A stretch of DNA of 64,000 bases from Pseudomonadota bacterium. GTDB taxonomy: Bacteria > Pseudomonadota > Gammaproteobacteria > Steroidobacterales > Steroidobacteraceae. Positions 1-64,000 of the stretch are shown here, piece after piece. The position numbers were made by a program, and so were the translations under genes. Below the pieces are notes generated by a model. It was not told the origin of the DNA. It saw nothing but the letters and a program-made list of their open reading frames with translations, and ran no database searches. The stretch is from positions 57,483 through 121,482 of the forward strand of contig JANXQL010000007.1 of NCBI GenBank assembly GCA_025356815.1, in the 5' to 3' direction. The first letter of the stretch is position 1. The number at the start of each line of letters is the position of its first letter.

Positions 1-2
1 TC

Positions 3-992
3 CGCAACCAGGGCCAGGTGTTCCTCGGCGGGCCGCCACTGGTCAAGGCCGCCACCGGCGAGGAAATCGACGCCGAGTCGCTCGGTGGCGCGGACGTACA
101 CTGCCGTGAATCGGGAGTCTGCGACCACTACGCCGAGAATGATGCCCACGCGATCGCGATCGCGCGCGGCATCGTTGCCCGGCTGCGCCCGCCGCTCGAC
201 CGCGAACCCCCGGCGGTGCCCCGCGAGCCGCTGTATGACGCCTGCGAACTGTACGGCATCGTACCCTCCAACCTGCGCAAGCCCTACGACGCCCGCGAGG
301 TGATCGCGCGCATCGTCGACGGCTCCGAGCTCTCTGAATTCAAGGCGCTGTACGCCACGACGCTGGTGACGGGATTCGCCCACCTGGGCGGCTATCCGGT
401 CGGCATCATCGCCAACAACGGCATCCTGTTCTCGGAGAGTGCCCTGAAGGGCGCACACTTCGTCGAACTCTGCGCCCGCGAGAAGATCCCGCTGCTATTC
501 CTGCAGAACATCACCGGCTTCATGGTCGGCAGGCGCGCGGAAGCCGGCGGCATCGCGCGCGACGGCGCGAAGATGGTGACGGCGGTTGCCGCGGCGCAGG
601 TACCGAAGCTCACGCTCGTGATCGGCGGCAGCTACGGTGCCGGCAACTACGCAATGTGCGGCCGTGCCTACGGCCCGCGCCTGATGTTCCAGTGGCCGAA
701 TGCCCGTACCTCGGTCATGGGCGGCGAACAGGCCGCGACGGTGCTCGCGACGATCCGCCGCGATCAGCTCAAGGCGGCCGGCAAGCAATGGCCGGCTGCG
801 GAGGAAGAGGCGTTCATGGATCCGATTCGGCGTCAGTACGACCTGCAGGGACATCCGTATTACGCCAGCGCCCGGTTGTGGGACGACGGCGTCATCGACC
901 CGATAGATACCCGTCGGGTGCTCACGCTCGCACTCGCGATGGTCCGCAATGCGCCGATAGCGGACACCCGCTACGGCATCTTCAGGATGTAA
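3..992 (+). CDS. Acyl-CoA carboxylase carboxyltransferase (beta) subunit, methylcrotonyl/geranyl-CoA carboxylase type; 5' truncated by window edge
   Basis: Open reading frame runs off the left edge ([44 protein letters not shown]), with carboxyltransferase motifs [16 protein letters not shown] and [15 protein letters not shown]; followed by hydratase and biotin-carboxylase genes. Confidence 0.9.
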
Positions 993-995
993 CCG

Positions 996-1781
996 ATGGA
1001 CGCGACCCTCCTCGAATCCGAGCCGCTGCCGGGCATCGTCCAGCTGACGCTGAACCGCCCCGCGCAGCGCAACGCGCTGGACGGTCCGCTGATCGCGGCG
1101 CTGCACGCCGCGATCGAAGCGCATGGCAGCCGCAGCGACACCCGGGTCATCATCATCCGCGCCGCCGGCACTGCGTTCTGCGCCGGGGCCGACCTGCGCG
1201 CAATGCTCGCTCTGGGCCAGGCTCCGCTCGCTGACAACCTCGCCGATGCCCTGCAGCTGACCTCGCTGCTGCTCGCGCTGCGCCGCTGCCCGAAGCCGAC
1301 CGTGGCCGCCGTGCAGGGACCCGCCTTCGGCGGAGGGGTCGGGCTCGCCACGGCCTGCGACATCGCGGTCGGCAGCGAGGAGGCGCAGTTCCGACTGCCG
1401 GAGGTTCGGCTCGGCATCGTGCCGGCGGTGATCTCGCCGTACGTGATCGAGGCGATCGGCCTGCGCCAGGCGCGGCGCTATTTTCTCAGCGGCGAGAGTA
1501 TCCCCGCCGCCCGTGCGCGGGAACTTGGCCTGCTGCACGAGGTGGTCGACAGCGCCCGGCTCGGCGCCGAGGCGCTGCGCATCGCAAGCGAGCTGATGGC
1601 CGGCGGGCCGATGGCGCTCGCTAACTGCAAGTCGCTGCTGGACCTGGTAGGGCACAGCGCGCCCGGCGCGGAGCTCGCGGCGACGCTCGCCGAGCGCCTC
1701 GCGCACCTGCGCGCCAGTCCCGAAGCACAGGATGGACTCGACGCCGCACAGCAGCGGCGCGTACCAGGGTGGGCCCGCTGA
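996..1781 (+). CDS. Enoyl-CoA hydratase/isomerase family protein (methylglutaconyl-CoA hydratase-like)
   Basis: Crotonase motifs NRPAQRNALDGPLI, FCAGADLRAM, AAVQGPAFGGGVGLATACDIAVGSEEAQF; sits between carboxylase subunits as in liu/atu clusters. Confidence 0.88.
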   Translation: MDATLLESEPLPGIVQLTLNRPAQRNALDGPLIAALHAAIEAHGSRSDTRVIIIRAAGTAFCAGADLRAMLALGQAPLADNLADALQLTSLLLALRRCPKPTVAAVQGPAFGGGVGLATACDIAVGSEEAQFRLPEVRLGIVPAVISPYVIEAIGLRQARRYFLSGESIPAARARELGLLHEVVDSARLGAEALRIASELMAGGPMALANCKSLLDLVGHSAPGAELAATLAERLAHLRASPEAQDGLDAAQQRRVPGWAR

Positions 1782-3757
1782 TGATCCGTCGTCTACTGAT
1801 CGCCAACCGCGGTGAGATCGCCGTGCGCGTCATCCGCAGCGCTCGCCGGCTCGGCATCCACACGATTGCCGTGTACTCCGACGCCGATGCCAATGCCTGC
1901 CACGTCCGCCTCGCCGACGAGGCCTGGCATCTCGGCGGCGCGACCCCGCGAGAAAGCTACCTCGATGCCGTCAAGCTCCTCGATGTCGCCCGCAGAGCCG
2001 GCGCCGACGCGGTCCATCCCGGCTACGGCTTCCTCTCGGAACGCGCGGACTTTGCAGCGGCGTGCCGCGGCGCGGGCATCACCTTCGTCGGACCGCCAGT
2101 CGCCGCAATCGAGGCAATGGGCTCCAAAAGCGCCGCCAAGGAGGCCATGCACCGGGCTGGCGTGCCCGTGCTGCCGGGATACCACGGGGTCGACCAGAGC
2201 CCGACCCGGCTGGCGGCCGAGGCCCTCAAGGTCGGCTTCCCGCTCATCATCAAACCCAGCGGTGGAGGCGGCGGCAAGGGCATGCAGATCGTCCAGACGG
2301 CGGCGGACCTCGAGCCTGCGCTTGCGAGCGCACGCCGGCTCGCCGAAAGCGCCTTCGGCGACCCGACCCTGCTGCTTGAGCGCTACCTGCCCGCACCACG
2401 CCACGTCGAGGTGCAGCTGCTGGCGGATGCCGCCGGCACAGTTCGCTGCCTTGCGACCCGTGACTGCTCCGTGCAACGCCGCCATCAGAAGCTGATCGAG
2501 GAGGCGCCCGCCCCCGAGATCGCCGCCGACGTACGTGCGCGCCTGCACGAGGCAGGGCGGGCGGTCGCCCGGGTGGTCGGCTACCAGAATGCCGGGACGG
2601 TGGAGTTCCTGTATTCCGGCGGCGAGTTCTGGTTCATGGAGATGAACACCCGCCTGCAGGTCGAGCACACCGTCACCGAGGAGGTGCTTGGCCTCGACCT
2701 CGTCGAATGGCAGCTACGCATCGCCGACGGCGAGTCACTGCCTGCCGAGGGGGACGATCCCGTCCCTTACGGCCATGCGATCGAGGTGCGCGTGTGCGCC
2801 GAGGATGCCGCCGCCGGCTTTGTCCCCAGCGCAGGGACGCTGCATTGGGCGCGCTGGCCGGCCGACATGCCCGGCGTGCGCGTTGACTCGGGCTTCGACA
2901 GCGGCGACACCGTCTCGTCGCACTACGATTCGTTGCTGGGAAAGGTGATCGCCCGCGGCCGGAACCGTGCCGAGGCCATCGCAACGCTGCGCCGGGCGCT
3001 GGCATCGCTGCGCATCGTGGGTGTCGACACGAACGCCGCGTGGCTGGCCGACGCGCTGGCGCTGCCAGCGTTCGCGGAGGCGACACCGACGACACGCTTC
3101 GTCGCCGACTGCGGAGAGGCGCTCGCGATCGCGGTGACCCCGATGCCGATGGAGCTGGCGCTTGCGGCGATTGCATTCGTGCTGCGCCACCAGGTCGTGG
3201 CCAAGGAGCTCTCGCCATGGGGCGCGAGCGACGCGTTCCGGATCGGGCTACCCGCCACGCAGACGCTCGCGTTGCGCCATGCAGCCGACGAGTACCGCAT
3301 CGGTGTGGAGCGTGTGCCGGCCGGATGGCGCGTGCGGGCATGCGATATCGATCACGCGATCATCGCGACTCTGGAGCGGCAGACGCTCACCGCCACCGTC
3401 GACGGTCAGCGCCTGACCCGGGACCTCTGGCTCCGCGGCGAGCACGTCTCGCTGTGGCGTGGAGCTCATCGGCTGGATTTGGTGCTGCTGGACAGTCGCG
3501 ACGTCGACGTCAGCACCTCGGCGCACGAGGGTGAGCTGATCGCCCGGCTGCCGGGAACCGTCGTCGCCGTGTTGGTCGCGGTTGGCGACCACGTCGCCCC
3601 GGGCACGACACTCATGGTCGTCGAGGCGATGAAGATGGAGCACGCGGTCGTCGCCCCGAAGGAGGGTCGAGTCGTAGCCGTGCACTACGCACGGGGCGAC
3701 CGTGTCACCGAAGGCGCCGTCCTGGTCGAACTGGCGGCCGTGGACGCGCCGCAGTAG
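1769..3757 (+). CDS. Acetyl/propionyl/methylcrotonyl-CoA carboxylase biotin-carboxylase (alpha) subunit with C-terminal biotinyl domain
   Basis: RRLLIANRGEIAVRVIRSARRLGI, ATP-grasp GGGGKGMQ, FMEMNTRLQVEHTVTE, biotinylation motif VVEAMKMEHAV. Confidence 0.93.
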   Translation: MGPLMIRRLLIANRGEIAVRVIRSARRLGIHTIAVYSDADANACHVRLADEAWHLGGATPRESYLDAVKLLDVARRAGADAVHPGYGFLSERADFAAACRGAGITFVGPPVAAIEAMGSKSAAKEAMHRAGVPVLPGYHGVDQSPTRLAAEALKVGFPLIIKPSGGGGGKGMQIVQTAADLEPALASARRLAESAFGDPTLLLERYLPAPRHVEVQLLADAAGTVRCLATRDCSVQRRHQKLIEEAPAPEIAADVRARLHEAGRAVARVVGYQNAGTVEFLYSGGEFWFMEMNTRLQVEHTVTEEVLGLDLVEWQLRIADGESLPAEGDDPVPYGHAIEVRVCAEDAAAGFVPSAGTLHWARWPADMPGVRVDSGFDSGDTVSSHYDSLLGKVIARGRNRAEAIATLRRALASLRIVGVDTNAAWLADALALPAFAEATPTTRFVADCGEALAIAVTPMPMELALAAIAFVLRHQVVAKELSPWGASDAFRIGLPATQTLALRHAADEYRIGVERVPAGWRVRACDIDHAIIATLERQTLTATVDGQRLTRDLWLRGEHVSLWRGAHRLDLVLLDSRDVDVSTSAHEGELIARLPGTVVAVLVAVGDHVAPGTTLMVVEAMKMEHAVVAPKEGRVVAVHYARGDRVTEGAVLVELAAVDAPQ

Positions 3758-3785
3758 CAACGCCAACTTGGCGGCCCGGCCGGGG

Positions 3786-4547
3786 CTAGCGGCAGATCCG
3801 GCGCAGCCGGTCCCAGTCGGCCGCGTCGAGCACAGGCTCGGTCGGATAGCCGGCGGAGCGCGCGGCGAGCACCTCCCGGTCGTCGCTCGACGGATGGTTC
3901 GAAAGCAACGGCGGCGGCGAGGACATTTGACCCAGCCGCGTGAAGAATTGCGCCAGCGCGGTCGGGTCGACGCGTGCCCGTCGTAGTCGCTGCAAGCCGA
4001 GCTCATCCGCCTCGGCTTCCTTGTCGCGACCGAACTTCAGCGACAGCAACCTGTACGCTGCGTCCGGTCCGGTCGCCACGCCCGCCCCGTTGCCGGCACC
4101 GGCGACCGCGCCCCAGGTGAGCAGCGATGTGATCACCCCCTGCAGGATGTGGCGCCTACGCACATGCTCGATCTCATGCGCGAGTACGCCCGCAAGCTCC
4201 TCAGGGGAGCGTGCCTGCTGAATCAGTCCATCAAACAGGTAGATCCGCCCACCGAGCGCCGCGAACGCGTTGACGGCGGAGCCGGGAAGCACCTCGACGC
4301 TGATCGGCAGCTGACGATCCTCGGCGTCCAGCGGATAGATCCGCCGTACCAGCTGCGCCACCACCTGCGTCGAGCCGGGCACCTCGCCCTGGCAGGTGCT
4401 GGACAACATGGGCGGTGTGGCGAGGCGGGCGATCCAGCGCTCGGCGGCCCAAGGCACGTGCCGCGCCAATGCCGGCAGGCCGATGGCAGTGGCGGCCGCC
4501 ACCGCGCAGGCGGTGCCGACCCAGAGCAGGCCCTTGCTCTTGGACAC
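3786..4547 (-). CDS. M48 family metallopeptidase with N-terminal signal/TM segment
   Basis: ELAGVLAHEIEHVRRRHILQG (HExxH), second ligand region DKEAEADELGLQRL. Confidence 0.85.
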   Translation of the reverse strand: MSKSKGLLWVGTACAVAAATAIGLPALARHVPWAAERWIARLATPPMLSSTCQGEVPGSTQVVAQLVRRIYPLDAEDRQLPISVEVLPGSAVNAFAALGGRIYLFDGLIQQARSPEELAGVLAHEIEHVRRRHILQGVITSLLTWGAVAGAGNGAGVATGPDAAYRLLSLKFGRDKEAEADELGLQRLRRARVDPTALAQFFTRLGQMSSPPPLLSNHPSSDDREVLAARSAGYPTEPVLDAADWDRLRRICR

Positions 4548-4552
4548 CTGGA

Positions 4553-5815
4553 CTACCTCAGAACGAAGATTCTGATCATGTAGAACACGAACACAATGAT
4601 CATCAGAACGATCGCGACCGGCCCGCCCTGGGTCCGTCGGGAGGATGCGGCGCTGGAGGTGGAGACGTTGATCGCGGAGCGACCAGAATCCGAGGCATCG
4701 ACGAAGGTCTCGCGGTCCTGCAGTACCGCCTGCGGCGGAAGGCGATCTGAATGCGTCTTCAGTCCCGGCACCTTCTTGACCGCGGTGCCGATAGCGAGAA
4801 ACTCAATCAGCCCGCCGCCGAGGTCGTAGATGTGAGTCTTGACGCCGACGACCTCGTCGGCCCCACACTGTTCCGCGTCCGCCTCGATGCGTGCCAGCGC
4901 CTTCTCGCGGGCCTCGTACAGGATCTCGGTGAGTCCCGCGACCTCCCCGCCGCCGAGCGACTGCAGCGCCGAGAAGATTCCGCCCTTCAGTCCCAACGAG
5001 TACACGGACACGCCCATCACCAGTCGCAGCGGCATGAACCCGACGTTGACCATGTTCCACAGTTCTTCGTTGGTCATGTCGCTGGTCACCGGGTTCAGCC
5101 CGAGCGACTCCACCTGCGGATGATGGGAGGCTGTTCCCACCATGATCATCTCCTGAGCACCCATCAGCGGCGTGATCGTCGTCTCGATGCCGACCACTGC
5201 GTTCGCCTTGCAGCGCTTGGCCTCATCCATGATGCGGCTGAGTGCCAGGTGCCGGGTCTTGTCGAAAATCTCGGTGTACTGCGGGACCTCGCCCCGACCA
5301 AGGCTGCGAAAGCCGCCCGCGATGCTGCCGCCGAGGCCGATCGAGTAGGCGACGTTACCGAAGACGAAGCTCAGCGGCTTGAAATCGGCGTCGACCTGAC
5401 AGTAGAGTTTGGCGACGTCAGCCGACGTCGAAAACTGCAGCGAGTCGCCGGAGGGAGCCTCCGACTCGCCGTCCGACGCAGCGCGGTGGATGGTCGATCC
5501 GACCGTGATGAACTCGAGATTGCCCCCGTGGTTGACCATGTCGAACGACACGCCAGTGAGTCCGATGCCACCGTAGGTGGCGGCCTCGGCCTCCATCCGC
5601 TCGAACGCCCGCTTGCGACCGTCATGCACCAATTCGGACACTTCGTGGATCTCGCCGCCCCCAAGCGTGGACAGACCCGCGCCCAGTCCGCCAACGACGC
5701 CGAGCGCGACGACGCTGTTGCCGACGCACAGCTGCCCAGGGCGGTAGCCCATCCGTTCGAGGAAGAAAATTTCGTTACCCGAAAGTCCGGAAATTCTGCC
5801 GTGTGTTCGCGCCAT
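4553..5815 (-). CDS. Protein with three tandem YbjQ-like (UPF0145) domains and C-terminal TM helix
   Basis: Three internal copies of the GGGE(I/V)xxxxE(L/I)...A..R...EA......VG....T/F pattern; C-terminus IVLMIIVFVFYMIRIFVLR. Confidence 0.75.
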   Translation of the reverse strand: MARTHGRISGLSGNEIFFLERMGYRPGQLCVGNSVVALGVVGGLGAGLSTLGGGEIHEVSELVHDGRKRAFERMEAEAATYGGIGLTGVSFDMVNHGGNLEFITVGSTIHRAASDGESEAPSGDSLQFSTSADVAKLYCQVDADFKPLSFVFGNVAYSIGLGGSIAGGFRSLGRGEVPQYTEIFDKTRHLALSRIMDEAKRCKANAVVGIETTITPLMGAQEMIMVGTASHHPQVESLGLNPVTSDMTNEELWNMVNVGFMPLRLVMGVSVYSLGLKGGIFSALQSLGGGEVAGLTEILYEAREKALARIEADAEQCGADEVVGVKTHIYDLGGGLIEFLAIGTAVKKVPGLKTHSDRLPPQAVLQDRETFVDASDSGRSAINVSTSSAASSRRTQGGPVAIVLMIIVFVFYMIRIFVLR

Positions 5816-5936
5816 CGCCGGTCTCCTTACGATCGATCGTCGTGCCGTTGCGCTCGTCCATGCCAGGCTGGCAAGGCGTCTAGCAACTTGCGTCCAGCGC
5901 CGCCTTCGCCACCGCCGCGGATCGCGGCACCAGGCC

Positions 5937-6833
5937 TCAGGCGGTCAACACCTCGTCAGTGTCGTGAAAATGTGCATAGTCGTAAAGCGGGATGCCGTCG
6001 GCGCCGCGGCTGAGCACATCGCGGAAGCTGTGGTTCCAGCGAATCGCGTCGGATCGGTACTCGGCCCGGCTCATCAGCACCTGCCCCGTGGTTTGATCGG
6101 TGCCACTTAAGGTCAGGCTAAACGTCGCATTCGCCGCCTGCAGCGACTCTGGTGTGGCCGACGCGAGCGGGCTCGTCCCGTCAATCACATGCATCAGGCT
6201 CCAGCCCAGAACGAACAGCGGCTGCTCGTCGCGCACGAGCTTGAGGTCCACAATCCGGCGCAGTTCGTAACCCTCGGCGGATTTCCAGTCGTACACCATG
6301 CGCAGGCGCGCGGTCGCTTCCACGATGACGTTCTGGCGCGCATTCGCCGCCCGCAGCATCAGCGTCAGTGCGCCGTCGAGAGGCCGCACGACCGCGACCG
6401 AGGCGAACAGGAATCGCGCCGTCGGGCGCGAAAAGCGCGCGAACACGACGCCGGTCAACAGCGCCAGGTACAGCATGCCGATGAAGATCTGCAGCGCCGC
6501 GATCGTGTGGCCGTATACCGTCTGCGGGTGCATGTCGCCGTAGCCGACCGTCGCCAGCGTCTCGACGCTGAAGAAGAAGTCGCCGAGATAGCCGGGCGGA
6601 TTGATGTTCGCGATCGCGCCCGGCGACAGGTAGTACAGCCAGGCGAACATCAGGTTGAAGGCGACGAAGCACAGCCCGAAGCCGAGGAACAGCACCGGCC
6701 AGCGCGCGGTCATCGTCAGGTGGTATAGGTCCTGCCAGAACACGCTTGGCAGCCCGCGGCTGAGCACTTCGTTGTTCCCCAGCACGATGCGCCGGGGCCT
6801 GCGCCGGCCATCCCGGGCTCCGCGGCCGGTCAT
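5937..6833 (-). CDS. KirBac-like inward-rectifier potassium channel
   Basis: Selectivity filter ETLATVGYGDMHP between two TM helices, followed by a C-terminal beta-rich Kir domain (VVRPLDGALTLMLRAANARQNVIVEATARL). Confidence 0.87.
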   Translation of the reverse strand: MTGRGARDGRRRPRRIVLGNNEVLSRGLPSVFWQDLYHLTMTARWPVLFLGFGLCFVAFNLMFAWLYYLSPGAIANINPPGYLGDFFFSVETLATVGYGDMHPQTVYGHTIAALQIFIGMLYLALLTGVVFARFSRPTARFLFASVAVVRPLDGALTLMLRAANARQNVIVEATARLRMVYDWKSAEGYELRRIVDLKLVRDEQPLFVLGWSLMHVIDGTSPLASATPESLQAANATFSLTLSGTDQTTGQVLMSRAEYRSDAIRWNHSFRDVLSRGADGIPLYDYAHFHDTDEVLTA

Positions 6834-8590
6834 GGCGTGTCTGCGGCCACAGCAGGCGCCGTTGCGCCACCATGAGCAAGCAGTTCGACCGCGGCCTCGT
6901 ACAGCTTTGCTCGCAGTGCGTAGCGCTCGGAGGCACGCGAGATGTAGCGCAGTGAAATCTCAGTCCCGCCGAGCACGGGTTTCACGTTGATCGCGGGAGC
7001 GGCCGAAAGGCCCGTCAGCTTCCGGGAGGGGGCCGCTCGCCGCCATTCCTCCTCGGCGAGCCGCCCGTTTTCGGCAGTCGCCTCCTGTACCTTGAGACTG
7101 ATCGCGGCGACTACCGCGTAGAGGTCCTGACCCGCGGGCACGATCAACTGCATCTCGTCCCAGAGCCACTGCCCGCTGGTCGAGAAGTTGAAGTAGTAGC
7201 CCTGGATCGCGAAGCTGTTAGTGAAAGTGACGCGGCGACCGGTCGGGTGCCCCGAGTCGGTCCAGTTGCCGGTTTCGAGCAGCACGGTATGGAACATGCC
7301 AAGCTCGACCACCTCACCTGCGACGCCGTTGATCTCCACCCAGTCGCCGATGCGAATGCCGTTGCGGCCCATCAGCACCAGCCAGCCGATGAACGCCACG
7401 ATGAAGTCCTTCAGCGCAACAGTCAGACCGGCGCCGGCAAGCCCGAGCATGGTACCGAGCTGGCTCGGCGGGCCGACGATCACCAGCAGGATCACGAAGA
7501 GCGCGGCGATTTGCAGCGTGACGGTCGTGACGGTGCGCAGCGTCTCCAGCTGCCGACGATCGACCTTCAGTCGCTCGAACGCCTTGCCTAGCCAGGTGCC
7601 AAAGAACAGCAGCAGCAGGCACGCGACCAGGATCGTCGCCACCGCTTGCAGGATCCGATGCAACCAGACGGTCAACTGCTCCGCCACCAGCGCCCGCCAC
7701 TCGCTATAGATCCGTACGAGCTCGTGGCTGGCGGCGCGATACTCGTCCATGGCACGCAGTTCGCGCTGGTCCAGCGCGAGCTGGCGGGACTCGGCCAGCA
7801 GCTCCGGCGAGCCCGCAGCGGCCGACGGCGGGCCGGAGCGCGCACCGACGCGCCGCCCGAGCAGCGCCCGCGCCTCGCCGAGCTTCGCATCCGCCGCCTC
7901 GAGCTCGGCCCGCGCTGCATCGATGGCCGCCCCCTTGTGGCGTAGCTCGCGCCAGCGACCCACCATGCGAATGAGTCCCATACCGGGATGGGCGTCCGCC
8001 ACTGCCGGGCGGGCCGTCGCCGTGGATGTTCGATGCTCCGCGACCAGTGCCTGGATCTTGCCGCGCAGGTCACCACCGGCCTCCAGCAGGCCCTTGCCGG
8101 CCTGGTCGAATTCGTACTGGTCGACCTCGAACTGCGACTGCGCGAGGGCGAGCGCCGCGTCCAACTGTCCGGTCCGGTCGGGACGCGCCTTCGCAACCGC
8201 CTCGGTCAGGCGCTGGATCTGCAGGTTGTCGTCGACCAGGCGCTGCGCGGCGCTGTCCAGCCGTTGCTGCGCGCCCTGGATGGCTGGAGTGATCGGCGGC
8301 GGGTGGTCCGTGGCGGCACGCAGCACCTCGGCGAAGGCGAGGTCCAGCAGGTGATCCGCTGCCGTCACCGCTTCCTGAGCCAGTCGCAGCTCGTCCGGCG
8401 ACCCCGCCAGCGGCAGCAGTCGCGTCGCGGCATCCAGCGCCCGCCGATCCACCAGCACCTGCGACGCCGCGCCATGGGTGCGCCCGGCTCGGGCCTGAAC
8501 CGCAACCGGTGTCGTGAACCACCAGCCGTAGGCGATGACCGCAAGTATCGCCCCGAGGGCGAGGCCAGTAAGGATTCGAAGGCGTTTCAT
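6830..8590 (-). CDS. MscS-family mechanosensitive ion channel with long N-terminal periplasmic region
   Basis: MscS pore/beta region AGAGLTVALKDFIVAFIGWLVLMGRNGIRIGDWVEINGVAGEVVELGMFHTVLLE; likely start MKRLRILTGLALG at 8590. Confidence 0.85.
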   Translation of the reverse strand: MKRLRILTGLALGAILAVIAYGWWFTTPVAVQARAGRTHGAASQVLVDRRALDAATRLLPLAGSPDELRLAQEAVTAADHLLDLAFAEVLRAATDHPPPITPAIQGAQQRLDSAAQRLVDDNLQIQRLTEAVAKARPDRTGQLDAALALAQSQFEVDQYEFDQAGKGLLEAGGDLRGKIQALVAEHRTSTATARPAVADAHPGMGLIRMVGRWRELRHKGAAIDAARAELEAADAKLGEARALLGRRVGARSGPPSAAAGSPELLAESRQLALDQRELRAMDEYRAASHELVRIYSEWRALVAEQLTVWLHRILQAVATILVACLLLLFFGTWLGKAFERLKVDRRQLETLRTVTTVTLQIAALFVILLVIVGPPSQLGTMLGLAGAGLTVALKDFIVAFIGWLVLMGRNGIRIGDWVEINGVAGEVVELGMFHTVLLETGNWTDSGHPTGRRVTFTNSFAIQGYYFNFSTSGQWLWDEMQLIVPAGQDLYAVVAAISLKVQEATAENGRLAEEEWRRAAPSRKLTGLSAAPAINVKPVLGGTEISLRYISRASERYALRAKLYEAAVELLAHGGATAPAVAADTP

Positions 8591-8669
8591 GCGCTCCACT
8601 CGCTCCAGGGCAGTGCGGACCGAAGCCGGAGGATGGGAGGCTACTTTATCACGCCGCGCAAAGGCGTCC

Positions 8670-10079
8670 TTAGTGGCCGGCAAGCGCCCGGATCAGCGTC
8701 TCCCAGTGCACCAGGCCGCGATAGAACGATTCGACCGGGATACGCTCGTTGACTCCGTGTGCGAACTGCTCACTCTCACGGATGAACGTGCCGCCGACGC
8801 CGTAGGTCGGGATGCCGGCGCTGCGAAACGCCGCACCGTCCGTCGCATAGGATGACTGCGTTGGCGCGAGGCGCGCACCGGGGTTGGCCGCGTCGACCGC
8901 CCGACCGACGGCCGCCATGACGTCGGCGCGAAGGGGGGAGGCCGCGGAGACGATCACATCCGGCCCGGTCGTCACCGCCACGTCGTTGCCGGCGAGCCGC
9001 TGCAGCGTCTGGCGGACCTGCATCGCCGTCATGCCGGGGAAGATCCGGCAGCTGACGGTCGCCTTCGCCGACTGCGGCAGCGCATTCGGCGCATGCCCGC
9101 CTTCGAGCATCGTCGCGACGCAGGTCGTACGGACTCTCCCGACGAACACAGACTCCGCCGAGAGCACCTGCGCCGCATGGCGATCATGCGGGTTGCGCGC
9201 AAATGCGCGCATCGCGACGCCGAGGGGACCTGCCACGGAGGCCGCTGTCTCACGGAAGTCGCCGCGCGTCCAGTCGTTCCACATGACCGGGAATCGATGG
9301 CGCTGGATCGCAGTGAGTGCCTTGGCGAGAGCGTAGATCGCGTTGTCCGAGCGTGGCTGGGAGCTGTGGCCGCCAGTGCCGTGCGTCTCCAGGAAGTAAT
9401 TCACCGACGCCTTCTCGGCTCCCTGCACCCGAAACAGCCGCGGCCTGCCGTCGAACTCGTCGAGGACACCGCCACCCAGGGTGTCGCTGTTGAGCGCGAA
9501 CTCGGCATCGACGAGGTCGCGGTGGTGCGCCAGGAGGTCCTCGGCGGTTTCGCCGTCGGTCTCCTCGTCACCGGTGAACACAAGGATGAGGTCGCGGGTT
9601 GGCACGAAGCCTCGCGAGCGCAGCTGCATGAGTGTCGTCGTGATCAGCGCCGCTTCCTGCTTTACATCCAGCGTCCCTCTTCCGATGAAGTAGCCGTTCT
9701 CCTCGACTAGCGAGTACGGATTGCGCCCCCAGTCCTCGGCCCGGGCAGCCACAACGTCCAGGTGCGCGAGCAGCGCGATCGGGCGACCACCGCTGCCGTC
9801 GCCGCGATAGCGTACGACCAGCGAAGACAGGTCCTTGTAGGGTACGACCGTCACGTCGCGCGCCTCGAAGCCTGCCGCAATGAAGCGTGCGGCGAGCAGG
9901 GAAGTGAGCAACGGAACACGCCCGGAGCCGGGCGACGTGTCGACCGCGACGAGGTCGCCAAACAGGGTCCGCGCCTCGGCCCGCGCCGAATCCGGGGTGC
10001 CTGCGCCGGTCGCGGCACCGGCAAGCAACAGACCCGCGACGAGCAGGGCGGCGATTCGGCACATGCCCGCCGCGACCAT
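8670..10079 (-). CDS. M20-family metallopeptidase (secreted)
   Basis: Signal-like N-terminus; LLAHLDVV, GRGTLDVKQ, FTGDEETDG, GTGGHSSQPR motifs. Confidence 0.85.
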   Translation of the reverse strand: MVAAGMCRIAALLVAGLLLAGAATGAGTPDSARAEARTLFGDLVAVDTSPGSGRVPLLTSLLAARFIAAGFEARDVTVVPYKDLSSLVVRYRGDGSGGRPIALLAHLDVVAARAEDWGRNPYSLVEENGYFIGRGTLDVKQEAALITTTLMQLRSRGFVPTRDLILVFTGDEETDGETAEDLLAHHRDLVDAEFALNSDTLGGGVLDEFDGRPRLFRVQGAEKASVNYFLETHGTGGHSSQPRSDNAIYALAKALTAIQRHRFPVMWNDWTRGDFRETAASVAGPLGVAMRAFARNPHDRHAAQVLSAESVFVGRVRTTCVATMLEGGHAPNALPQSAKATVSCRIFPGMTAMQVRQTLQRLAGNDVAVTTGPDVIVSAASPLRADVMAAVGRAVDAANPGARLAPTQSSYATDGAAFRSAGIPTYGVGGTFIRESEQFAHGVNERIPVESFYRGLVHWETLIRALAGH

Positions 10080-10099
10080 GCTTGCGCTCGGCGGCGGGC

Positions 10100-11257
10100 T
10101 CATACCGCGCACAGCCGGCGGGCGCCCTCGACGAGGGTCGCCTCGTCCTTGGCGAAGCTCAGGCGGATCAAGCCGTGGTCGGTGCCATCGCTGTAGAACG
10201 CCGACAGCGGGATCGTCGCGACCTTGGCGTCGCGGATCAGCCGCAGCACGAAATCGCTGTCCGGCTCTTTGGAAATGCGACCGTAGCGGGCGAGCATGAA
10301 GAAACTGCCTTCGCTTGGCAGCAGATCGAAGCGCGAGCCGGCCAACGCCTTGGCGAGCAGGTCACGCTTCTGCTGGTAGAACGCCGATAGGCCTAGGTAG
10401 GCCTGCTCGTCCGCGAGCATCTGTGCGAGCGCGTACTGCATCGGTGTATCGGCGGCGAACATCATGAACTGGTGGATCTTGCGGATCTCCTCGGTCAACG
10501 TCGCAGGCGCGAGGCAGTAGCCGACGCGCCAGCCGGTGACGTGGTAGGACTTGCCGAACGAGGAGACGATCACGCTGCGGCCGGCAAGTTCGGGATGACG
10601 GGCGACGCTGTGATGGGTGGCGCCGTCGAACACGACGTGCTCGTAGACCTCGTCGGAGAGAACCACGATGCCCGAGCGGCGGGTAAGCGCTGCGAGCCGC
10701 TCGAGGTCGACGGCCGAGAACACCGTCGCCGACGGGTTGTGAGGACTGTTGACGATGATCATCCGCGTGCGGGGCGATACGCTTGCCGTCACCTCGTCCC
10801 AGTCGATACGGAAGCCGCGCTGCGGCGACAGCTTGATCGCGACCGGGGTGGCGCCCTGCAGCCGCACGATCGGTGCGTAGCTGTCGAACGCCGGCTCGAA
10901 ATAGATCACCTCGTCGCCGGGATGCACGAGGCCGCTGATCGCGGCATACAGGCCCTGACTCGCGCTCGCGACGATGGTCACCTCGTCCTCGGCGTCGTAG
11001 CGAAGCCCGGTCAGCCGGACGAACTTCTCGGCCACCGCCTCGCGCAGGGCCGGCAGTCCCGTCATCGGCGCATACTGGTTGCGGCCGGCGCGCATCGCAT
11101 CGACGGCATACTCGACCAGACGCGGATCGCAGGCGAAATTGGGAGCACCCTGGGACAGGTTCAGCGCGTCGTGCTCGGCGGCGAGCTGGCCAATCACCGT
11201 GAATATGGTGGTGCCAACGTCAGGGAGCTTGGAACGGGGCGTCGCGTGACTTTTCAT
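10100..11257 (-). CDS. PLP-dependent aminotransferase, methionine aminotransferase-like
   Basis: Class I aminotransferase signature NSPHNPSATVFS, VIVSSFGKSYHVTGWRVGYCLAP; N-terminal KLPDVGTTIFTVIGQLAAEHDALNLSQGAPNF. Confidence 0.85.
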   Translation of the reverse strand: MKSHATPRSKLPDVGTTIFTVIGQLAAEHDALNLSQGAPNFACDPRLVEYAVDAMRAGRNQYAPMTGLPALREAVAEKFVRLTGLRYDAEDEVTIVASASQGLYAAISGLVHPGDEVIYFEPAFDSYAPIVRLQGATPVAIKLSPQRGFRIDWDEVTASVSPRTRMIIVNSPHNPSATVFSAVDLERLAALTRRSGIVVLSDEVYEHVVFDGATHHSVARHPELAGRSVIVSSFGKSYHVTGWRVGYCLAPATLTEEIRKIHQFMMFAADTPMQYALAQMLADEQAYLGLSAFYQQKRDLLAKALAGSRFDLLPSEGSFFMLARYGRISKEPDSDFVLRLIRDAKVATIPLSAFYSDGTDHGLIRLSFAKDEATLVEGARRLCAV

Positions 11258-11302
11258 CGGGGGCAGCTCTGCGGCGGAACGGACGACCGTCATTCTGACC
11301 GG

Positions 11303-12757
11303 TCAGCCCGGCGTCTGCGCGACCAAACGACGGCTCGTCGGTGAGGGTCGCGGCGAATCCTTCAGGCGGGCCCCGGTGTCGGTGCCGTGTCCTGCCACGC
11401 GCAGTGCCCGCGCCGCGGCGTTGAAGAAAATGACCTGCTCGTCGTATGTCTCGGCAGGTGGCTCGGCATCCTTCCACGCCGACCACTGGACCATCACCAG
11501 CCGTTGCGCCGGATTGATCGCGATTCCCTGACCGTAGATGCCCTCGGCCCAGAACGTTTGGTGCATGTTCTGGGCATCCTCCACGGACACCTGGACCGAC
11601 GGGGCGAGGCCCGAGTACCACCACTGATATCCGTACTGGCCATCCGGCGTCGCAGGCGTCACCGACCCACGTGCATGGGTCCAGGTGATCGAGCGCTTCA
11701 TCCAGTCGGAGGGCAGCAGCGCCTCGCCGGATGGCAGCCGACCGTCCTGAGCGACGAACAGCGCGAACCGACCCCAGTCCCGCAGCGTCGCATTGAACCC
11801 GTGGCCGCCCATGTCAACCTCGCCGCGCACCAGTGCCTGCCAGACGCCATCGCGCTCCATCGGGTAGCGGCTCCACAGGCGGGTCTCGAGGTAACGGGCA
11901 AGCGGCATGCCGGTCGCCTTCTCCAGCACCCGTCCCACCAGCCACGCGCCGCCGGTGTTGTACGACCACACTTTCCCCGGCTGCACGCCGGGCTTACGGC
12001 TGACTGCGCGAATCAGCTCGAATACGCATGGATAGGGGTCCGGCAGCGCCTCGCAGCGGGTCAGGTGCGCGAAGTCGGAGTCGGGATCGGCGTAGTTCTC
12101 GTTCCAGGCCGTCCCGGAGCTGTGCTGCAACAGCTCGTGCAGGGTCACGCCGTCCCATGCGGTGCCCTGAAGCTCCGGCAGGTAACGGGTGATGGGATCT
12201 GAAACGTCGTGGATCAGCCCCTCGTGAATCGCCACCCCCACCAGCACCGAGACGACCGATTTCGCGACGGACCGCGAGGTCCACAGCGTACGGTCGGTGT
12301 TCCCCTGTCCGTAGTACTCGTACGCAATCCGGCCGTCCTTGAGGATCAGCAGCCCCGTGACGCGCTGGCGCCGGATGTAGTCGTTGATGCCCGATGCCTG
12401 ACCGCCGACCTCGTAGCGAATGGGCGGCACGACACCCCTGAGGCGAAGCAGCGGGCGTGCCTTGCCGCGCGGCGCGTGAAAGACATCGCCTCGATACAGC
12501 CGGTAGGTGTTCCTAAAGCCGACGATCCGGGTGTCCGGATCCCAGCTCAGCATCTCCGCGGGCGACGGCAACACGGGGTCGTAGGGCGACGGGCATTCCG
12601 ATAGGCCCTGCTCGTGGCAATTGACCGGCGACTCGCCCGCCACTGTGGGCGACTGCGCAGCGCTGGCCAAGGCGCCCGCGCAGAACAAGGCGGTGAAGCA
12701 GGCGACCCCCGCCCGCAGCCATGGGATCCAGGACGCCGCACTTCGTGACATTGTCAT
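11303..12757 (-). CDS. Serine hydrolase, beta-lactamase class C/penicillin-binding-like fold
   Basis: SxxK motif SRSVAKSVVSVLVG and YNTGGAWLVGRVLEKATG; signal peptide. Confidence 0.82.
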   Translation of the reverse strand: MTMSRSAASWIPWLRAGVACFTALFCAGALASAAQSPTVAGESPVNCHEQGLSECPSPYDPVLPSPAEMLSWDPDTRIVGFRNTYRLYRGDVFHAPRGKARPLLRLRGVVPPIRYEVGGQASGINDYIRRQRVTGLLILKDGRIAYEYYGQGNTDRTLWTSRSVAKSVVSVLVGVAIHEGLIHDVSDPITRYLPELQGTAWDGVTLHELLQHSSGTAWNENYADPDSDFAHLTRCEALPDPYPCVFELIRAVSRKPGVQPGKVWSYNTGGAWLVGRVLEKATGMPLARYLETRLWSRYPMERDGVWQALVRGEVDMGGHGFNATLRDWGRFALFVAQDGRLPSGEALLPSDWMKRSITWTHARGSVTPATPDGQYGYQWWYSGLAPSVQVSVEDAQNMHQTFWAEGIYGQGIAINPAQRLVMVQWSAWKDAEPPAETYDEQVIFFNAAARALRVAGHGTDTGARLKDSPRPSPTSRRLVAQTPG

Positions 12758-13080
12758 CTCCGTTTGGACCGGCACCACATCGCTGGGTCGGCACGACACT
12801 ATCAGAACCCGACCGAGGGCTCGCTGGCGGGGGAGTCTCACGGCCGTACGGCTTGGCTCATCCTGGCGAGCCCCCCGGCTTCGCGCTGCTGCGCAGGGCC
12901 TGAACACCCGAACCGACCGGCGCTACACATTGCACGTTAATCGACGCAGGTGGACTTCGGCTCCGAGCAGTCCGGGCAATCGTGGCATGTCCCGCAGTCG
13001 AATGGCGCCGAGGGCGACCTCCGATCGCAGGGCGCTGGAGGCTGCGCCAGTTCGCGCGGGTGATGATCCCCGGGTTTGGC

Positions 13081-14064
13081 TCAGGTACCGTCCCGCGCGA
13101 GAGTCCGCGTAAGGCGCTCCTGGGCCGAGAGATACTCGCGCTCAAGCCGGTCCACTTCGCCACGCACCGACCGCCGCGCCGACACCGCGCCGATTCCCTG
13201 TCCCGATCCCCAGATGTCGCGCCAGGCCTTGGTCGCGGTGCTGCCGCCGGAGCCGAAGTCCATTCGCGTCGGGTCGCTTTTTGGCAGGTTGTCGGGGTCG
13301 AGGCCGGCCGCCTCGATCGAGCGGCGGAGGTAGTTGCCGTGGACACCGGTGAACAGGTTCGTGTAGACGATGTCGGCGGCACGTCCAGCTACAAGCGCGT
13401 CCTTGTAGGCCTCCGCGGCATTCGACTCGTCGGTCGCGATGAACATGGACCCGATGTACGCGAGATCTGCGCCCATCGCCTGTGCCGCAAGTATCGCCGC
13501 GCCATTGGCGATGCTGCCGGACAGCGCCAGTGGACCGTCGAACCACTGGCGGATCTCCTGCACGAGCGCGAACGGCGACTGTGTGCCGGCATGGCCACCG
13601 GCCCCGGCGGCGACCGCGATCAGCCCGTCGGCACCTTTTTCAATCGCCTTGCGCGCGAATCGGTCATTGATGATGTCGTGCAGCACCACGCCACCCCACT
13701 GGTGAACCGCGACGTTGAGATCCTCGCGTGCGCCGAGGGAGGTGATCACGATCGGCACGCGCCACTTCGCGCAGGTCGCGAGATCCGCCTCGAGCCGGTC
13801 GTTGGACTTGTGGACGATCTGGTTGACCGCGAATGGCGCGGCCGGCCGGCCCGGGTTTGCCAGGGTCCAGGCGGCCCGCGACTCGGTAATCTGCGCCAGC
13901 CACTCGTCCAGCTGCGACTGCGGCCGCGCATTGAGGGATGGAAACGAACCGACGATGCCAGCCTGGCACTGCGCGATCACGAGCTCGGGCCCCGACACGA
14001 TGAACATCGGTGCGGCAATGACTGGCAGGCGCAGGGTATCGAACAGAAGTGCGGGCAGTGACAT
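13081..14064 (-). CDS. Nitronate monooxygenase / 2-nitropropane dioxygenase family FMN protein
   Basis: RLPVIAAPMFIVSGPELVIAQCQAGIVGSFP, GADGLIAVAAGAGGHAG, GADLAYIGSMFIATDES. Confidence 0.88.
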   Translation of the reverse strand: MSLPALLFDTLRLPVIAAPMFIVSGPELVIAQCQAGIVGSFPSLNARPQSQLDEWLAQITESRAAWTLANPGRPAAPFAVNQIVHKSNDRLEADLATCAKWRVPIVITSLGAREDLNVAVHQWGGVVLHDIINDRFARKAIEKGADGLIAVAAGAGGHAGTQSPFALVQEIRQWFDGPLALSGSIANGAAILAAQAMGADLAYIGSMFIATDESNAAEAYKDALVAGRAADIVYTNLFTGVHGNYLRRSIEAAGLDPDNLPKSDPTRMDFGSGGSTATKAWRDIWGSGQGIGAVSARRSVRGEVDRLEREYLSAQERLTRTLARDGT

Positions 14065-14254
14065 TCTTCTTCGGGTCCGTCGGGGCGGGCGGCGGTTTGC
14101 GTCCGTCGCAGGCAGGGGTCAGACGTTGGGGTGGCGGGCTCGGTCAGGCCGGGCTTGACTATTCTATACGCCGATCGAGCCGGGCGTTCGGCCTGCGCGG
14201 CGAGCGTCGAGGTGTCGCTCACGATTCCTGCCCGCGCCCCCAACAAGGCTGTAT

Positions 14255-14270
14255 CTTCCGTCGACGGAAG
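14255..14270. promoter_or_regulatory. 16-bp perfect palindrome CTTCCGTCGACGGAAG upstream of the acyl-CoA synthetase start
   Basis: Sequence equals its own reverse complement; 23 nt upstream of the ATG at 14293. Confidence 0.4.
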
Positions 14271-14292
14271 CTGGGGGGACCGACCACACGCC

Positions 14293-15792
14293 ATGACCGG
14301 ATCGACTGCCATCACGACGCAGTGCCTCGACCGGGCGGCGCTCGAGCGCGACGCGAGGCGACTTGCGACTGCCCTTGCCGGGCGCAGCATCAGCGCCGAT
14401 GCGATCGTCGCCGTGCTGATGCGCAACGATACCCGCTATTTCACCATCACCGAGGCCTGCCGATACGTCGGTGCGCGTTTCGTCGTGCTCAATTGGCATG
14501 CTGCCGGTGCCGAGATCCGCGCCATCTTGGACGACAGCGGCGCACGGCTGCTGTTTGCGCACGACGACCTGCTCGCCGCCGTTGCATCGGCGCTACCCGA
14601 TGCGCTCGAGCTGTGCGTGGTCCGTACCGCGCCGGCGCGGGCAGGCGAGGCGGATGTGGACCTTGCGACGCTGCTCGACGCAGCTCCCTTCGCAGGCCCG
14701 CCGGCCAAGCTGCGCGGCATCTTTCCGTACACTTCCGGCAGCACAGGGCGCCCCAAGGGAATCCTGCGCGGCTTCAATAGCGTGGCGGGGGATGTCTGGG
14801 ACATCTACCGTGATCTGTCGCACAGCTTCCTTGACCTGGGTCCCGGGGATCGCCTGTACGTCTGCGCGCCGCTGTACCACACCGCGCCCAATGGGATCTG
14901 CCAGTTCGCCCTGGCGGGTGGCGAGGCGGACCTGCTGATCGGCTCGCACTTCGATGCGGATGACTTCCTCGCTACCGTCACCCGCGAACGGATCACCCAT
15001 GCCTACCTGGTGCCGACCATGATGGTGCGACTTCTGAAGCTGCCGCAGGCCTCACGCCGTCGGCACGATGTTTCATCGCTGCGCTTCGCCGTCTCGACCG
15101 GCGCCCCGTGCCCGCGCGAGGTCAAGGAGGCGATCAACGACTGGTTCGGCCCGATTCTGCGCGAGTCGTACGGCGCAAGCGAGCTGAGCTTCATGACCTA
15201 CGTCACGGCCGATGAATCGCGCCGCAAGCCGGGCTCCGTGGGTCGGCCGATCAGCGGGGTCGTGCTGCGGATCCTGGACGATCAGTTGCGCGACTGCCCG
15301 GCCGGCGAGACCGGCTCGATCTACATCCGCCAATCGCGCTTCGGCCCGTTCGCCTATACCAACAGCGAAGGCGCGCTGACGCAACATGCGGTTGAGGGCT
15401 TCGTGACCGTCGGTGACATGGGCCGTCTCGACGCCGACGGATACCTGTACATCAGCGATCGCAAGAAGGACATGATCATCTCCGGCGGCGTCAACATCTT
15501 TCCAGCCGAGATCGAAGCGGAGCTGCTGAAGCTCGCAGAAGTCGCAGACTGCGCGGTGTTCGGAATTCCGGACGAGGAGTTCGGCGAGGCGGTCTGCGCC
15601 TTCATTCAGCCGATGCCGGGCGTGCAGGGCGACGAGGCGTCTATACGCTCGCAGCTGCGCGGGACGATCGCGCACTTCAAGGTTCCGCGGCGCATCGAGT
15701 TTCGTGCGCAGCTGCCGCGAGAGGATTCCGGCAAGATTTTCAAGCGTGGCTTGCGGGAGCCGTTCTGGGAAGGCCGGATCCGACGCATCTGA
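14293..15792 (+). CDS. AMP-binding acyl-CoA synthetase
   Basis: GIFPYTSGSTGRPKGIL, RESYGASELSFMTYV, GDMGRLDADGYLYISDRKKDMIISGGVNIFPAEIE; start chosen at MTGSTAI. Confidence 0.9.
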   Translation: MTGSTAITTQCLDRAALERDARRLATALAGRSISADAIVAVLMRNDTRYFTITEACRYVGARFVVLNWHAAGAEIRAILDDSGARLLFAHDDLLAAVASALPDALELCVVRTAPARAGEADVDLATLLDAAPFAGPPAKLRGIFPYTSGSTGRPKGILRGFNSVAGDVWDIYRDLSHSFLDLGPGDRLYVCAPLYHTAPNGICQFALAGGEADLLIGSHFDADDFLATVTRERITHAYLVPTMMVRLLKLPQASRRRHDVSSLRFAVSTGAPCPREVKEAINDWFGPILRESYGASELSFMTYVTADESRRKPGSVGRPISGVVLRILDDQLRDCPAGETGSIYIRQSRFGPFAYTNSEGALTQHAVEGFVTVGDMGRLDADGYLYISDRKKDMIISGGVNIFPAEIEAELLKLAEVADCAVFGIPDEEFGEAVCAFIQPMPGVQGDEASIRSQLRGTIAHFKVPRRIEFRAQLPREDSGKIFKRGLREPFWEGRIRRI

Positions 15793-15812
15793 TTGCACGG
15801 GATGTCGATGCG

Positions 15813-16568
15813 CTACGGGCGCAATCCCTTCGCGATCAGCTCGACCGAAACGACCGACAACGCGACCTGCAGGAACAGGTAGTAGGCGCGCTCGGGAATG
15901 ACCCGCACCAGCCGCATGCCGACCTGCGTGCCGATGAACGCCGGCAGCAGCATGTAAATTGACAACGTAAGGTTCGGCGCCGAAAACTGCCCAAGCGCCC
16001 AGTACGGCACCAGCTTCACCGCATTGGCGGCCGCGAACACGATCGCGCTGGTGCCGGCATAGACGAGCTTCGGCAGACGCTGCGGGAAGACATACACCTG
16101 GAAGGGTGGTGCGCCGGCGTGGCTGACGAAGCTTGCGAATCCCAGCAGGCCGCCCCAAAAGATGCCGCGCGGAACATCAGCCGGCCGCGGCGTCGGCGGA
16201 TGACGGCGAATCCGCCAGTTGTTGACGCAGAAGCCGAGGCCGATGACGCCGACGAGGATGGCAACGCCGGCGTCCGAAACCCTCGAGGCCATCAGCCAGC
16301 CGAAACAGATGCCCACGCAGGCCGCCGGAATCAGGATGCGCAGGTTGCGCGCACTGAAGTGACGACGGTACATCCACAGCGCGAACACGTCGCTGAACAC
16401 GAACACCGGCAGAAGGATCGCAGCGGCGCGGATCGGCGACATCGACAACGCCATCAGCGGCACGCCGAACGTGCCCATCGCCGCAAGTCCGCCCTTGCCG
16501 AGCCCGACCAGAAATGCCGCGGTACAGGAGACCGCGAGAGTCCAAGCATCGATGTGCATATGCAACAT
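15813..16568 (-). CDS. TauE/SafE (sulfite exporter) family membrane protein
   Basis: Multi-TM; VGLGKGGLAAMGTFGVPLMAL and GLLGFASFVSHAGAPPFQVYVFPQ. Confidence 0.85.
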   Translation of the reverse strand: MLHMHIDAWTLAVSCTAAFLVGLGKGGLAAMGTFGVPLMALSMSPIRAAAILLPVFVFSDVFALWMYRRHFSARNLRILIPAACVGICFGWLMASRVSDAGVAILVGVIGLGFCVNNWRIRRHPPTPRPADVPRGIFWGGLLGFASFVSHAGAPPFQVYVFPQRLPKLVYAGTSAIVFAAANAVKLVPYWALGQFSAPNLTLSIYMLLPAFIGTQVGMRLVRVIPERAYYLFLQVALSVVSVELIAKGLRP

Positions 16569-16672
16569 AGACTACCAAATCCAGTGACTCGCCCTGACAT
16601 CCTTCGCGACCAATGGCCGCGCACCTGCGGGTTCGATATATTCGAGTCACCGGGACAGTGCAGGAGAGACGC

Positions 16673-17062
16673 ATGAAGCGCGGGATATGTGCGGTATGCC
16701 TGGGGCTTGCGGGCTGGGTACTTGTCGCTTCTGCCCTGAATCGCCTGCTGCGTCTCATGCTGCCCGGCTATGCAGCAGCGGAGCCGTTGATGCAGTTCAC
16801 GCTCGGCATGCTGGCCGCTCGGCTCATGCTCGGCGCGCTCGCATCCATTGCCGCCGGCACCATCGCGATCCGCCTCGCACCGGATTCGCCGTGGCCAACC
16901 AGGACCCTCGGAATCGTACTGCTGGTCCTTTTCAGCCCGCTGCATGCCCGCCTGTGGTCGGTCTTTCCGGCCTGGTATCACCTGACCTTCCTGCTCGGCC
17001 TTGTTCCGTGCGTGCTGCTCGGGGCGCGTTGGACGGACCCGCTACGCTTGCACCATACCTAA
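16673..17062 (+). CDS. Small multi-TM membrane protein of unknown function
   Basis: Hydrophobic 129-aa ORF from MKRGICAVCLGLAGW, conserved strand with the following DUF2306-like gene. Confidence 0.55.
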   Translation: MKRGICAVCLGLAGWVLVASALNRLLRLMLPGYAAAEPLMQFTLGMLAARLMLGALASIAAGTIAIRLAPDSPWPTRTLGIVLLVLFSPLHARLWSVFPAWYHLTFLLGLVPCVLLGARWTDPLRLHHT

Positions 17063-17103
17063 CGCCGACCCGAAACGTCCCGATCCACCCTTCGGAGAAT
17101 TCC

Positions 17104-17745
17104 ATGTCGACGCGCAACACGATGCCCGGCCAACGCAGCCTCCGCTGGAACCTGCTGCTGGCGCTGTCCGCCGCGGCGCTGGCGGCGATCTGGTTCATCG
17201 ACCAGAACGTGTTGCACTTCAGGAACTACGACCTCGCAACCTACACCGACTACTACTGGCAGCGTCGACAGGGACTGATTCCGCACATTCTCGGCGGCTC
17301 GGTGGCGATCCTGAGCGGCCTTGTGCAGCTTTGGCTGGGGCTCACCGGCCGCATCGGCGCGCTGCACCGCGTGTTGGGCAAGGTGTACGTCAGCGCCATC
17401 GCCGTGGCCAGCTGCGGCGCAATCTACCTTGCCGTCACGATCCCGTCCCTGCATTTCGCCTACGGGGCGGGTCTGCTTTTCCTCGCGATGGCATGGATCA
17501 TCACCACCGGGATGGCGGTCATCTCGATCAAGAAGCGCGCGCTGGAGCAGCACCGCGAATGGATGACCCGCAGCTACATCGTGACCTTTGCTTTCGTGAC
17601 CATCCGGCTGGTCGAGAAATACCTGCTGAGGATGCATCTGGCGCCAGATACAGAAATCGACTCGTTCATGGCCTTCGCGAGCTGGGCGGTCCCGCTGCTG
17701 CTCGCGGAGCCTCTCATTCAGTGGCGCCGCCTGGCGCGCGGCTAG
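17104..17745 (+). CDS. DUF2306-like membrane protein
   Basis: HILGGSVAILSGLVQLWLGLTGRIGALHRVLGKVYVSAI and KKRALEQHREWMTRSYIVTFAFVTIRL; ATG at 17104. Confidence 0.75.
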   Translation: MSTRNTMPGQRSLRWNLLLALSAAALAAIWFIDQNVLHFRNYDLATYTDYYWQRRQGLIPHILGGSVAILSGLVQLWLGLTGRIGALHRVLGKVYVSAIAVASCGAIYLAVTIPSLHFAYGAGLLFLAMAWIITTGMAVISIKKRALEQHREWMTRSYIVTFAFVTIRLVEKYLLRMHLAPDTEIDSFMAFASWAVPLLLAEPLIQWRRLARG

Positions 17746-17752
17746 GACAGGA

Positions 17753-19054
17753 CTACTTGCCGAGCCGGCGGGCTAGGGTGCGAAAGCGCTGCAGGTTGAA
17801 GCGATCGTCGCTCGCGAGACTCGCGAACAGCTCCTCGATCGCCGGCGACTGCGTCGTCTGGCCGCTGTGCGCGAGCAGCACGACGATGCCCATCGCAACC
17901 TGCTCGGCACCAGCATAGTCCGGGTACTCGCCTCGACCCGCAGCGGCGGCGAGTCGCTCGGCTAGCCGACGGGCTTCTGCGGTCGACAGCACCGGCGGCG
18001 CCCCTGCGATCCGCTCAAGAGTCGCATCCAATGCCTTGGCCGCGGCACGAACCGCTTCCCAGTCCCGCCCGGGCGCGAGCTGCAGTTCGTGCACCTGGCG
18101 CAGCAACACGACCGCGTCGGCGGATGCGCGAACCGCGACGCTCGCGGCGATCAGTCTGAGCGCAGCGTCGTCGAAGTGCAGCTCGCCGACACCGCCACTG
18201 GGCGTCGGCCGCCGCTCGGCCCAGCGGGCGAGACCCATGCCTCGGTGGCAGGAGTAGCAGTTGAACAGGGTGAACTCCGGCAGCAGTGCGTTGCCGCGGG
18301 CGCCTTCCGGTGTCAGTAGCAGCAGCTGGCGTCGCGTCTGCGCGATGAGCCCGACAAGCCAGACATCGGCCGGCGGCGCCACGGTCTTGCGCTCGCGGTA
18401 AGCCGCATCCTGCGGGTAGTGCTCGCGGCCGCCGCTGGTCCTCCAGATTTCCGTGTAGGTATCCAGCTCGAACACCAGTCGCGGGTGGCCGGCCGCCATC
18501 ATGCGATGGTTGGCGAGTCGGTCGGCGGCCCCGACATGGCAGTCGAGGCAGACCTGTGCGCGCACAGCGGGGTCGTTCTGCGCCCGCATGCCGGCAGACA
18601 GATTGTCCGTATGCTTGACGCGCGGCGTGTCGTAGTGACTCGCGATCCAGTGCTCCGACGCCCCGTGGCAGCTCTCGCAACCGACGCCGTCGTCTGCCTG
18701 GAACAAAGGTCCGCGCGTGCGCGCCTGTGGCGCCTCGCTGTGGCAGGCGAGGCACTCCCGGGCGGACGTCGCCTCGTCGATCTCGAGGCGGCGCGCGATC
18801 TGGCGCCCGCGCGGTCCGTCGAGCGCGGCGTAGGCTCCGGCGTGCGGATCGAAATGCTGCCAGTTGACGTATTCGTTCTGTGCCACGGGCGTCGCGGTGC
18901 GCGCCTTCGCCGAGCCATGGCAGGTCGTGCTGGCGCAGCTGGCAACGCCCAGATGCCGCGGCTCCGCGGTGCCGGGCCCCGCCATCGCGAGCGCCACCCA
19001 GCCGAACGCCGCGATCGGCAGCAGCCGGCCGAACGGGTGAGTGAGCCGCTTCAC
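17753..19054 (-). CDS. Secreted multiheme cytochrome c (four CXXCH plus one CX4CH)
   Basis: CASTTCH (CX4CH), CLACH, CESCH, CLDCH, CYSCH; signal peptide VKRLTHPFGRLLPIAAFGWVALAMAGPGTA; GTG start overlaps preceding stop. Confidence 0.85.
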   Translation of the reverse strand: MKRLTHPFGRLLPIAAFGWVALAMAGPGTAEPRHLGVASCASTTCHGSAKARTATPVAQNEYVNWQHFDPHAGAYAALDGPRGRQIARRLEIDEATSARECLACHSEAPQARTRGPLFQADDGVGCESCHGASEHWIASHYDTPRVKHTDNLSAGMRAQNDPAVRAQVCLDCHVGAADRLANHRMMAAGHPRLVFELDTYTEIWRTSGGREHYPQDAAYRERKTVAPPADVWLVGLIAQTRRQLLLLTPEGARGNALLPEFTLFNCYSCHRGMGLARWAERRPTPSGGVGELHFDDAALRLIAASVAVRASADAVVLLRQVHELQLAPGRDWEAVRAAAKALDATLERIAGAPPVLSTAEARRLAERLAAAAGRGEYPDYAGAEQVAMGIVVLLAHSGQTTQSPAIEELFASLASDDRFNLQRFRTLARRLGK

Positions 19055-22000
19055 CTTTGCTCCTTGTGCGGCGGCTCGTCGACGACGAACCACGGCGTCC
19101 TGCGCCCATCCAGGTACATGCGCTGCATTTCCTCGAGCGTCAACGGACGCGATCCGCGGCGGCCGAAAACCGCGACCTGCCCACCGCTCTCATCCACCGC
19201 CCGGTCACGCTCCAGCGGTCGCGACAGCGACAGTGCCGGGGATGCCGTCGGGTAGGTCGCGATCCACTGCGGATGGGGATCAGGCGCAAACCCGTAAAAA
19301 TCGGGCTGCGTGTCGGGAGCGATCAGTTGCAGCACCTTCAGTCCACCCGCCCCGTCGGCGACGTAAGCAAACAAGGACGCGTTGGTCGCGGCGACGACGA
19401 CGTCACGCGTGTCGGCGAGCCGGCCGTCAGCGTTGAAGATCGACTGCAGCCGCGGACGCTCCGGCACTGTCACGTCGACCACCGCGAGGCCGTCACGCCC
19501 GTCGGCGACCCAGGCGTAGGTGCGAGATACGAACAGCTTGTGCGCATCCGTCAGCGAGACGCGTGCGCCCGGTACGAGCAGGGGACTCTCCGGGTCGGTC
19601 ACGTCAATGACCGCAAGGCCGGCCCGATCAGTCACAAACAGGTACCGGAACTGCAGCATTGCGGCGCGCGCGTCGTCCAGCGGAATGGTGGCGAGCACCC
19701 GCGGCGCCTTCGCGTCAGTGAAGTCCGCGACCACCAGTCCCACGTCCGCCAGGATGTACACGTAGCGGCCGCCGATCACCACGGAGCGGGCGCCCCTGAG
19801 CAGCCCATCCGGGTTCCAGGTCAGCGCCCGGGTTAGGCGGTTATTCCTGAAGTCCCCATCCAGGAGCGTGTCGATGTCGACTAGCACCAGCCCCTCGACG
19901 CGGTCGGTCACGAACGCGTAACGGTACACGTCAAGGAACGGCTGCTCGAGGTTGTCATGGCGCATCAGCTCGCCCTGATTACGCGATGGACGCACCGGTT
20001 GGGTCGTCGCAAGCACCACGCAGCTCGCGTCGCGGGTCGACACATGCGTGTCGTGCCCGAGTGGCGAGAATGGGCCGGTGAGGATCCGCTCGCTGACGCC
20101 CTTGTTGGCGATGCTCGCCACGTCGTAGACGCGCAGACCCTTGGCGCCCTCGGCGACGTACAGGTACTCGCCGCGCTGCTGCACGCAGCTGGCCGGTCCT
20201 GATGAGTGCCCGGAGGCGGACGCAAGCTTGCGGCCACGCGCCAGGTGCAGGGCGTAGTAGTCGGGGTAGGCATAGCGATGCAGGTAGCTGCCGATGACGG
20301 CCTGCGGCTCCTCCCACTCGGTGACCTGCACCGCGTCGATCGCACGCTCCGTGCCCACATAGGCATTCAGTCCCAGGAAGTTGATGTACTGCGTCCCTTG
20401 GCCGAGCGTCTGGGCCATCACCGCGTTGTTGTCGCCCGCGGCGGCGAGGTGGCAGTCGGTGCAGGTCTTGGTCTCGGTCTTGCGCTCGGTGTGCGGGTAA
20501 TGCGGATTCATCGCCTGCGAGCTGTAGCCGGATGCCGCGATCGGCGGCTGCTGCACGTAGATATGCTCGCGGTTGGCGTTGGTGGAGGAGAGCACGAGCG
20601 CCGAGGAGGAGCGCACCGGGGCGATCTTGCCGTTCTCGACCGGCCCGCGGCGACCGAGCAGGAACACGTCATCGCGCGCGACCTGCGGGTTGTAGGTCGC
20701 GTAGTTGCGTGCCGACCCGCCCTCGAAGCGATGCTTGTCAGTCTTCCAGTTGGCTTCGATTGGCAGGTGGCAGCCGCCGCAGCTGGTCGTCCACGACGTA
20801 TGGCACGTGTAGCACTCCATGCTGTCGTCGCTGTGCGCGAGTTCTGGCCAGCGTACGTCGGTTCCCCAGTGCTGGGCGGCAGGGTCCCGCGCCATCAGCT
20901 TGGCTCGCGCCGCGCGCTCGTTGTAGCGGGGGTTCCCCGGCGTCACGGAATCCTTCACCAGCGAAACCACCCATTCCCTGGACGGCTCGACTGCCGAGCG
21001 CTGAATCAGCTGTCCGCCGCGCCACTCGAACCGCAGCCGGCCATCGGGATTGCGGATGGTCGCGAGGTCCGTGCCATTGGGACTCGCCGCGGGACCCGAC
21101 GTACGCAGCGTTGGATAGGACCGCACTGTGCCGTGACAGTCCTTGCAGTCGATCTCGACCGCCTGCGCCACCTCGCCCTGCAGGTGCCCGGTCCCGTGCG
21201 CGTCCTGGGCGTAGTGGCAGTCCACGCAGTGCATGCCGACGTCGACGTGCACCGAGGCCATGTGCACTGTCTTCGCCCACTTGTCCGGGTCGTCGTTCGC
21301 GACGATCGCGCCGGCCTTGTCGAGCAGGTGCCCCTTGCGATCGCGCTTGTATACGCCGCGAAAGTTCCAGCCGTGGCCGTGATAGTCGGCGAACTGGGTG
21401 TCATGCAGTCCGGGATTGAGGTCCGCGACCTTGCGGGTGAAATCCAGATCAGCCCAGTTGCCGCGCGGCGCCGCTCCTTCGGGATTGCGGTCGAGGACGC
21501 GTCGCGCCTCTTCCGCCGTCGGATAGCGCTGCTTGGCCGGCCACATGGCCGGCGCGTCGGCTTCGTAGTCCCACATCGTGTAGCCGTAGAACGTGTTCAT
21601 GAACATGTTCGGCTGGTGCATGTGGCAGATCATGCACTGGCTGGACGGGATGCTGCGGGTGAACGCGTGGCGCAGCGGATGGCCGGGTTCATTTCGCGGA
21701 ATCACCGGATCGATCTGCTGGGAAGTGCCGTCGTGCCCGAAGCGTGCGTACGGACCTGAATGCGCCTCGTCGCGGTCGTTCGCATACACGACGTGGCAGC
21801 CGCTGCAGCCCGAGGACCGGTAGTCGCCAGGCTGGTCGTTGGTGCCAAGAAACCAGCCGAGTGGGTCGTTCAGGCGGGTCTTGTGGATATTGAGGACAGG
21901 CACCGCAATACGCGCGCCGGTCCCGGGACCCCGCGACGACTGGTGAAAATCAGGGCGGCCGGGCTCCTCCAGCCGCTGTAGCGACCCTGCGACGTTCGGC

Positions 22001-22830
22001 AGGCCCGTCTCCGCAAACACGTTGGATACGTTGCGCCCACCGTCCTCGAAGACGCGGAAGATGTCGGCCGGCGCCAGTGTCTCGTAGGCAGGTAGCGGAT
22101 AGAGGCGTGGTATGACGCCGTGCCGCTCCGCCTCGGCAGCGGCGAGCGGCGGGCCGTCGATGACCGCGGGCTTGCCCTCGCGCGTATAGCCTTCGCCGAC
22201 CAGGTAGTGCTTGAACGGCAGGATTCCGTTGTTGTAGGCGGCACCGCCCCAGAACATCGCATTGGTAGACATCAGGCTGCGCTCTGCCGCCTCGATGACC
22301 CTGACGTGACAGGCACCGCAGGCCTCGCGAGCGATGCGGAAGTCCCCGGGGTTGCGAAAGCGGATGTATTCCGGCGCTTCGTGGTTGAGCAGCGTGTAGC
22401 TGCGCTGTGGGTTCGCGCTCGACGGAAAGCCCCAGCGGCCCGGAAAGCGTGGCAGCACATGCGCCCGGTCACGCACCTCGCCATAGTGAGCGTCGTGAGC
22501 ATCGTTCGCACCGATCCAGCGCACGCTGGCGTCGCCACCGTGACAGTCGATGCAACCGAGCACGACGGACGCGGACACGTGCATGGATGCCGCATCGCTG
22601 GCCGTATGGCATGACAGGCAGCCAAGGCTCTTGGCGTCGGCCTGCTGCTGCGCCTGGCTGTAAGGCGCCGGCGGTGCCGTGACCCAGTGACGCTCGACAG
22701 GCCGCTCCTCGTCACTGCCGGGAGTCACCGCGTGGGCGATGGCGACCAGGGCGAGGAGACCGACCGGCAGTCGCCGGCCGATGCTGCGTCCAAACATGCG
22801 AAGGGCTGAGGTCTGGGGGCGAGGATGCAT
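19051..22830 (-). CDS. Large secreted decaheme cytochrome c with C-terminal LVIVD-type beta-propeller
   Basis: Ten CXXCH motifs (CLSCH, CIDCH, CGACH, CSGCH, CMICH, CVDCH, CKDCH, CYTCH, CGGCH, CTDCH) then repeats YLYVAEGAKGLRVYDV, YAFVTDRVEGLVLVDI, YVYILADVGLVVADFTD, YLFVTDRAGLAVIDVTD, YAWVADGRDGLAVVDV, FAYVADGAGGLKVLQL. Confidence 0.87.
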   Translation of the reverse strand: MHPRPQTSALRMFGRSIGRRLPVGLLALVAIAHAVTPGSDEERPVERHWVTAPPAPYSQAQQQADAKSLGCLSCHTASDAASMHVSASVVLGCIDCHGGDASVRWIGANDAHDAHYGEVRDRAHVLPRFPGRWGFPSSANPQRSYTLLNHEAPEYIRFRNPGDFRIAREACGACHVRVIEAAERSLMSTNAMFWGGAAYNNGILPFKHYLVGEGYTREGKPAVIDGPPLAAAEAERHGVIPRLYPLPAYETLAPADIFRVFEDGGRNVSNVFAETGLPNVAGSLQRLEEPGRPDFHQSSRGPGTGARIAVPVLNIHKTRLNDPLGWFLGTNDQPGDYRSSGCSGCHVVYANDRDEAHSGPYARFGHDGTSQQIDPVIPRNEPGHPLRHAFTRSIPSSQCMICHMHQPNMFMNTFYGYTMWDYEADAPAMWPAKQRYPTAEEARRVLDRNPEGAAPRGNWADLDFTRKVADLNPGLHDTQFADYHGHGWNFRGVYKRDRKGHLLDKAGAIVANDDPDKWAKTVHMASVHVDVGMHCVDCHYAQDAHGTGHLQGEVAQAVEIDCKDCHGTVRSYPTLRTSGPAASPNGTDLATIRNPDGRLRFEWRGGQLIQRSAVEPSREWVVSLVKDSVTPGNPRYNERAARAKLMARDPAAQHWGTDVRWPELAHSDDSMECYTCHTSWTTSCGGCHLPIEANWKTDKHRFEGGSARNYATYNPQVARDDVFLLGRRGPVENGKIAPVRSSSALVLSSTNANREHIYVQQPPIAASGYSSQAMNPHYPHTERKTETKTCTDCHLAAAGDNNAVMAQTLGQGTQYINFLGLNAYVGTERAIDAVQVTEWEEPQAVIGSYLHRYAYPDYYALHLARGRKLASASGHSSGPASCVQQRGEYLYVAEGAKGLRVYDVASIANKGVSERILTGPFSPLGHDTHVSTRDASCVVLATTQPVRPSRNQGELMRHDNLEQPFLDVYRYAFVTDRVEGLVLVDIDTLLDGDFRNNRLTRALTWNPDGLLRGARSVVIGGRYVYILADVGLVVADFTDAKAPRVLATIPLDDARAAMLQFRYLFVTDRAGLAVIDVTDPESPLLVPGARVSLTDAHKLFVSRTYAWVADGRDGLAVVDVTVPERPRLQSIFNADGRLADTRDVVVAATNASLFAYVADGAGGLKVLQLIAPDTQPDFYGFAPDPHPQWIATYPTASPALSLSRPLERDRAVDESGGQVAVFGRRGSRPLTLEEMQRMYLDGRRTPWFVVDEPPHKEQR

Positions 22831-22835
22831 GGGTC

Positions 22836-24635
22836 TTAGTAGGTCAGCACGAGGTTGGCGAGGACGACCCAGCCGGCGCGGTTGCCGTAGAGCGCCTTCC
22901 AGCCGGCACCGGGCACAAGGTAAGCCGCCGACATCCGCGCTACGATATTCTGGGTCGCGAGTGGCCGCCACGAGGCCGCGAGCGACAGGTCGAGCCCGAT
23001 CCGCCGCGGGATGGGCGCCTGCGCACGCGCAATTTCGAGCGAGGCAGTATTGCCGAAGCGCAGGTCGTTCGCGTTCGCGCTGACCCGCAGCTTCGGCGTG
23101 AGGTCTGCGTCTGCCCCGACGCCGGCCAGCACGAGGCCGGGATTGGTGAAATTCGACTGACCTGATTCCTTCGACGTGCGCAGCGAGGTGAGCAGGCCAT
23201 TGCGCCCGGAAAGTGAAACACGACCGCCCGCGACCAGCGGCACCGGCTCGCGAATCCAGAAGCTCGTATCGGCACCCGCGAACAGCGGGTTCTCGAGGAT
23301 CGCGTCGAAACCCGTCGCCGTGCCGTCAAGCGGGTTGCGATCGGCGCTTTGCACAGCAAGGGACGCGCGCACCCGCAGCCAGCTGAAGTCGCGCGACATC
23401 TCGGCCGCCCCGAAGTACGCGCGCACCCGGTCCGATGCATTGGTGAAGGTGCCGCGCGATTCCCGACCGACCACCCCATAAGTCGAGATGCTCAGGTTCA
23501 GCGGGCCAATGTGCCCGTCGCCGTTGTAGCCAAAATAGGTCACGTCGTAGTCGCGCCCACGACCATCGCCGAGGGATGCGGGTCGCTCGAGAACTCCATT
23601 GATGTCATAGGCGCGCTGCGCACCCTCGCGATTGCGATTGTGGACGATGACCCCCTGCGAGGTGAACCCCGGTCGCGGCAGGTCCTGCACGTAGAGATTC
23701 GCCAGCAGCACCTCGTCGTGACGGATCGCCGCGCCGCCATGACGGAATACGTCATTGAGCCCGGAATTGACGTCCTTATCGAGCCTGCGGAACCAGCCGA
23801 GATTGTACTGGTAGCGGTTATTGTCGCGGATGCCGAACAGCCGCACGCCCAGCGGCGCATCGTTGAACAGGAAGCCGCGAAAGTCCGCCGTCATCGGCTG
23901 GATACCGACCCGGAGGCTGTCGAAGTCGTAACGGCTGGAGACGTTGCGCAGGTGCCGGTCCACGAATGCGGCCTGCAGGCCGAGCGTCGACCGTGTACGT
24001 GTGAGCGGCGCGGCCGCCACCGCGCCGAGAAACCCGCGCTCGGCCACTTCCACGTGGTTGACGCTCACCACCGGCTCCAGGCGAAACTCCCACTCGGGCG
24101 GCTTGAATACCGTGTCGCCCTTGTAGAGCACCGCCTCGAACGCAAGCGTCTGCGCATAGAGCTGGCTCGCGCCGTGGCCGAGCAGGTCGAGGCTCCCTGG
24201 ACGCTGCGTGACCGCGATGCCCACCGGCAAGGGGAAGCTGCGCGGCTCCGCGACCGTGTCCGACACCGCGGTCAGGCTCGTGAACCAGTCCTCGCCGAAT
24301 ACCGGCCGGTCGCCCTTGAGCCAGTTGTTGCCGTGGTACGGATCACGCAGGTTTTCCGGATAACCGAGCGTCGAGACGATCCGCCACCGGTCGGGCAGGC
24401 CGAGGAACCGGCCCGGCTCGGCCGCCCGTGGTGGCAACAGCGCGCCGGGATCGCAGGGCGTTGCCGCGAATGTCGGCAGCTCGTGCGCCTCCGGTGACTG
24501 CCGGCCGGGTTCCGCCGGTTGCTGCGGCGGACAGGGCCCGACCGGCGCCGGGTCGTCGGCCCGTGCGAACTGGGAACACAGCGCGAGCGACGCAACCGCG
24601 AGCAGGCAGGCGGCACGACGCGCGCTAGCGGCCAT
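22836..24635 (-). CDS. Outer-membrane beta-barrel (porin-like) protein
   Basis: Signal peptide AACLLAVASLALCSQFARA, alternating amphipathic strands throughout, C-terminal aromatic strand WVVLANLVLTY; lies between multiheme cytochrome genes. Confidence 0.7.
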   Translation of the reverse strand: MAASARRAACLLAVASLALCSQFARADDPAPVGPCPPQQPAEPGRQSPEAHELPTFAATPCDPGALLPPRAAEPGRFLGLPDRWRIVSTLGYPENLRDPYHGNNWLKGDRPVFGEDWFTSLTAVSDTVAEPRSFPLPVGIAVTQRPGSLDLLGHGASQLYAQTLAFEAVLYKGDTVFKPPEWEFRLEPVVSVNHVEVAERGFLGAVAAAPLTRTRSTLGLQAAFVDRHLRNVSSRYDFDSLRVGIQPMTADFRGFLFNDAPLGVRLFGIRDNNRYQYNLGWFRRLDKDVNSGLNDVFRHGGAAIRHDEVLLANLYVQDLPRPGFTSQGVIVHNRNREGAQRAYDINGVLERPASLGDGRGRDYDVTYFGYNGDGHIGPLNLSISTYGVVGRESRGTFTNASDRVRAYFGAAEMSRDFSWLRVRASLAVQSADRNPLDGTATGFDAILENPLFAGADTSFWIREPVPLVAGGRVSLSGRNGLLTSLRTSKESGQSNFTNPGLVLAGVGADADLTPKLRVSANANDLRFGNTASLEIARAQAPIPRRIGLDLSLAASWRPLATQNIVARMSAAYLVPGAGWKALYGNRAGWVVLANLVLTY

Positions 24636-26604
24636 TGCACGCGTCCTGCACGGTTGAGTCCAGGAACGGGGCCTGTGGGCAGCCGACATAGCGCAGGCGG
24701 GCCCCCTGGGGAGACAATAGGTCACTACGCAGCGCGACAGGCGCGTTACCGAAGCCGCCGAGACGCCGGGCAGCCCCGTCGACGCCCAGTAGCGCGATCA
24801 TGTCATCCTGGTCGACGCCGTCGCCGGAGACGCCGATCGCACCCACCAGCGTCTGGCCGCGATAGATCGGCACGCCGCCGGGGAACACCTGCGCGCCATT
24901 GGCGAGTCCCGCGATCGGCGCCTGCGTCGCAAAGCCAGCGTCGAAGCCACTGACACCCGTGCAGTTCCGGCCCACGTCGGGCGCCGCGCCAAGCACGAAG
25001 CCGACATGCTGGATCAGCGCGTTGTAGACGAGGTCAAGCCCAAAGCCGGTGTTGAACGGGCTCCAGGCGGCGATCGGCGTCGACAGCGGCCCCGGAGGCG
25101 CCGCATCCGTTCCATCGGGATAGAAAGGCCGCGACAGGTTGCCGATCGCGCGCGAACTCCATGCGATCCCGCCATCACCTAGCGCGGCCGGAAGTCCGAG
25201 GAATGAGCGCGTCGCCGTCACGTAGTCGCCGAGCGGCACGTGCCGCAGCGCCGTAAGCCCACCGGCCAGGTGCACCGCGTCGGGCAAGGCCGTGAGCGCG
25301 GCGGCCGCGGCGCTGGAACTCATGAACGCGCTGGTACGGGCCTTCTGCACCGCCACGTCGATGCCAAACAGGGGAGGGTCGCGCGTCCCCGCGACACCAA
25401 GGATCACGCCCTGGCTGTCGACGATGCTGATCGTCACGCGAGCCTGGGAGCCCAGCGGCCGGCGTATCTGCGCGCGCGTGCGATTGGCGACACTCAGCGC
25501 CTCGCGGAGCATTTCGCGAACCTCGTTGGCGTCCAGCGCACCGATGAGCTCGGTGCCCGCCCGCGGCGGGTAGCGAGGCGTGTCGGTCGCATCGACCAGC
25601 ACGTACGCATCCAGTCCCGGGTAGTCGCTCGCGTCCGCTCGCAGGCCGGACGCCGACGTGCCGAACGCAAGTCCGCCGCGCGTCGCCGCCGGCGCATAGC
25701 CAGTCACCGCGACGAGCTGGCCCGCGACGCCGTCGATGCTGGCGAACGCGGGGGCGCTTGTTGGCAACGTGAGCAGGGACGCCGCGGTCGCGTCGGCGAA
25801 GCGCAGCGTCTTCCCGTCGACCGTGAGGTGATCGGCGCGCCGATCCTCGGGCGCGGCAAGTCCGTAGGTTGCCGCCGTTGCGATCTGCTCGTCCGGGTCG
25901 TGGTCGACATCGAAGATGTTGCGATCGATCCCGTAGATTCCGTCGGCGACGACGCCAACGCCGCCCACCGGCGTGCCGCCCACGTACAGAGGCAGGCCGC
26001 CCGGATCGGCGGCAAGACCCAGCGGCGAGCGGCCGGGCCCCGGTCCGGGGAGAGCAGCGGCACGGCCGTTAACGTCCGAGCAAGGCAACTGGCTGAACTG
26101 CACGCCATACAGAGGCCCGCTCGGCGTGGAGGATTCTCCGGGGTTGAAGTGCTCCTGCACGATCTGGCCCGCGGTGCGAGTCGAGAACGCATTGCCTTCG
26201 GTCGACAGGTACGCCGCCGTCAGCGCCTTGGCGACGGCGGCGAGCGCGTCGGGGACGATCACGACGTTCTCGAGCCCACCGCTGGCAAGCCTGGAGCGGA
26301 TCGTGGTGGTCGTGGCGGCGCCGTTCATGCGGAACACGCCGAGCACGTTGCCAACACGGTCGACGACCGCGACCGTCGCCGGCAGGTGCCGCGCCTGTGC
26401 CTCGGCAACCGCCTGCGCGATGACCCGCTCGACGTCAGCCTGCGTGAGCGATGTGAATGCCGAGGCGCACTGTCCGGTGCAGACGGCGCCGGAGGGTGAT
26501 GGGGTCGACGGTACGCCGGAGGACATCGGGTTGCCGCCACCGCAGGCCGTCACCACCAGGGCCATCGTCGCCGCGAGCACGCCTGCTGGTGGTAGATGCG
26601 TCAC
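24625..26604 (-). CDS. Lipoprotein with two GlcG/HbpS-like (heme-binding) domains
   Basis: Lipobox LVVTAC; two copies of the ...ARVxISIVDxxGxVLGVFR... pattern (LTQADVERVIAQAVAEAQARHLPATVAVVDRVGNVLGVFRMNG and LREALSVANRTRAQIRRPLGSQARVTISIVDSQGVILGVAG), each followed by a FPGGVPIYRGQTLVGAIGVSGDG-type segment. Confidence 0.72.
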   Translation of the reverse strand: MTHLPPAGVLAATMALVVTACGGGNPMSSGVPSTPSPSGAVCTGQCASAFTSLTQADVERVIAQAVAEAQARHLPATVAVVDRVGNVLGVFRMNGAATTTTIRSRLASGGLENVVIVPDALAAVAKALTAAYLSTEGNAFSTRTAGQIVQEHFNPGESSTPSGPLYGVQFSQLPCSDVNGRAAALPGPGPGRSPLGLAADPGGLPLYVGGTPVGGVGVVADGIYGIDRNIFDVDHDPDEQIATAATYGLAAPEDRRADHLTVDGKTLRFADATAASLLTLPTSAPAFASIDGVAGQLVAVTGYAPAATRGGLAFGTSASGLRADASDYPGLDAYVLVDATDTPRYPPRAGTELIGALDANEVREMLREALSVANRTRAQIRRPLGSQARVTISIVDSQGVILGVAGTRDPPLFGIDVAVQKARTSAFMSSSAAAAALTALPDAVHLAGGLTALRHVPLGDYVTATRSFLGLPAALGDGGIAWSSRAIGNLSRPFYPDGTDAAPPGPLSTPIAAWSPFNTGFGLDLVYNALIQHVGFVLGAAPDVGRNCTGVSGFDAGFATQAPIAGLANGAQVFPGGVPIYRGQTLVGAIGVSGDGVDQDDMIALLGVDGAARRLGGFGNAPVALRSDLLSPQGARLRYVGCPQAPFLDSTVQDACNGR

Positions 26605-28307
26605 GGCGCCCGTCCCGGCGCCGCGGGCGGCACGACCCAGCGGCCGCGCCGACTGTCGTGAAAGACGTGGCAGGCGGGGCAGCCGCTCGCCACCTTGCCG
26701 CTCGTGCTCGACGCAGAGCCTGCGTGGCAGCGCTGGCACGACTCGATGCCCGGCATCAGTACATCATCGGCCTGCGTCGAGCGCTGCGCTGCGTGGCAGC
26801 GGGTGCAGGCCGTCAGGGTCGTGCCGTGGCGGGAATGATCGAAGCTCGCCGCCGGGAACCAGGCCTGCGCGAGGTGCACCGGCGTCACTTCCCACGGAAC
26901 GACGGCGTCCGGCGTCTGGCGCACCTCATGGCAGACGCTGCAGGCGCGACGTGCGAACAGGTCGCGTGCGACGATCTGGGTCCTCGCCTTCGCGATGCCG
27001 AGCCTGCGCTCACGCTCCGCGGCAGCCAGCGCCGGTCCCGGCGTGGCCGTGAAACGCACGCCCGGACCGCGCGCGGCGGGGTCCGGCCAGCCCTCCAGGT
27101 AACGTGCGCTGTAGTACTCGAGCAGCGTGTTCAGCACGCCTGCCACGTCACCGTGTGGCAGCTGGCGGTCGGGGAACGCCGGATCGAAGTCGAGCCGGTG
27201 ACAACCCTGGCAGTGCTCGGTCATCACGATCGGCTGCATCCGGGCACCCCCAGGCTGCGGCCGATGGCAGTCGCCACAGCCGAGCACGCGCGTCCCATCC
27301 TGTGTCTTCAGTCCGCGTGGGTCGAGGTGCTGCGCGTGCCCGAACTTCAGGTGAGACTTCTCGCGCAGCGTCGGCGAGTCGACCGGGACGCGCCGCAGCC
27401 TGTCGGCGTCGCCAGAGGCGCCTTCGACCTGCAGCGTCACGCGGAACTGCGGATGGCGCGTGCCGAAATCGGTCGCATCGCCCGTCGTGGAGCGTCCGGC
27501 CGTCACCGCTTTGAGGTCCGCATGGCACGGCGTGCACAACGCATCGTCGCGCCGGGTCAACAGAGCCGGCTCGTGACTTGAATGGCAACGCTCGCATCGC
27601 GCGCTGTCCGGATCAGCACCGACCGCGATCCCGGGCGACGCGTGGCGGTGCAGAGCCGGGCCATGGCAGGCGAGGCATGCCTGATTCTCGACTCGCACGA
27701 ACGGTCGCTGGTGACAGGCGTCGCAGCGCCCGCCGATCGTCCGGTGCGCCTCGTGCAGCGCGCCGGTCGACCACGCATGGTCGCACGGCAGCGGCCCGGC
27801 ACGTAGCCCTTCGAGGCTGGCCTTGCCCGACAGCATCACGAACGGCACGACCAGGAACGCCGCGAGGATCCCAAGGAACAGCAGCCACGACCAGCCACGC
27901 TTGCCCAACCGAACCGACCGCAGCCGCAGGCGCGGATCGACCGCCTCGACATCGCTGCCGGCCACGGAGGGATCGAGCTCGAAGGTCAACGCGACGTCGA
28001 TGCCCGCGGGCGGGGCGACGATCGTGAGGATGTTGGCGCCGAGCCGGAGGACGTCGCCGAGGCTGAGTTCCACGTCGCGGACCAGCGCCTCGTTGATGAC
28101 AATCGTCGCGGGCGAGCGGCAACTGAGGACGATGCGCTCGTCGCGCCGGTAGACGCGCGCGTGCTGGAACGCTACCCGCCGATCCTTGAACTGCAGCACC
28201 TGGTCGGTTGCGCGGCCGAGCGTGAGGGCATCGCCCTCGAACACGCGCTCGCGCGTCTCGATCGCGCCACCGGGCGCGCGCGTCAGAAACCGAATGAGGG
28301 CGCGCAT
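26601..28307 (-). CDS. Inner-membrane decaheme cytochrome c with N-terminal FHA-like domain
   Basis: N-term LTLGRATDQVLQFKDRRVAFQHARV...LSLGDVLRLGANILTIV (FHA-like), one TM (WSWLLFLGILAAFLVVPFVML), then ten CXXCH (CDACH, CLACH, CERCH, CTPCH, CGDCH, CQGCH, CSVCH, CTRCH, CQRCH, CPACH). Confidence 0.82.
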   Translation of the reverse strand: MRALIRFLTRAPGGAIETRERVFEGDALTLGRATDQVLQFKDRRVAFQHARVYRRDERIVLSCRSPATIVINEALVRDVELSLGDVLRLGANILTIVAPPAGIDVALTFELDPSVAGSDVEAVDPRLRLRSVRLGKRGWSWLLFLGILAAFLVVPFVMLSGKASLEGLRAGPLPCDHAWSTGALHEAHRTIGGRCDACHQRPFVRVENQACLACHGPALHRHASPGIAVGADPDSARCERCHSSHEPALLTRRDDALCTPCHADLKAVTAGRSTTGDATDFGTRHPQFRVTLQVEGASGDADRLRRVPVDSPTLREKSHLKFGHAQHLDPRGLKTQDGTRVLGCGDCHRPQPGGARMQPIVMTEHCQGCHRLDFDPAFPDRQLPHGDVAGVLNTLLEYYSARYLEGWPDPAARGPGVRFTATPGPALAAAERERRLGIAKARTQIVARDLFARRACSVCHEVRQTPDAVVPWEVTPVHLAQAWFPAASFDHSRHGTTLTACTRCHAAQRSTQADDVLMPGIESCQRCHAGSASSTSGKVASGCPACHVFHDSRRGRWVVPPAAPGRAP

Positions 28308-28317
28308 CGCTAGCCCC

Positions 28318-29208
28318 TCACCAGTAGATGAACACGCTCGCGACGTGCGCGAGCAGGGCAGCGAGCAGGCCGAAGGACAGCGGCACGTGCAGGTATAACC
28401 AGGCGTCGAGCCACGCCTGGAAGCGCAGGTCGCGCTTGAGCCGCTCGAGCGCTCCGCGCTTGGCGCTGGTCAGTGTCAGCAGCTCCTGCACGCGCGCGGA
28501 CAGCTCGCCGTCCTCGCTGCGCGCGAGTCGGTCGCCGAGCCAGGCGAGCAGCGTCGCCTGGTAGGGGTTGGACAGCGGGCCGCTGCTTCCGCCGGCGCGC
28601 GGCAGCACGACGCTCGAGCCGTCCCGGCCCGCCAGCAGGTCAAACGCGCTGCCACCGAGTATCAGCCGGTCGCGCGCACTGCGCATGGCGTCGTCGAACT
28701 CAGCCGGAAGCGCCTGCGCCACGCGCACGGCGCGCGCGTCGAGGTCGGCGATCTCCTCGACCAGCTGTTGGCGCGTGCGTCCCTGCCGGTTGGCGCTCAT
28801 CCGTTCCGGGTAGCGGGCATAGAGCACGACGCCGACGATGCCAAGGACCACGACGGCGCAGGTGAGCGCATACGCGAGCGTATGGACGTTCCAGCCGAAG
28901 CGGAAGCCCGCGTGAAGCGTCGCCACCGGCACGACGGCAAGCCCCAGATAGACGTGCGCCGACACCCAGCCGCGTACGGTTCCCAGCTTCGACGCGTAGC
29001 TGCGCTTGCGGGCGCCTAGTGCCAGCAGCCACAGGATCAGCAGTGCTGCGAGGGTGCCGAGCGTGTAGCCCAGCCAGGTTCCACCGCCCGGCAGGCCGGT
29101 CGGAGCCTGCCAGCCGTACAGGCCGAACATGGCCACCACCACGCCCACCGCCAGCCAAAGGTAGCGGCGCCCCATCTGACCAAGCACGGACTCGTGGACG
29201 CTACTCAT
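28318..29208 (-). CDS. Integral membrane b-type cytochrome-like protein
   Basis: About five TM helices with intramembrane histidines (SAHVYLGLAVVPVATLHAGF, NVHTLAYALTC, YLHVPLSFGLLAALLAHVAS) and a soluble insertion; between FeS-flavoprotein and cytochrome genes. Confidence 0.6.
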   Translation of the reverse strand: MSSVHESVLGQMGRRYLWLAVGVVVAMFGLYGWQAPTGLPGGGTWLGYTLGTLAALLILWLLALGARKRSYASKLGTVRGWVSAHVYLGLAVVPVATLHAGFRFGWNVHTLAYALTCAVVVLGIVGVVLYARYPERMSANRQGRTRQQLVEEIADLDARAVRVAQALPAEFDDAMRSARDRLILGGSAFDLLAGRDGSSVVLPRAGGSSGPLSNPYQATLLAWLGDRLARSEDGELSARVQELLTLTSAKRGALERLKRDLRFQAWLDAWLYLHVPLSFGLLAALLAHVASVFIYW

Positions 29209-31663
29209 CGCTGCTCCGGGCGAGGTCCACGAAGCGATCCGGACTGATCCTGATCGCCGCCCCGGTGGGACAGGCACGCACGCAGGCGGGGCCACCCCCG
29301 AGGTCCTTGCACATGTCGCACTTGACGGCCTTCTTGGTAGCCCCCGATAGCGGCGCCTGCTGCTCCGCGGCACCCGGCCCCGGCCCGCGGCCGAGCAACA
29401 GCCAGGACAGCAGGCCGGGCTTGGCTTGCTGCGGCTGCGCCATCTGGATCACGCCGTAGGGGCAGTTGCGCTCGCAGTTGCCGCAGCCGATGCAGTTGTC
29501 GCCGATGTAGACCTCGCCGCCCGCCGTGCGCCTGATCGCATCGGGCGGACAGTCGGTCATGCAGTGGGGGTCCTCGCAGTGGCGGCACGAGGTTGGCACG
29601 TGCAGGCGCGCGAACGTCGGCCCGGCCTCCCGGTCGAGGCGCGACGTGCCATCGTGGGTCTCGGCGCAGGCCTTCTCGCAGTTGTCGCAGCCAATGCACA
29701 GCGCCTCGTCGATCAGCAGCACATCCGTGGCTTCACCCAGGCCCTGCTGCATCAGGAACGAAATCACATCACCCGCGCGGGTCTGACCTTGCATCCGCGC
29801 GTTTGACGCCAGACGGTCGCGCATCGTTGCCTGGATCTGGTCGCGCAGGGCGGCATTACGGGCCAGCAGCGTGGCGAATGCCGCGGCGTCGATACTGACA
29901 GTCTCGGTCGCGACATTGGCGCGGACCGTCGCCGAGCGTCCGGTCCGACCGATGAGTCCCATCTCGCCGACGTAGTTGCCGGCCGCGACGTAGGAGGTGA
30001 CCACGTCGCGCCCGCCGAGGCGGCGCAGCACTGCAACCGAGCCGCTGCGCAACAGATGCAGGCAGTCGGCCGCGTCGCCTTCGACGAACAGCGCGTCATT
30101 CGGTCGGTAACGGTTGAGTTTTGCACCCGCGGCCACCGGCCGCAGCTCCTCGAAGCTTGCTTCCGGCGCGAAGCTGGACTGGATAGCGCGGATGATGAAC
30201 AGCTCGTCGATGCCGCGCTTGACGGCGCTCACCGAGCTCATCAGCTTCAGGATCTCCCGCCGCGGCGACTCAAGCACGACACAGCCGGGTCCCGCGATGG
30301 CCGTGCCCGAGCGGCGACGCCCGGACAGCAGGCTCATCTCGCCGAAGAACTGGCCTTCACCCAGCGTGATGCGATGGCGGCCGCCGTCACCGAGCTCCAT
30401 GCCGACGCTGCCTGCGATGATCGAGTAGAACGAGTTCGTGTAATCGTTCTTGCTGAACAGCACCGTGCCTACGGGCGAAGCGTGCAGCGCGCTGCCAAGC
30501 ACAAGTTCGCGCAGCACCAGCGGATTGACCTCGGCAAATAGCGGTACACGGCGCCTGATCAATGCCAGCGTGTCGGTCACCGGCAGCCCGAACGGCAGCG
30601 CCGAGAAGCTCTGCTCAAGGAGCGGCTCGTCGGCCGGTGCGACGGCGTGACCGAGGATAGTCTCGACCACCTCGTAGCCCTGGTTCATCGCCTGCTTGAT
30701 CAGCGGGTAGCCCGCGAGCGCGCCGATGACGTACAGGCCTGGTACGCTCGACTCATAGCGCTCGCTGAGCGTCGGCAGCGCTCCGGGCTCGGCGTTCGGG
30801 AAGCGTATCCCGGCCTCCTCGACGAACCGGCGCGGGGCAATTGCGCCAAGGCGGGCGATGATCCGGTCGGCGTCCACCTGCGCCTTGCCGGATTCGGTGG
30901 TGAGCGTCAGTCGGTAGGGCCGGCTGCCGCCCGGCGTCGCCTCGATGCGCTCGCAGGAGCTCTTGTAGAAGCAGTTGAGGGTGCCGGCCTCGATTGCCTT
31001 GACGACCTGGGTGAGGTTGCCTTCCTTGGCGCGCGAGAACTCCGCCGCCCGGTTGACGAGGTGCACTTGGTTGCGGCGGGTCAGCGCGAGCGCATTCTCG
31101 ATCGCAGCGTCACCCGCGCCCACTACGACGATCGATTCGCCGCGGTACTCGTCCGGATCGTCCAGCTGATACTGGATACACGGCAAGTCGTCGCCAGCAA
31201 CCCCGAGCCTGCGTGGATTGCCCTGCACTCCGATGGCGAGCACGACGTGCTCGGCACGCACCACTTCGCCATCGGCGAGGGTGATCTCGAACTCCGGGCG
31301 ATTGCCACGAATCGCACTGACCTCGGCGCCGTAGCGAACATTGACTCGGTGCTTGCCAAGCCCCTCGTGCCAACGCTCGAGCACGACCTCGCGGGTGGCT
31401 GCCTCGAAGGGCAGCGGGCTGCGCAGGGGCAGCACGGCGGGCTCCGCCATGACGTGCTTGCCCTTCTGGTATCGCTGGATCGTTGTCGCGTGCGCCGGAC
31501 CCGATTCGAGCAGCACGTGTGGGACACCGAGCGCGGCGGCGTGGGTCGCGGCCGACAGGCCGGCGGGCCCTGCGCCAATCACCGCGATCGTGTAGCGCCC
31601 GCTCACCGCCACGCGTACCTCACCGGCCGACCAGTGCCGCGGCGCCGGACACCACGCCCGCAC
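29201..31663 (-). CDS. FAD/NAD(P)-dependent oxidoreductase fused to two cNMP-binding domains and a four-cluster 4Fe-4S ferredoxin module (start uncertain; GTG near 31618 likely)
   Basis: YTIAVIGAGPAGLSAATHAA and SIVVVGAGDAAIEN Rossmann motifs; two CAP_ED-like segments (GEGQFFGEMSLLSGRRRSGTA; AGNYVGEMGLIGRTGRSATV); CIGCDNCEKAC, CRHCEDPHCMTDCP, CIGCGNCERNCP, CDMCKDLGGGPACVRACP. Confidence 0.85.
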   Translation of the reverse strand: MRAWCPAPRHWSAGEVRVAVSGRYTIAVIGAGPAGLSAATHAAALGVPHVLLESGPAHATTIQRYQKGKHVMAEPAVLPLRSPLPFEAATREVVLERWHEGLGKHRVNVRYGAEVSAIRGNRPEFEITLADGEVVRAEHVVLAIGVQGNPRRLGVAGDDLPCIQYQLDDPDEYRGESIVVVGAGDAAIENALALTRRNQVHLVNRAAEFSRAKEGNLTQVVKAIEAGTLNCFYKSSCERIEATPGGSRPYRLTLTTESGKAQVDADRIIARLGAIAPRRFVEEAGIRFPNAEPGALPTLSERYESSVPGLYVIGALAGYPLIKQAMNQGYEVVETILGHAVAPADEPLLEQSFSALPFGLPVTDTLALIRRRVPLFAEVNPLVLRELVLGSALHASPVGTVLFSKNDYTNSFYSIIAGSVGMELGDGGRHRITLGEGQFFGEMSLLSGRRRSGTAIAGPGCVVLESPRREILKLMSSVSAVKRGIDELFIIRAIQSSFAPEASFEELRPVAAGAKLNRYRPNDALFVEGDAADCLHLLRSGSVAVLRRLGGRDVVTSYVAAGNYVGEMGLIGRTGRSATVRANVATETVSIDAAAFATLLARNAALRDQIQATMRDRLASNARMQGQTRAGDVISFLMQQGLGEATDVLLIDEALCIGCDNCEKACAETHDGTSRLDREAGPTFARLHVPTSCRHCEDPHCMTDCPPDAIRRTAGGEVYIGDNCIGCGNCERNCPYGVIQMAQPQQAKPGLLSWLLLGRGPGPGAAEQQAPLSGATKKAVKCDMCKDLGGGPACVRACPTGAAIRISPDRFVDLARSSDE

Positions 31664-34016
31664 CCGGGGCTGCGAGGAAGTAAGTCATGCCGACGCCGCC
31701 AGGCGCGCCACTGATCTGGCCGGGGAGGTTAGTGAAGAAGCCGTTGAACTGGCCACTACCCGCGGCCTGCGCCACACCGCCGATCGTCAGCGCGTTGAAG
31801 GCCCCCGCAAACTGCTGCGCGGGTAGGTTGCCGGACGCGCCGATGGAGCCCGTGCCCTGCGCGAGCCACGCGGTGTTCGAAATCGTCAGCGCTACATCCG
31901 CGGTGACGCTGTTCTTGGAGAAGTCGGCCGCGAGCGTAAGGCTGCCGAGGGTGCCCACGTTACCCACCGCATCCGTGGGCTGCGTGCCCCCGATCACATC
32001 GTAGGTCCGCGAGCCTGTGATCGGCATCACCGGCGGTGCCGCGCCGAAGTCGCCGGGCAGTATCCAATGCAGGCTGCGGTTGGCAAGGTCCACGTTCGTG
32101 ACGCCAGCGGCGGCCGAGGAGATCTGTACCGTGCCGCCGCTCCACCGCCCCCAGCGAAGCATTGTCGCCGGATCGGTGCCGGCCTCGGCAACGCTTGCGG
32201 TGCCAATCGAGACGGTCGCGCCGACGCTGCCGAACTGCACCGGATCGACGCCGACGCCGGCGGGGCCCTGCAGCTTGAACTGGCCCGCGGCGCTGGTCGC
32301 GACGCCGACCTGACCAGCTTCGCCGTTGCCGAGATCGTTGCTGAATGCGAGTGCAATGTCGCGTGCGCCAAGTGGTGGCGGCGAGGGTGGTAGGGCGGCG
32401 GCATTGGGCGCAAGGGCGACGACGCCCTCGACGCGATTCGCAGCGCTGCCAACGGCAAGTGCATAGCTCATCGCGATCACCGGCAGCGCCGCGGTGGCGT
32501 CGGCGGAGGGCGTGAACACCAGGCTAAACGGGCCGTACGTCAACGGCGCGACGTTCGCGACCGAGCCCAGGAACGTGCCCTGGACGGCGAGGTTGGCCTG
32601 GATGGGCTGGCTGGTCGCTGTGCCGTACCAGTCAAGATTTCCGATCTGCAGCGCGATGACCGCGTCAATGGTGCGCGCGGTGAAGTTCGCATTCAGCCAC
32701 GCACCGCCGAACTTGCCAACCAGGCCAGCCGAGTCGGTCGGCGAGGTCGCGCCCACGACGCCGTAGCTGGCACTCCCGGAGATCGGCAGCACCGGCGGCT
32801 GCGACGCGAGATAGCCCGCGCCCGCTATCCAATGGACGCTGCTGGCGCCGAGCGGCAGCGCGACCACGCTGCCGGCAGTGTCGACCAGATCGACGCTGCC
32901 GCCGCTCCAGCGACCCCAGCTGAGGCCGGTCCTGGCGTCGACGCCGGTATCGCTTGCAAGCGCGGTGCCGATGCGCAGCGACTCGCTGCCGAGGTCGCCT
33001 GTGACCGGGAACAGGCTGGCGCTGCCGCCGGCCGTACTAAATCCGTAACGGGTGTCCGAGGCCGCGGTCGCGCCTGGACTGATCATCGTGCGCAACGGCG
33101 GTCCGACGTAGGCTGATCCACGCCCCTTGGGCAGGCGGCCCGGCGTGAGGTCAACCGGCCGGCCGTTGGCGTCACCCCCGACCGGCAGCACCGTGTTGGT
33201 CGCCGGCGGCGCCGTGCCCGGCGCCGGGGCGGCCGGTACGCTCACCTCGCGGGTAATGGCGCCCTTGCTTGCGGCGCCGCCCTGACTGCCCGGCGATACG
33301 CCGCGCAAGGTCAGTGGACCCGCACCGTCGCCTTGCGTCGGCAGCGGCGGCTCGCGCTGTGGCTCCGGCTTGAGAGTCGGGACCGGGATGAAGAGGAACT
33401 CGCCCGCCGCCAGCGCAAGGTCCAGACCACTGCCGCGGAACACGATGCTGCCACTGTAGACGCCCAGATACAGTCCATCGCGCACCGGTTCGCCCGGCTT
33501 GAGGCCCGGTGCATCGCTGCAGTCACCTCGACAGAACACCGCCACGTAGTCGGTACCGCGGATGCCAAGCGTGCCGATCGGCACGCGAACCTCATACGCC
33601 GCCGGATCGCCCTTGCCGACGCTACCGGATGTCGTGTGGAAGCCCCCCTTGAGCAGGGTGCTGATGCTGCGCCCGGTGGAGGCGGCCACGGCGGCGCTGC
33701 CAGGGTCGCGCACGCCGGCGCCAAGCTCGAAGGACTCCACCCGAAAGCGCGAACCGGCTCGCAACGCTACACGCGCGCCGTCACCCATCAGCAGCTGGGC
33801 GCGCGACGCTGCACCGGTCACGACGGTATCACCGACGTTGACCGGATCGCCGGCTCGCAGCGGCCGGCTGCTGGCCTCGATGGTGACAGTACCGGACACG
33901 AAGATAGCCTTGCCGGCCTGCGCCGCGACCGCGAGCGGGCTTGCGAGCGAGAGCACCAGCCCGAGCAGCAGTGCCAGGCTGTGCCGGCTCTGGAGGTACC
34001 GAAGAGGGATGTGCAT
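31620..34016 (-). CDS. FecR-domain secreted protein with two tandem TbpB-like beta-barrel repeats
   Basis: FecR segment GKAIFVSGTVTIEASSRPLRAGDPVNVGDTVVTGAASRAQLLMGDGARVALRAGS; repeats SGSASYGVVGATSPTDSAGLVGKFGGAWLNANFTARTIDAVIAL and TGSRTYDVIGGTQPTDAVGNVGTLGSLTLAADFSKNSVTADVAL. Confidence 0.75.
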   Translation of the reverse strand: MHIPLRYLQSRHSLALLLGLVLSLASPLAVAAQAGKAIFVSGTVTIEASSRPLRAGDPVNVGDTVVTGAASRAQLLMGDGARVALRAGSRFRVESFELGAGVRDPGSAAVAASTGRSISTLLKGGFHTTSGSVGKGDPAAYEVRVPIGTLGIRGTDYVAVFCRGDCSDAPGLKPGEPVRDGLYLGVYSGSIVFRGSGLDLALAAGEFLFIPVPTLKPEPQREPPLPTQGDGAGPLTLRGVSPGSQGGAASKGAITREVSVPAAPAPGTAPPATNTVLPVGGDANGRPVDLTPGRLPKGRGSAYVGPPLRTMISPGATAASDTRYGFSTAGGSASLFPVTGDLGSESLRIGTALASDTGVDARTGLSWGRWSGGSVDLVDTAGSVVALPLGASSVHWIAGAGYLASQPPVLPISGSASYGVVGATSPTDSAGLVGKFGGAWLNANFTARTIDAVIALQIGNLDWYGTATSQPIQANLAVQGTFLGSVANVAPLTYGPFSLVFTPSADATAALPVIAMSYALAVGSAANRVEGVVALAPNAAALPPSPPPLGARDIALAFSNDLGNGEAGQVGVATSAAGQFKLQGPAGVGVDPVQFGSVGATVSIGTASVAEAGTDPATMLRWGRWSGGTVQISSAAAGVTNVDLANRSLHWILPGDFGAAPPVMPITGSRTYDVIGGTQPTDAVGNVGTLGSLTLAADFSKNSVTADVALTISNTAWLAQGTGSIGASGNLPAQQFAGAFNALTIGGVAQAAGSGQFNGFFTNLPGQISGAPGGVGMTYFLAAPGAGVVSGAAALVGR

Positions 34017-34036
34017 AAATTCTCCCGGTCCGCTGG

Positions 34037-35380
34037 CTAGCGGAAGTTCCGATGCAGAAACAGACCGGCTTCCCAACGGTCGTACGCGTACAGCGCTACG
34101 TTGGTCGAATTCTTGACGTAGCGCAGCCGCGGCTCGAGGCGCCAGCCCGGCGCCGGCGCGTCGTCAAAATCGAGTAGTGCCACCGCGTAGTACTGAGTAT
34201 CCCGACGGTCGAGGCCAAAGAAACCACTGCCCCCGGAGTAATTGCTGCGCATTGCGCCTATGTCGATCATGGCGCGGCTCGCGTGACCCGCGCGCCAGCC
34301 AAAGGACGTGCGCGCGCCGATCCGGTCGTTGCCATACGGCGAACCGACCCGACAGGCATCATCACCGCCGCCGATCAAGGCGAAGGAAAAAGCGCCTTCC
34401 GCAGGCAGGCCGGTTCGATCGACGCGCAGGCTCGCGAGCAGCCGGTTGACCTCGAGCAGGTCCAGATGCGCATCGACGTAGCGCATGGGCCCGTAGCTTA
34501 CATCCACGCTCGCCTGCCACGGCCCGCTGAGCGCGTGGGTGGCGCGCAATTCAAGCGCGCCGCTCGTGTCGTGGGAAGCGCCCGACAGGGCGCTCCAGCC
34601 GCCGTTAACACCGATCGAGGTCCGCCATCCGCCGAGCCTTGCCGCGAGCCCCACGGCAGCCGATACCAGCGACTGGTCGACGAAGTGCGCCTCGGGGTTC
34701 CAGCGCTGCGTGGCGCGACCGCTGACGGTCCACGCAACGTTGGCGCCCGATGGATGAATGTAGTCCGCCGCCAGCGCCGCTTCGACAAACGCGGTGGCGG
34801 TGGCGACATTGCGCGTATTGAGGTTGAAGCCCAGGAATTGCTTGTCCGACGTCGAGCCGTTGGCGTTGGAATCATAGCCGGCGCCGAGGTCAAACCCTGC
34901 GACAAACCTCGGCCGCACATCGGCGACGCGGCTGTCGATCGCGACGAGGTAACGGTCGATCAACTGGCGGGTAGCGGTCGGTGGATCGCGCCCGCGCAGG
35001 TATTCGAACTGCACGCGGGCTGACTCGAGGTCACCGCTGTCGTAGTAGGCCCGTGCCAGGTCCATGCGTGCGCCATCGAAGCCCGGCTCCACCGCCACGA
35101 CCCGTTGCAGCGCGAATGCGGCGTCCGCCGGGCGGCCCGTGTCGAGCGCCGCGAGTCCATACGCATAATCGAAGGCAGCCGTGCCGCCGAAGTCGGCCTC
35201 ACGTCGAGAGAGGACGTCGTAGGCTTCGCCGGCCTTGCCCGCCGCGATGAGCGGCCGCACGGCATCCAGCAGCACCGCGAGCGAGTCGGCGTCCGCGGCC
35301 GTGGCGACGACGGATTGGCCCGCGACGATCGCGACCGCGGCGATTACCGCGCCAAGACGCGCAAAACGCGACGGCCGCAT
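34037..35380 (-). CDS. TPR plus outer-membrane beta-barrel protein, Slam/T11SS (DUF560)-like
   Basis: N-terminal TPR-like helices (AFALQRVVAVEPGFDGARMDLARAYYDSGDLESARVQFEYL) followed by beta-strand-rich C-terminus ending NVALYAYDRWEAGLFLHRNFR. Confidence 0.65.
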   Translation of the reverse strand: MRPSRFARLGAVIAAVAIVAGQSVVATAADADSLAVLLDAVRPLIAAGKAGEAYDVLSRREADFGGTAAFDYAYGLAALDTGRPADAAFALQRVVAVEPGFDGARMDLARAYYDSGDLESARVQFEYLRGRDPPTATRQLIDRYLVAIDSRVADVRPRFVAGFDLGAGYDSNANGSTSDKQFLGFNLNTRNVATATAFVEAALAADYIHPSGANVAWTVSGRATQRWNPEAHFVDQSLVSAAVGLAARLGGWRTSIGVNGGWSALSGASHDTSGALELRATHALSGPWQASVDVSYGPMRYVDAHLDLLEVNRLLASLRVDRTGLPAEGAFSFALIGGGDDACRVGSPYGNDRIGARTSFGWRAGHASRAMIDIGAMRSNYSGGSGFFGLDRRDTQYYAVALLDFDDAPAPGWRLEPRLRYVKNSTNVALYAYDRWEAGLFLHRNFR

Positions 35381-35521
35381 CGAGCCCCCTTCATGGTCCA
35401 TTCCGAAGCGTTACAGCGGCTCACTACGGAACAACCGCATTGATTCCGCTGGCATTTTGCGCATCTTGCGCCAGCGAATGCGGCACCGCAACCGGCTCCG
35501 GTGCTTTGACGGTACGCGCGG

Positions 35522-37729
35522 CTACTTTGTCGTGAAAGTGTAGACCCCGTCCCAATCCACGGGCGGGGGCGAGACCAGGTATGCCTCGATACGACTCTCA
35601 TAGAGCGCGTAGAGCCGATCATCATGGGCGGCGCGCAGCGGCGCGAGGAGGCGTTGGGCGGACGCGAAGTCCCGCGCCCGGTAGGCGGTGAGCACTGCCG
35701 CAAAGGTGTCACGCTCCGTCGCGACCTCAGGCGCGAGCGATGGAAGGGAACCCAGTGGCTCGTAGATCGCAATCGGCTCGAGCTTGCCTTTGACCCGCAC
35801 GAGGTCGAGTTCGCGGTAGGCGAAACCGGGCGCTGCCAGCGTAGTCGGCGCGCTGACGATCACCGACACGCCGTACTCCTTGGTCAGGCCCTCCAGGCGC
35901 GAGCCGAGGTTCACCGTGTCACCGAGGACCGTATAGGCCATGCGAAAGCGCGAGCCCATATTGCCGACGTTCATCGGCCCGGAACTCACACCGACGCCGA
36001 TGTGAATTTCCGGCCAGCCCCGCGACCTGCAGTTGGCGTTCACCTCGCCGAGACAGTCGACCAAGTCGAGCGCCGCCTGCACCGCGTGGCGCGCATGCTC
36101 GCGGTCGGCGAGTGGCGCGCCCCAGAACGCCATCACGGCATCGCCCATGTATTTGTCGATCGTGCCCCGGTGACCCTGGATCACCGCCGTGATCGGCGTC
36201 AGGAACTCGTTCATGAACTGCGCCAGCGCGCGTGGATCGAGCCCCTCGGAGATCGTCGTGAAGCCTCGCACATCCGAAAAAAGCACGCTCATTACGCGGT
36301 TCTCGCCGGCGAGGGAGATCTCGGTCTCGCTGGTCTCGAGTTCCTGCACGACCTCGGGAGGCACGTACTGTCCGAACAGCCGCCCCAGTCGCTGCTTGCG
36401 GCGCGCCTCGAAGAAATACCCGTAGCTGAGGTGCAGCAGTGTCGCGATCAACAGATAAGCGATGCCACTGGCCAGCGGCAGCACGATTCCAAGGTGCTGC
36501 CAGGCGAATACATTGATGCTGCCGAGCGTCGCGAGCGCGCCGAGCACGGTGACCGCGACCACCCAGGGCGAGCGCGATAGCAGCAGCGCCGCCAGAAGGG
36601 CGAGCGCCACGAGCATCGCCGCCTCGATGCGCGGGGCGGTCGTTGGTACGTAGCGAATTGTACCGTCGAGCAGACCCGAGATCACGTTGGCGTGGGCCTC
36701 GACGCCGATGTACTCCTTGCCGACCGGCGTCGCGCGCAGGTCAAGGAGGCCAGGAGCGCTCGTGCCGATCAGAATGATCGCGCCCTTGAGAACCTCCGGC
36801 GCCGCAGTGCCCCGCAACACCCTAGTGGCCGAGACATAGGGGAACGAGCCGACCGAACCCCGGAACGGCAGCAGTATCGCGGAGGCGGCATCGACAGGCA
36901 CGACGGTCGTCCCGAAGCGCACCTCCTGCAGTGCGCCACGCCCCGCGGCGATGCCCAGCGACAACGGCGGCGAGCCGAGGGCCAGGCGGGTCACCGCGAG
37001 TGCGAGCGACTCGTAGACATGCCCGTCGTAGTACTGCAGCAGCGGCATGCGTCGGACGAGTCCGTCCTCATCGACCAGTGGGGTGTCGAAGAAGCCGCCG
37101 GCGGCGGCATTGGTCTGTAGGCCGGCGAGGTTCGCGACAAAGCCCTTGGGGTGCAGCAGCCTCGCGCCCGGCGGAGGCTGCAGCCGTGGGGCCATCGGCA
37201 GCAGTCCCTTTTCGGCGCGATCTCCCCGCTGCAGTGCCTGCTTGAACACGTACCCGAGCACGACGTCCCGGGCAATCAGCGATTCGCCGAACACGCGGTC
37301 GGTCTCGAAGTGCCGGCGAAGCCGGGCCAATTGCTCGTCCAAGGCCGGCGGCATGTCGCGCCGAAGCTCGTCGATCACCTGCAGGGCGCCCGGTTGCTGC
37401 GGGTCGGCGAAGAACACGTCGAACCCAACTACCCGCGCGCCATAGCGATCGAAGAGCGCGTCGAGCAGGGCGGCGAACCGGTCGCGGGGCCAGGGCCACT
37501 CGCCCTCGGTCGTCAGACTCAGCTCGTCGATGTCGACGATGACGATTCGTGGGTCCGGTGAGTTTGGCAGCATTGCCCGCACACGCACATCGTACAAGTA
37601 GCTCTCGAACCGCTGCAGAAACCCGATCTGGGTATAGCCGAGCGCGTGCGGCAGCAGGATCGCCAGCGGCAGTAGCGACAGCAGCACTCGCGTAACAAGT
37701 CGCCGAGCGGGAAAGAATCGTCGCAGCAT
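35522..37729 (-). CDS. CHASE2-domain class III adenylate/guanylate cyclase
   Basis: CHASE2 motif IVIVDIDELSLTTEGEWPWPRDRFAALLDALFDRYGARVVGFDVFFADP; three TM helices; cyclase motifs VLFSDVRGFTTISE and DKYMGDAVMAFWGAP. Confidence 0.9.
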   Translation of the reverse strand: MLRRFFPARRLVTRVLLSLLPLAILLPHALGYTQIGFLQRFESYLYDVRVRAMLPNSPDPRIVIVDIDELSLTTEGEWPWPRDRFAALLDALFDRYGARVVGFDVFFADPQQPGALQVIDELRRDMPPALDEQLARLRRHFETDRVFGESLIARDVVLGYVFKQALQRGDRAEKGLLPMAPRLQPPPGARLLHPKGFVANLAGLQTNAAAGGFFDTPLVDEDGLVRRMPLLQYYDGHVYESLALAVTRLALGSPPLSLGIAAGRGALQEVRFGTTVVPVDAASAILLPFRGSVGSFPYVSATRVLRGTAAPEVLKGAIILIGTSAPGLLDLRATPVGKEYIGVEAHANVISGLLDGTIRYVPTTAPRIEAAMLVALALLAALLLSRSPWVVAVTVLGALATLGSINVFAWQHLGIVLPLASGIAYLLIATLLHLSYGYFFEARRKQRLGRLFGQYVPPEVVQELETSETEISLAGENRVMSVLFSDVRGFTTISEGLDPRALAQFMNEFLTPITAVIQGHRGTIDKYMGDAVMAFWGAPLADREHARHAVQAALDLVDCLGEVNANCRSRGWPEIHIGVGVSSGPMNVGNMGSRFRMAYTVLGDTVNLGSRLEGLTKEYGVSVIVSAPTTLAAPGFAYRELDLVRVKGKLEPIAIYEPLGSLPSLAPEVATERDTFAAVLTAYRARDFASAQRLLAPLRAAHDDRLYALYESRIEAYLVSPPPVDWDGVYTFTTK

Positions 37730-37984
37730 GTTCCTCGCGCCAGCCTCGGACGGGTCCGGGCGCGCAACCGTGCCGCGCCGCTTGCGACGCCCCCAGCCGA
37801 CGTCCGGACGACGCCAAACGGAGCGCAGCCCGGCGAACCTTAACCCAGAGCCGGGGCGCCGGGAAGGCGAAGCCCATCGGTGAGGGCCGCGAGCGGTCGG
37901 CGACGCCGCCCGGAAAGCGTGTGCTCGGCCTCCTTCAACGAGTCCGTCCGCTCGCCCGGAACCGCATCAGCGCTGCGCCGACTG

Positions 37985-38131
37985 CTACAACGAGCGCCCG
38001 CGGATGACGCGCAGCAGGATCAGCACCACCGCGACGACCAGCAGTATGTGGACGAAGCCGCCGAGCGTATAGGAGCTCACGAGCCCCAGGATCCAGAGGA
38101 TGATCAGAACGACTGCGATGGATTCAAGCAT
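37985..38131 (-). CDS. 48-aa lmo0937-family-like membrane protein (absent from ORF track)
   Basis: Manual translation: MLESIAVVLIILWILGLVSSYTLGGFVHILLVVAVVLILLRVIRGRSL*. Confidence 0.8.
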   Translation of the reverse strand: MLESIAVVLIILWILGLVSSYTLGGFVHILLVVAVVLILLRVIRGRSL

Positions 38132-38206
38132 GGGATTTCCTTAGCTCTCGGGTGCCCGCGGGATTGACGAGACGACGGCGAGGACGACTGCCCGCGCGCG
38201 GAGCGC

Positions 38207-38536
38207 TCAATCGATGCTCCTGATGCGAATGTGGTTCTGCACTTGCGTGACGCCCTCGGTGTCTCGCGCCAGAACGTCGGCGCGGGTGGACGCTTCATGA
38301 CTCCTTACTCTGCCGCGGAGAGAGACCACGCCGTGCCGATCCGTGGAGACTTCGACCTGCCGCAGGCTTCTGACGTATTCGGCCGAGAACTTTGCCTTGA
38401 TGGCGGCAGTGATCGCGACACGCCCTTGCGGGCTTCCCGAGGATCTTTCATCCTGGGCTTGTGCGTGCGCGAGCGGCAAGCAGACCAGCGCCATCATCAG
38501 CGCACAGCTGGAAAGACCATAAACCTCCACAGGCAT
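38207..38536 (-). CDS. BON-domain protein
   Basis: ITAAIKAKFSAEYVRSLRQVEVSTDRHGVVSLRGRVRSHEASTRADVLARDTEGVTQVQNHI. Confidence 0.8.
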   Translation of the reverse strand: MPVEVYGLSSCALMMALVCLPLAHAQAQDERSSGSPQGRVAITAAIKAKFSAEYVRSLRQVEVSTDRHGVVSLRGRVRSHEASTRADVLARDTEGVTQVQNHIRIRSID

Positions 38537-38715
38537 TCTCCGTAAAACCGGACGCCAGCAAGCGTGGCACGCGCTGCGAACGGTCACTGTTCGGTGTCGT
38601 ACCCAGGCTTCCAATTCTGTGATGGGAGCGATTACCGCCCTCGGTACGCTACCAGACAGTCCGGCGACAGCATGAAGCGCACTGTGCCCGGGTACAAAAA
38701 CTGGAGTTAGTCGCC

Positions 38716-39048
38716 ATGAGGATACCGTCCCTCGCCATCTGCCTCATTGCTGGGTCCCTGCTTGCACCTGGGTTCGCCCTTGCCGAAGCGCCAGGTTCTA
38801 GTGATCGCGATCACCCGAAGGAATTCGTTAAGGATTCCGCCATCACGACGAAGATCAAGGCGAAGCTCGCGACCGAGCAGCTGTCGAGTCTCGCCAAGAT
38901 CCACGTCGATACCGACAAGTCGGGCGTGGTTTGGCTGTCGGGTACGACGCGAACCGAAGAAGCGGCCGAGCGGGCCGTCGCGATCGCCAAGGCAACCGAA
39001 CATGTCACCTCGGTGCACAGCGACATTCGCGTGACGAAGGAAGACTGA
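38716..39048 (+). CDS. BON-domain periplasmic protein
   Basis: Signal peptide; ITTKIKAKLATEQLSSLAKIHVDTDKSGVVWLSGTTRTEEAAERAVAIAKATEHVTSVHSDIRV. Confidence 0.87.
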   Translation: MRIPSLAICLIAGSLLAPGFALAEAPGSSDRDHPKEFVKDSAITTKIKAKLATEQLSSLAKIHVDTDKSGVVWLSGTTRTEEAAERAVAIAKATEHVTSVHSDIRVTKED

Positions 39049-39078
39049 CCTTCCGGGTCGGTCTCCCGCAACAGCGCC

Positions 39079-39103
39079 CGCAGGACGTCGCAGACGTCCT
39101 GCG
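39079..39103. terminator. Perfect 10-bp stem / 5-nt loop hairpin downstream of BON gene
   Basis: CGCAGGACGT-CGCAG-ACGTCCTGCG, 30 nt after the 39048 stop; no obvious T-tract. Confidence 0.5.
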
Positions 39104-39191
39104 AAAGGCCTGGAGCCGGCCAGTACTGCGACTATGTGGCTCGCCCGACGCGCGGCCAACACCTGATGCGTCCAAATTGGCTTGCCGGCCT

Positions 39192-40450
39192 TCAAAGCTC
39201 GCCGGCGACTGGCAGAGTTGCCAGAAATCCCACCAGCCATCGCCGGCACGCGCCGACGTCGGGGTCTCGATGGAACTCCAGCGGTTCGCCTCGTTCCTCC
39301 GTCACCCAACGCAGCCCAGGCGCGGACGGGTCGGCAGCGGTCCCCGTCGCGAGAGCGTAGGCGTTCCCCGTCTGGACCATATTCTGGAAGCGGCCGAGGA
39401 CCTGCGCGGACAGCTCAGCGCTGTCGATGATTACGCCGACCTCGGTGTTGATTCGCTTCGATCGCTGGTCGAAGTTCATCGACCCTGCAAAGACGTTCTG
39501 CCTGTCGAACACCCATAGCTTCGCGTGCAGACCATAGTTCCCGAACGCCGACATCCGCGCCGTTTGGCCGCTGCCTCGCGAGCTGCCGAGCTGCGCGCGG
39601 GCTTCGTAGAGCTCCACCCCCTCTCGCAGCAGCCCCGTCCGATAGCGCGTACCTGTGCTGGCGCGACGCGCCCCCGCGCGATGGCGGCGGCCGGAATCGA
39701 GAGCTCGCTTTTCCAGAATTCATCGAAAATGGACGACAGTTCACGTACTGCGGGCCCGGCAACAAGGACATCGTTGTCTGCAAACTGTGTATCGGGATTG
39801 ACCTGGAAGTACTGGTCCCCCACATTTCGTCCGCCGACAAGGGCGACGGAGTTGTCGGCGACCATGAGCTTGTTGTGCATCCGGTAATCGAGCCGTGGGG
39901 CGTTGAATGCGAACTCCAGAGCGCGCGGCAAGTTGCCCGCTCCGCGGTACCTGAACGGGTTGTATACGCGAACCTCGATCGCATGGTAGCGGTCGAGCAG
40001 CAGCAACTGCTCATCCCCGCTGACCTTATCGCCGTCTTCTACCAGCACGCGAACGCGAACGCCACGGTTGGCCGCCGAGATCAAGGCGCTCATCAGCAGG
40101 CGGCCGGTCTCGTCGCCACGAAAGATGTAGTACTGCAGGTCGAGCGTCTTCTCGGCAGCTTCCGCCATGCGCACGCGAGTCACGAATCCGTCGACGCCGA
40201 CCGACAGGATTCGGAACGCGGACTTGCCGGGATGCTCGCTGGCTGGCCCGAGGAATCGAATTCCGAGCGCAGTCTCGGCATGGGTCTGGAGGGTGGCGGA
40301 CTCGGCCTTGGGGAAGTGCGCGCCGGGAGGCAGCGCGCTGCAAGCGACGAGCAGACCCAGCGCCGTGACTGCGAGCCACGTGCGTAGGCACGAACCGACG
40401 GATCGCAGCACCGCGGCCGAGTGCTTTGAAGGCAGACGTTGACTACTCAT
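39192..40450 (-). pseudogene. Phospholipase D/cardiolipin synthase-like lipoprotein gene disrupted by frameshift and probable internal deletion
   Basis: HKD1 (HNKLMVADNSVALVGGRNVGDQYF) in one frame, HKD2 (HAKLWVFDRQNVFAGSMNFDQRSKRINTEVGVIID) in another; second frame readable back to TRYRTGLLREGVELYEA near 39657. Confidence 0.72.
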
Positions 40451-40754
40451 CCGCTCATTATCTTCACCAGCGCGCACGGCAGCGTGCGCTGGATGACATA
40501 GACCCGGTGTCGGCGCTAGACGCATTTCGGCGCCGAGCGGATGGTGTCGTGGCGTACAGACGACCGCCACGCCATCGGCTAGCCTCCCTGATGCTCACCT
40601 GACGCGTCGCGGACGCTCACGCCAACAGACCCGCAAAAGCGGCCCGCGGCCCAGCGCTTTGGATTCTGTCGGCCGCAGCGCAGCCCGGCTCCAGGCCCCC
40701 AGACCGTACGGGCAGGTGACGTTCTGCTCTCATAGTTCGATCGGAGATAGACCC

Positions 40755-41756
40755 ATGCGCATCCGAATCGCGGTCGCCTGCCTGCTTCTTGCGACATCCG
40801 TCCCTGCCATCGCAGACATCTCCATCGGCCTCGGTCTGCCCAGTGTCCGGATCGGCATCAATCTCCCGATGTATCCCGACCTCGAGCTTGTCCCGGGCTA
40901 CCCGGTCTACTATGCGCCGGGCCAAGGCTCGAACCTCTTCTTCTATGACGGGCTCTACTGGGTCTATTCGAATGACCAGTGGTACTCAAGCGATTGGTAC
41001 AACGGGCCGTGGGACTCGGTGGGACCAGAGGATGTACCGCTGTTCATTCTGCGAGTCCCTGTCCAGTACTATCGGCAGCCACCGCAGTTCTTCTTCGGAT
41101 GGAGCTCGGCGGCCTCCCCGCGGTGGGGTGAACACTGGGGGCGGGACTGGGAACATCGTCGTTCGGGTTGGGACCAGTGGGATCACCGTTCGATGCCGCG
41201 TGCGGCGCCAGCGCCGAGCTATCAGCGCAACTTCTCCGGCAATCGCTATCCGAGCCCGGATCAACAGCATCGCGTGCGTAGCGAAAACTACGGCTACACG
41301 CCGCAGGATGCCGCCGCCCGGCGCCAGTTCGAGCAGCCGGCACGGCCGGCACAACCCCAGCAGGGCGCAGGCCGAGACGGGGGCGATCGGCGCGATGCCG
41401 CTGCGGATCGCGCAGGCAACGCAAGGCAGGGCGCGCCCGCCGATCGTGCAAGTAGCGAATCGCGCGATCAATCGCGACCTAGTCCGGCGAGCCAGTCCAA
41501 GCCGCCCGCTGATCACGCGAAAGCCCGGCCTGCGCAGTCAGCGCCGGCGGCGGTAGAGCGCCGCGGCACCCAGCCGGATCCCTCGTCGCAGCGGCGCCAG
41601 ACGTCCCCGACGCAACGCGAGGCGCCGCAGGAGCAGCAGAAAGCGCCACAGCGCGATCCGCCACAGGCACGCCCGCAACAGTCGCATGAGTCCGGTGCCG
41701 CCGACGGACAGCGGCATGAGCGCAAGCGCGAAGCGGACCAACCGCGCGAGCACTAG
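40755..41756 (+). CDS. Secreted protein with Tyr/Trp-rich N-terminal domain and Pro/Gln/Arg-rich low-complexity C-terminus
   Basis: Signal peptide MRIRIAVACLLLATSVPAIA; GSNLFFYDGLYWVYSNDQWYSSDWYNGPWDSV; C-terminal P/Q/A/R-rich tail. Confidence 0.7.
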   Translation: MRIRIAVACLLLATSVPAIADISIGLGLPSVRIGINLPMYPDLELVPGYPVYYAPGQGSNLFFYDGLYWVYSNDQWYSSDWYNGPWDSVGPEDVPLFILRVPVQYYRQPPQFFFGWSSAASPRWGEHWGRDWEHRRSGWDQWDHRSMPRAAPAPSYQRNFSGNRYPSPDQQHRVRSENYGYTPQDAAARRQFEQPARPAQPQQGAGRDGGDRRDAAADRAGNARQGAPADRASSESRDQSRPSPASQSKPPADHAKARPAQSAPAAVERRGTQPDPSSQRRQTSPTQREAPQEQQKAPQRDPPQARPQQSHESGAADGQRHERKREADQPREH

Positions 41757-41893
41757 GCGCGCATCGGCCTCCGCCGCCAGGGAGCAACCCCCTGGCGACG
41801 TGGAGGAGCGCACGTCACATCCAAAACTACTGTGCAGGCGACTCCGTTCGTTCGCGCACAGACCTTCGCGGCAATTACGCCTACCTTTAACCG

Positions 41894-41915
41894 GCTCCGC
41901 AGATATCTGCGGAGC
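41894..41915. promoter_or_regulatory. 22-bp perfect palindrome GCTCCGCAGATATCTGCGGAGC
   Basis: Identical to its own reverse complement; lies in the intergenic region 5' of the SYLF gene. Confidence 0.5.
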
Positions 41916-41988
41916 GCATCTCTAGCGCATCACGGACCGGCTTGATCCGGACCGTCAGATTCGCCACAAAGTTTATCAGGAGATTATC

Positions 41989-42561
41989 GTGAAGCTATTC
42001 CAAAGGTTGACCTTGCTCATCGCAGCCCTTGGCTTCGCCGTCGCGGCCCAGGCCTCATCAGACGCCGCTGCCACAAACCTGTTCCGTCATGCGGGCGAAA
42101 GTGCCTCGTACTTCTCAAACAGCTATGGCTATGCCATCTTCCCGACGATCGGCAAGGCTGGCCTTGGCATCGGCGGCGCGCACGGTGATGGTCACGTCTA
42201 TGCACAGGGGCGCAAGATCGGCCGGACGTCGATGACGCAGCTGAGCGTCGGACTGCAGGCCGGCGGCGAGGCGTATAGCCAAATCATCTTCTTCGAGAAC
42301 AAGGCTGCGCTGGACACCTTCACATCCGGGAACTTTGAGTTCAGTGCAGGCGTGAATGCCGTCGCGATCACCGCTGCGGCATCTGCGACCGCCGGCACGG
42401 AAGGCGCGCGCGCTGGCGCGAGCGGCGGCCGGAAGGATGCGACCACGGAGGGCGGTTATCATGAGGGGATGGCGGTCTTCACGATCGCGAAGGGCGGCCT
42501 GATGTACCAGGCGGTTCTCGCCGGTCAGAAGTACTCCTATCACGCCGGCGACTCGAAGTAG
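41989..42561 (+). CDS. SYLF/YSC84-like lipid-binding domain protein
   Basis: SNSYGYAIFPTIGKAGLGIGGAHGDGHVYAQGRKIGRTSMTQLSVGLQAGGEAYSQIIFFENKAALDTFTSGNFEFSAGVNAVAI. Confidence 0.85.
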   Translation: MKLFQRLTLLIAALGFAVAAQASSDAAATNLFRHAGESASYFSNSYGYAIFPTIGKAGLGIGGAHGDGHVYAQGRKIGRTSMTQLSVGLQAGGEAYSQIIFFENKAALDTFTSGNFEFSAGVNAVAITAAASATAGTEGARAGASGGRKDATTEGGYHEGMAVFTIAKGGLMYQAVLAGQKYSYHAGDSK

Positions 42562-42583
42562 TACCACCCCCGAAAGCGGACAA

Positions 42584-42611
42584 CCGACGTGGCCAATTCG
42601 GGCCACGTCGG
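42584..42611. terminator. 11-bp stem / 6-nt loop hairpin downstream of SYLF gene
   Basis: CCGACGTGGCC-AATTCG-GGCCACGTCGG directly after the 42561 stop. Confidence 0.55.
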
Positions 42612-42693
42612 GAACCGCCGACAGGACAACACGCGATACCGCACGCGCATCCGCGGTACGCTCATACCACATGAATGGACAGTGCTGCGAAGC

Positions 42694-44274
42694 ATGACGC
42701 CACCAGTTCGGGTGGCGCGAAGCCAGGACAGGCGTTCAATCGGCAGACTCCTGCTGACAGCCTGGCTTTTCGCGCTGGTAGGCGCCTGCGGAGGCGGCAC
42801 CGGCGGTGGCGCGATCTTGCCACCCAGCACACCTGCCCGCGGCGACCTGCTCCGAAATCCCCCTGAACTGCTTGCGACAGTGCCGTCCGGCGTCGCGTTG
42901 GCGTTGCTTAGCGACGCTGTACGGCTGCAGATTGGCTCGGCGCCGGCACCTATCTGCGACATCTCGGTCTACCGGGTTCGTTACCAGACGGTCGGCGGCG
43001 CTGGCGAACCAACCACGGCTTCGGCCGCCTTGATGGTGCCTATCGGTACCGCCGCAACCTGCAACGGCTCGCGACCGATGATGCTGTACGCCCACGGCAC
43101 CACGACGGACCGCAATTACAACATCGGCGATCTGAACGCCAATAATCTCGAAGGTCTGCTGCTGGCCGTCTTCTTTGCGACACAGGGCTACATCGTCATC
43201 GCGCCGAACTACGCTGGCTACGACACCTCGATGCTCGGCTATCATCCTTATCTCGTCGCCGACCAGCAGTCAAAGGACATGATCGACGCGCTGCGTGCGT
43301 CGCGAACCGCACTGCCGGTCGCCTCGCTCGCGACAGTGAGCGACAGCGGCAAGCTGTTCATTACTGGGTATTCGCAGGGCGGCTATGTCGCCATGGCAAC
43401 CCATCGAGCGATGCAGGACGCGGGCATGGCGGTGACTGCGTCGGCGCCGATGTCCGGTCCATACAGCATGAACGCCTTTGTGGATGCGGTCGTGCTCGGG
43501 GAGGTCAACGCGAGCGCGCCACTGTCGTTTGCTCTGCTTGCCACCAGCTACCAGCGCACGTACGCCGACATCTACAGCAACCCGGCCGAGGTATACGAGC
43601 CTGAATATGCACCTGAAATCGGCTCACTGTTGCCAAGCACAATTCCGCGTGCCGAGCTTTACACACGTGGGCTGCTTCCCGAGTTGGCATTGTTCAGTGC
43701 GACGCCGCCGGATGCAGCGTCTGCTGACACCACGCCCGCCACGGCGCCCGCCGAGTTCGCGGCCACCTACGCACGTGGCTTTGGCAGTGGCAACCTGGTC
43801 ACGAACGCTTACCGGCTTACCTATATCCAGGACGCTCGCGCCCATCCTGATGGCGGCTGGCCGTTCGCGACCAGCGAGCTTCCGAGCAGCTCGGCGGCGC
43901 TGCCGCTGCGCCGTGCGCTCGCGAGAAATGACCTGCGCAGCTGGGTGCCGACCCGGCCGGTGCTATTGTGCGGCGGCCACCTCGATCCGACCGTATTCTG
44001 GCTGAACACGCAGCTAATGAGTGGCTATTGGGGCACGCACGTGCCGACGATCGGGCTCGTCCAGACGCTTGACGTGGATTCCACGGCGGCCGCGGGCGAC
44101 CCGTACGCCAGTGAGAAGTCCGCGTTCAGCAGTGCGAAGGACGCGGTCGCCATCGCAGCAATCTTGCAGGGAGCCACGGACGGCGGCGCGAGCGCGGTGG
44201 CAGCGACCTATCATGCGGGTCTTGTCGCGCCGGCGTGCCTGACGGCGGTCCGCCACTACTTCGATTCGTTCTAG
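42694..44274 (+). CDS. Secreted alpha/beta-hydrolase (lipase/esterase-like)
   Basis: GxSxG nucleophile FITGYSQGGYVAMATHRAM, oxyanion region YAHGTTTDRNYN, lipobox-like LVGACGGG. Confidence 0.8.
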   Translation: MTPPVRVARSQDRRSIGRLLLTAWLFALVGACGGGTGGGAILPPSTPARGDLLRNPPELLATVPSGVALALLSDAVRLQIGSAPAPICDISVYRVRYQTVGGAGEPTTASAALMVPIGTAATCNGSRPMMLYAHGTTTDRNYNIGDLNANNLEGLLLAVFFATQGYIVIAPNYAGYDTSMLGYHPYLVADQQSKDMIDALRASRTALPVASLATVSDSGKLFITGYSQGGYVAMATHRAMQDAGMAVTASAPMSGPYSMNAFVDAVVLGEVNASAPLSFALLATSYQRTYADIYSNPAEVYEPEYAPEIGSLLPSTIPRAELYTRGLLPELALFSATPPDAASADTTPATAPAEFAATYARGFGSGNLVTNAYRLTYIQDARAHPDGGWPFATSELPSSSAALPLRRALARNDLRSWVPTRPVLLCGGHLDPTVFWLNTQLMSGYWGTHVPTIGLVQTLDVDSTAAAGDPYASEKSAFSSAKDAVAIAAILQGATDGGASAVAATYHAGLVAPACLTAVRHYFDSF

Positions 44275-44909
44275 TCGCCGCCGACCGGCTTTCGCATGGC
44301 GCGCTCGCCGCTAGAAAATGCGACCGCGATCGAAAGCTGGCCGAAGTAATAGGAGCCCCAGATCAGCCAGTCCCTAAACGGCAAATGCACCTTGAAGCGG
44401 TCGATTGCGAGCAGCGCGTCCGACATCAGGAAGAGCAACGCGCCGACAGCAACGCCGCCGCCGATCCTAAGGCTAGCGAGCGTCATGATCGTGATCGCCG
44501 CGAAGTAGCAAAGTACCGCAGACCGCATGCCGCCCAGCCACGGCCAAAGCCAGAGCAGGAATGTCACCGCGCACGACGCAACCAGGAGCTGCGCGACGAC
44601 AGCCCGGCGGGCGGCTGGGTGACGGAAGAAGCACGTGGCGTAGGTGATGTGTCCCAGCAGAAACGCCACCAGGCCGCATATGAAAAGCCCTGGCCCGAGG
44701 TCCAGAAGTGCATCGCCAACCGCACCGAATCCAAGGGCCAGCGCCAGCAGCGCACTACGCCGGCTGGCAAGTGCGAGCAGTCCGACCGCAGCGGACTTCA
44801 CGAGCCAGGATCCCGGGTAGGGACCCACGACAAACGACACGGTATAACCCGCGCTGAGCACCAGCGAGGCGGGAACGGCGAACCTGTGGATAGGGTCTTT
44901 GGATTGCAT
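44271..44909 (-). CDS. Lysoplasmalogenase-like (YhhN family) membrane protein
   Basis: Multi-TM; ALGFGAVGDALLDLGPGLFICGLVAFLLGHITYATCF and MSDALLAIDRFKVHLPF...YYFGQLSIA. Confidence 0.8.
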   Translation of the reverse strand: MQSKDPIHRFAVPASLVLSAGYTVSFVVGPYPGSWLVKSAAVGLLALASRRSALLALALGFGAVGDALLDLGPGLFICGLVAFLLGHITYATCFFRHPAARRAVVAQLLVASCAVTFLLWLWPWLGGMRSAVLCYFAAITIMTLASLRIGGGVAVGALLFLMSDALLAIDRFKVHLPFRDWLIWGSYYFGQLSIAVAFSSGERAMRKPVGGD

Positions 44910-45095
44910 CGGGACTCGAGCGTATACCTAACAGCATTTTCCAGGGCATGAGAGTAGCGTTGACCGCGTAGATGCGCATCCCAGTGTGCGTATAGCTGCG
45001 TTTTGCTTCCGCTCCCGTGGATCATCCGCTCGGTGTATCGTCGCTCGTGTCAGATCAACCCGCATTCCCAATTGCTCAACCCTAGGCTTCTCGCT

Positions 45096-46394
45096 ATGCA
45101 AGACCGCGGCATGCTCCTGCTCCTGGCGATGGCATTTGGAACCAGCTTCGCTGCTGAACCTGAAGCGCGGGTGAATGGCGGCAGGATCGAGGCGCACCTG
45201 CAGGCCCTCGCGCAATACGGCAAGAATCCGCAGGGCGGCGTCAGCCGGGTCGCCTACAGCGATGCCGATCGCGCGGGACGCGAGTACGTGCTCGGCCTGA
45301 TGAGGGACGCCGGCCTCACCGTCAGCATCGACACGGCGGGCAACCTCGTCGGCGTACGCGCCGGCGCCGACCCTGCGCTCAAGGCCATCGTGCTCGGCTC
45401 CCACATCGACTCCGTGCCGGAGGGGGGCAACTATGACGGTGACGTCGGCTCGCTGTCGGCGATCGAGGTCGCGCACGTTCTCAACGAGCACGACATCCGC
45501 CTGCGCCATCCGCTGCAGGTAATCGTCTTCGAGAACGAGGAAGGCATCATGCTCGGCAGTACGGCGATCGGACACGGTGTCGATGCGGCGCGCCTCGCCG
45601 GAATCTCACAGAGCGGCAAGGTCGTCCGCGATGGCCTGAAGTTTATCGGCGGAAATCCTGAGCGGATCGGCGAAGCGCGACGTGCGAGCGGCAGCATCGA
45701 TGCGTACCTCGAACTACACATCGAGCAGGGTGGGGTGCTGGAACAGGAAAAGATCCCGATCGGCGTCGTCGAGGGCATCGTCGGCATCGTCGACTGCGAA
45801 GTCACCGTCGAGGGCTTCGCGAACCACGCGGGAACCACACCGATGAACCAGCGACGCGATGCGTTGCTCGCCGCGGCGCGCTTCGTCGACGCGCTCAACC
45901 GGATCGTCACCGCCGAGCCGGGTCAGCAGGTCGGCACCGTCGGCTGGATCCGCGCGCAGCCTGGCGCGTACAACGTCGTGCCTGGAAAGGTCTCCCTTGG
46001 CTTGGAGCTGCGCGACCTGGATGCCTCGAAGATCCAGGCGCTCTATTCTCGGGTCGTCAAGGCAGCACAGGACATCGGTGACAAGACCGGCACGGTGTTC
46101 CATTTTGACCGTCACGCCGCAAGCGAGCCTGCGCTCACCGACAAGCACCTGCAGTCGGTCATCACCGAGAGCGCGCGGGCGCTCGGACTTTCGTCGCGGC
46201 GCATGCCCAGCGGCGCAGGACACGATGCCCAGGAGATGGCCGCCCTCGGCCCGATCGGCATGATCTTCGTGCCGAGCGTCGGCGGCATAAGTCATTCGCC
46301 AAAGGAATACTCGCGTCCCGGCGACATCGAAAATGGCGCAAACGTCCTACTCGAGACGCTGCTGCGGCTGGACCGACAGCCAACAGCTCGCTAG
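45096..46394 (+). CDS. Zn-dependent M20 amidohydrolase (allantoate / N-carbamoyl-amino-acid amidohydrolase type)
   Basis: VLGSHIDSVPEGGNYDGDVGSLSAIEV, ENEEGIMLGSTAIGHG, LELHIEQGGVLE, FANHAGTTPMNQRRDAL, SGAGHDAQEMA. Confidence 0.9.
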   Translation: MQDRGMLLLLAMAFGTSFAAEPEARVNGGRIEAHLQALAQYGKNPQGGVSRVAYSDADRAGREYVLGLMRDAGLTVSIDTAGNLVGVRAGADPALKAIVLGSHIDSVPEGGNYDGDVGSLSAIEVAHVLNEHDIRLRHPLQVIVFENEEGIMLGSTAIGHGVDAARLAGISQSGKVVRDGLKFIGGNPERIGEARRASGSIDAYLELHIEQGGVLEQEKIPIGVVEGIVGIVDCEVTVEGFANHAGTTPMNQRRDALLAAARFVDALNRIVTAEPGQQVGTVGWIRAQPGAYNVVPGKVSLGLELRDLDASKIQALYSRVVKAAQDIGDKTGTVFHFDRHAASEPALTDKHLQSVITESARALGLSSRRMPSGAGHDAQEMAALGPIGMIFVPSVGGISHSPKEYSRPGDIENGANVLLETLLRLDRQPTAR

Positions 46395-46447
46395 CCCGCG
46401 ACCGCAGGAGCACGGCGACAACCGGTCACGTCAATCCGCTACCGGCC

Positions 46448-46924
46448 TCAGGCTCCCTGACCAAGCTCGCCGGCCGAGGCGAGGCTGTGGGTGGGATCGC
46501 GGCGTACCTCGAGCTGGTGCAGCAGCGCATGCAGCCGCTGCTGGGCGCCCGCGATGCTCCGCGCATCGACCGTGCCGGACGATGCCAACTGGTTGAGGTA
46601 CCGCGCTGTCGGTGCGACCAGTTGCATCCACAGGGACTCCGCTGACGCGCCCTGGTTGCTCAGCACCTGCACGTACTCGGACGCCACCATGGCGTCATGC
46701 ACAATCAGCAGGCGGGCGAGTTCGAGAACGTCGTCCGAGGTGGGGTCACAGTCGCCGGAACTGGCGCGCCCAGGAGGCGCACTCGGGGAACCCGTGGCGA
46801 TGACCAGGCGTGGCAGGATCTGCCCCTCGATCACCGACAACAGCCGCGCATGACGCTGCGCGGAGCGTCGGTGCCCCCAAACGCCCGTTAGCCCGTCGAG
46901 GACCTTGCGCAGCCTTGCCAACAC
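46448..46924 (-). CDS. AerR/PpaA N-terminal-like helical domain protein lacking a B12-binding domain
   Basis: VIEGQILPRLVIA... ELARLLIVHDAMVASEYVQVLSNQGASAESLWMQLVAPTARYLNQL... AQQRLHALLHQLEV resembles the helical linker of AerR-type cobalamin-binding regulators; ORF stops before any B12 domain. Confidence 0.55.
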   Translation of the reverse strand: MLARLRKVLDGLTGVWGHRRSAQRHARLLSVIEGQILPRLVIATGSPSAPPGRASSGDCDPTSDDVLELARLLIVHDAMVASEYVQVLSNQGASAESLWMQLVAPTARYLNQLASSGTVDARSIAGAQQRLHALLHQLEVRRDPTHSLASAGELGQGA

Positions 46925-47125
46925 TTCAGGCTTCCCCTCGAAATCGTTGCGGATTTAGGCCCTTGCAGGCTCCGCTTGGTGCGCCCCATCAGATGTTAGA
47001 CAGATTTAAGTACCACGACTACCGGAAGTCAACGTCTTGAATACCGATAAATGGGTACGTAGCTACCGAAGTTGCGATTTTGCGGTGCGGTGGGCAGCGG
47101 TCGCCCTCCTGAATCGCGCACCGGT

Positions 47126-47950
47126 TTAGGAAGCCCGGCCCCCACATGGCGCCTCGCGCCCCGGAACCGTGATCCAGAACCCGAAGCAACGCTGGGGGTC
47201 GTCGGGCACCGCTACGACGGTCACGTCGACCGCATGCGGGGCCAGTTTCGGGTTCAAGGGCTGGAATGACGTGTGCATCGAAGTCACGGCCTCGCGCGCC
47301 TGCATCTGCGTACCAAGGGCAGTAAGGTCGTCCTGCGAGAACGCAAGCCAACGCGTCAGTGACTTTCCAGTCGCCTCGGTCGCACTCTTTAGCCCCGCCA
47401 GTTCCGCAAACGCCCGGTTCGCATACAGGATCCGTAGCCCCGGATCCGCCACCGCAAATCCGTCGGCGACGCGCCCCAGCATCGCCATCGACACCAGTCC
47501 CGGATCGGACAGCGGCGCCATCACCGGCCCACCGTTCGCCACGGTCAGGTGGCACAGGAGATACTCGATGGATGCGGCGCGCACGAGGGACAGCGAGACG
47601 TCGACTTCACGTTGTGAATCGCGAACCTCAGCCCGGATCGGGTCTGCGCGACCCACCGAGCGCGTAATCGCGTCGAGCTTGGACAGACAAATCGCGCTGG
47701 CGCCGGAAAACAGACCGAGCCAGGGCAGGTTGGTCAGCCGCTCGCGCGATCGACCGAAAAGTTCGGCTGCCGCCGAATTCGCTTCGAGCACAGTGCCGTG
47801 GGCCGCGTCAACAATCAGCGTTGCCTCGAGCGAGGCATCGAACAGTTCGACGACAGACAGGCGTAGCCCGGCGGGAGTTCCCACCACCCGCCGCACGAGG
47901 CGCAGGCTCTGCAGCAGTGTCGTGAGGCGCTTCATGCGTGGCTTAACCAT
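47126..47950 (-). CDS. Two-PAS protein resembling the PAS1-PAS2 core of PpsR/CrtJ, without an HTH
   Basis: PAS1 EATLIVDAAHGTVLEANSAAAELFGRS...REVDVSLSLVRAASIEYLLCHL; PAS2 MLGRVADGFAVADPGLRILYANRAFAELAGLKSATEATGKSLTRWL...CFGFWITVPGRE; ORF ends just after PAS2. Confidence 0.65.
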   Translation of the reverse strand: MVKPRMKRLTTLLQSLRLVRRVVGTPAGLRLSVVELFDASLEATLIVDAAHGTVLEANSAAAELFGRSRERLTNLPWLGLFSGASAICLSKLDAITRSVGRADPIRAEVRDSQREVDVSLSLVRAASIEYLLCHLTVANGGPVMAPLSDPGLVSMAMLGRVADGFAVADPGLRILYANRAFAELAGLKSATEATGKSLTRWLAFSQDDLTALGTQMQAREAVTSMHTSFQPLNPKLAPHAVDVTVVAVPDDPQRCFGFWITVPGREAPCGGRAS

Positions 47951-48121
47951 GCAAGTCAAAGCCCCAGGAGCAGTTCGGAGCAACCGCGGCACGGCCGAAA
48001 ATGAACAATGACCGCATCATTATGGCGGATCCACGGCTCGCGCCCTAAACCCGCAAGACTCCCTAGGCGCCTGTCGAACTCAGCAAACACGCGCGGCCCC
48101 GCGCCGGCCGCCGACTCTTCA

Positions 48122-48760
48122 TCAAAGCGGCACGATACCCTCTCGCACCGCGTATTTGGTCAGTTCCGCGATCGTGCGCAGCCCAAGCTTGCGCATGATG
48201 TTGCGCCTGTGCACCTCGATGGTCGCCACCGTCACGTGCAACTGCTGTGCGATCGCCGCCGAGCGACCGCCCTCGGCGATCAACCGCAGCACCTCGAGTT
48301 CGCGCGGCGCAAGCCGGGGCGCATCATCGGCCGCGGCTCCGTCGCGCATGTCGGCGGCGAGGGCGCCCGCAATTTCCGGCGAGAAGTACCCATGGCCCGC
48401 GGCCACGGCTCGAATGGCAAGCACAAGCTCAGTGCCGGCCGCAGCCTTGGTGACGTAGGCGAGCGCGCCGGCGCGCACCATCGCCGTGATGAACCGCTTG
48501 TCGGAAAATGCCGAAAGTGCCACGATTTTCGCCGGATGGCCTTCCTCATGCAGCCGCGTTGCGACCTCGATGCCGTTCTGGTCCGGCAGACCGATATCGA
48601 GCACGAGCACATCCGGCCAGAGCCGCGCCGTCATTTCGAGCGCCTCTGCTGCCGTCCCCGCCTCGCCGACGACCTCAATGTCCTCGACCCGAGTCAGAAC
48701 CTCGCACAGCGCCTCTCGAACCATCCGGTGGTCATCCGCAAGCACGACTCGGGTAGTCAT
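48122..48760 (-). CDS. NarL/FixJ-family response regulator with LuxR-type HTH
   Basis: VVLADDHRMVREAL, VLVLDIGLPDQNGIEV, LAPRELEVLRLIAEGGRSAAIAQQLHVTVATIEVHRRNIMRKLGLRT. Confidence 0.93.
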   Translation of the reverse strand: MTTRVVLADDHRMVREALCEVLTRVEDIEVVGEAGTAAEALEMTARLWPDVLVLDIGLPDQNGIEVATRLHEEGHPAKIVALSAFSDKRFITAMVRAGALAYVTKAAAGTELVLAIRAVAAGHGYFSPEIAGALAADMRDGAAADDAPRLAPRELEVLRLIAEGGRSAAIAQQLHVTVATIEVHRRNIMRKLGLRTIAELTKYAVREGIVPL

Positions 48761-51036
48761 CGGCGGCGCTCCGCGGGAGGGGGGTCGCTCGCCGCCAGCG
48801 GGGCGGTCAGCAGCGTTACGGTACCGGTCCCCGGCACGGTCTGCACCTCGATCTTGCCACCGACCAGCGACAGGCGCTCGCGCAGCGTGACCAGTCCCTG
48901 GCCGCGACGGGCACTGCTGACGACCGTAGACGGATCATAGCCGACGCCGGCATCGGAGACGCGGATCCGCACGGCGCCTGCTCGCGCGACCGAATCGACC
49001 CGCGCGACATCGGTCTTGGCATGCTTCGCGACGTTGATCAGCAGTTCCCGTACCGCCCGATAGAGAATGGAGCGCATCTCGTGCGACAGAGGCTTCGCCA
49101 GCCCATCGTCCGTGACCGTAACGCGCAGCGCGAAGGTGCGGCCGATCTCCTCGCCGAGCACGTCCAGCGCCGGTGCGAGCCCCAGTTCATGGAGGACAGC
49201 CGGCGCGAGCTGGGTTGCGAGCGAACGGGTTGACTGGGTCGCCCGGTCGATCAGCACCCCCACGGCATCGGCCATCCCGCGAACATCGGCCCGTTCACTA
49301 CCGCACAGCGCGGCAAGCCGGATGCGCGCCGCGGCAAGGGTCTGGCCGAGGTCGTCGTGCAGGTCGCTCGCAATCTGACGCCGTTCACGCTCCTCGGCCG
49401 CTTCCAGGTCCGTGGCCAGCCTACGCAGCTGCTCGGTTCGCTGCTCGACGCGATGCTCAAGCTCATCGGCCATCGCCCGCGTCTCCTCGAAGGCCTGCTC
49501 GCGGCGCGCAAGGTCGACCATACGCAGCAAGCATTCAAGCAACACCACGCGCAGTGCTTCGGCGGCCTCGAGGTCGACCAACGACCACGCGGCGGACGTG
49601 AGTCTTGTTACCTCGAGCCATTCCTTGAACGAGCCGCGGGGGGTGAGGCGGGAACCGAGTGGACCCGTCTTGATCGACGACGAGGGGTCGCCCGCCCAGC
49701 GGACGGTCTGGCCAATTTCCGGGCGGAACCACAATACATAGTCGCGCGGGTCGCGCGACAGGCCGACCGCCAGCAGACCGCTCGCAATCGCGGGGTACGC
49801 GGCCGCGGGCTCATACTCGGAGGCCAGCCGATCGGTGGCGAACAGGGGTCGATTGACGCTGTTGAGCCACGTCGCCAACGTGCGAACCTCGGCGGCAGGC
49901 GGAGTCACACCGATGCAGTGCATCGCTCCGTCCAGCATCACCGCGGCGCCTGTCGCGCCCACATACGACAGGACATCCCAGTCGGCGATGACCGCGCCAA
50001 TGTCGACCACACCATTGAGCCGGCCGACGAGTTCTTCACGTACGCGGCGGGCCTCGAGTCGGAGCACCGAAGTCTCCGCCTGCATCTTCGCCTCGACGTG
50101 CAGGGAGAATACTTGCGCGAACGTCTCGCAGGCGACGCGCAAGTCGGCCGAGACATGCCGCGGCGAGTAGTTGTGCATGACGAGCATGCCCCAGAGGCGA
50201 TCCTGGCAAATGATCGAAGCCGACAGGGAGGCGCTGACACCCATGTTGCGCAGGTATTCGACATGGATTGGCGAGACGCTGCGCAGCGAGCAGTGACTCA
50301 TGTCGATCGGCTTAGCCAGACGGGGGTTGATCGATGGAATGAGCGGTGCCGGGACGTAAGCGATGTCCGGAATCACGCGCAGCCAGTTGCGGCGATACAG
50401 CTCACGAGCCTGCGCCGGGATGTCCGAGGCGGGGTAGTGCAGGCCCAGATAGGACTCGAGTCCCGGCTTCGCGTTCTCGGCGACGATGACGCCGCTGTCG
50501 TCCGGGAGGAAGCGATAGACCATCGCGCGGTCGAATCCGGTCGCCGCGCGAAAGGCCGAGGCCGCAGCGGCGCAGGACTCGTCGACGCTTGCGGTCGCCT
50601 GCACGGCCGCGAGCAGCGACTTCAGAAGCGAGATCGGGTCGCCGGCGCTCGTGGCGGTCCGCCTGGCGGGCTCCAATTCGATCACCGCCGTGCTCTGGTC
50701 GGCATGGACGGTGATATCGAGCGGGAGCGCGCCGCTGCGGGAGCGCACGCCGAGGCGTACGGACGGCGCGACCACCGCGGCGCCGACGCCCAGGCGCTCA
50801 TCGACAAACGCCACAGCCTCCGGCTCGAGCACAGACGCTAGTGAAAATCCGAGCAGACGTGACGAATCGACACCGAGCAGGAAACGCGGGTCGCCGGCCG
50901 TCTGTTCCACGACTCCCGTGCGGCGGTCGAGCACCAGCAGGATGCCGTGTGGCTGGATGGAGCCTGGGATGTGGATCGGTTCACGATCGCAGGTGGTGAG
51001 GTCCGCCTCTCCGAAACGGATGCTGGTCGCCGTCAT
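48757..51036 (-). CDS. Bacteriophytochrome histidine kinase (PAS-GAF-PHY-HisKA_3-HATPase)
   Basis: Chromophore-Cys region LTTCDREPIHIPGSIQPHG, GAF motif LHYPASDIPAQAR, PHY tongue RLTPRGSFKEWLE, H-box QIASDLHDDLGQTLAAARIRL. Confidence 0.93.
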   Translation of the reverse strand: MTATSIRFGEADLTTCDREPIHIPGSIQPHGILLVLDRRTGVVEQTAGDPRFLLGVDSSRLLGFSLASVLEPEAVAFVDERLGVGAAVVAPSVRLGVRSRSGALPLDITVHADQSTAVIELEPARRTATSAGDPISLLKSLLAAVQATASVDESCAAAASAFRAATGFDRAMVYRFLPDDSGVIVAENAKPGLESYLGLHYPASDIPAQARELYRRNWLRVIPDIAYVPAPLIPSINPRLAKPIDMSHCSLRSVSPIHVEYLRNMGVSASLSASIICQDRLWGMLVMHNYSPRHVSADLRVACETFAQVFSLHVEAKMQAETSVLRLEARRVREELVGRLNGVVDIGAVIADWDVLSYVGATGAAVMLDGAMHCIGVTPPAAEVRTLATWLNSVNRPLFATDRLASEYEPAAAYPAIASGLLAVGLSRDPRDYVLWFRPEIGQTVRWAGDPSSSIKTGPLGSRLTPRGSFKEWLEVTRLTSAAWSLVDLEAAEALRVVLLECLLRMVDLARREQAFEETRAMADELEHRVEQRTEQLRRLATDLEAAEERERRQIASDLHDDLGQTLAAARIRLAALCGSERADVRGMADAVGVLIDRATQSTRSLATQLAPAVLHELGLAPALDVLGEEIGRTFALRVTVTDDGLAKPLSHEMRSILYRAVRELLINVAKHAKTDVARVDSVARAGAVRIRVSDAGVGYDPSTVVSSARRGQGLVTLRERLSLVGGKIEVQTVPGTGTVTLLTAPLAASDPPPAERRR

Positions 51037-51662
51037 GCGGGCACCCGGCACAACCAGCGCTCGAGGGCCTCGAAGGTCGCGACCGCGGCGTTCTCCGCGG
51101 ACTTGCGTCGTACGCCGTCATGGCACCAGGCGTCCACCGCCGCACCGAAGCGCACCCACATGGAACTCACCGCATCGCCATAGCTGGCAAGGAATGCTGC
51201 ACCGCGCAGCGGTACCAGGCCGAGGCGCGACTCAACGACTGGGAGCAGCGTCCTTCCACCGAGGCTCGCGCCTTCGAGCACATAGATGCAGCCAAACGCC
51301 GCAGCGGTTGTCGATAGATCGGGCAGATCGGGACAGCGCGGCAGGTCCGAGATGGCGGCAGCGGAGAGTCCGAGGGCCTCCAGGTCCTGCGCCAGCAGCG
51401 AGAGCTTACGGCGAGACGCGTAGTCCGGCAGCGCTTCGCCGAAAGTGTCGACGGTAAGATACGACTCGATCGCCGCGCAGAAGCCCCAAAGGTTCTCCAT
51501 GTGCGCCCGATAGCCGATCAGTGTCGTGAAGCGGGACTTCACATCGATTCGCTTTTCCAGTCGCTGGTGGCTCGGCCAGGTGGCGGCACGCAGTGAAAGC
51601 ACCGCGCTCGGCAAGGCCACAGGCTCTGTGGGCATCACGGTTGCGGTTCGGTCGGGGGTCAT
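51033..51662 (-). CDS. Biliverdin-producing heme oxygenase (BphO-type)
   Basis: LRAATWPSHQRLEKRIDV (proximal His), YVLEGASLGGRTLLPVVESRLG; ATGA-type overlap with the phytochrome gene. Confidence 0.85.
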   Translation of the reverse strand: MTPDRTATVMPTEPVALPSAVLSLRAATWPSHQRLEKRIDVKSRFTTLIGYRAHMENLWGFCAAIESYLTVDTFGEALPDYASRRKLSLLAQDLEALGLSAAAISDLPRCPDLPDLSTTAAAFGCIYVLEGASLGGRTLLPVVESRLGLVPLRGAAFLASYGDAVSSMWVRFGAAVDAWCHDGVRRKSAENAAVATFEALERWLCRVPA

Positions 51663-51876
51663 TCGGCAGAACTTCCAAGCAGTCCGGGCGCTCGCACAGC
51701 CCGCATACGGATCGAGCTCGACCAACCGCGGACGATATGCCACGGCCGCTTTGAGTCTACTTGAATCCAACGAACCCGCCGCGGCCTCGATGTCGGTGCC
51801 TGCAGCCGAACCGTCGATTGGATCATCGAGGCGGCGATGACAACACCGCGAATACCCGCGGCAAGCGACTCAGCGC

Positions 51877-51909
51877 TTGACTTCAAATCTTAGGTAAGAT
51901 ATTCCTTAC
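51877..51909 (+). promoter_or_regulatory. Possible promoter/operator: TTGACT-N17-TATTCC overlapping inverted repeat GTAAG-N6-CTTAC
   Basis: TTGACT 51877-51882, TATTCC 51900-51905, GTAAG 51894-51898, CTTAC 51905-51909; immediately upstream of the HTH regulator gene. Confidence 0.4.
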
Positions 51910-51911
51910 AT

Positions 51912-52241
51912 GTGAAAGACGCAATAGCTACCCGCGGTGATCGACTGCTCGCGATGCTCGCGGCGCTCGCCAATCCGCATCGCCTGCGAATCATCGCGGC
52001 GTTGCAGTCCGATGGCCGCAACTACGTCAGTCAGCTGGCGCGCGAGATTGGAATCAGTCGACCGCTGTTGCATCTGCACCTCCAAAAGCTGGAAGAAGCG
52101 GGACTGGTCACCAGCCAGCTAGAACTGTCTCGGGACGGAAGGGCGCTAAATTTCTTCGACGTCAGCGACTTCTTCATTGAGCTAACTCCGGAAGCGATCG
52201 CACAAGCGGCGCAGTCCCTAACCGGCAAACCCGAGAAGTAG
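51912..52241 (+). CDS. ArsR-like winged-helix transcriptional regulator
   Basis: LAALANPHRLRIIAALQSDGRNYVSQLAREIGISRPLLHLHLQKLEEAGLVTSQLELSRDGRALNFFDVSDF. Confidence 0.85.
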   Translation: MKDAIATRGDRLLAMLAALANPHRLRIIAALQSDGRNYVSQLAREIGISRPLLHLHLQKLEEAGLVTSQLELSRDGRALNFFDVSDFFIELTPEAIAQAAQSLTGKPEK

Positions 52242-52283
52242 CGGATTTCCATGTCCGAACACGGTTAGCCGCCCACGCTATCC

Positions 52284-52508
52284 TTGCCGCTCGCGACGAT
52301 CCTCGGAGTCTTCGGCCTGCGTCGCTTGTCTGATGTCCAGCGGGCGAGGGCACGCGCGGCCTCCGGCGAGGCTTACCGACAGGTCGCCGACAAGGCGACC
52401 TCCGCCCAACTGGAAACGGCAGCCGTCCTCGCGTCCCTGCTAGGCGCGAGTTCGGATATCGGCAACCGAGTAGTCGAGGTCGAGCAAATACTCAAGGCGA
52501 TCGGGTAA
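52284..52508 (+). CDS. Small hypothetical protein
   Basis: 74-aa ORF on same strand directly after the regulator; no recognised motif. Confidence 0.35.
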   Translation: MPLATILGVFGLRRLSDVQRARARAASGEAYRQVADKATSAQLETAAVLASLLGASSDIGNRVVEVEQILKAIG

Positions 52509-52858
52509 CGGCGCGTTCGACACCCCCCTATCAATTGCGCGGACGGCGATGCCGGCACGAAGGCAGTTTGCGTGCCGCCGTCCAACGTAGCACCGTGTTC
52601 CGGGATCAAGACATTCACACTAACTGCCCGTGAGCCGTCGGGCAGGGGACGCTCGGTGCGCCCGCCTCGGCGACGATAGCAATTGACGAAAATGATACGG
52701 CCTCAGCCGCCGGCTCTGCGCCGTTCTCAAGCGTGCTGCTCAATTGGTCAGGCTGCAACGACCACTGCTGTCTCGCTGAATCGTGCCGACGACACAATCG
52801 GCGCCGTAGCTGCCAGATATTTCACGGCAGTCGCGCGATGAAGCGCGCGGTCGGTCCG

Positions 52859-54061
52859 TCAGATGCTCAGCGCCTTGTCCGCGAATTCGACCGCGTCGAG
52901 GTAGGTCTCCATATCGAAATCCTGCGCCGCGGATCCAGCCGCAGAAGCCTCAACCCATGCGCCGGATCCAAATGCGATGGCGCACCGCAATACTTCGCCA
53001 AGAGCATCGCTGGACCGGCCGCAAAGGGCTTCCTTGAGCGAAGACGCGAGCGGGAGATCTACGACAACGGAGTCCATCGGCCGATCGAAGAGTGCGTCCA
53101 GCACCGACAATAGGCCGGCGGTGAATAACTCCTGGGGGTCAAGGTGTCGATGAGCCGCGCCGAGGGTCTGGCATAGACGCGCTCGAGTCACAGCGACCTT
53201 GAGCAATTCCGATGGCTTGTGAACGCTCAGGCGCGAGAGCAGCAACAGTGACGCCCATTGACGGATGACGTTGTGTCCCAACATGACAATGGCTTCCAGG
53301 ATCGATATGACTGAGCGCTCGCGGTAGTAGGTGCCACTGTTGGCAATCGTCAGGATCTGATGTGCGAGCGCAACATCGACGCTTATGGTCGCCGCGAGCC
53401 CGCTGGAACTGACCTCGGGATTCTGCAGTCTCGCTATCAACGTCAACACTCCCAGTTCAATGGGGGCGACGCTGCGCTTTGCCATCGGCTCCGGTCGCGC
53501 GAAGAAGTACCCTTGGAAGTAATGAAAGCCAAGCGACTTGCAGTGCGCGAACTGCTCGTGGGTCTCGACGTTTTCCGCAAGCAGCTTCAGTCGATACTCT
53601 GAAAGTCGCCGCACGATGGCATCAAGATCGTCGCCCGCCTGCAGGATATCGATCTTCACGTAGTCGGCATACGGCAGAAAGGGCAGCAGATTGGGCTGGA
53701 AGACAAAATCATCGACGGCGATGCCGATACCGCGCTTCCTCAACAGCTCGAGCGTCGCGAAGATCTGTGGTCGCGGATCGACGTTCTCAAGAATTTCCAC
53801 GACCGACCGACCTGGGATGAGAATGGTTGGCAGATCCGTCTCCAGCAGCTCCTGATCGAAGTTCAGGAACACCCGCGCATCGCCGGCAAGTCGGTCCAGC
53901 CCGATAGCGCCGAGCGTCTCGCAGATAACCCGTGCGCTTCTCATCGAAGCGCTTTCCTCTGTATCGCCAGGGCGACCGCGGTGCAGTAACTCGTAGGCGA
54001 ACAGGCTGCCGTCGGCTGCCAGGATTGGCTGTCGAGCGAGCGCGATTGGCGATTCGTTCAT
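52859..54061 (-). CDS. EAL-HDOD protein (degenerate EAL), paralog A
   Basis: ARQPILAADGSLFAYELLHRG, GIAVDDFVFQPN, VKIDIL, LLAENVETHEQF; HDOD region DVALAHQILTIANSGTYYRERSVISILEAIVMLGHNVIRQWASLLLL. Confidence 0.88.
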   Translation of the reverse strand: MNESPIALARQPILAADGSLFAYELLHRGRPGDTEESASMRSARVICETLGAIGLDRLAGDARVFLNFDQELLETDLPTILIPGRSVVEILENVDPRPQIFATLELLRKRGIGIAVDDFVFQPNLLPFLPYADYVKIDILQAGDDLDAIVRRLSEYRLKLLAENVETHEQFAHCKSLGFHYFQGYFFARPEPMAKRSVAPIELGVLTLIARLQNPEVSSSGLAATISVDVALAHQILTIANSGTYYRERSVISILEAIVMLGHNVIRQWASLLLLSRLSVHKPSELLKVAVTRARLCQTLGAAHRHLDPQELFTAGLLSVLDALFDRPMDSVVVDLPLASSLKEALCGRSSDALGEVLRCAIAFGSGAWVEASAAGSAAQDFDMETYLDAVEFADKALSI

Positions 54062-54760
54062 ATCGATCCGGCACTTCTATTCACTCTGATCTACAACTTA
54101 AGCTTATGAAGACTTCGCGCTAAGCGGGAGTGCTTTGCGAATGAGCGTATGACGCGGCTTGCCAGTTACACGCGAGCGAGTCCCCGGCATTGAAGTGGGC
54201 ACTGATCATCGAGCCTTTGCAATCCGCGGAATGCTGGCGAGTGATGCGCATTCATCCACCGCCGTAATTCGGCAACATGCACTACCGCGGACTGCATCCG
54301 AAGCATCGGTCGTCGGTCCATGGCGCGGCGAACACCTCCGAGCTTGAAGCCTTCCCGTGCTTGTCGGCCATCGGCCTATTCCCATTGACCGTACAGATGA
54401 AGACGTGCCTCGGCCAGTCAAGTAAAGCGAGCACCTGCACCATTTTGCCCCCGTCGAGCGAGTGCCGGCAGCGGGATCTCAAGGCTCGCGGCAACAAGGC
54501 AAGCAGAAGTGCGTCGAAGCCCACGAGGGCAGGCAACGCAACCCTGAACCTATTCGACTCTGGCAAGTCGCGACTCTCCCGCGCAAGCAGAGCCACCATC
54601 TCGTCGAAGCGCCGCTTGGTCCCGAGCCGCCCCAAGATTTCAGACCAACACCCGCGTCCCAGCGGGACAGCCATGCCCGTGACCGTCTCCATCCGGCCCC
54701 CTCCATTGCGACGGTTCGACGAGTGGTCCGTGCGCATCCTCGACCAATTAGCAGGGTCGC

Positions 54761-55762
54761 CTAGTTTCGACTTGCGGGGACGTCCCGATCTTGTTTCGGC
54801 GTTGTCGCGATGGCGGGATGGTCTGAGTCGGCCCCGCTTGATGTCGTCGATGTCGGGGGTGCGCTGCCGAGTGCGATCTGCGGTGCGTCCGTGGCCAGCG
54901 CTGCTTCCTCAGCATGTTTGGTCATGACGATGATGCTGATGCGTCGGTTGATGGGGTTGAGCGGCTCGGCCCTGACGAACGGTACCGATGCGGCAAGGCC
55001 AACGACACGGGCGATCTTGGGCTCGGAAAGGCCGCCGCTGATCAGTGCCCGTCGCGCCGCGTTGGCCCGGTCGCTCGACAGTTCCCAGTTCGTAAAGCCG
55101 TTTGTGCCTGCGAAGGGCTTGTTATCGGTATGGCCACTCAGGCTGATGCGGTTGGGGACGCTATTGATGTACTTCGCCAGTTCCACCAGGATCTCAGTGG
55201 TGTAGTCCTTGAGAGAGGAACTGCCGCTCTCGAACATCGTCCGGTTCAGCTTGTCGACAATCTGGATGCGAAGTCCCTCAGGAGTAATGTCGAGCAGCAG
55301 CTGGTCTTTGAACGGCGCCAGAGCTTGACTCTTATCAATGGCCTCGCGCAGCTGCTGCTCCAGTGACTCCAATTGCTTCTTTTCATCGGCCTCCGCGAGC
55401 TTGCGAGCTTCATCGACACTGTTCGCTGTGCCCAGGCCCTGGTCCTGCTTGGCGGCAGCAGACTTCGGCGCATCCAGGCCGCCTCCCAGATTGATCACGC
55501 TTGTACTGGCCCCGCCGGGTCCGGCTTGACCAGGTGCGGGCTTGGCGCTCGTTCCCTGTTCCATGCTCGGGTTCTTGAAGTAATCGAATAGCGCCGCGCG
55601 CTGCTCCTTGGACACTGACGCGACCAGCCACATGACCATGAAGAACGCCATCATCGCCGTCACGAAGTCGGCGTAAGCCACCTTCCACGCGCCGCCGTGA
55701 TGGGGCGCGGTGCGAAGCTTGCGCTTGACGACGATTATCGGGCGCTTGTCGTTGTTGGACAT
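54761..55762 (-). CDS. motB: Flagellar motor stator protein MotB
   Basis: GGAWKVAYADFVTAMMAFFMVMWLVAS (plug/TM with Asp) and OmpA-like ISLSGHTDNKPFAGTNGFTNWELSSDRANAARRALI; adjacent to motA. Confidence 0.93.
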   Translation of the reverse strand: MSNNDKRPIIVVKRKLRTAPHHGGAWKVAYADFVTAMMAFFMVMWLVASVSKEQRAALFDYFKNPSMEQGTSAKPAPGQAGPGGASTSVINLGGGLDAPKSAAAKQDQGLGTANSVDEARKLAEADEKKQLESLEQQLREAIDKSQALAPFKDQLLLDITPEGLRIQIVDKLNRTMFESGSSSLKDYTTEILVELAKYINSVPNRISLSGHTDNKPFAGTNGFTNWELSSDRANAARRALISGGLSEPKIARVVGLAASVPFVRAEPLNPINRRISIIVMTKHAEEAALATDAPQIALGSAPPTSTTSSGADSDHPAIATTPKQDRDVPASRN

Positions 55763-55768
55763 CCCGGT

Positions 55769-56632
55769 TTACCCGGTCTTCTTGCCGCGAAGTTCCTGCT
55801 CGAGATCCTTGAAGTTGGGACGCACGGCGCTAAAGAGCAGCTTGCGCGCAAACTCCACGGCAACAGGCGGTGCGTAGCCGCGCACGCTCGCAACGAGCGC
55901 CATCTTGACCACCTCGAACGCCTTGGCCTCGTCGTTGGCCCTGGCCTCCATGGCGGCCGAGATCGGTCCGACGAAGCCGTAGGCCACCAGAATGCCGAGG
56001 AAGGTTCCCACCAGGGCGGCGCCAACGTGATGGCCAATCTCTGCGGTGCTGGCACCGTCGATGCTCGCCATCGTAGTCACGATGCCAAGCACCGCGGCTA
56101 CGATACCGAACCCCGGCAGCGCGTCGGCGACCTTTTGCACCGCATGGGCAGGTTCGGCGGCCTCGTGGTGGTGCGTCTCGAGCTCGTACTCCAGCAGGCT
56201 CTCCAACTCGTGCGGGTCGAGGTTGCCGCCGGCGATCAGCCGCAGGCAGTCGGTGATGAACTCCATCATGTGGTGGTCAGTCGTGACAATGGGGTATTTC
56301 TTGAAGATGTCGCTGCCGTCGGGGTTTTCGATGTGCCGTTCAATGCCGAGCACGCCTTCCCTGCGGGCCAGCACGAGAATGTCGTAGAGGAGCTTCAGCA
56401 GCTGAACGTACTCTTCCCGGCCGTAACGGTTTCCCTTGACCAGCCCCAGTGCGCCCTTGAAAGCATCCTTCACCACCTTGAGCGGATTGCTGATGATGAA
56501 GGCGCCGAGCGCAGCGCCGCAGATGATTACGACCTCCAGGGGGTGCCACAGCAGCAGGGGACTGCTTCCCCCCATCAGGAACCCGCCCAGCACACTGAGC
56601 AGGACGATCAACGAGCCAATAATTGGGAGCAC
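55769..56632 (-). CDS. motA: Flagellar motor stator protein MotA
   Basis: GGSSPLLLWHPLEVVIICGAALGAFIISNP, ALPGFGIVAAVLGIVTTMASIDG, ALVGTFLGILVAYGFVGPISAAME. Confidence 0.94.
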   Translation of the reverse strand: MLPIIGSLIVLLSVLGGFLMGGSSPLLLWHPLEVVIICGAALGAFIISNPLKVVKDAFKGALGLVKGNRYGREEYVQLLKLLYDILVLARREGVLGIERHIENPDGSDIFKKYPIVTTDHHMMEFITDCLRLIAGGNLDPHELESLLEYELETHHHEAAEPAHAVQKVADALPGFGIVAAVLGIVTTMASIDGASTAEIGHHVGAALVGTFLGILVAYGFVGPISAAMEARANDEAKAFEVVKMALVASVRGYAPPVAVEFARKLLFSAVRPNFKDLEQELRGKKTG

Positions 56633-57494
56633 GATTGCGCCTCTGGCAAAGTTCCGAAACGCCGACCACGGGCAGATCGAAGCGCCGCGCCCTCGGTAAC
56701 CAGCACGGAGCCGGCGTGATCGACCATCTCACCGGAGTCGCAGGTCGCTTGTTTACGTGCTGGGCCCGGCCGGCAGATTTCCGGATGCACACGCAGAATT
56801 CGCAGCGCTTGCTCGATCGACGTCGACAAGCGAACAGCGGAGTTGCTGCCGTTCAAGTGTTCGGGCTGCAACCCTGCCGACGGCTCCGGCCACGCACCAC
56901 TCCTGATCGCGTTAGCCAGGAATCGAACTCGCCGTTCCGCCTTCCCTCGCCCATCACAACCAAGGAGCGCCTGCTTCTTCATTCTTAACGCTTGTACGAC
57001 CTCGAAAACTGATCAGGACACTGGCGGAAAACGCAGATTCCAAAGCGATTCGCGCTGCTCCCCGGGAGCCAGTCAAGCCCGTCAGGACGTTGCATCCGGC
57101 ATGCGAAGACTGTCTCCGGACAACCCACTTGAACGCGACGGAATCTCGCCAACCTTTTCCCGTCATCGATGAGTTCATAATTGCCCAAAGCCTCGACAAG
57201 CGCCGTCTGCAGCTACCGCTGCTGATGGAGCCGCTGGGCGTGTTAAGCCTTGGCCATGCGGACCGACCAGCATTCCTACGTGGGGTCTGCACATTGGGTA
57301 TCGGCCACGCCGTCCGATCCTTAACTCACAAACCGTCAATTGTTCGACTGGGTCGCAGTTTTGAAGCGCGAGTAGAGCAACGGGCTCACCCAGCCGATAA
57401 GCCCCCGTAGCCTCGCGGCAAGAATGATGCGGTCGCGACCCTGAATCGCGACCTGGGCATGCTGATTGGACGGCCTCGCTTACCGCTCGCGGGA

Positions 57495-58697
57495 TCAGGC
57501 GCTGAGCGCTCTGTCCGCGAATTCGACCGCATCGAGGTAGGTCTCCAAGCTGAAGCCCTCTCCTGACGGTCCCGTAGCTGATTCCTCGACCCAGGCGCCG
57601 GAGCCGTAGTCGATAGCGCGCCGCAATATCGCGCCGAGCGTCCCGCTGGGTCGCCCACACAATGCATCCTTGAGCGACGGCGCGAGGGGGAGGTCGGCCA
57701 ATACGATGTCCATGGGGCAGTCTAGGAGAGCGTCGAGCACCGAGAGCAGGCCGGTTGTAAATAGCTCGTGTGGGCTAAGATCGCGATGAGACTTGCCGAG
57801 GGTCTGGCACAGCCGGGCTCGCGTGACGGCAACCTTGAGTAATTCGGATGGCTTGTTAAGGCCCTGACGCGACAGCAACAGCAAGGACGCCCACTGCCGA
57901 ATGACGTTGTGTCCCAGCATGACCACGGCTTCAAGAATCGAAGTGACCGCGCGACCGCGATAGAGGGCACCACTGTTAGCGATGGTCAGCAGCTGGTGCG
58001 CGAGCGCGACATCAATACCGATCGCGTCTGCGAGTTCCATGGAGCCCACATCGGGGTTCTGGAGTCTCGCGACGACCGTCAGCACGCTGAGCTCCAGCGG
58101 GGCGAGACTGCGCTTCGATATCGGCTCCGGACAGGCGAAGAACTGTCCTTGGAAGTACTGGAAGCCCAGTTCCTTGCAGCGCGCGAACTGCTCGTGAGTT
58201 TCTACCTTCTGTGCCAGCAGTTTAAGTCGGTACTCGGCTAGTCGACGTACGATCGATTCGAGATCGTCGGCCGCTGCCTCAATATCGACCTTCACATAGT
58301 CTGCATGCGCCAGAAACGGGACCAAGTTCGATTGAAATAGGAATTCGTCGATCGCAATGCCGATACCGAGCTGTCGCATCTTCTCGAGCGTCGCGAAAAC
58401 ATTTGGCCGAGGCACGACGGTTTCGAGAATCTCGACCACCGACCGGTCCGGAATGAGAAGAGTCGGAAGGTCTGCCTCCAGCAGTTGCTGATCGAATTTC
58501 AGGAACACTCGAGCATCGCCTGCGAGCCGATCCAGGCCGATGGCGCCAAGCGTCTCGCAAACGACCCGCGCACTTCGCGTCGCGGCATCGCCTGCGACAT
58601 CACGCGGGTTAGCACGGTGAAGCAGTTCGTACGCGTAGAGACTGCCATCGGCGGTCAAAATCGGCTGCCGGGCTAACGCAACATCCGTATCAGCCAT
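57495..58697 (-). CDS. EAL-HDOD protein (further degenerate EAL), paralog B
   Basis: Collinear 400-aa paralog of 52859..54061; LARQPILTADGSLYAYELLHR, GIAIDEFLFQSN, VKVDIE, LLAQKVETHEQF. Confidence 0.88.
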   Translation of the reverse strand: MADTDVALARQPILTADGSLYAYELLHRANPRDVAGDAATRSARVVCETLGAIGLDRLAGDARVFLKFDQQLLEADLPTLLIPDRSVVEILETVVPRPNVFATLEKMRQLGIGIAIDEFLFQSNLVPFLAHADYVKVDIEAAADDLESIVRRLAEYRLKLLAQKVETHEQFARCKELGFQYFQGQFFACPEPISKRSLAPLELSVLTVVARLQNPDVGSMELADAIGIDVALAHQLLTIANSGALYRGRAVTSILEAVVMLGHNVIRQWASLLLLSRQGLNKPSELLKVAVTRARLCQTLGKSHRDLSPHELFTTGLLSVLDALLDCPMDIVLADLPLAPSLKDALCGRPSGTLGAILRRAIDYGSGAWVEESATGPSGEGFSLETYLDAVEFADRALSA

Positions 58698-58987
58698 TTG
58701 TTCCCAGCTCTATTGGTTACCGAGCTCGCAAGGGCATGAAACCAGAGCGATAAGTTGGGTCGATTGACATGATCATAGTATCTGTCGATGCAATAATGCG
58801 CCATCCGGTAACATCTCCTGACGACCTTTTGTAAGCGAAGCTACTGCCCGCGAATTGGCGAAGGCGATGACAGAAACTTGCGAGCACGGGTTCCCTTGAT
58901 TTTGGTGCCAAAATTGCCGGTAGGATCTCTCGGGTATTCTAGCGGATAGGCCGGGATTTCCGAGTCAGATCAGACGGTTGCTGTTCC

Positions 58988-59480
58988 ATGAACGACTGGC
59001 ACACGACCTGCCTCGGGCTTAAGCGCCTGCCGCGCGAGCTGACCGCCTTCGAGATCGAGGCGTTTTTCAACTTCTCGCCTGCTGAACGCCGCGTGATTGA
59101 GGAACGTCGTGGCCCTGAGCTCATGCTCGGGCTCGCGCTGCAGATTGGATTCCTGCGCATGAGCGGGCGGCTGCTGGATGCCATCCGCGTCGTGCCGCCA
59201 GCGCTGCGGCGCCACCTCGGCCATCAGTTCAACGTCGCCGCCCCGGATTTGGCGTCGCTGCGCGCGATGTACCGGCGTCGGCGGACTTTGTTCGAGCACC
59301 AGGACGTCGCCTGCACCGTACTCGAGTTCCACCCGCTCACCGAGGCGCAACGCCGCGCTCTCGTGCGTGTGTTGCGCGATGAGTTGTCGCGCACGACTGA
59401 TCGGCAGCGACTGCTCGGCTTTGCACGCCGGTGGTTATACGAGCACAGATTGCTGGTCCCTCGCGAGCGCGAGCGAGCGT
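58988..59480 (+). pseudogene. Truncated Tn3-family transposase N-terminus (DUF4158-like)
   Basis: MNDWHTTCLGLKRLPRELTAFEIEAFFNFSPAERRVIEERRGPELMLGLALQIGFLRMSGRLLDAIRVVPPALRRHLGHQF... matches Tn3-type TnpA start; no downstream DDE domain in the window. End approximate. Confidence 0.72.
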
Positions 59481-59577
59481 CGCTTCGCGAGGCGCGCGAT
59501 GGCCCGATCGAGTTCCTCGCGAGTTTCGAGCGACATGGGGAGATTGTTTCCGACTCGGCTGCGGATCGGGCTTGCGG

Positions 59578-60285
59578 TCAGTGCTGGGCGATGGCGCAGC
59601 AGTGCTTGAACTTTCGGCCGCTGCCGCAGGGGCACGGATCATTGCGACCCACTTTTGGGCCCGTCCTCCGGACGCTGGGTGGCGTCGGCGAGTCGGGCCC
59701 CGCGGAGCGGCGCTGTTCTTTGAAATGTCGATAGGCGCGTCCGAGGCTGGCGCCCATCCACGACAGGAGCTGCTCGGCGGTCTCGGGCGATACGGGGGAC
59801 GTGGGGAACCTCGGATCGAGGATGCCGGCGACCATCGGGATCGCGCCCAGTTGTGCTTCGTTCTCGTCGGCAAACAGGCCGGCCCAGGAGCGTCTGCGCA
59901 TTGCGACGCCGCGCATGAAGCCGAGCGCCCAGGCACGTCCGATCAGGCCGTGCTCGTCCGGGTCGCCGGTCAACATGACGTAGACCTGGTGCTCTTCGAG
60001 TTCGGCGATGATGGCGTTCCAGTGCCGCATCATCAGCGTGATGATCTCGTTGGCGGCCTCGACGCTCTCGAACGCGTTCTCGTCCGGCAACTCGCCGCCC
60101 CAGATGGCGGGCAGGTACTCGCTGGGCATGACGAGCTCGGGGCCTGCGATCAGTGCGCAGAAGAGGCCATCCATGCCTTCGAGCGACAACGCGTTGTCGT
60201 TGTTAATCCGCTCGAGAAACTCCCGAAGCCGGCCGAGCTCCTGGGCGTTCAGGGGTCCCTGGGTGAGCGTGGTGCCGCGCGTCAT
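59578..60285 (-). CDS. UPF0149/YecA-family protein with C-terminal SEC-C zinc motif
   Basis: [33 protein letters not shown]-terminal [18 protein letters not shown]. Confidence 0.9.
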
Positions 60286-60426
60286 GCGAGCGACCAGCGG
60301 ACTCGAGCGCGAGCGATTTTGAGTGGCATCCGACGTTGCCTCACCGAATCAGGCTCGGGTTGCTGGCGTTGCGCGAGGCCGGCGTCTCGACATTCGGGGC
60401 ATCCGTTGCCGTGAACCCAGCTGGCG

Positions 60427-60576
60427 CTACGGCCGCTTGGCGACGACCTTGCCGTTTTCCCACACGTAGATGGGCGTTCCGAAACGCCGCGCGGTCTGGC
60501 GTGCCGTGGCACCGGCTCGCACGAGCGCGCGCTCGACACGTTTGGCAAACTTTGGGTCGCGAGGAGTCTTGGCCAT
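60427..60576 (-). CDS. 49-aa small protein (absent from ORF track)
   Basis: Manual translation MAKTPRDPKFAKRVERALVRAGATARQTARRFGTPIYVWENGKVVAKRP*; directly downstream of a zeta-toxin-like fragment. Confidence 0.6.
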   Translation of the reverse strand: MAKTPRDPKFAKRVERALVRAGATARQTARRFGTPIYVWENGKVVAKRP

Positions 60577-60580
60577 GGCG

Positions 60581-60735
60581 TCAGGGACCCTGTTCGAGGA
60601 GGACGGGCTTCACACCTGAATTCTCGTACACCGCCCAGGCATCCGCCAGTGGCCGGTAGACGGAATCGAAGTTCCGCCGGCCGCGGTCGAAGCGGCGCAG
60701 CACATCGGCCTTGGGGACGGCGTGGCCGCCCTGCT
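60581..60735 (-). pseudogene. C-terminal remnant of a zeta-toxin-like kinase
   Basis: GGHAVPKADVLRRFDRGRRNFDSVYRPLADAWAVYENSGVKPVLLEQG resembles zeta-toxin C-termini; no Walker A or N-terminal part upstream. Confidence 0.6.
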
Positions 60736-61403
60736 TGGGGTCCCTTTGTTTTCCGTGCAATAAGTGACGGTAGAAAATGCCTTCAATTCTAGAGGGTAGT
60801 TGCGTCAACTTATTGATAAAAAATGAATTCCTGTTGCCGCTTTTCGGCTCAGAGCTCTCTTTAGGAATCAGGGAGTTACGAGTTTCAGGACAGCCGCAAA
60901 TCCGCGGGTTTTGTAAATCCTAACCAATTGAATCGTAAGGCTTTGGTGCGCCGCAACATCTCGAACAGAAAGCCACATAACATCATGCAGTTGCGATAGC
61001 GGCACTCTACAAAACCAGGCAAATCCTACCGTCAGTCTTGGCAGCGAAAACAAGCCTAGGCCGACCCGGGGACCCGCTGCCCCTCTTGAAATCGGACAGC
61101 TCCCAAATCTCTTCGCCGACCGTGTCGGCCGCTTCGGGTACTCTTGTCGCGACGCGAGGTTGATCACCGGAGAATCCCGCCGCGATGGCTGCGAGCAGAA
61201 TCGGCAGCCTGTGACCCCGTCTCCGCGGGACAGGGAACGCTTCCCGGGCACAGGTATCCTTTGATCGTGGTGTCGCTCTGCATGCGCTGGCCGTACCGAG
61301 GATCCGAGAAGCGCCCGTCGACCCATGAGGATTGGAACGCGATCGGGCGCAGGATCCGCATCAAGATCCACCAGATTCCCGTTGCTCCGTTGGAGGAAAT
61401 GCC

Positions 61404-63566
61404 ATGACCGTACGGGCTGGCCGATTCCCTGGCTCGATTGCCCTGCTCATCGGGCTGATCCTCGGCGGTAGCCTCGCGGGCGGGGCATCGGCCGAGCCGT
61501 CGGTGGCGGACCGGAGCATCGCCTACCCGTCCGCGAGACGCGGCGACCAGGTCGATCGGTATCACGGCATCGCCGTTTCCGATCCGTACCGCTGGATGGA
61601 AGACGTCGACTCGCCGGAAACGCGTGCGTGGGTCGAGGCCGAGGCGAAGTTGACGAGCGACTACCTCGCGGCGATTCTGGGGCGCGACCGGATCGCGCAA
61701 CGGCTGACGGAGCTTTGGAACTACGAACGGTGGAGTGCGCCGGAAAAGCGCGGCACGCGGTGGTTTTACACGCACAACGACGGCCTGCAGAACCAGTCGG
61801 TGCTGTTCACGGCCGCAGACCCCGGGCAGCCGGCGCGTGCACTGCTCGACCCCAACACGCTGTCCAAGGACGGGACCGTGGCGTTCAAAGGTGCCGGCTA
61901 CAGCGACGACGGCCGGCTGATGGCCTACGGCCTTTCCGAGGCTGGCTCCGATTGGGAGGTCTGGCGGATTCGGGACATCGCGACGGGCCAGGACCTGCCG
62001 GACCAGGTCCGGCACGCCAAGTCCATCGGTGCGTCCTGGCTCAAGGACGGTAGCGGCTTCTTCTACTCGGGATTCGACGAGTCCGCGGAAGGTGAGTCGC
62101 TAAAGACCCAGAACAAGTACCACACGCTCTTCCTCCACCGGCTGGGAAGGCCGCAGGCCGAGGACGTGATGGTCTACCGGCGGACGGACGACACGGACTG
62201 GTACGTCGGCGGTCAGGTCACCGACGACGGGAAGTACCTGGTCGTCACGGCACAGCACGGCACCGACGTCAGGAATACCTTGCAGGTTGCGACCCCGGCG
62301 AGCGGCGTTGCCTTGAAGGCCGTCATTGCGGAGCCCCGTGCGAGCTACCAGTTCATCGGCAATATCGGCTCTACCCTGTACGTGCAGACCGACGACGACG
62401 CGCCGCGCTACCGAGTTGTCGCGATCGAACTGCAAAGGCCCGACCGCAAGCACTGGAGAACGGTCGTTCCGGAGTCACGCGATACGCTCAACGGCACGAC
62501 GCTCGTCGGCCACCAGCTGATCGCTCAGTACCTGAGGGACGCGCACAGCGTCGTCCGGCGATACGCCCCGGACGGCAAGCGGCTCGGCGACGTCACGCTG
62601 CCCGGGCTCGGCACCGCGTCCGGATTCAGCGGACGGATCGACGATGCGGTGACCTACTACGAATATACCGACTACACGACGCCCGTCTCCGTCTATGGCC
62701 TCGACCTCAAGACCGGAAGGACGTCGCTCTGGCGCGCCCCGCGGCTGGCCGGCTTCCGGTCGTCCGACTACCAGACGACGCAGGTCTTCTATACGAGCAA
62801 GGATGGCACGCGCGTCCCGATGTTCGTCACCGCGCGCAAGGGAACGCACCTCGACGGGCGCAATCCGACGATCCTGTACGGCTACGGCGGGTTCAATATC
62901 TCCGAGCTACCCGAGTTCTCGGCGGGCGTCGCCGCATGGCTCGAGATCGGGGGCGTCTTCGCGGTGGCGAACCTCCGCGGCGGCGGCGAATACGGGCGTG
63001 CCTGGCACGAAGCGGGCATGAAGACCCACAAGCAGATCGTGTTCGACGACTTCGTCGCCGCCGGCGCATACCTCATCGCAAACCACTGGACGAGCCGTGA
63101 CCGGCTCGCCATCCGCGGCGGTTCGAACGGGGGGCTCCTGGTCGGCGCGGTGGAGGAGCAACGACCGGACCTCTTCGGCGCGGTCATCGCCCACGTCGGC
63201 GTGATGGACATGTTGCGGTTCCGCGAGTTCACCGTCGGGAAGGGCTGGGAGGCGGACTACGGCTCGGTCGACGATCTGGATGAGTTCACCGCGATGCACG
63301 CGTACTCGCCGTACCACAACGTCCGCACGAACGTCGATTACCCGCCGACCCTGATCCTGACCGGCGATCACGACGATCGCGTCTTCCCGGCACACAGCTT
63401 CAAGTTCGCGGCAGCGATGCAGCATGCCGACCCCGATGGCAGACCGATCCTGATTCGCATCGACCTGCGGGCCGGCCATGGAGCAGGGAAGCCGCTGTCC
63501 AAACGGGTCGACGAGCTGGCCGACGTCTACGCGTTCGTACTGCACGCGATGGGGCTCGCTCGGTAG
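61404..63566 (+). CDS. Prolyl oligopeptidase family (S9) serine peptidase, secreted
   Basis: YHGIAVSDPYRWMEDVDSPETRAWVEAE, catalytic region RLAIRGGSNGGLLVGAVEEQRPDLFGAVIAHVGVMDMLRF, LTGDHDDRVFPAHSFKFAA, RAGHGAGKP. Confidence 0.93.
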   Translation: MTVRAGRFPGSIALLIGLILGGSLAGGASAEPSVADRSIAYPSARRGDQVDRYHGIAVSDPYRWMEDVDSPETRAWVEAEAKLTSDYLAAILGRDRIAQRLTELWNYERWSAPEKRGTRWFYTHNDGLQNQSVLFTAADPGQPARALLDPNTLSKDGTVAFKGAGYSDDGRLMAYGLSEAGSDWEVWRIRDIATGQDLPDQVRHAKSIGASWLKDGSGFFYSGFDESAEGESLKTQNKYHTLFLHRLGRPQAEDVMVYRRTDDTDWYVGGQVTDDGKYLVVTAQHGTDVRNTLQVATPASGVALKAVIAEPRASYQFIGNIGSTLYVQTDDDAPRYRVVAIELQRPDRKHWRTVVPESRDTLNGTTLVGHQLIAQYLRDAHSVVRRYAPDGKRLGDVTLPGLGTASGFSGRIDDAVTYYEYTDYTTPVSVYGLDLKTGRTSLWRAPRLAGFRSSDYQTTQVFYTSKDGTRVPMFVTARKGTHLDGRNPTILYGYGGFNISELPEFSAGVAAWLEIGGVFAVANLRGGGEYGRAWHEAGMKTHKQIVFDDFVAAGAYLIANHWTSRDRLAIRGGSNGGLLVGAVEEQRPDLFGAVIAHVGVMDMLRFREFTVGKGWEADYGSVDDLDEFTAMHAYSPYHNVRTNVDYPPTLILTGDHDDRVFPAHSFKFAAAMQHADPDGRPILIRIDLRAGHGAGKPLSKRVDELADVYAFVLHAMGLAR

Positions 63567-63611
63567 CGCCGACCGCTCTGCAGCATCCCGCAATCGGCAC
63601 ATTCTGCGGCC

Positions 63612-63860
63612 TCAGAGGCCACGGCGTAGGCTCCCTCTCCACGGACACGGGTAAATAATGATCCGTGCATTACATAGTGCTTGACGTGCCGTGCCGAATG
63701 CGGCAATCAGTTCTGCCTCCAATCGGACAGCCTGATCCTCTGTCAGTCCATCTACTAGGCGGCTGACAAGCACATCTCTTCCTGACGCTTGGATTTCGGA
63801 GATCCGCACGCCTTTGCGCGAACTATCGAGTCGGACCAAATGATCAAGTGCGCGCGTGCC
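63612..63860 (-). pseudogene. C-terminal fragment of a LEM-3-like GIY-YIG domain protein, 5' end lost at IS element
   Basis: ARALDHLVRLDSSRKGVRISEIQASGRDVLVSRLVDGLTEDQAVRLEAELIAAFGT readable up to the IS boundary; N-terminus absent. Confidence 0.5.
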
Positions 63861-63861
63861 T

Positions 63862-64000
63862 GGAGTTGACCCGTTTTTGTGGACACCTCATCGTTGGATT
63901 TGGAGGTGTTCATCATGGCGGAGAAGACAGTCCGGTACACGCCGGAGTTTAAGCGACAGATGGTCGATTTGGTGCGTAGCGGCAGGACGCCGGCGTTGCT
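63862..64000 (+). mobile_element. Left end of an IS3-type insertion sequence; orfA starts at 63915 and is cut by the window edge
   Basis: Terminal-like sequence TGGAGTTGACCCGTTTTTGTGGACACC followed by ORF MAEKTVRYTPEFKRQMVDLVRSGRTPALL, an IS3 OrfA-type N-terminus. Confidence 0.7.

Follow-up and report, generated by a model that had tools for sequence, protein, structure and literature searches.

Among solved structures, the FHA domain described here is closest, by profile as well as by fold, to those of GarA and OdhI, the regulators of actinobacterial 2-oxoglutarate dehydrogenase. It is with the tips of its sheets that the FHA domain of these regulators binds the dehydrogenase (PMC10415282), and a second study describes OdhI as inhibiting in its unphosphorylated form (PMC9769921). 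Both are soluble and keep the phosphothreonine site, whereas in the present protein the FHA domain is fused to a transmembrane decaheme cytochrome and the Ser and Asn of the site are lost. The inner-membrane proteins YscD and PrgH of the T3SS likewise place a cytoplasmic FHA fold before one transmembrane helix and have lost the phosphothreonine site. The present protein differs from them in scoring below the Pfam cut-off for Yop-YscD_cpl (28.1 bits, cut-off 33.2) and in having a multiheme cytochrome as its periplasmic part. A third comparison is offered by the MtrA/DmsE-type cytochromes of porin-cytochrome conduits. These are decaheme too, and the heme domain gives a weak profile match over about 63 residues to 6r2q chain A, which we take to be MtrA of the MtrCAB structure although the PDB list carries another name, as well as weak matches to other multiheme cytochromes. 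Unlike them, the protein has its anchor in the inner membrane and carries an FHA domain on the cytoplasmic side. It falls far below the cut-off of the DmsE/MtrA decaheme family (TIGR03508, 21.6 bits against 192.2), and the barrel of its cluster models as AlgE-like rather than MtrB-like.

In a literature search on FHA domains with multiheme, decaheme or c-type cytochromes, with most subscription papers and preprints outside its coverage, a single relevant paper was found. Its Table 1 lists, in a row under 'Other', cluster 403, a 'Forkhead-associated protein' with 10 CXXCH motifs in 27 of 87 genomes of Gallionellaceae iron oxidisers, on which the main text is silent (PMC10734462). Compared by description only, cluster 403 very probably belongs to the same family as the protein reported here.

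The window, that is, the whole stretch of 64,000 nucleotides that was analysed, encodes this protein within a group of redox and signalling genes (Table 1). As a membrane-bound module for electron transfer that ends in a multiheme cytochrome, the group belongs to a known type; what is unusual is the FHA anchor and the probable cyclic-nucleotide input.

Table 1. Features of the FHA-cytochrome locus, with positions in the window.
Feature	Position	Strand	Basis or remark
FHA-TM-decaheme cytochrome c, 568 aa (main finding)	26601..28307	-	ATG start; begins ~10 bp past the upstream cytb gene
FHA domain, residues 1-111; degenerate phosphothreonine site (R32 kept, Ser->A46, Asn->A67)	27975..28307	-	Pfam, GarA alignment, AlphaFold, fold search
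Single transmembrane helix, residues 136-160, N-in per positive-inside charges	27828..27902	-	Hydropathy, AlphaFold
Periplasmic decaheme domain, residues 170-568, ten CXXCH	26604..27800	-	Motif count; profile search
Membrane b-type cytochrome-like subunit (cytb), ~5 TM, conserved His 85/99/109/274/288	28318..29208	-	
Cytoplasmic flavoprotein: Pyr_redox (FAD/NAD(P)), two cyclic-nucleotide-binding (CNB) domains, 16 conserved Cys	29201..31663	-	
FecR-domain protein (accessory)	31620..34076	-	Domain match; neighbourhood comparison
TPR protein (accessory)	34037..35401	-	Domain match; neighbourhood comparison
CHASE2 class III adenylate cyclase (accessory, part of family only)	35522..37729	-	
HbpS-like protein, conserved lipobox-type Cys	24625..26739	-	True start uncertain; listed GTG overlaps the cytochrome gene
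Outer-membrane beta-barrel, predicted ~18 strands, AlgE-like fold, 46-74% identical across family	22836..24725	-	
Exported decaheme cytochrome, C-terminal LVIVD repeats	19051..22971	-	
Cytochrome c554-like, four CXXCH and a conserved CX4CH	17753..19093	-	

The preliminary description of the gene had named an FHA-like domain, one transmembrane helix and ten CXXCH motifs, and all three are borne out by Pfam, AlphaFold, hydropathy and motif count. The Pfam FHA match covers residues 29-90 (E=8.7e-7; 29.7 bits, cut-off 20.7) and recurs in all 45 relatives scanned, and the family profile from these 45 finds the FHA structures of GarA with E=9e-12. Residues 1-172 are modelled by AlphaFold as an FHA beta-sandwich with a pLDDT of about 97, followed by the helix at 136-160, and the top matches of this FHA model in a PDB fold search are FHA domains, with GarA, OdhI and FhaA closest. 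Hydropathy gives one clear hydrophobic segment, at about residues 141-160 (KD 2.68), with an Arg/Lys run at 127-137 on its N-terminal side and all ten CXXCH motifs (residues 195, 211, 238, 258, 344, 366, 456, 501, 524 and 543) C-terminal to it. Since heme attachment at CXXCH takes place outside the cytoplasm, these signals place the FHA domain in the cytoplasm, as had been supposed, and the hemes in the periplasm. Shuffling the residues of the protein over 2000 rounds yielded a maximum of 2 CXXCH motifs, compared with the real ten. The first alignment position is Met in 48 of 58 sequences, which confirms the start. A gene-prediction artefact, whether a chance FHA match or a wrong start, is ruled out by the full-length architecture being kept in dozens of genomes.

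A single-protein search matched the decaheme protein in 8 of 60 close relatives. The wider search for the architecture that the preliminary description had suggested, run with a nine-sequence profile, found it in 51 of 397 genomes of the order, 16 of 369 of the class and 15 of 399 of the phylum, fractions that are rough because each set is a draw of genomes. The matches are almost always full-length, FHA domain included. Named carriers are one gammaproteobacterial MAG, the sole named relative in the contig scan, and twelve Sphingobium plasmids; Sphingobium is also an example of a culturable carrier. The flavoprotein is present in exactly the same eight of the 60 relatives, and the LVIVD cytochrome in these eight and one incomplete genome. 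The trio of flavoprotein, cytb and FHA-cytochrome is kept from the order of the window to other classes of the phylum, and on the Sphingobium plasmids. The decaheme FHA protein is a real, widely conserved member of an electron-transfer cluster, and a multi-gene redox system conserved over much of one large phylum is represented in the searched literature by one table row.

Gene order was compared over 50 loci, a number that includes one genome twice (L009 and L099). The cytb gene lies directly upstream of the decaheme gene in 48 of them and the flavoprotein gene directly upstream of cytb in 45. The exceptions are both loci of genome G509, where cytb is preceded by the cyclase, TPR and FecR genes (which in L091 separate it from the flavoprotein gene), one locus at a contig end, and L095 and L117, in which BLAST nevertheless sees the genes. 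Counts for the other partners, bounded by the ends of the sequence stretches compared, are 42 for the HbpS-like protein, a putative lipoprotein, 41 for the outer-membrane barrel, 35 for the LVIVD cytochrome and 30 for the c554-like cytochrome; the cyclase, TPR and FecR genes accompany 15 of the 50 loci. G509 carries two copies of the cluster (L090 and L091), each with the cyclase-TPR-FecR genes in opposite orientation.

One further relative (L089:8926-10368, minus strand, genome G652) is a decaheme protein that lacks the FHA domain and whose cluster is complete in all other parts. A frameshift was considered as the cause and dismissed, as only about 20 bp separate the gene from cytb and its short N-terminus runs straight into the transmembrane helix. 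The heme-domain tree gives this relative no clear position, and it has likely lost the domain. Because its cluster is kept all the same, FHA docking is not indispensable.

The sixteen conserved Cys at the FeS end of the flavoprotein probably correspond to four 4Fe-4S clusters, and this part resembles HycB-type subunits. Its two CNB domains have intact phosphate cassettes (G-E...R-[ST]), with G, E and R kept in 45-47 of 47 relatives in both. The cyclase of the window has the residues expected for an adenylate cyclase, its Lys/Asp pair being assigned by us as such. On a Sphingobium plasmid, the gene directly past the cytochrome is annotated CpdA (cAMP phosphodiesterase), and on a second one a metallophosphoesterase is annotated past the cytochrome. 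Judged from these sequences, the visible signalling input of the cluster is a cyclic nucleotide.

On the exported side, the barrel has no sequence match in Pfam, NCBIfam or the PDB. When set against porin-cytochrome (Mtr/Pcc) systems, the cluster does have a linked barrel, which models as AlgE-like with about 18 strands; an MtrB-type porin was looked for and not found, MtrB being absent from the best 50 fold matches. Given this narrower barrel, the passage of electrons through the outer membrane is rated only as possible. The LVIVD decaheme cytochrome has no match in the PDB; it shows long conserved non-heme patches, and it could be an enzyme instead of a wire. The CX4CH motif of the c554-like cytochrome (C53, C58, H59) is conserved, and the protein is probably pentaheme across the whole family.

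The phosphothreonine ligands of the FHA domain were read from the alignment to GarA, and a census was taken over the 45 relatives. In the SxxH motif, the Ser that binds the phosphate is replaced by Ala46 in the window protein and is kept in 2 of 45; the Asn of the NGT loop, Ala67 here, is Asn in 0 of 45; and the Arg, Ser and Asn ligands of a phosphothreonine-binding FHA domain occur together in none. A larger set (n=58) gave the same picture. The preliminary description had suggested phospho-dependent docking as a possible means of recruiting the flavo-FeS protein or a kinase substrate. Docking of the flavo-FeS protein is plausible, given its tight genomic link with the FHA-cytochrome, but the phospho-dependence is not supported.

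We favour, with an about even chance of being right, a phosphorylation-independent FHA dock or assembly module in an inner-membrane redox complex controlled by cyclic nucleotide. The decaheme protein would be the cytochrome c subunit of this complex. A chain of electron exchange would connect cytoplasmic NAD(P)H with the flavoprotein (FAD and FeS centres), the membrane subunit (b-hemes) and the decaheme protein itself (ten c-hemes), and would continue to the remaining exported cytochromes encoded in the cluster. On the cytoplasmic face, the FHA domain would dock its partner independently of phosphothreonine; the likeliest partner would be the flavo-FeS subunit, or else the cyclic-nucleotide domains of this subunit, kept beside the membrane subunits in a manner comparable to the enzyme binding of GarA and OdhI. 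Control would be exerted by a cyclic nucleotide, probably cAMP, on the flavoprotein, and not by Ser/Thr phosphorylation. A point against this reading is that R32 and its surrounding loop are still among the most conserved positions, so that some anion or phospho binding may survive. We infer, rather than observe, the complex itself, the partner held by the FHA domain, the route and direction of the electrons, the terminal substrate and the control by cAMP. A more specific version, put forward tentatively, is that cAMP gates the electron flow, the flavo-FeS entry subunit docking on and undocking from the FHA domain and so switching NAD(P)H-linked exchange with periplasmic or extracellular partners at the level of the protein. 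If the CNB domains do gate electron entry, a second messenger would here switch a respiratory chain directly, and the FHA domain would be a signalling fold put to new use as a dock within a redox complex.

A pure assembly or oligomerisation scaffold, similar to YscD/PrgH and the T7SS, would pack copies of the protein or neighbouring subunits and have no regulatory role. This is possible, if doubtful. Yop-YscD_cpl is also matched by 45 of the 45 relatives scanned, which share the topology of a cytoplasmic FHA domain followed by one helix, the fold matches include 9qks, a core protein of the T7SS, and both the lost phosphothreonine site and the tolerated FHA-less relative fit such a role. However, the window protein itself lies under the YscD cut-off and over that for FHA, and the apex loop at residues 31-37 is better conserved than the domain on average (entropy 1.42, compared with 2.21). 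This suggests a conserved binding face, and with it a specific ligand.

The FHA domain could instead recognise another acidic or phosphorylated ligand, bound non-canonically by the GR arginine (R32, after Gly31) together with R44. No other loop of the domain is as conserved as the GRATDQ loop. R32 is kept in 40 of 45 relatives and R44 in 28, but the former is lost in 5 and the latter in 17, and we consider this reading improbable.

Least probable is canonical recognition, with the flavo-FeS protein or some other partner phosphorylated by a Ser/Thr kinase and then brought to the heme wire by the FHA domain. In its favour, the Pfam FHA score is above its cut-off, R32 and the SxxH His (H49, 42 of 45) are mostly retained and six Pkinase-family kinases exist elsewhere in the genome, all on contigs other than that of the window. 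It is rejected on the loss of Ser and Asn, on the FHA-less relative and on a search for the Pkinase family alone, which gave no match in six carrier genomes (G1140, G837, G1092, G1096, G958 and G1003) and, in agreement with the preliminary description, none in the window.

Other signalling genes lie further along the window. Two 400-residue proteins with the same EAL-HDOD architecture (52859-54061 and 57495-58697, both on the minus strand) possibly stem from a local duplication, and a phytochrome-type histidine kinase with the architecture PAS_2-GAF-PHY-HisKA_3 is encoded at 48757-51051 on the minus strand.
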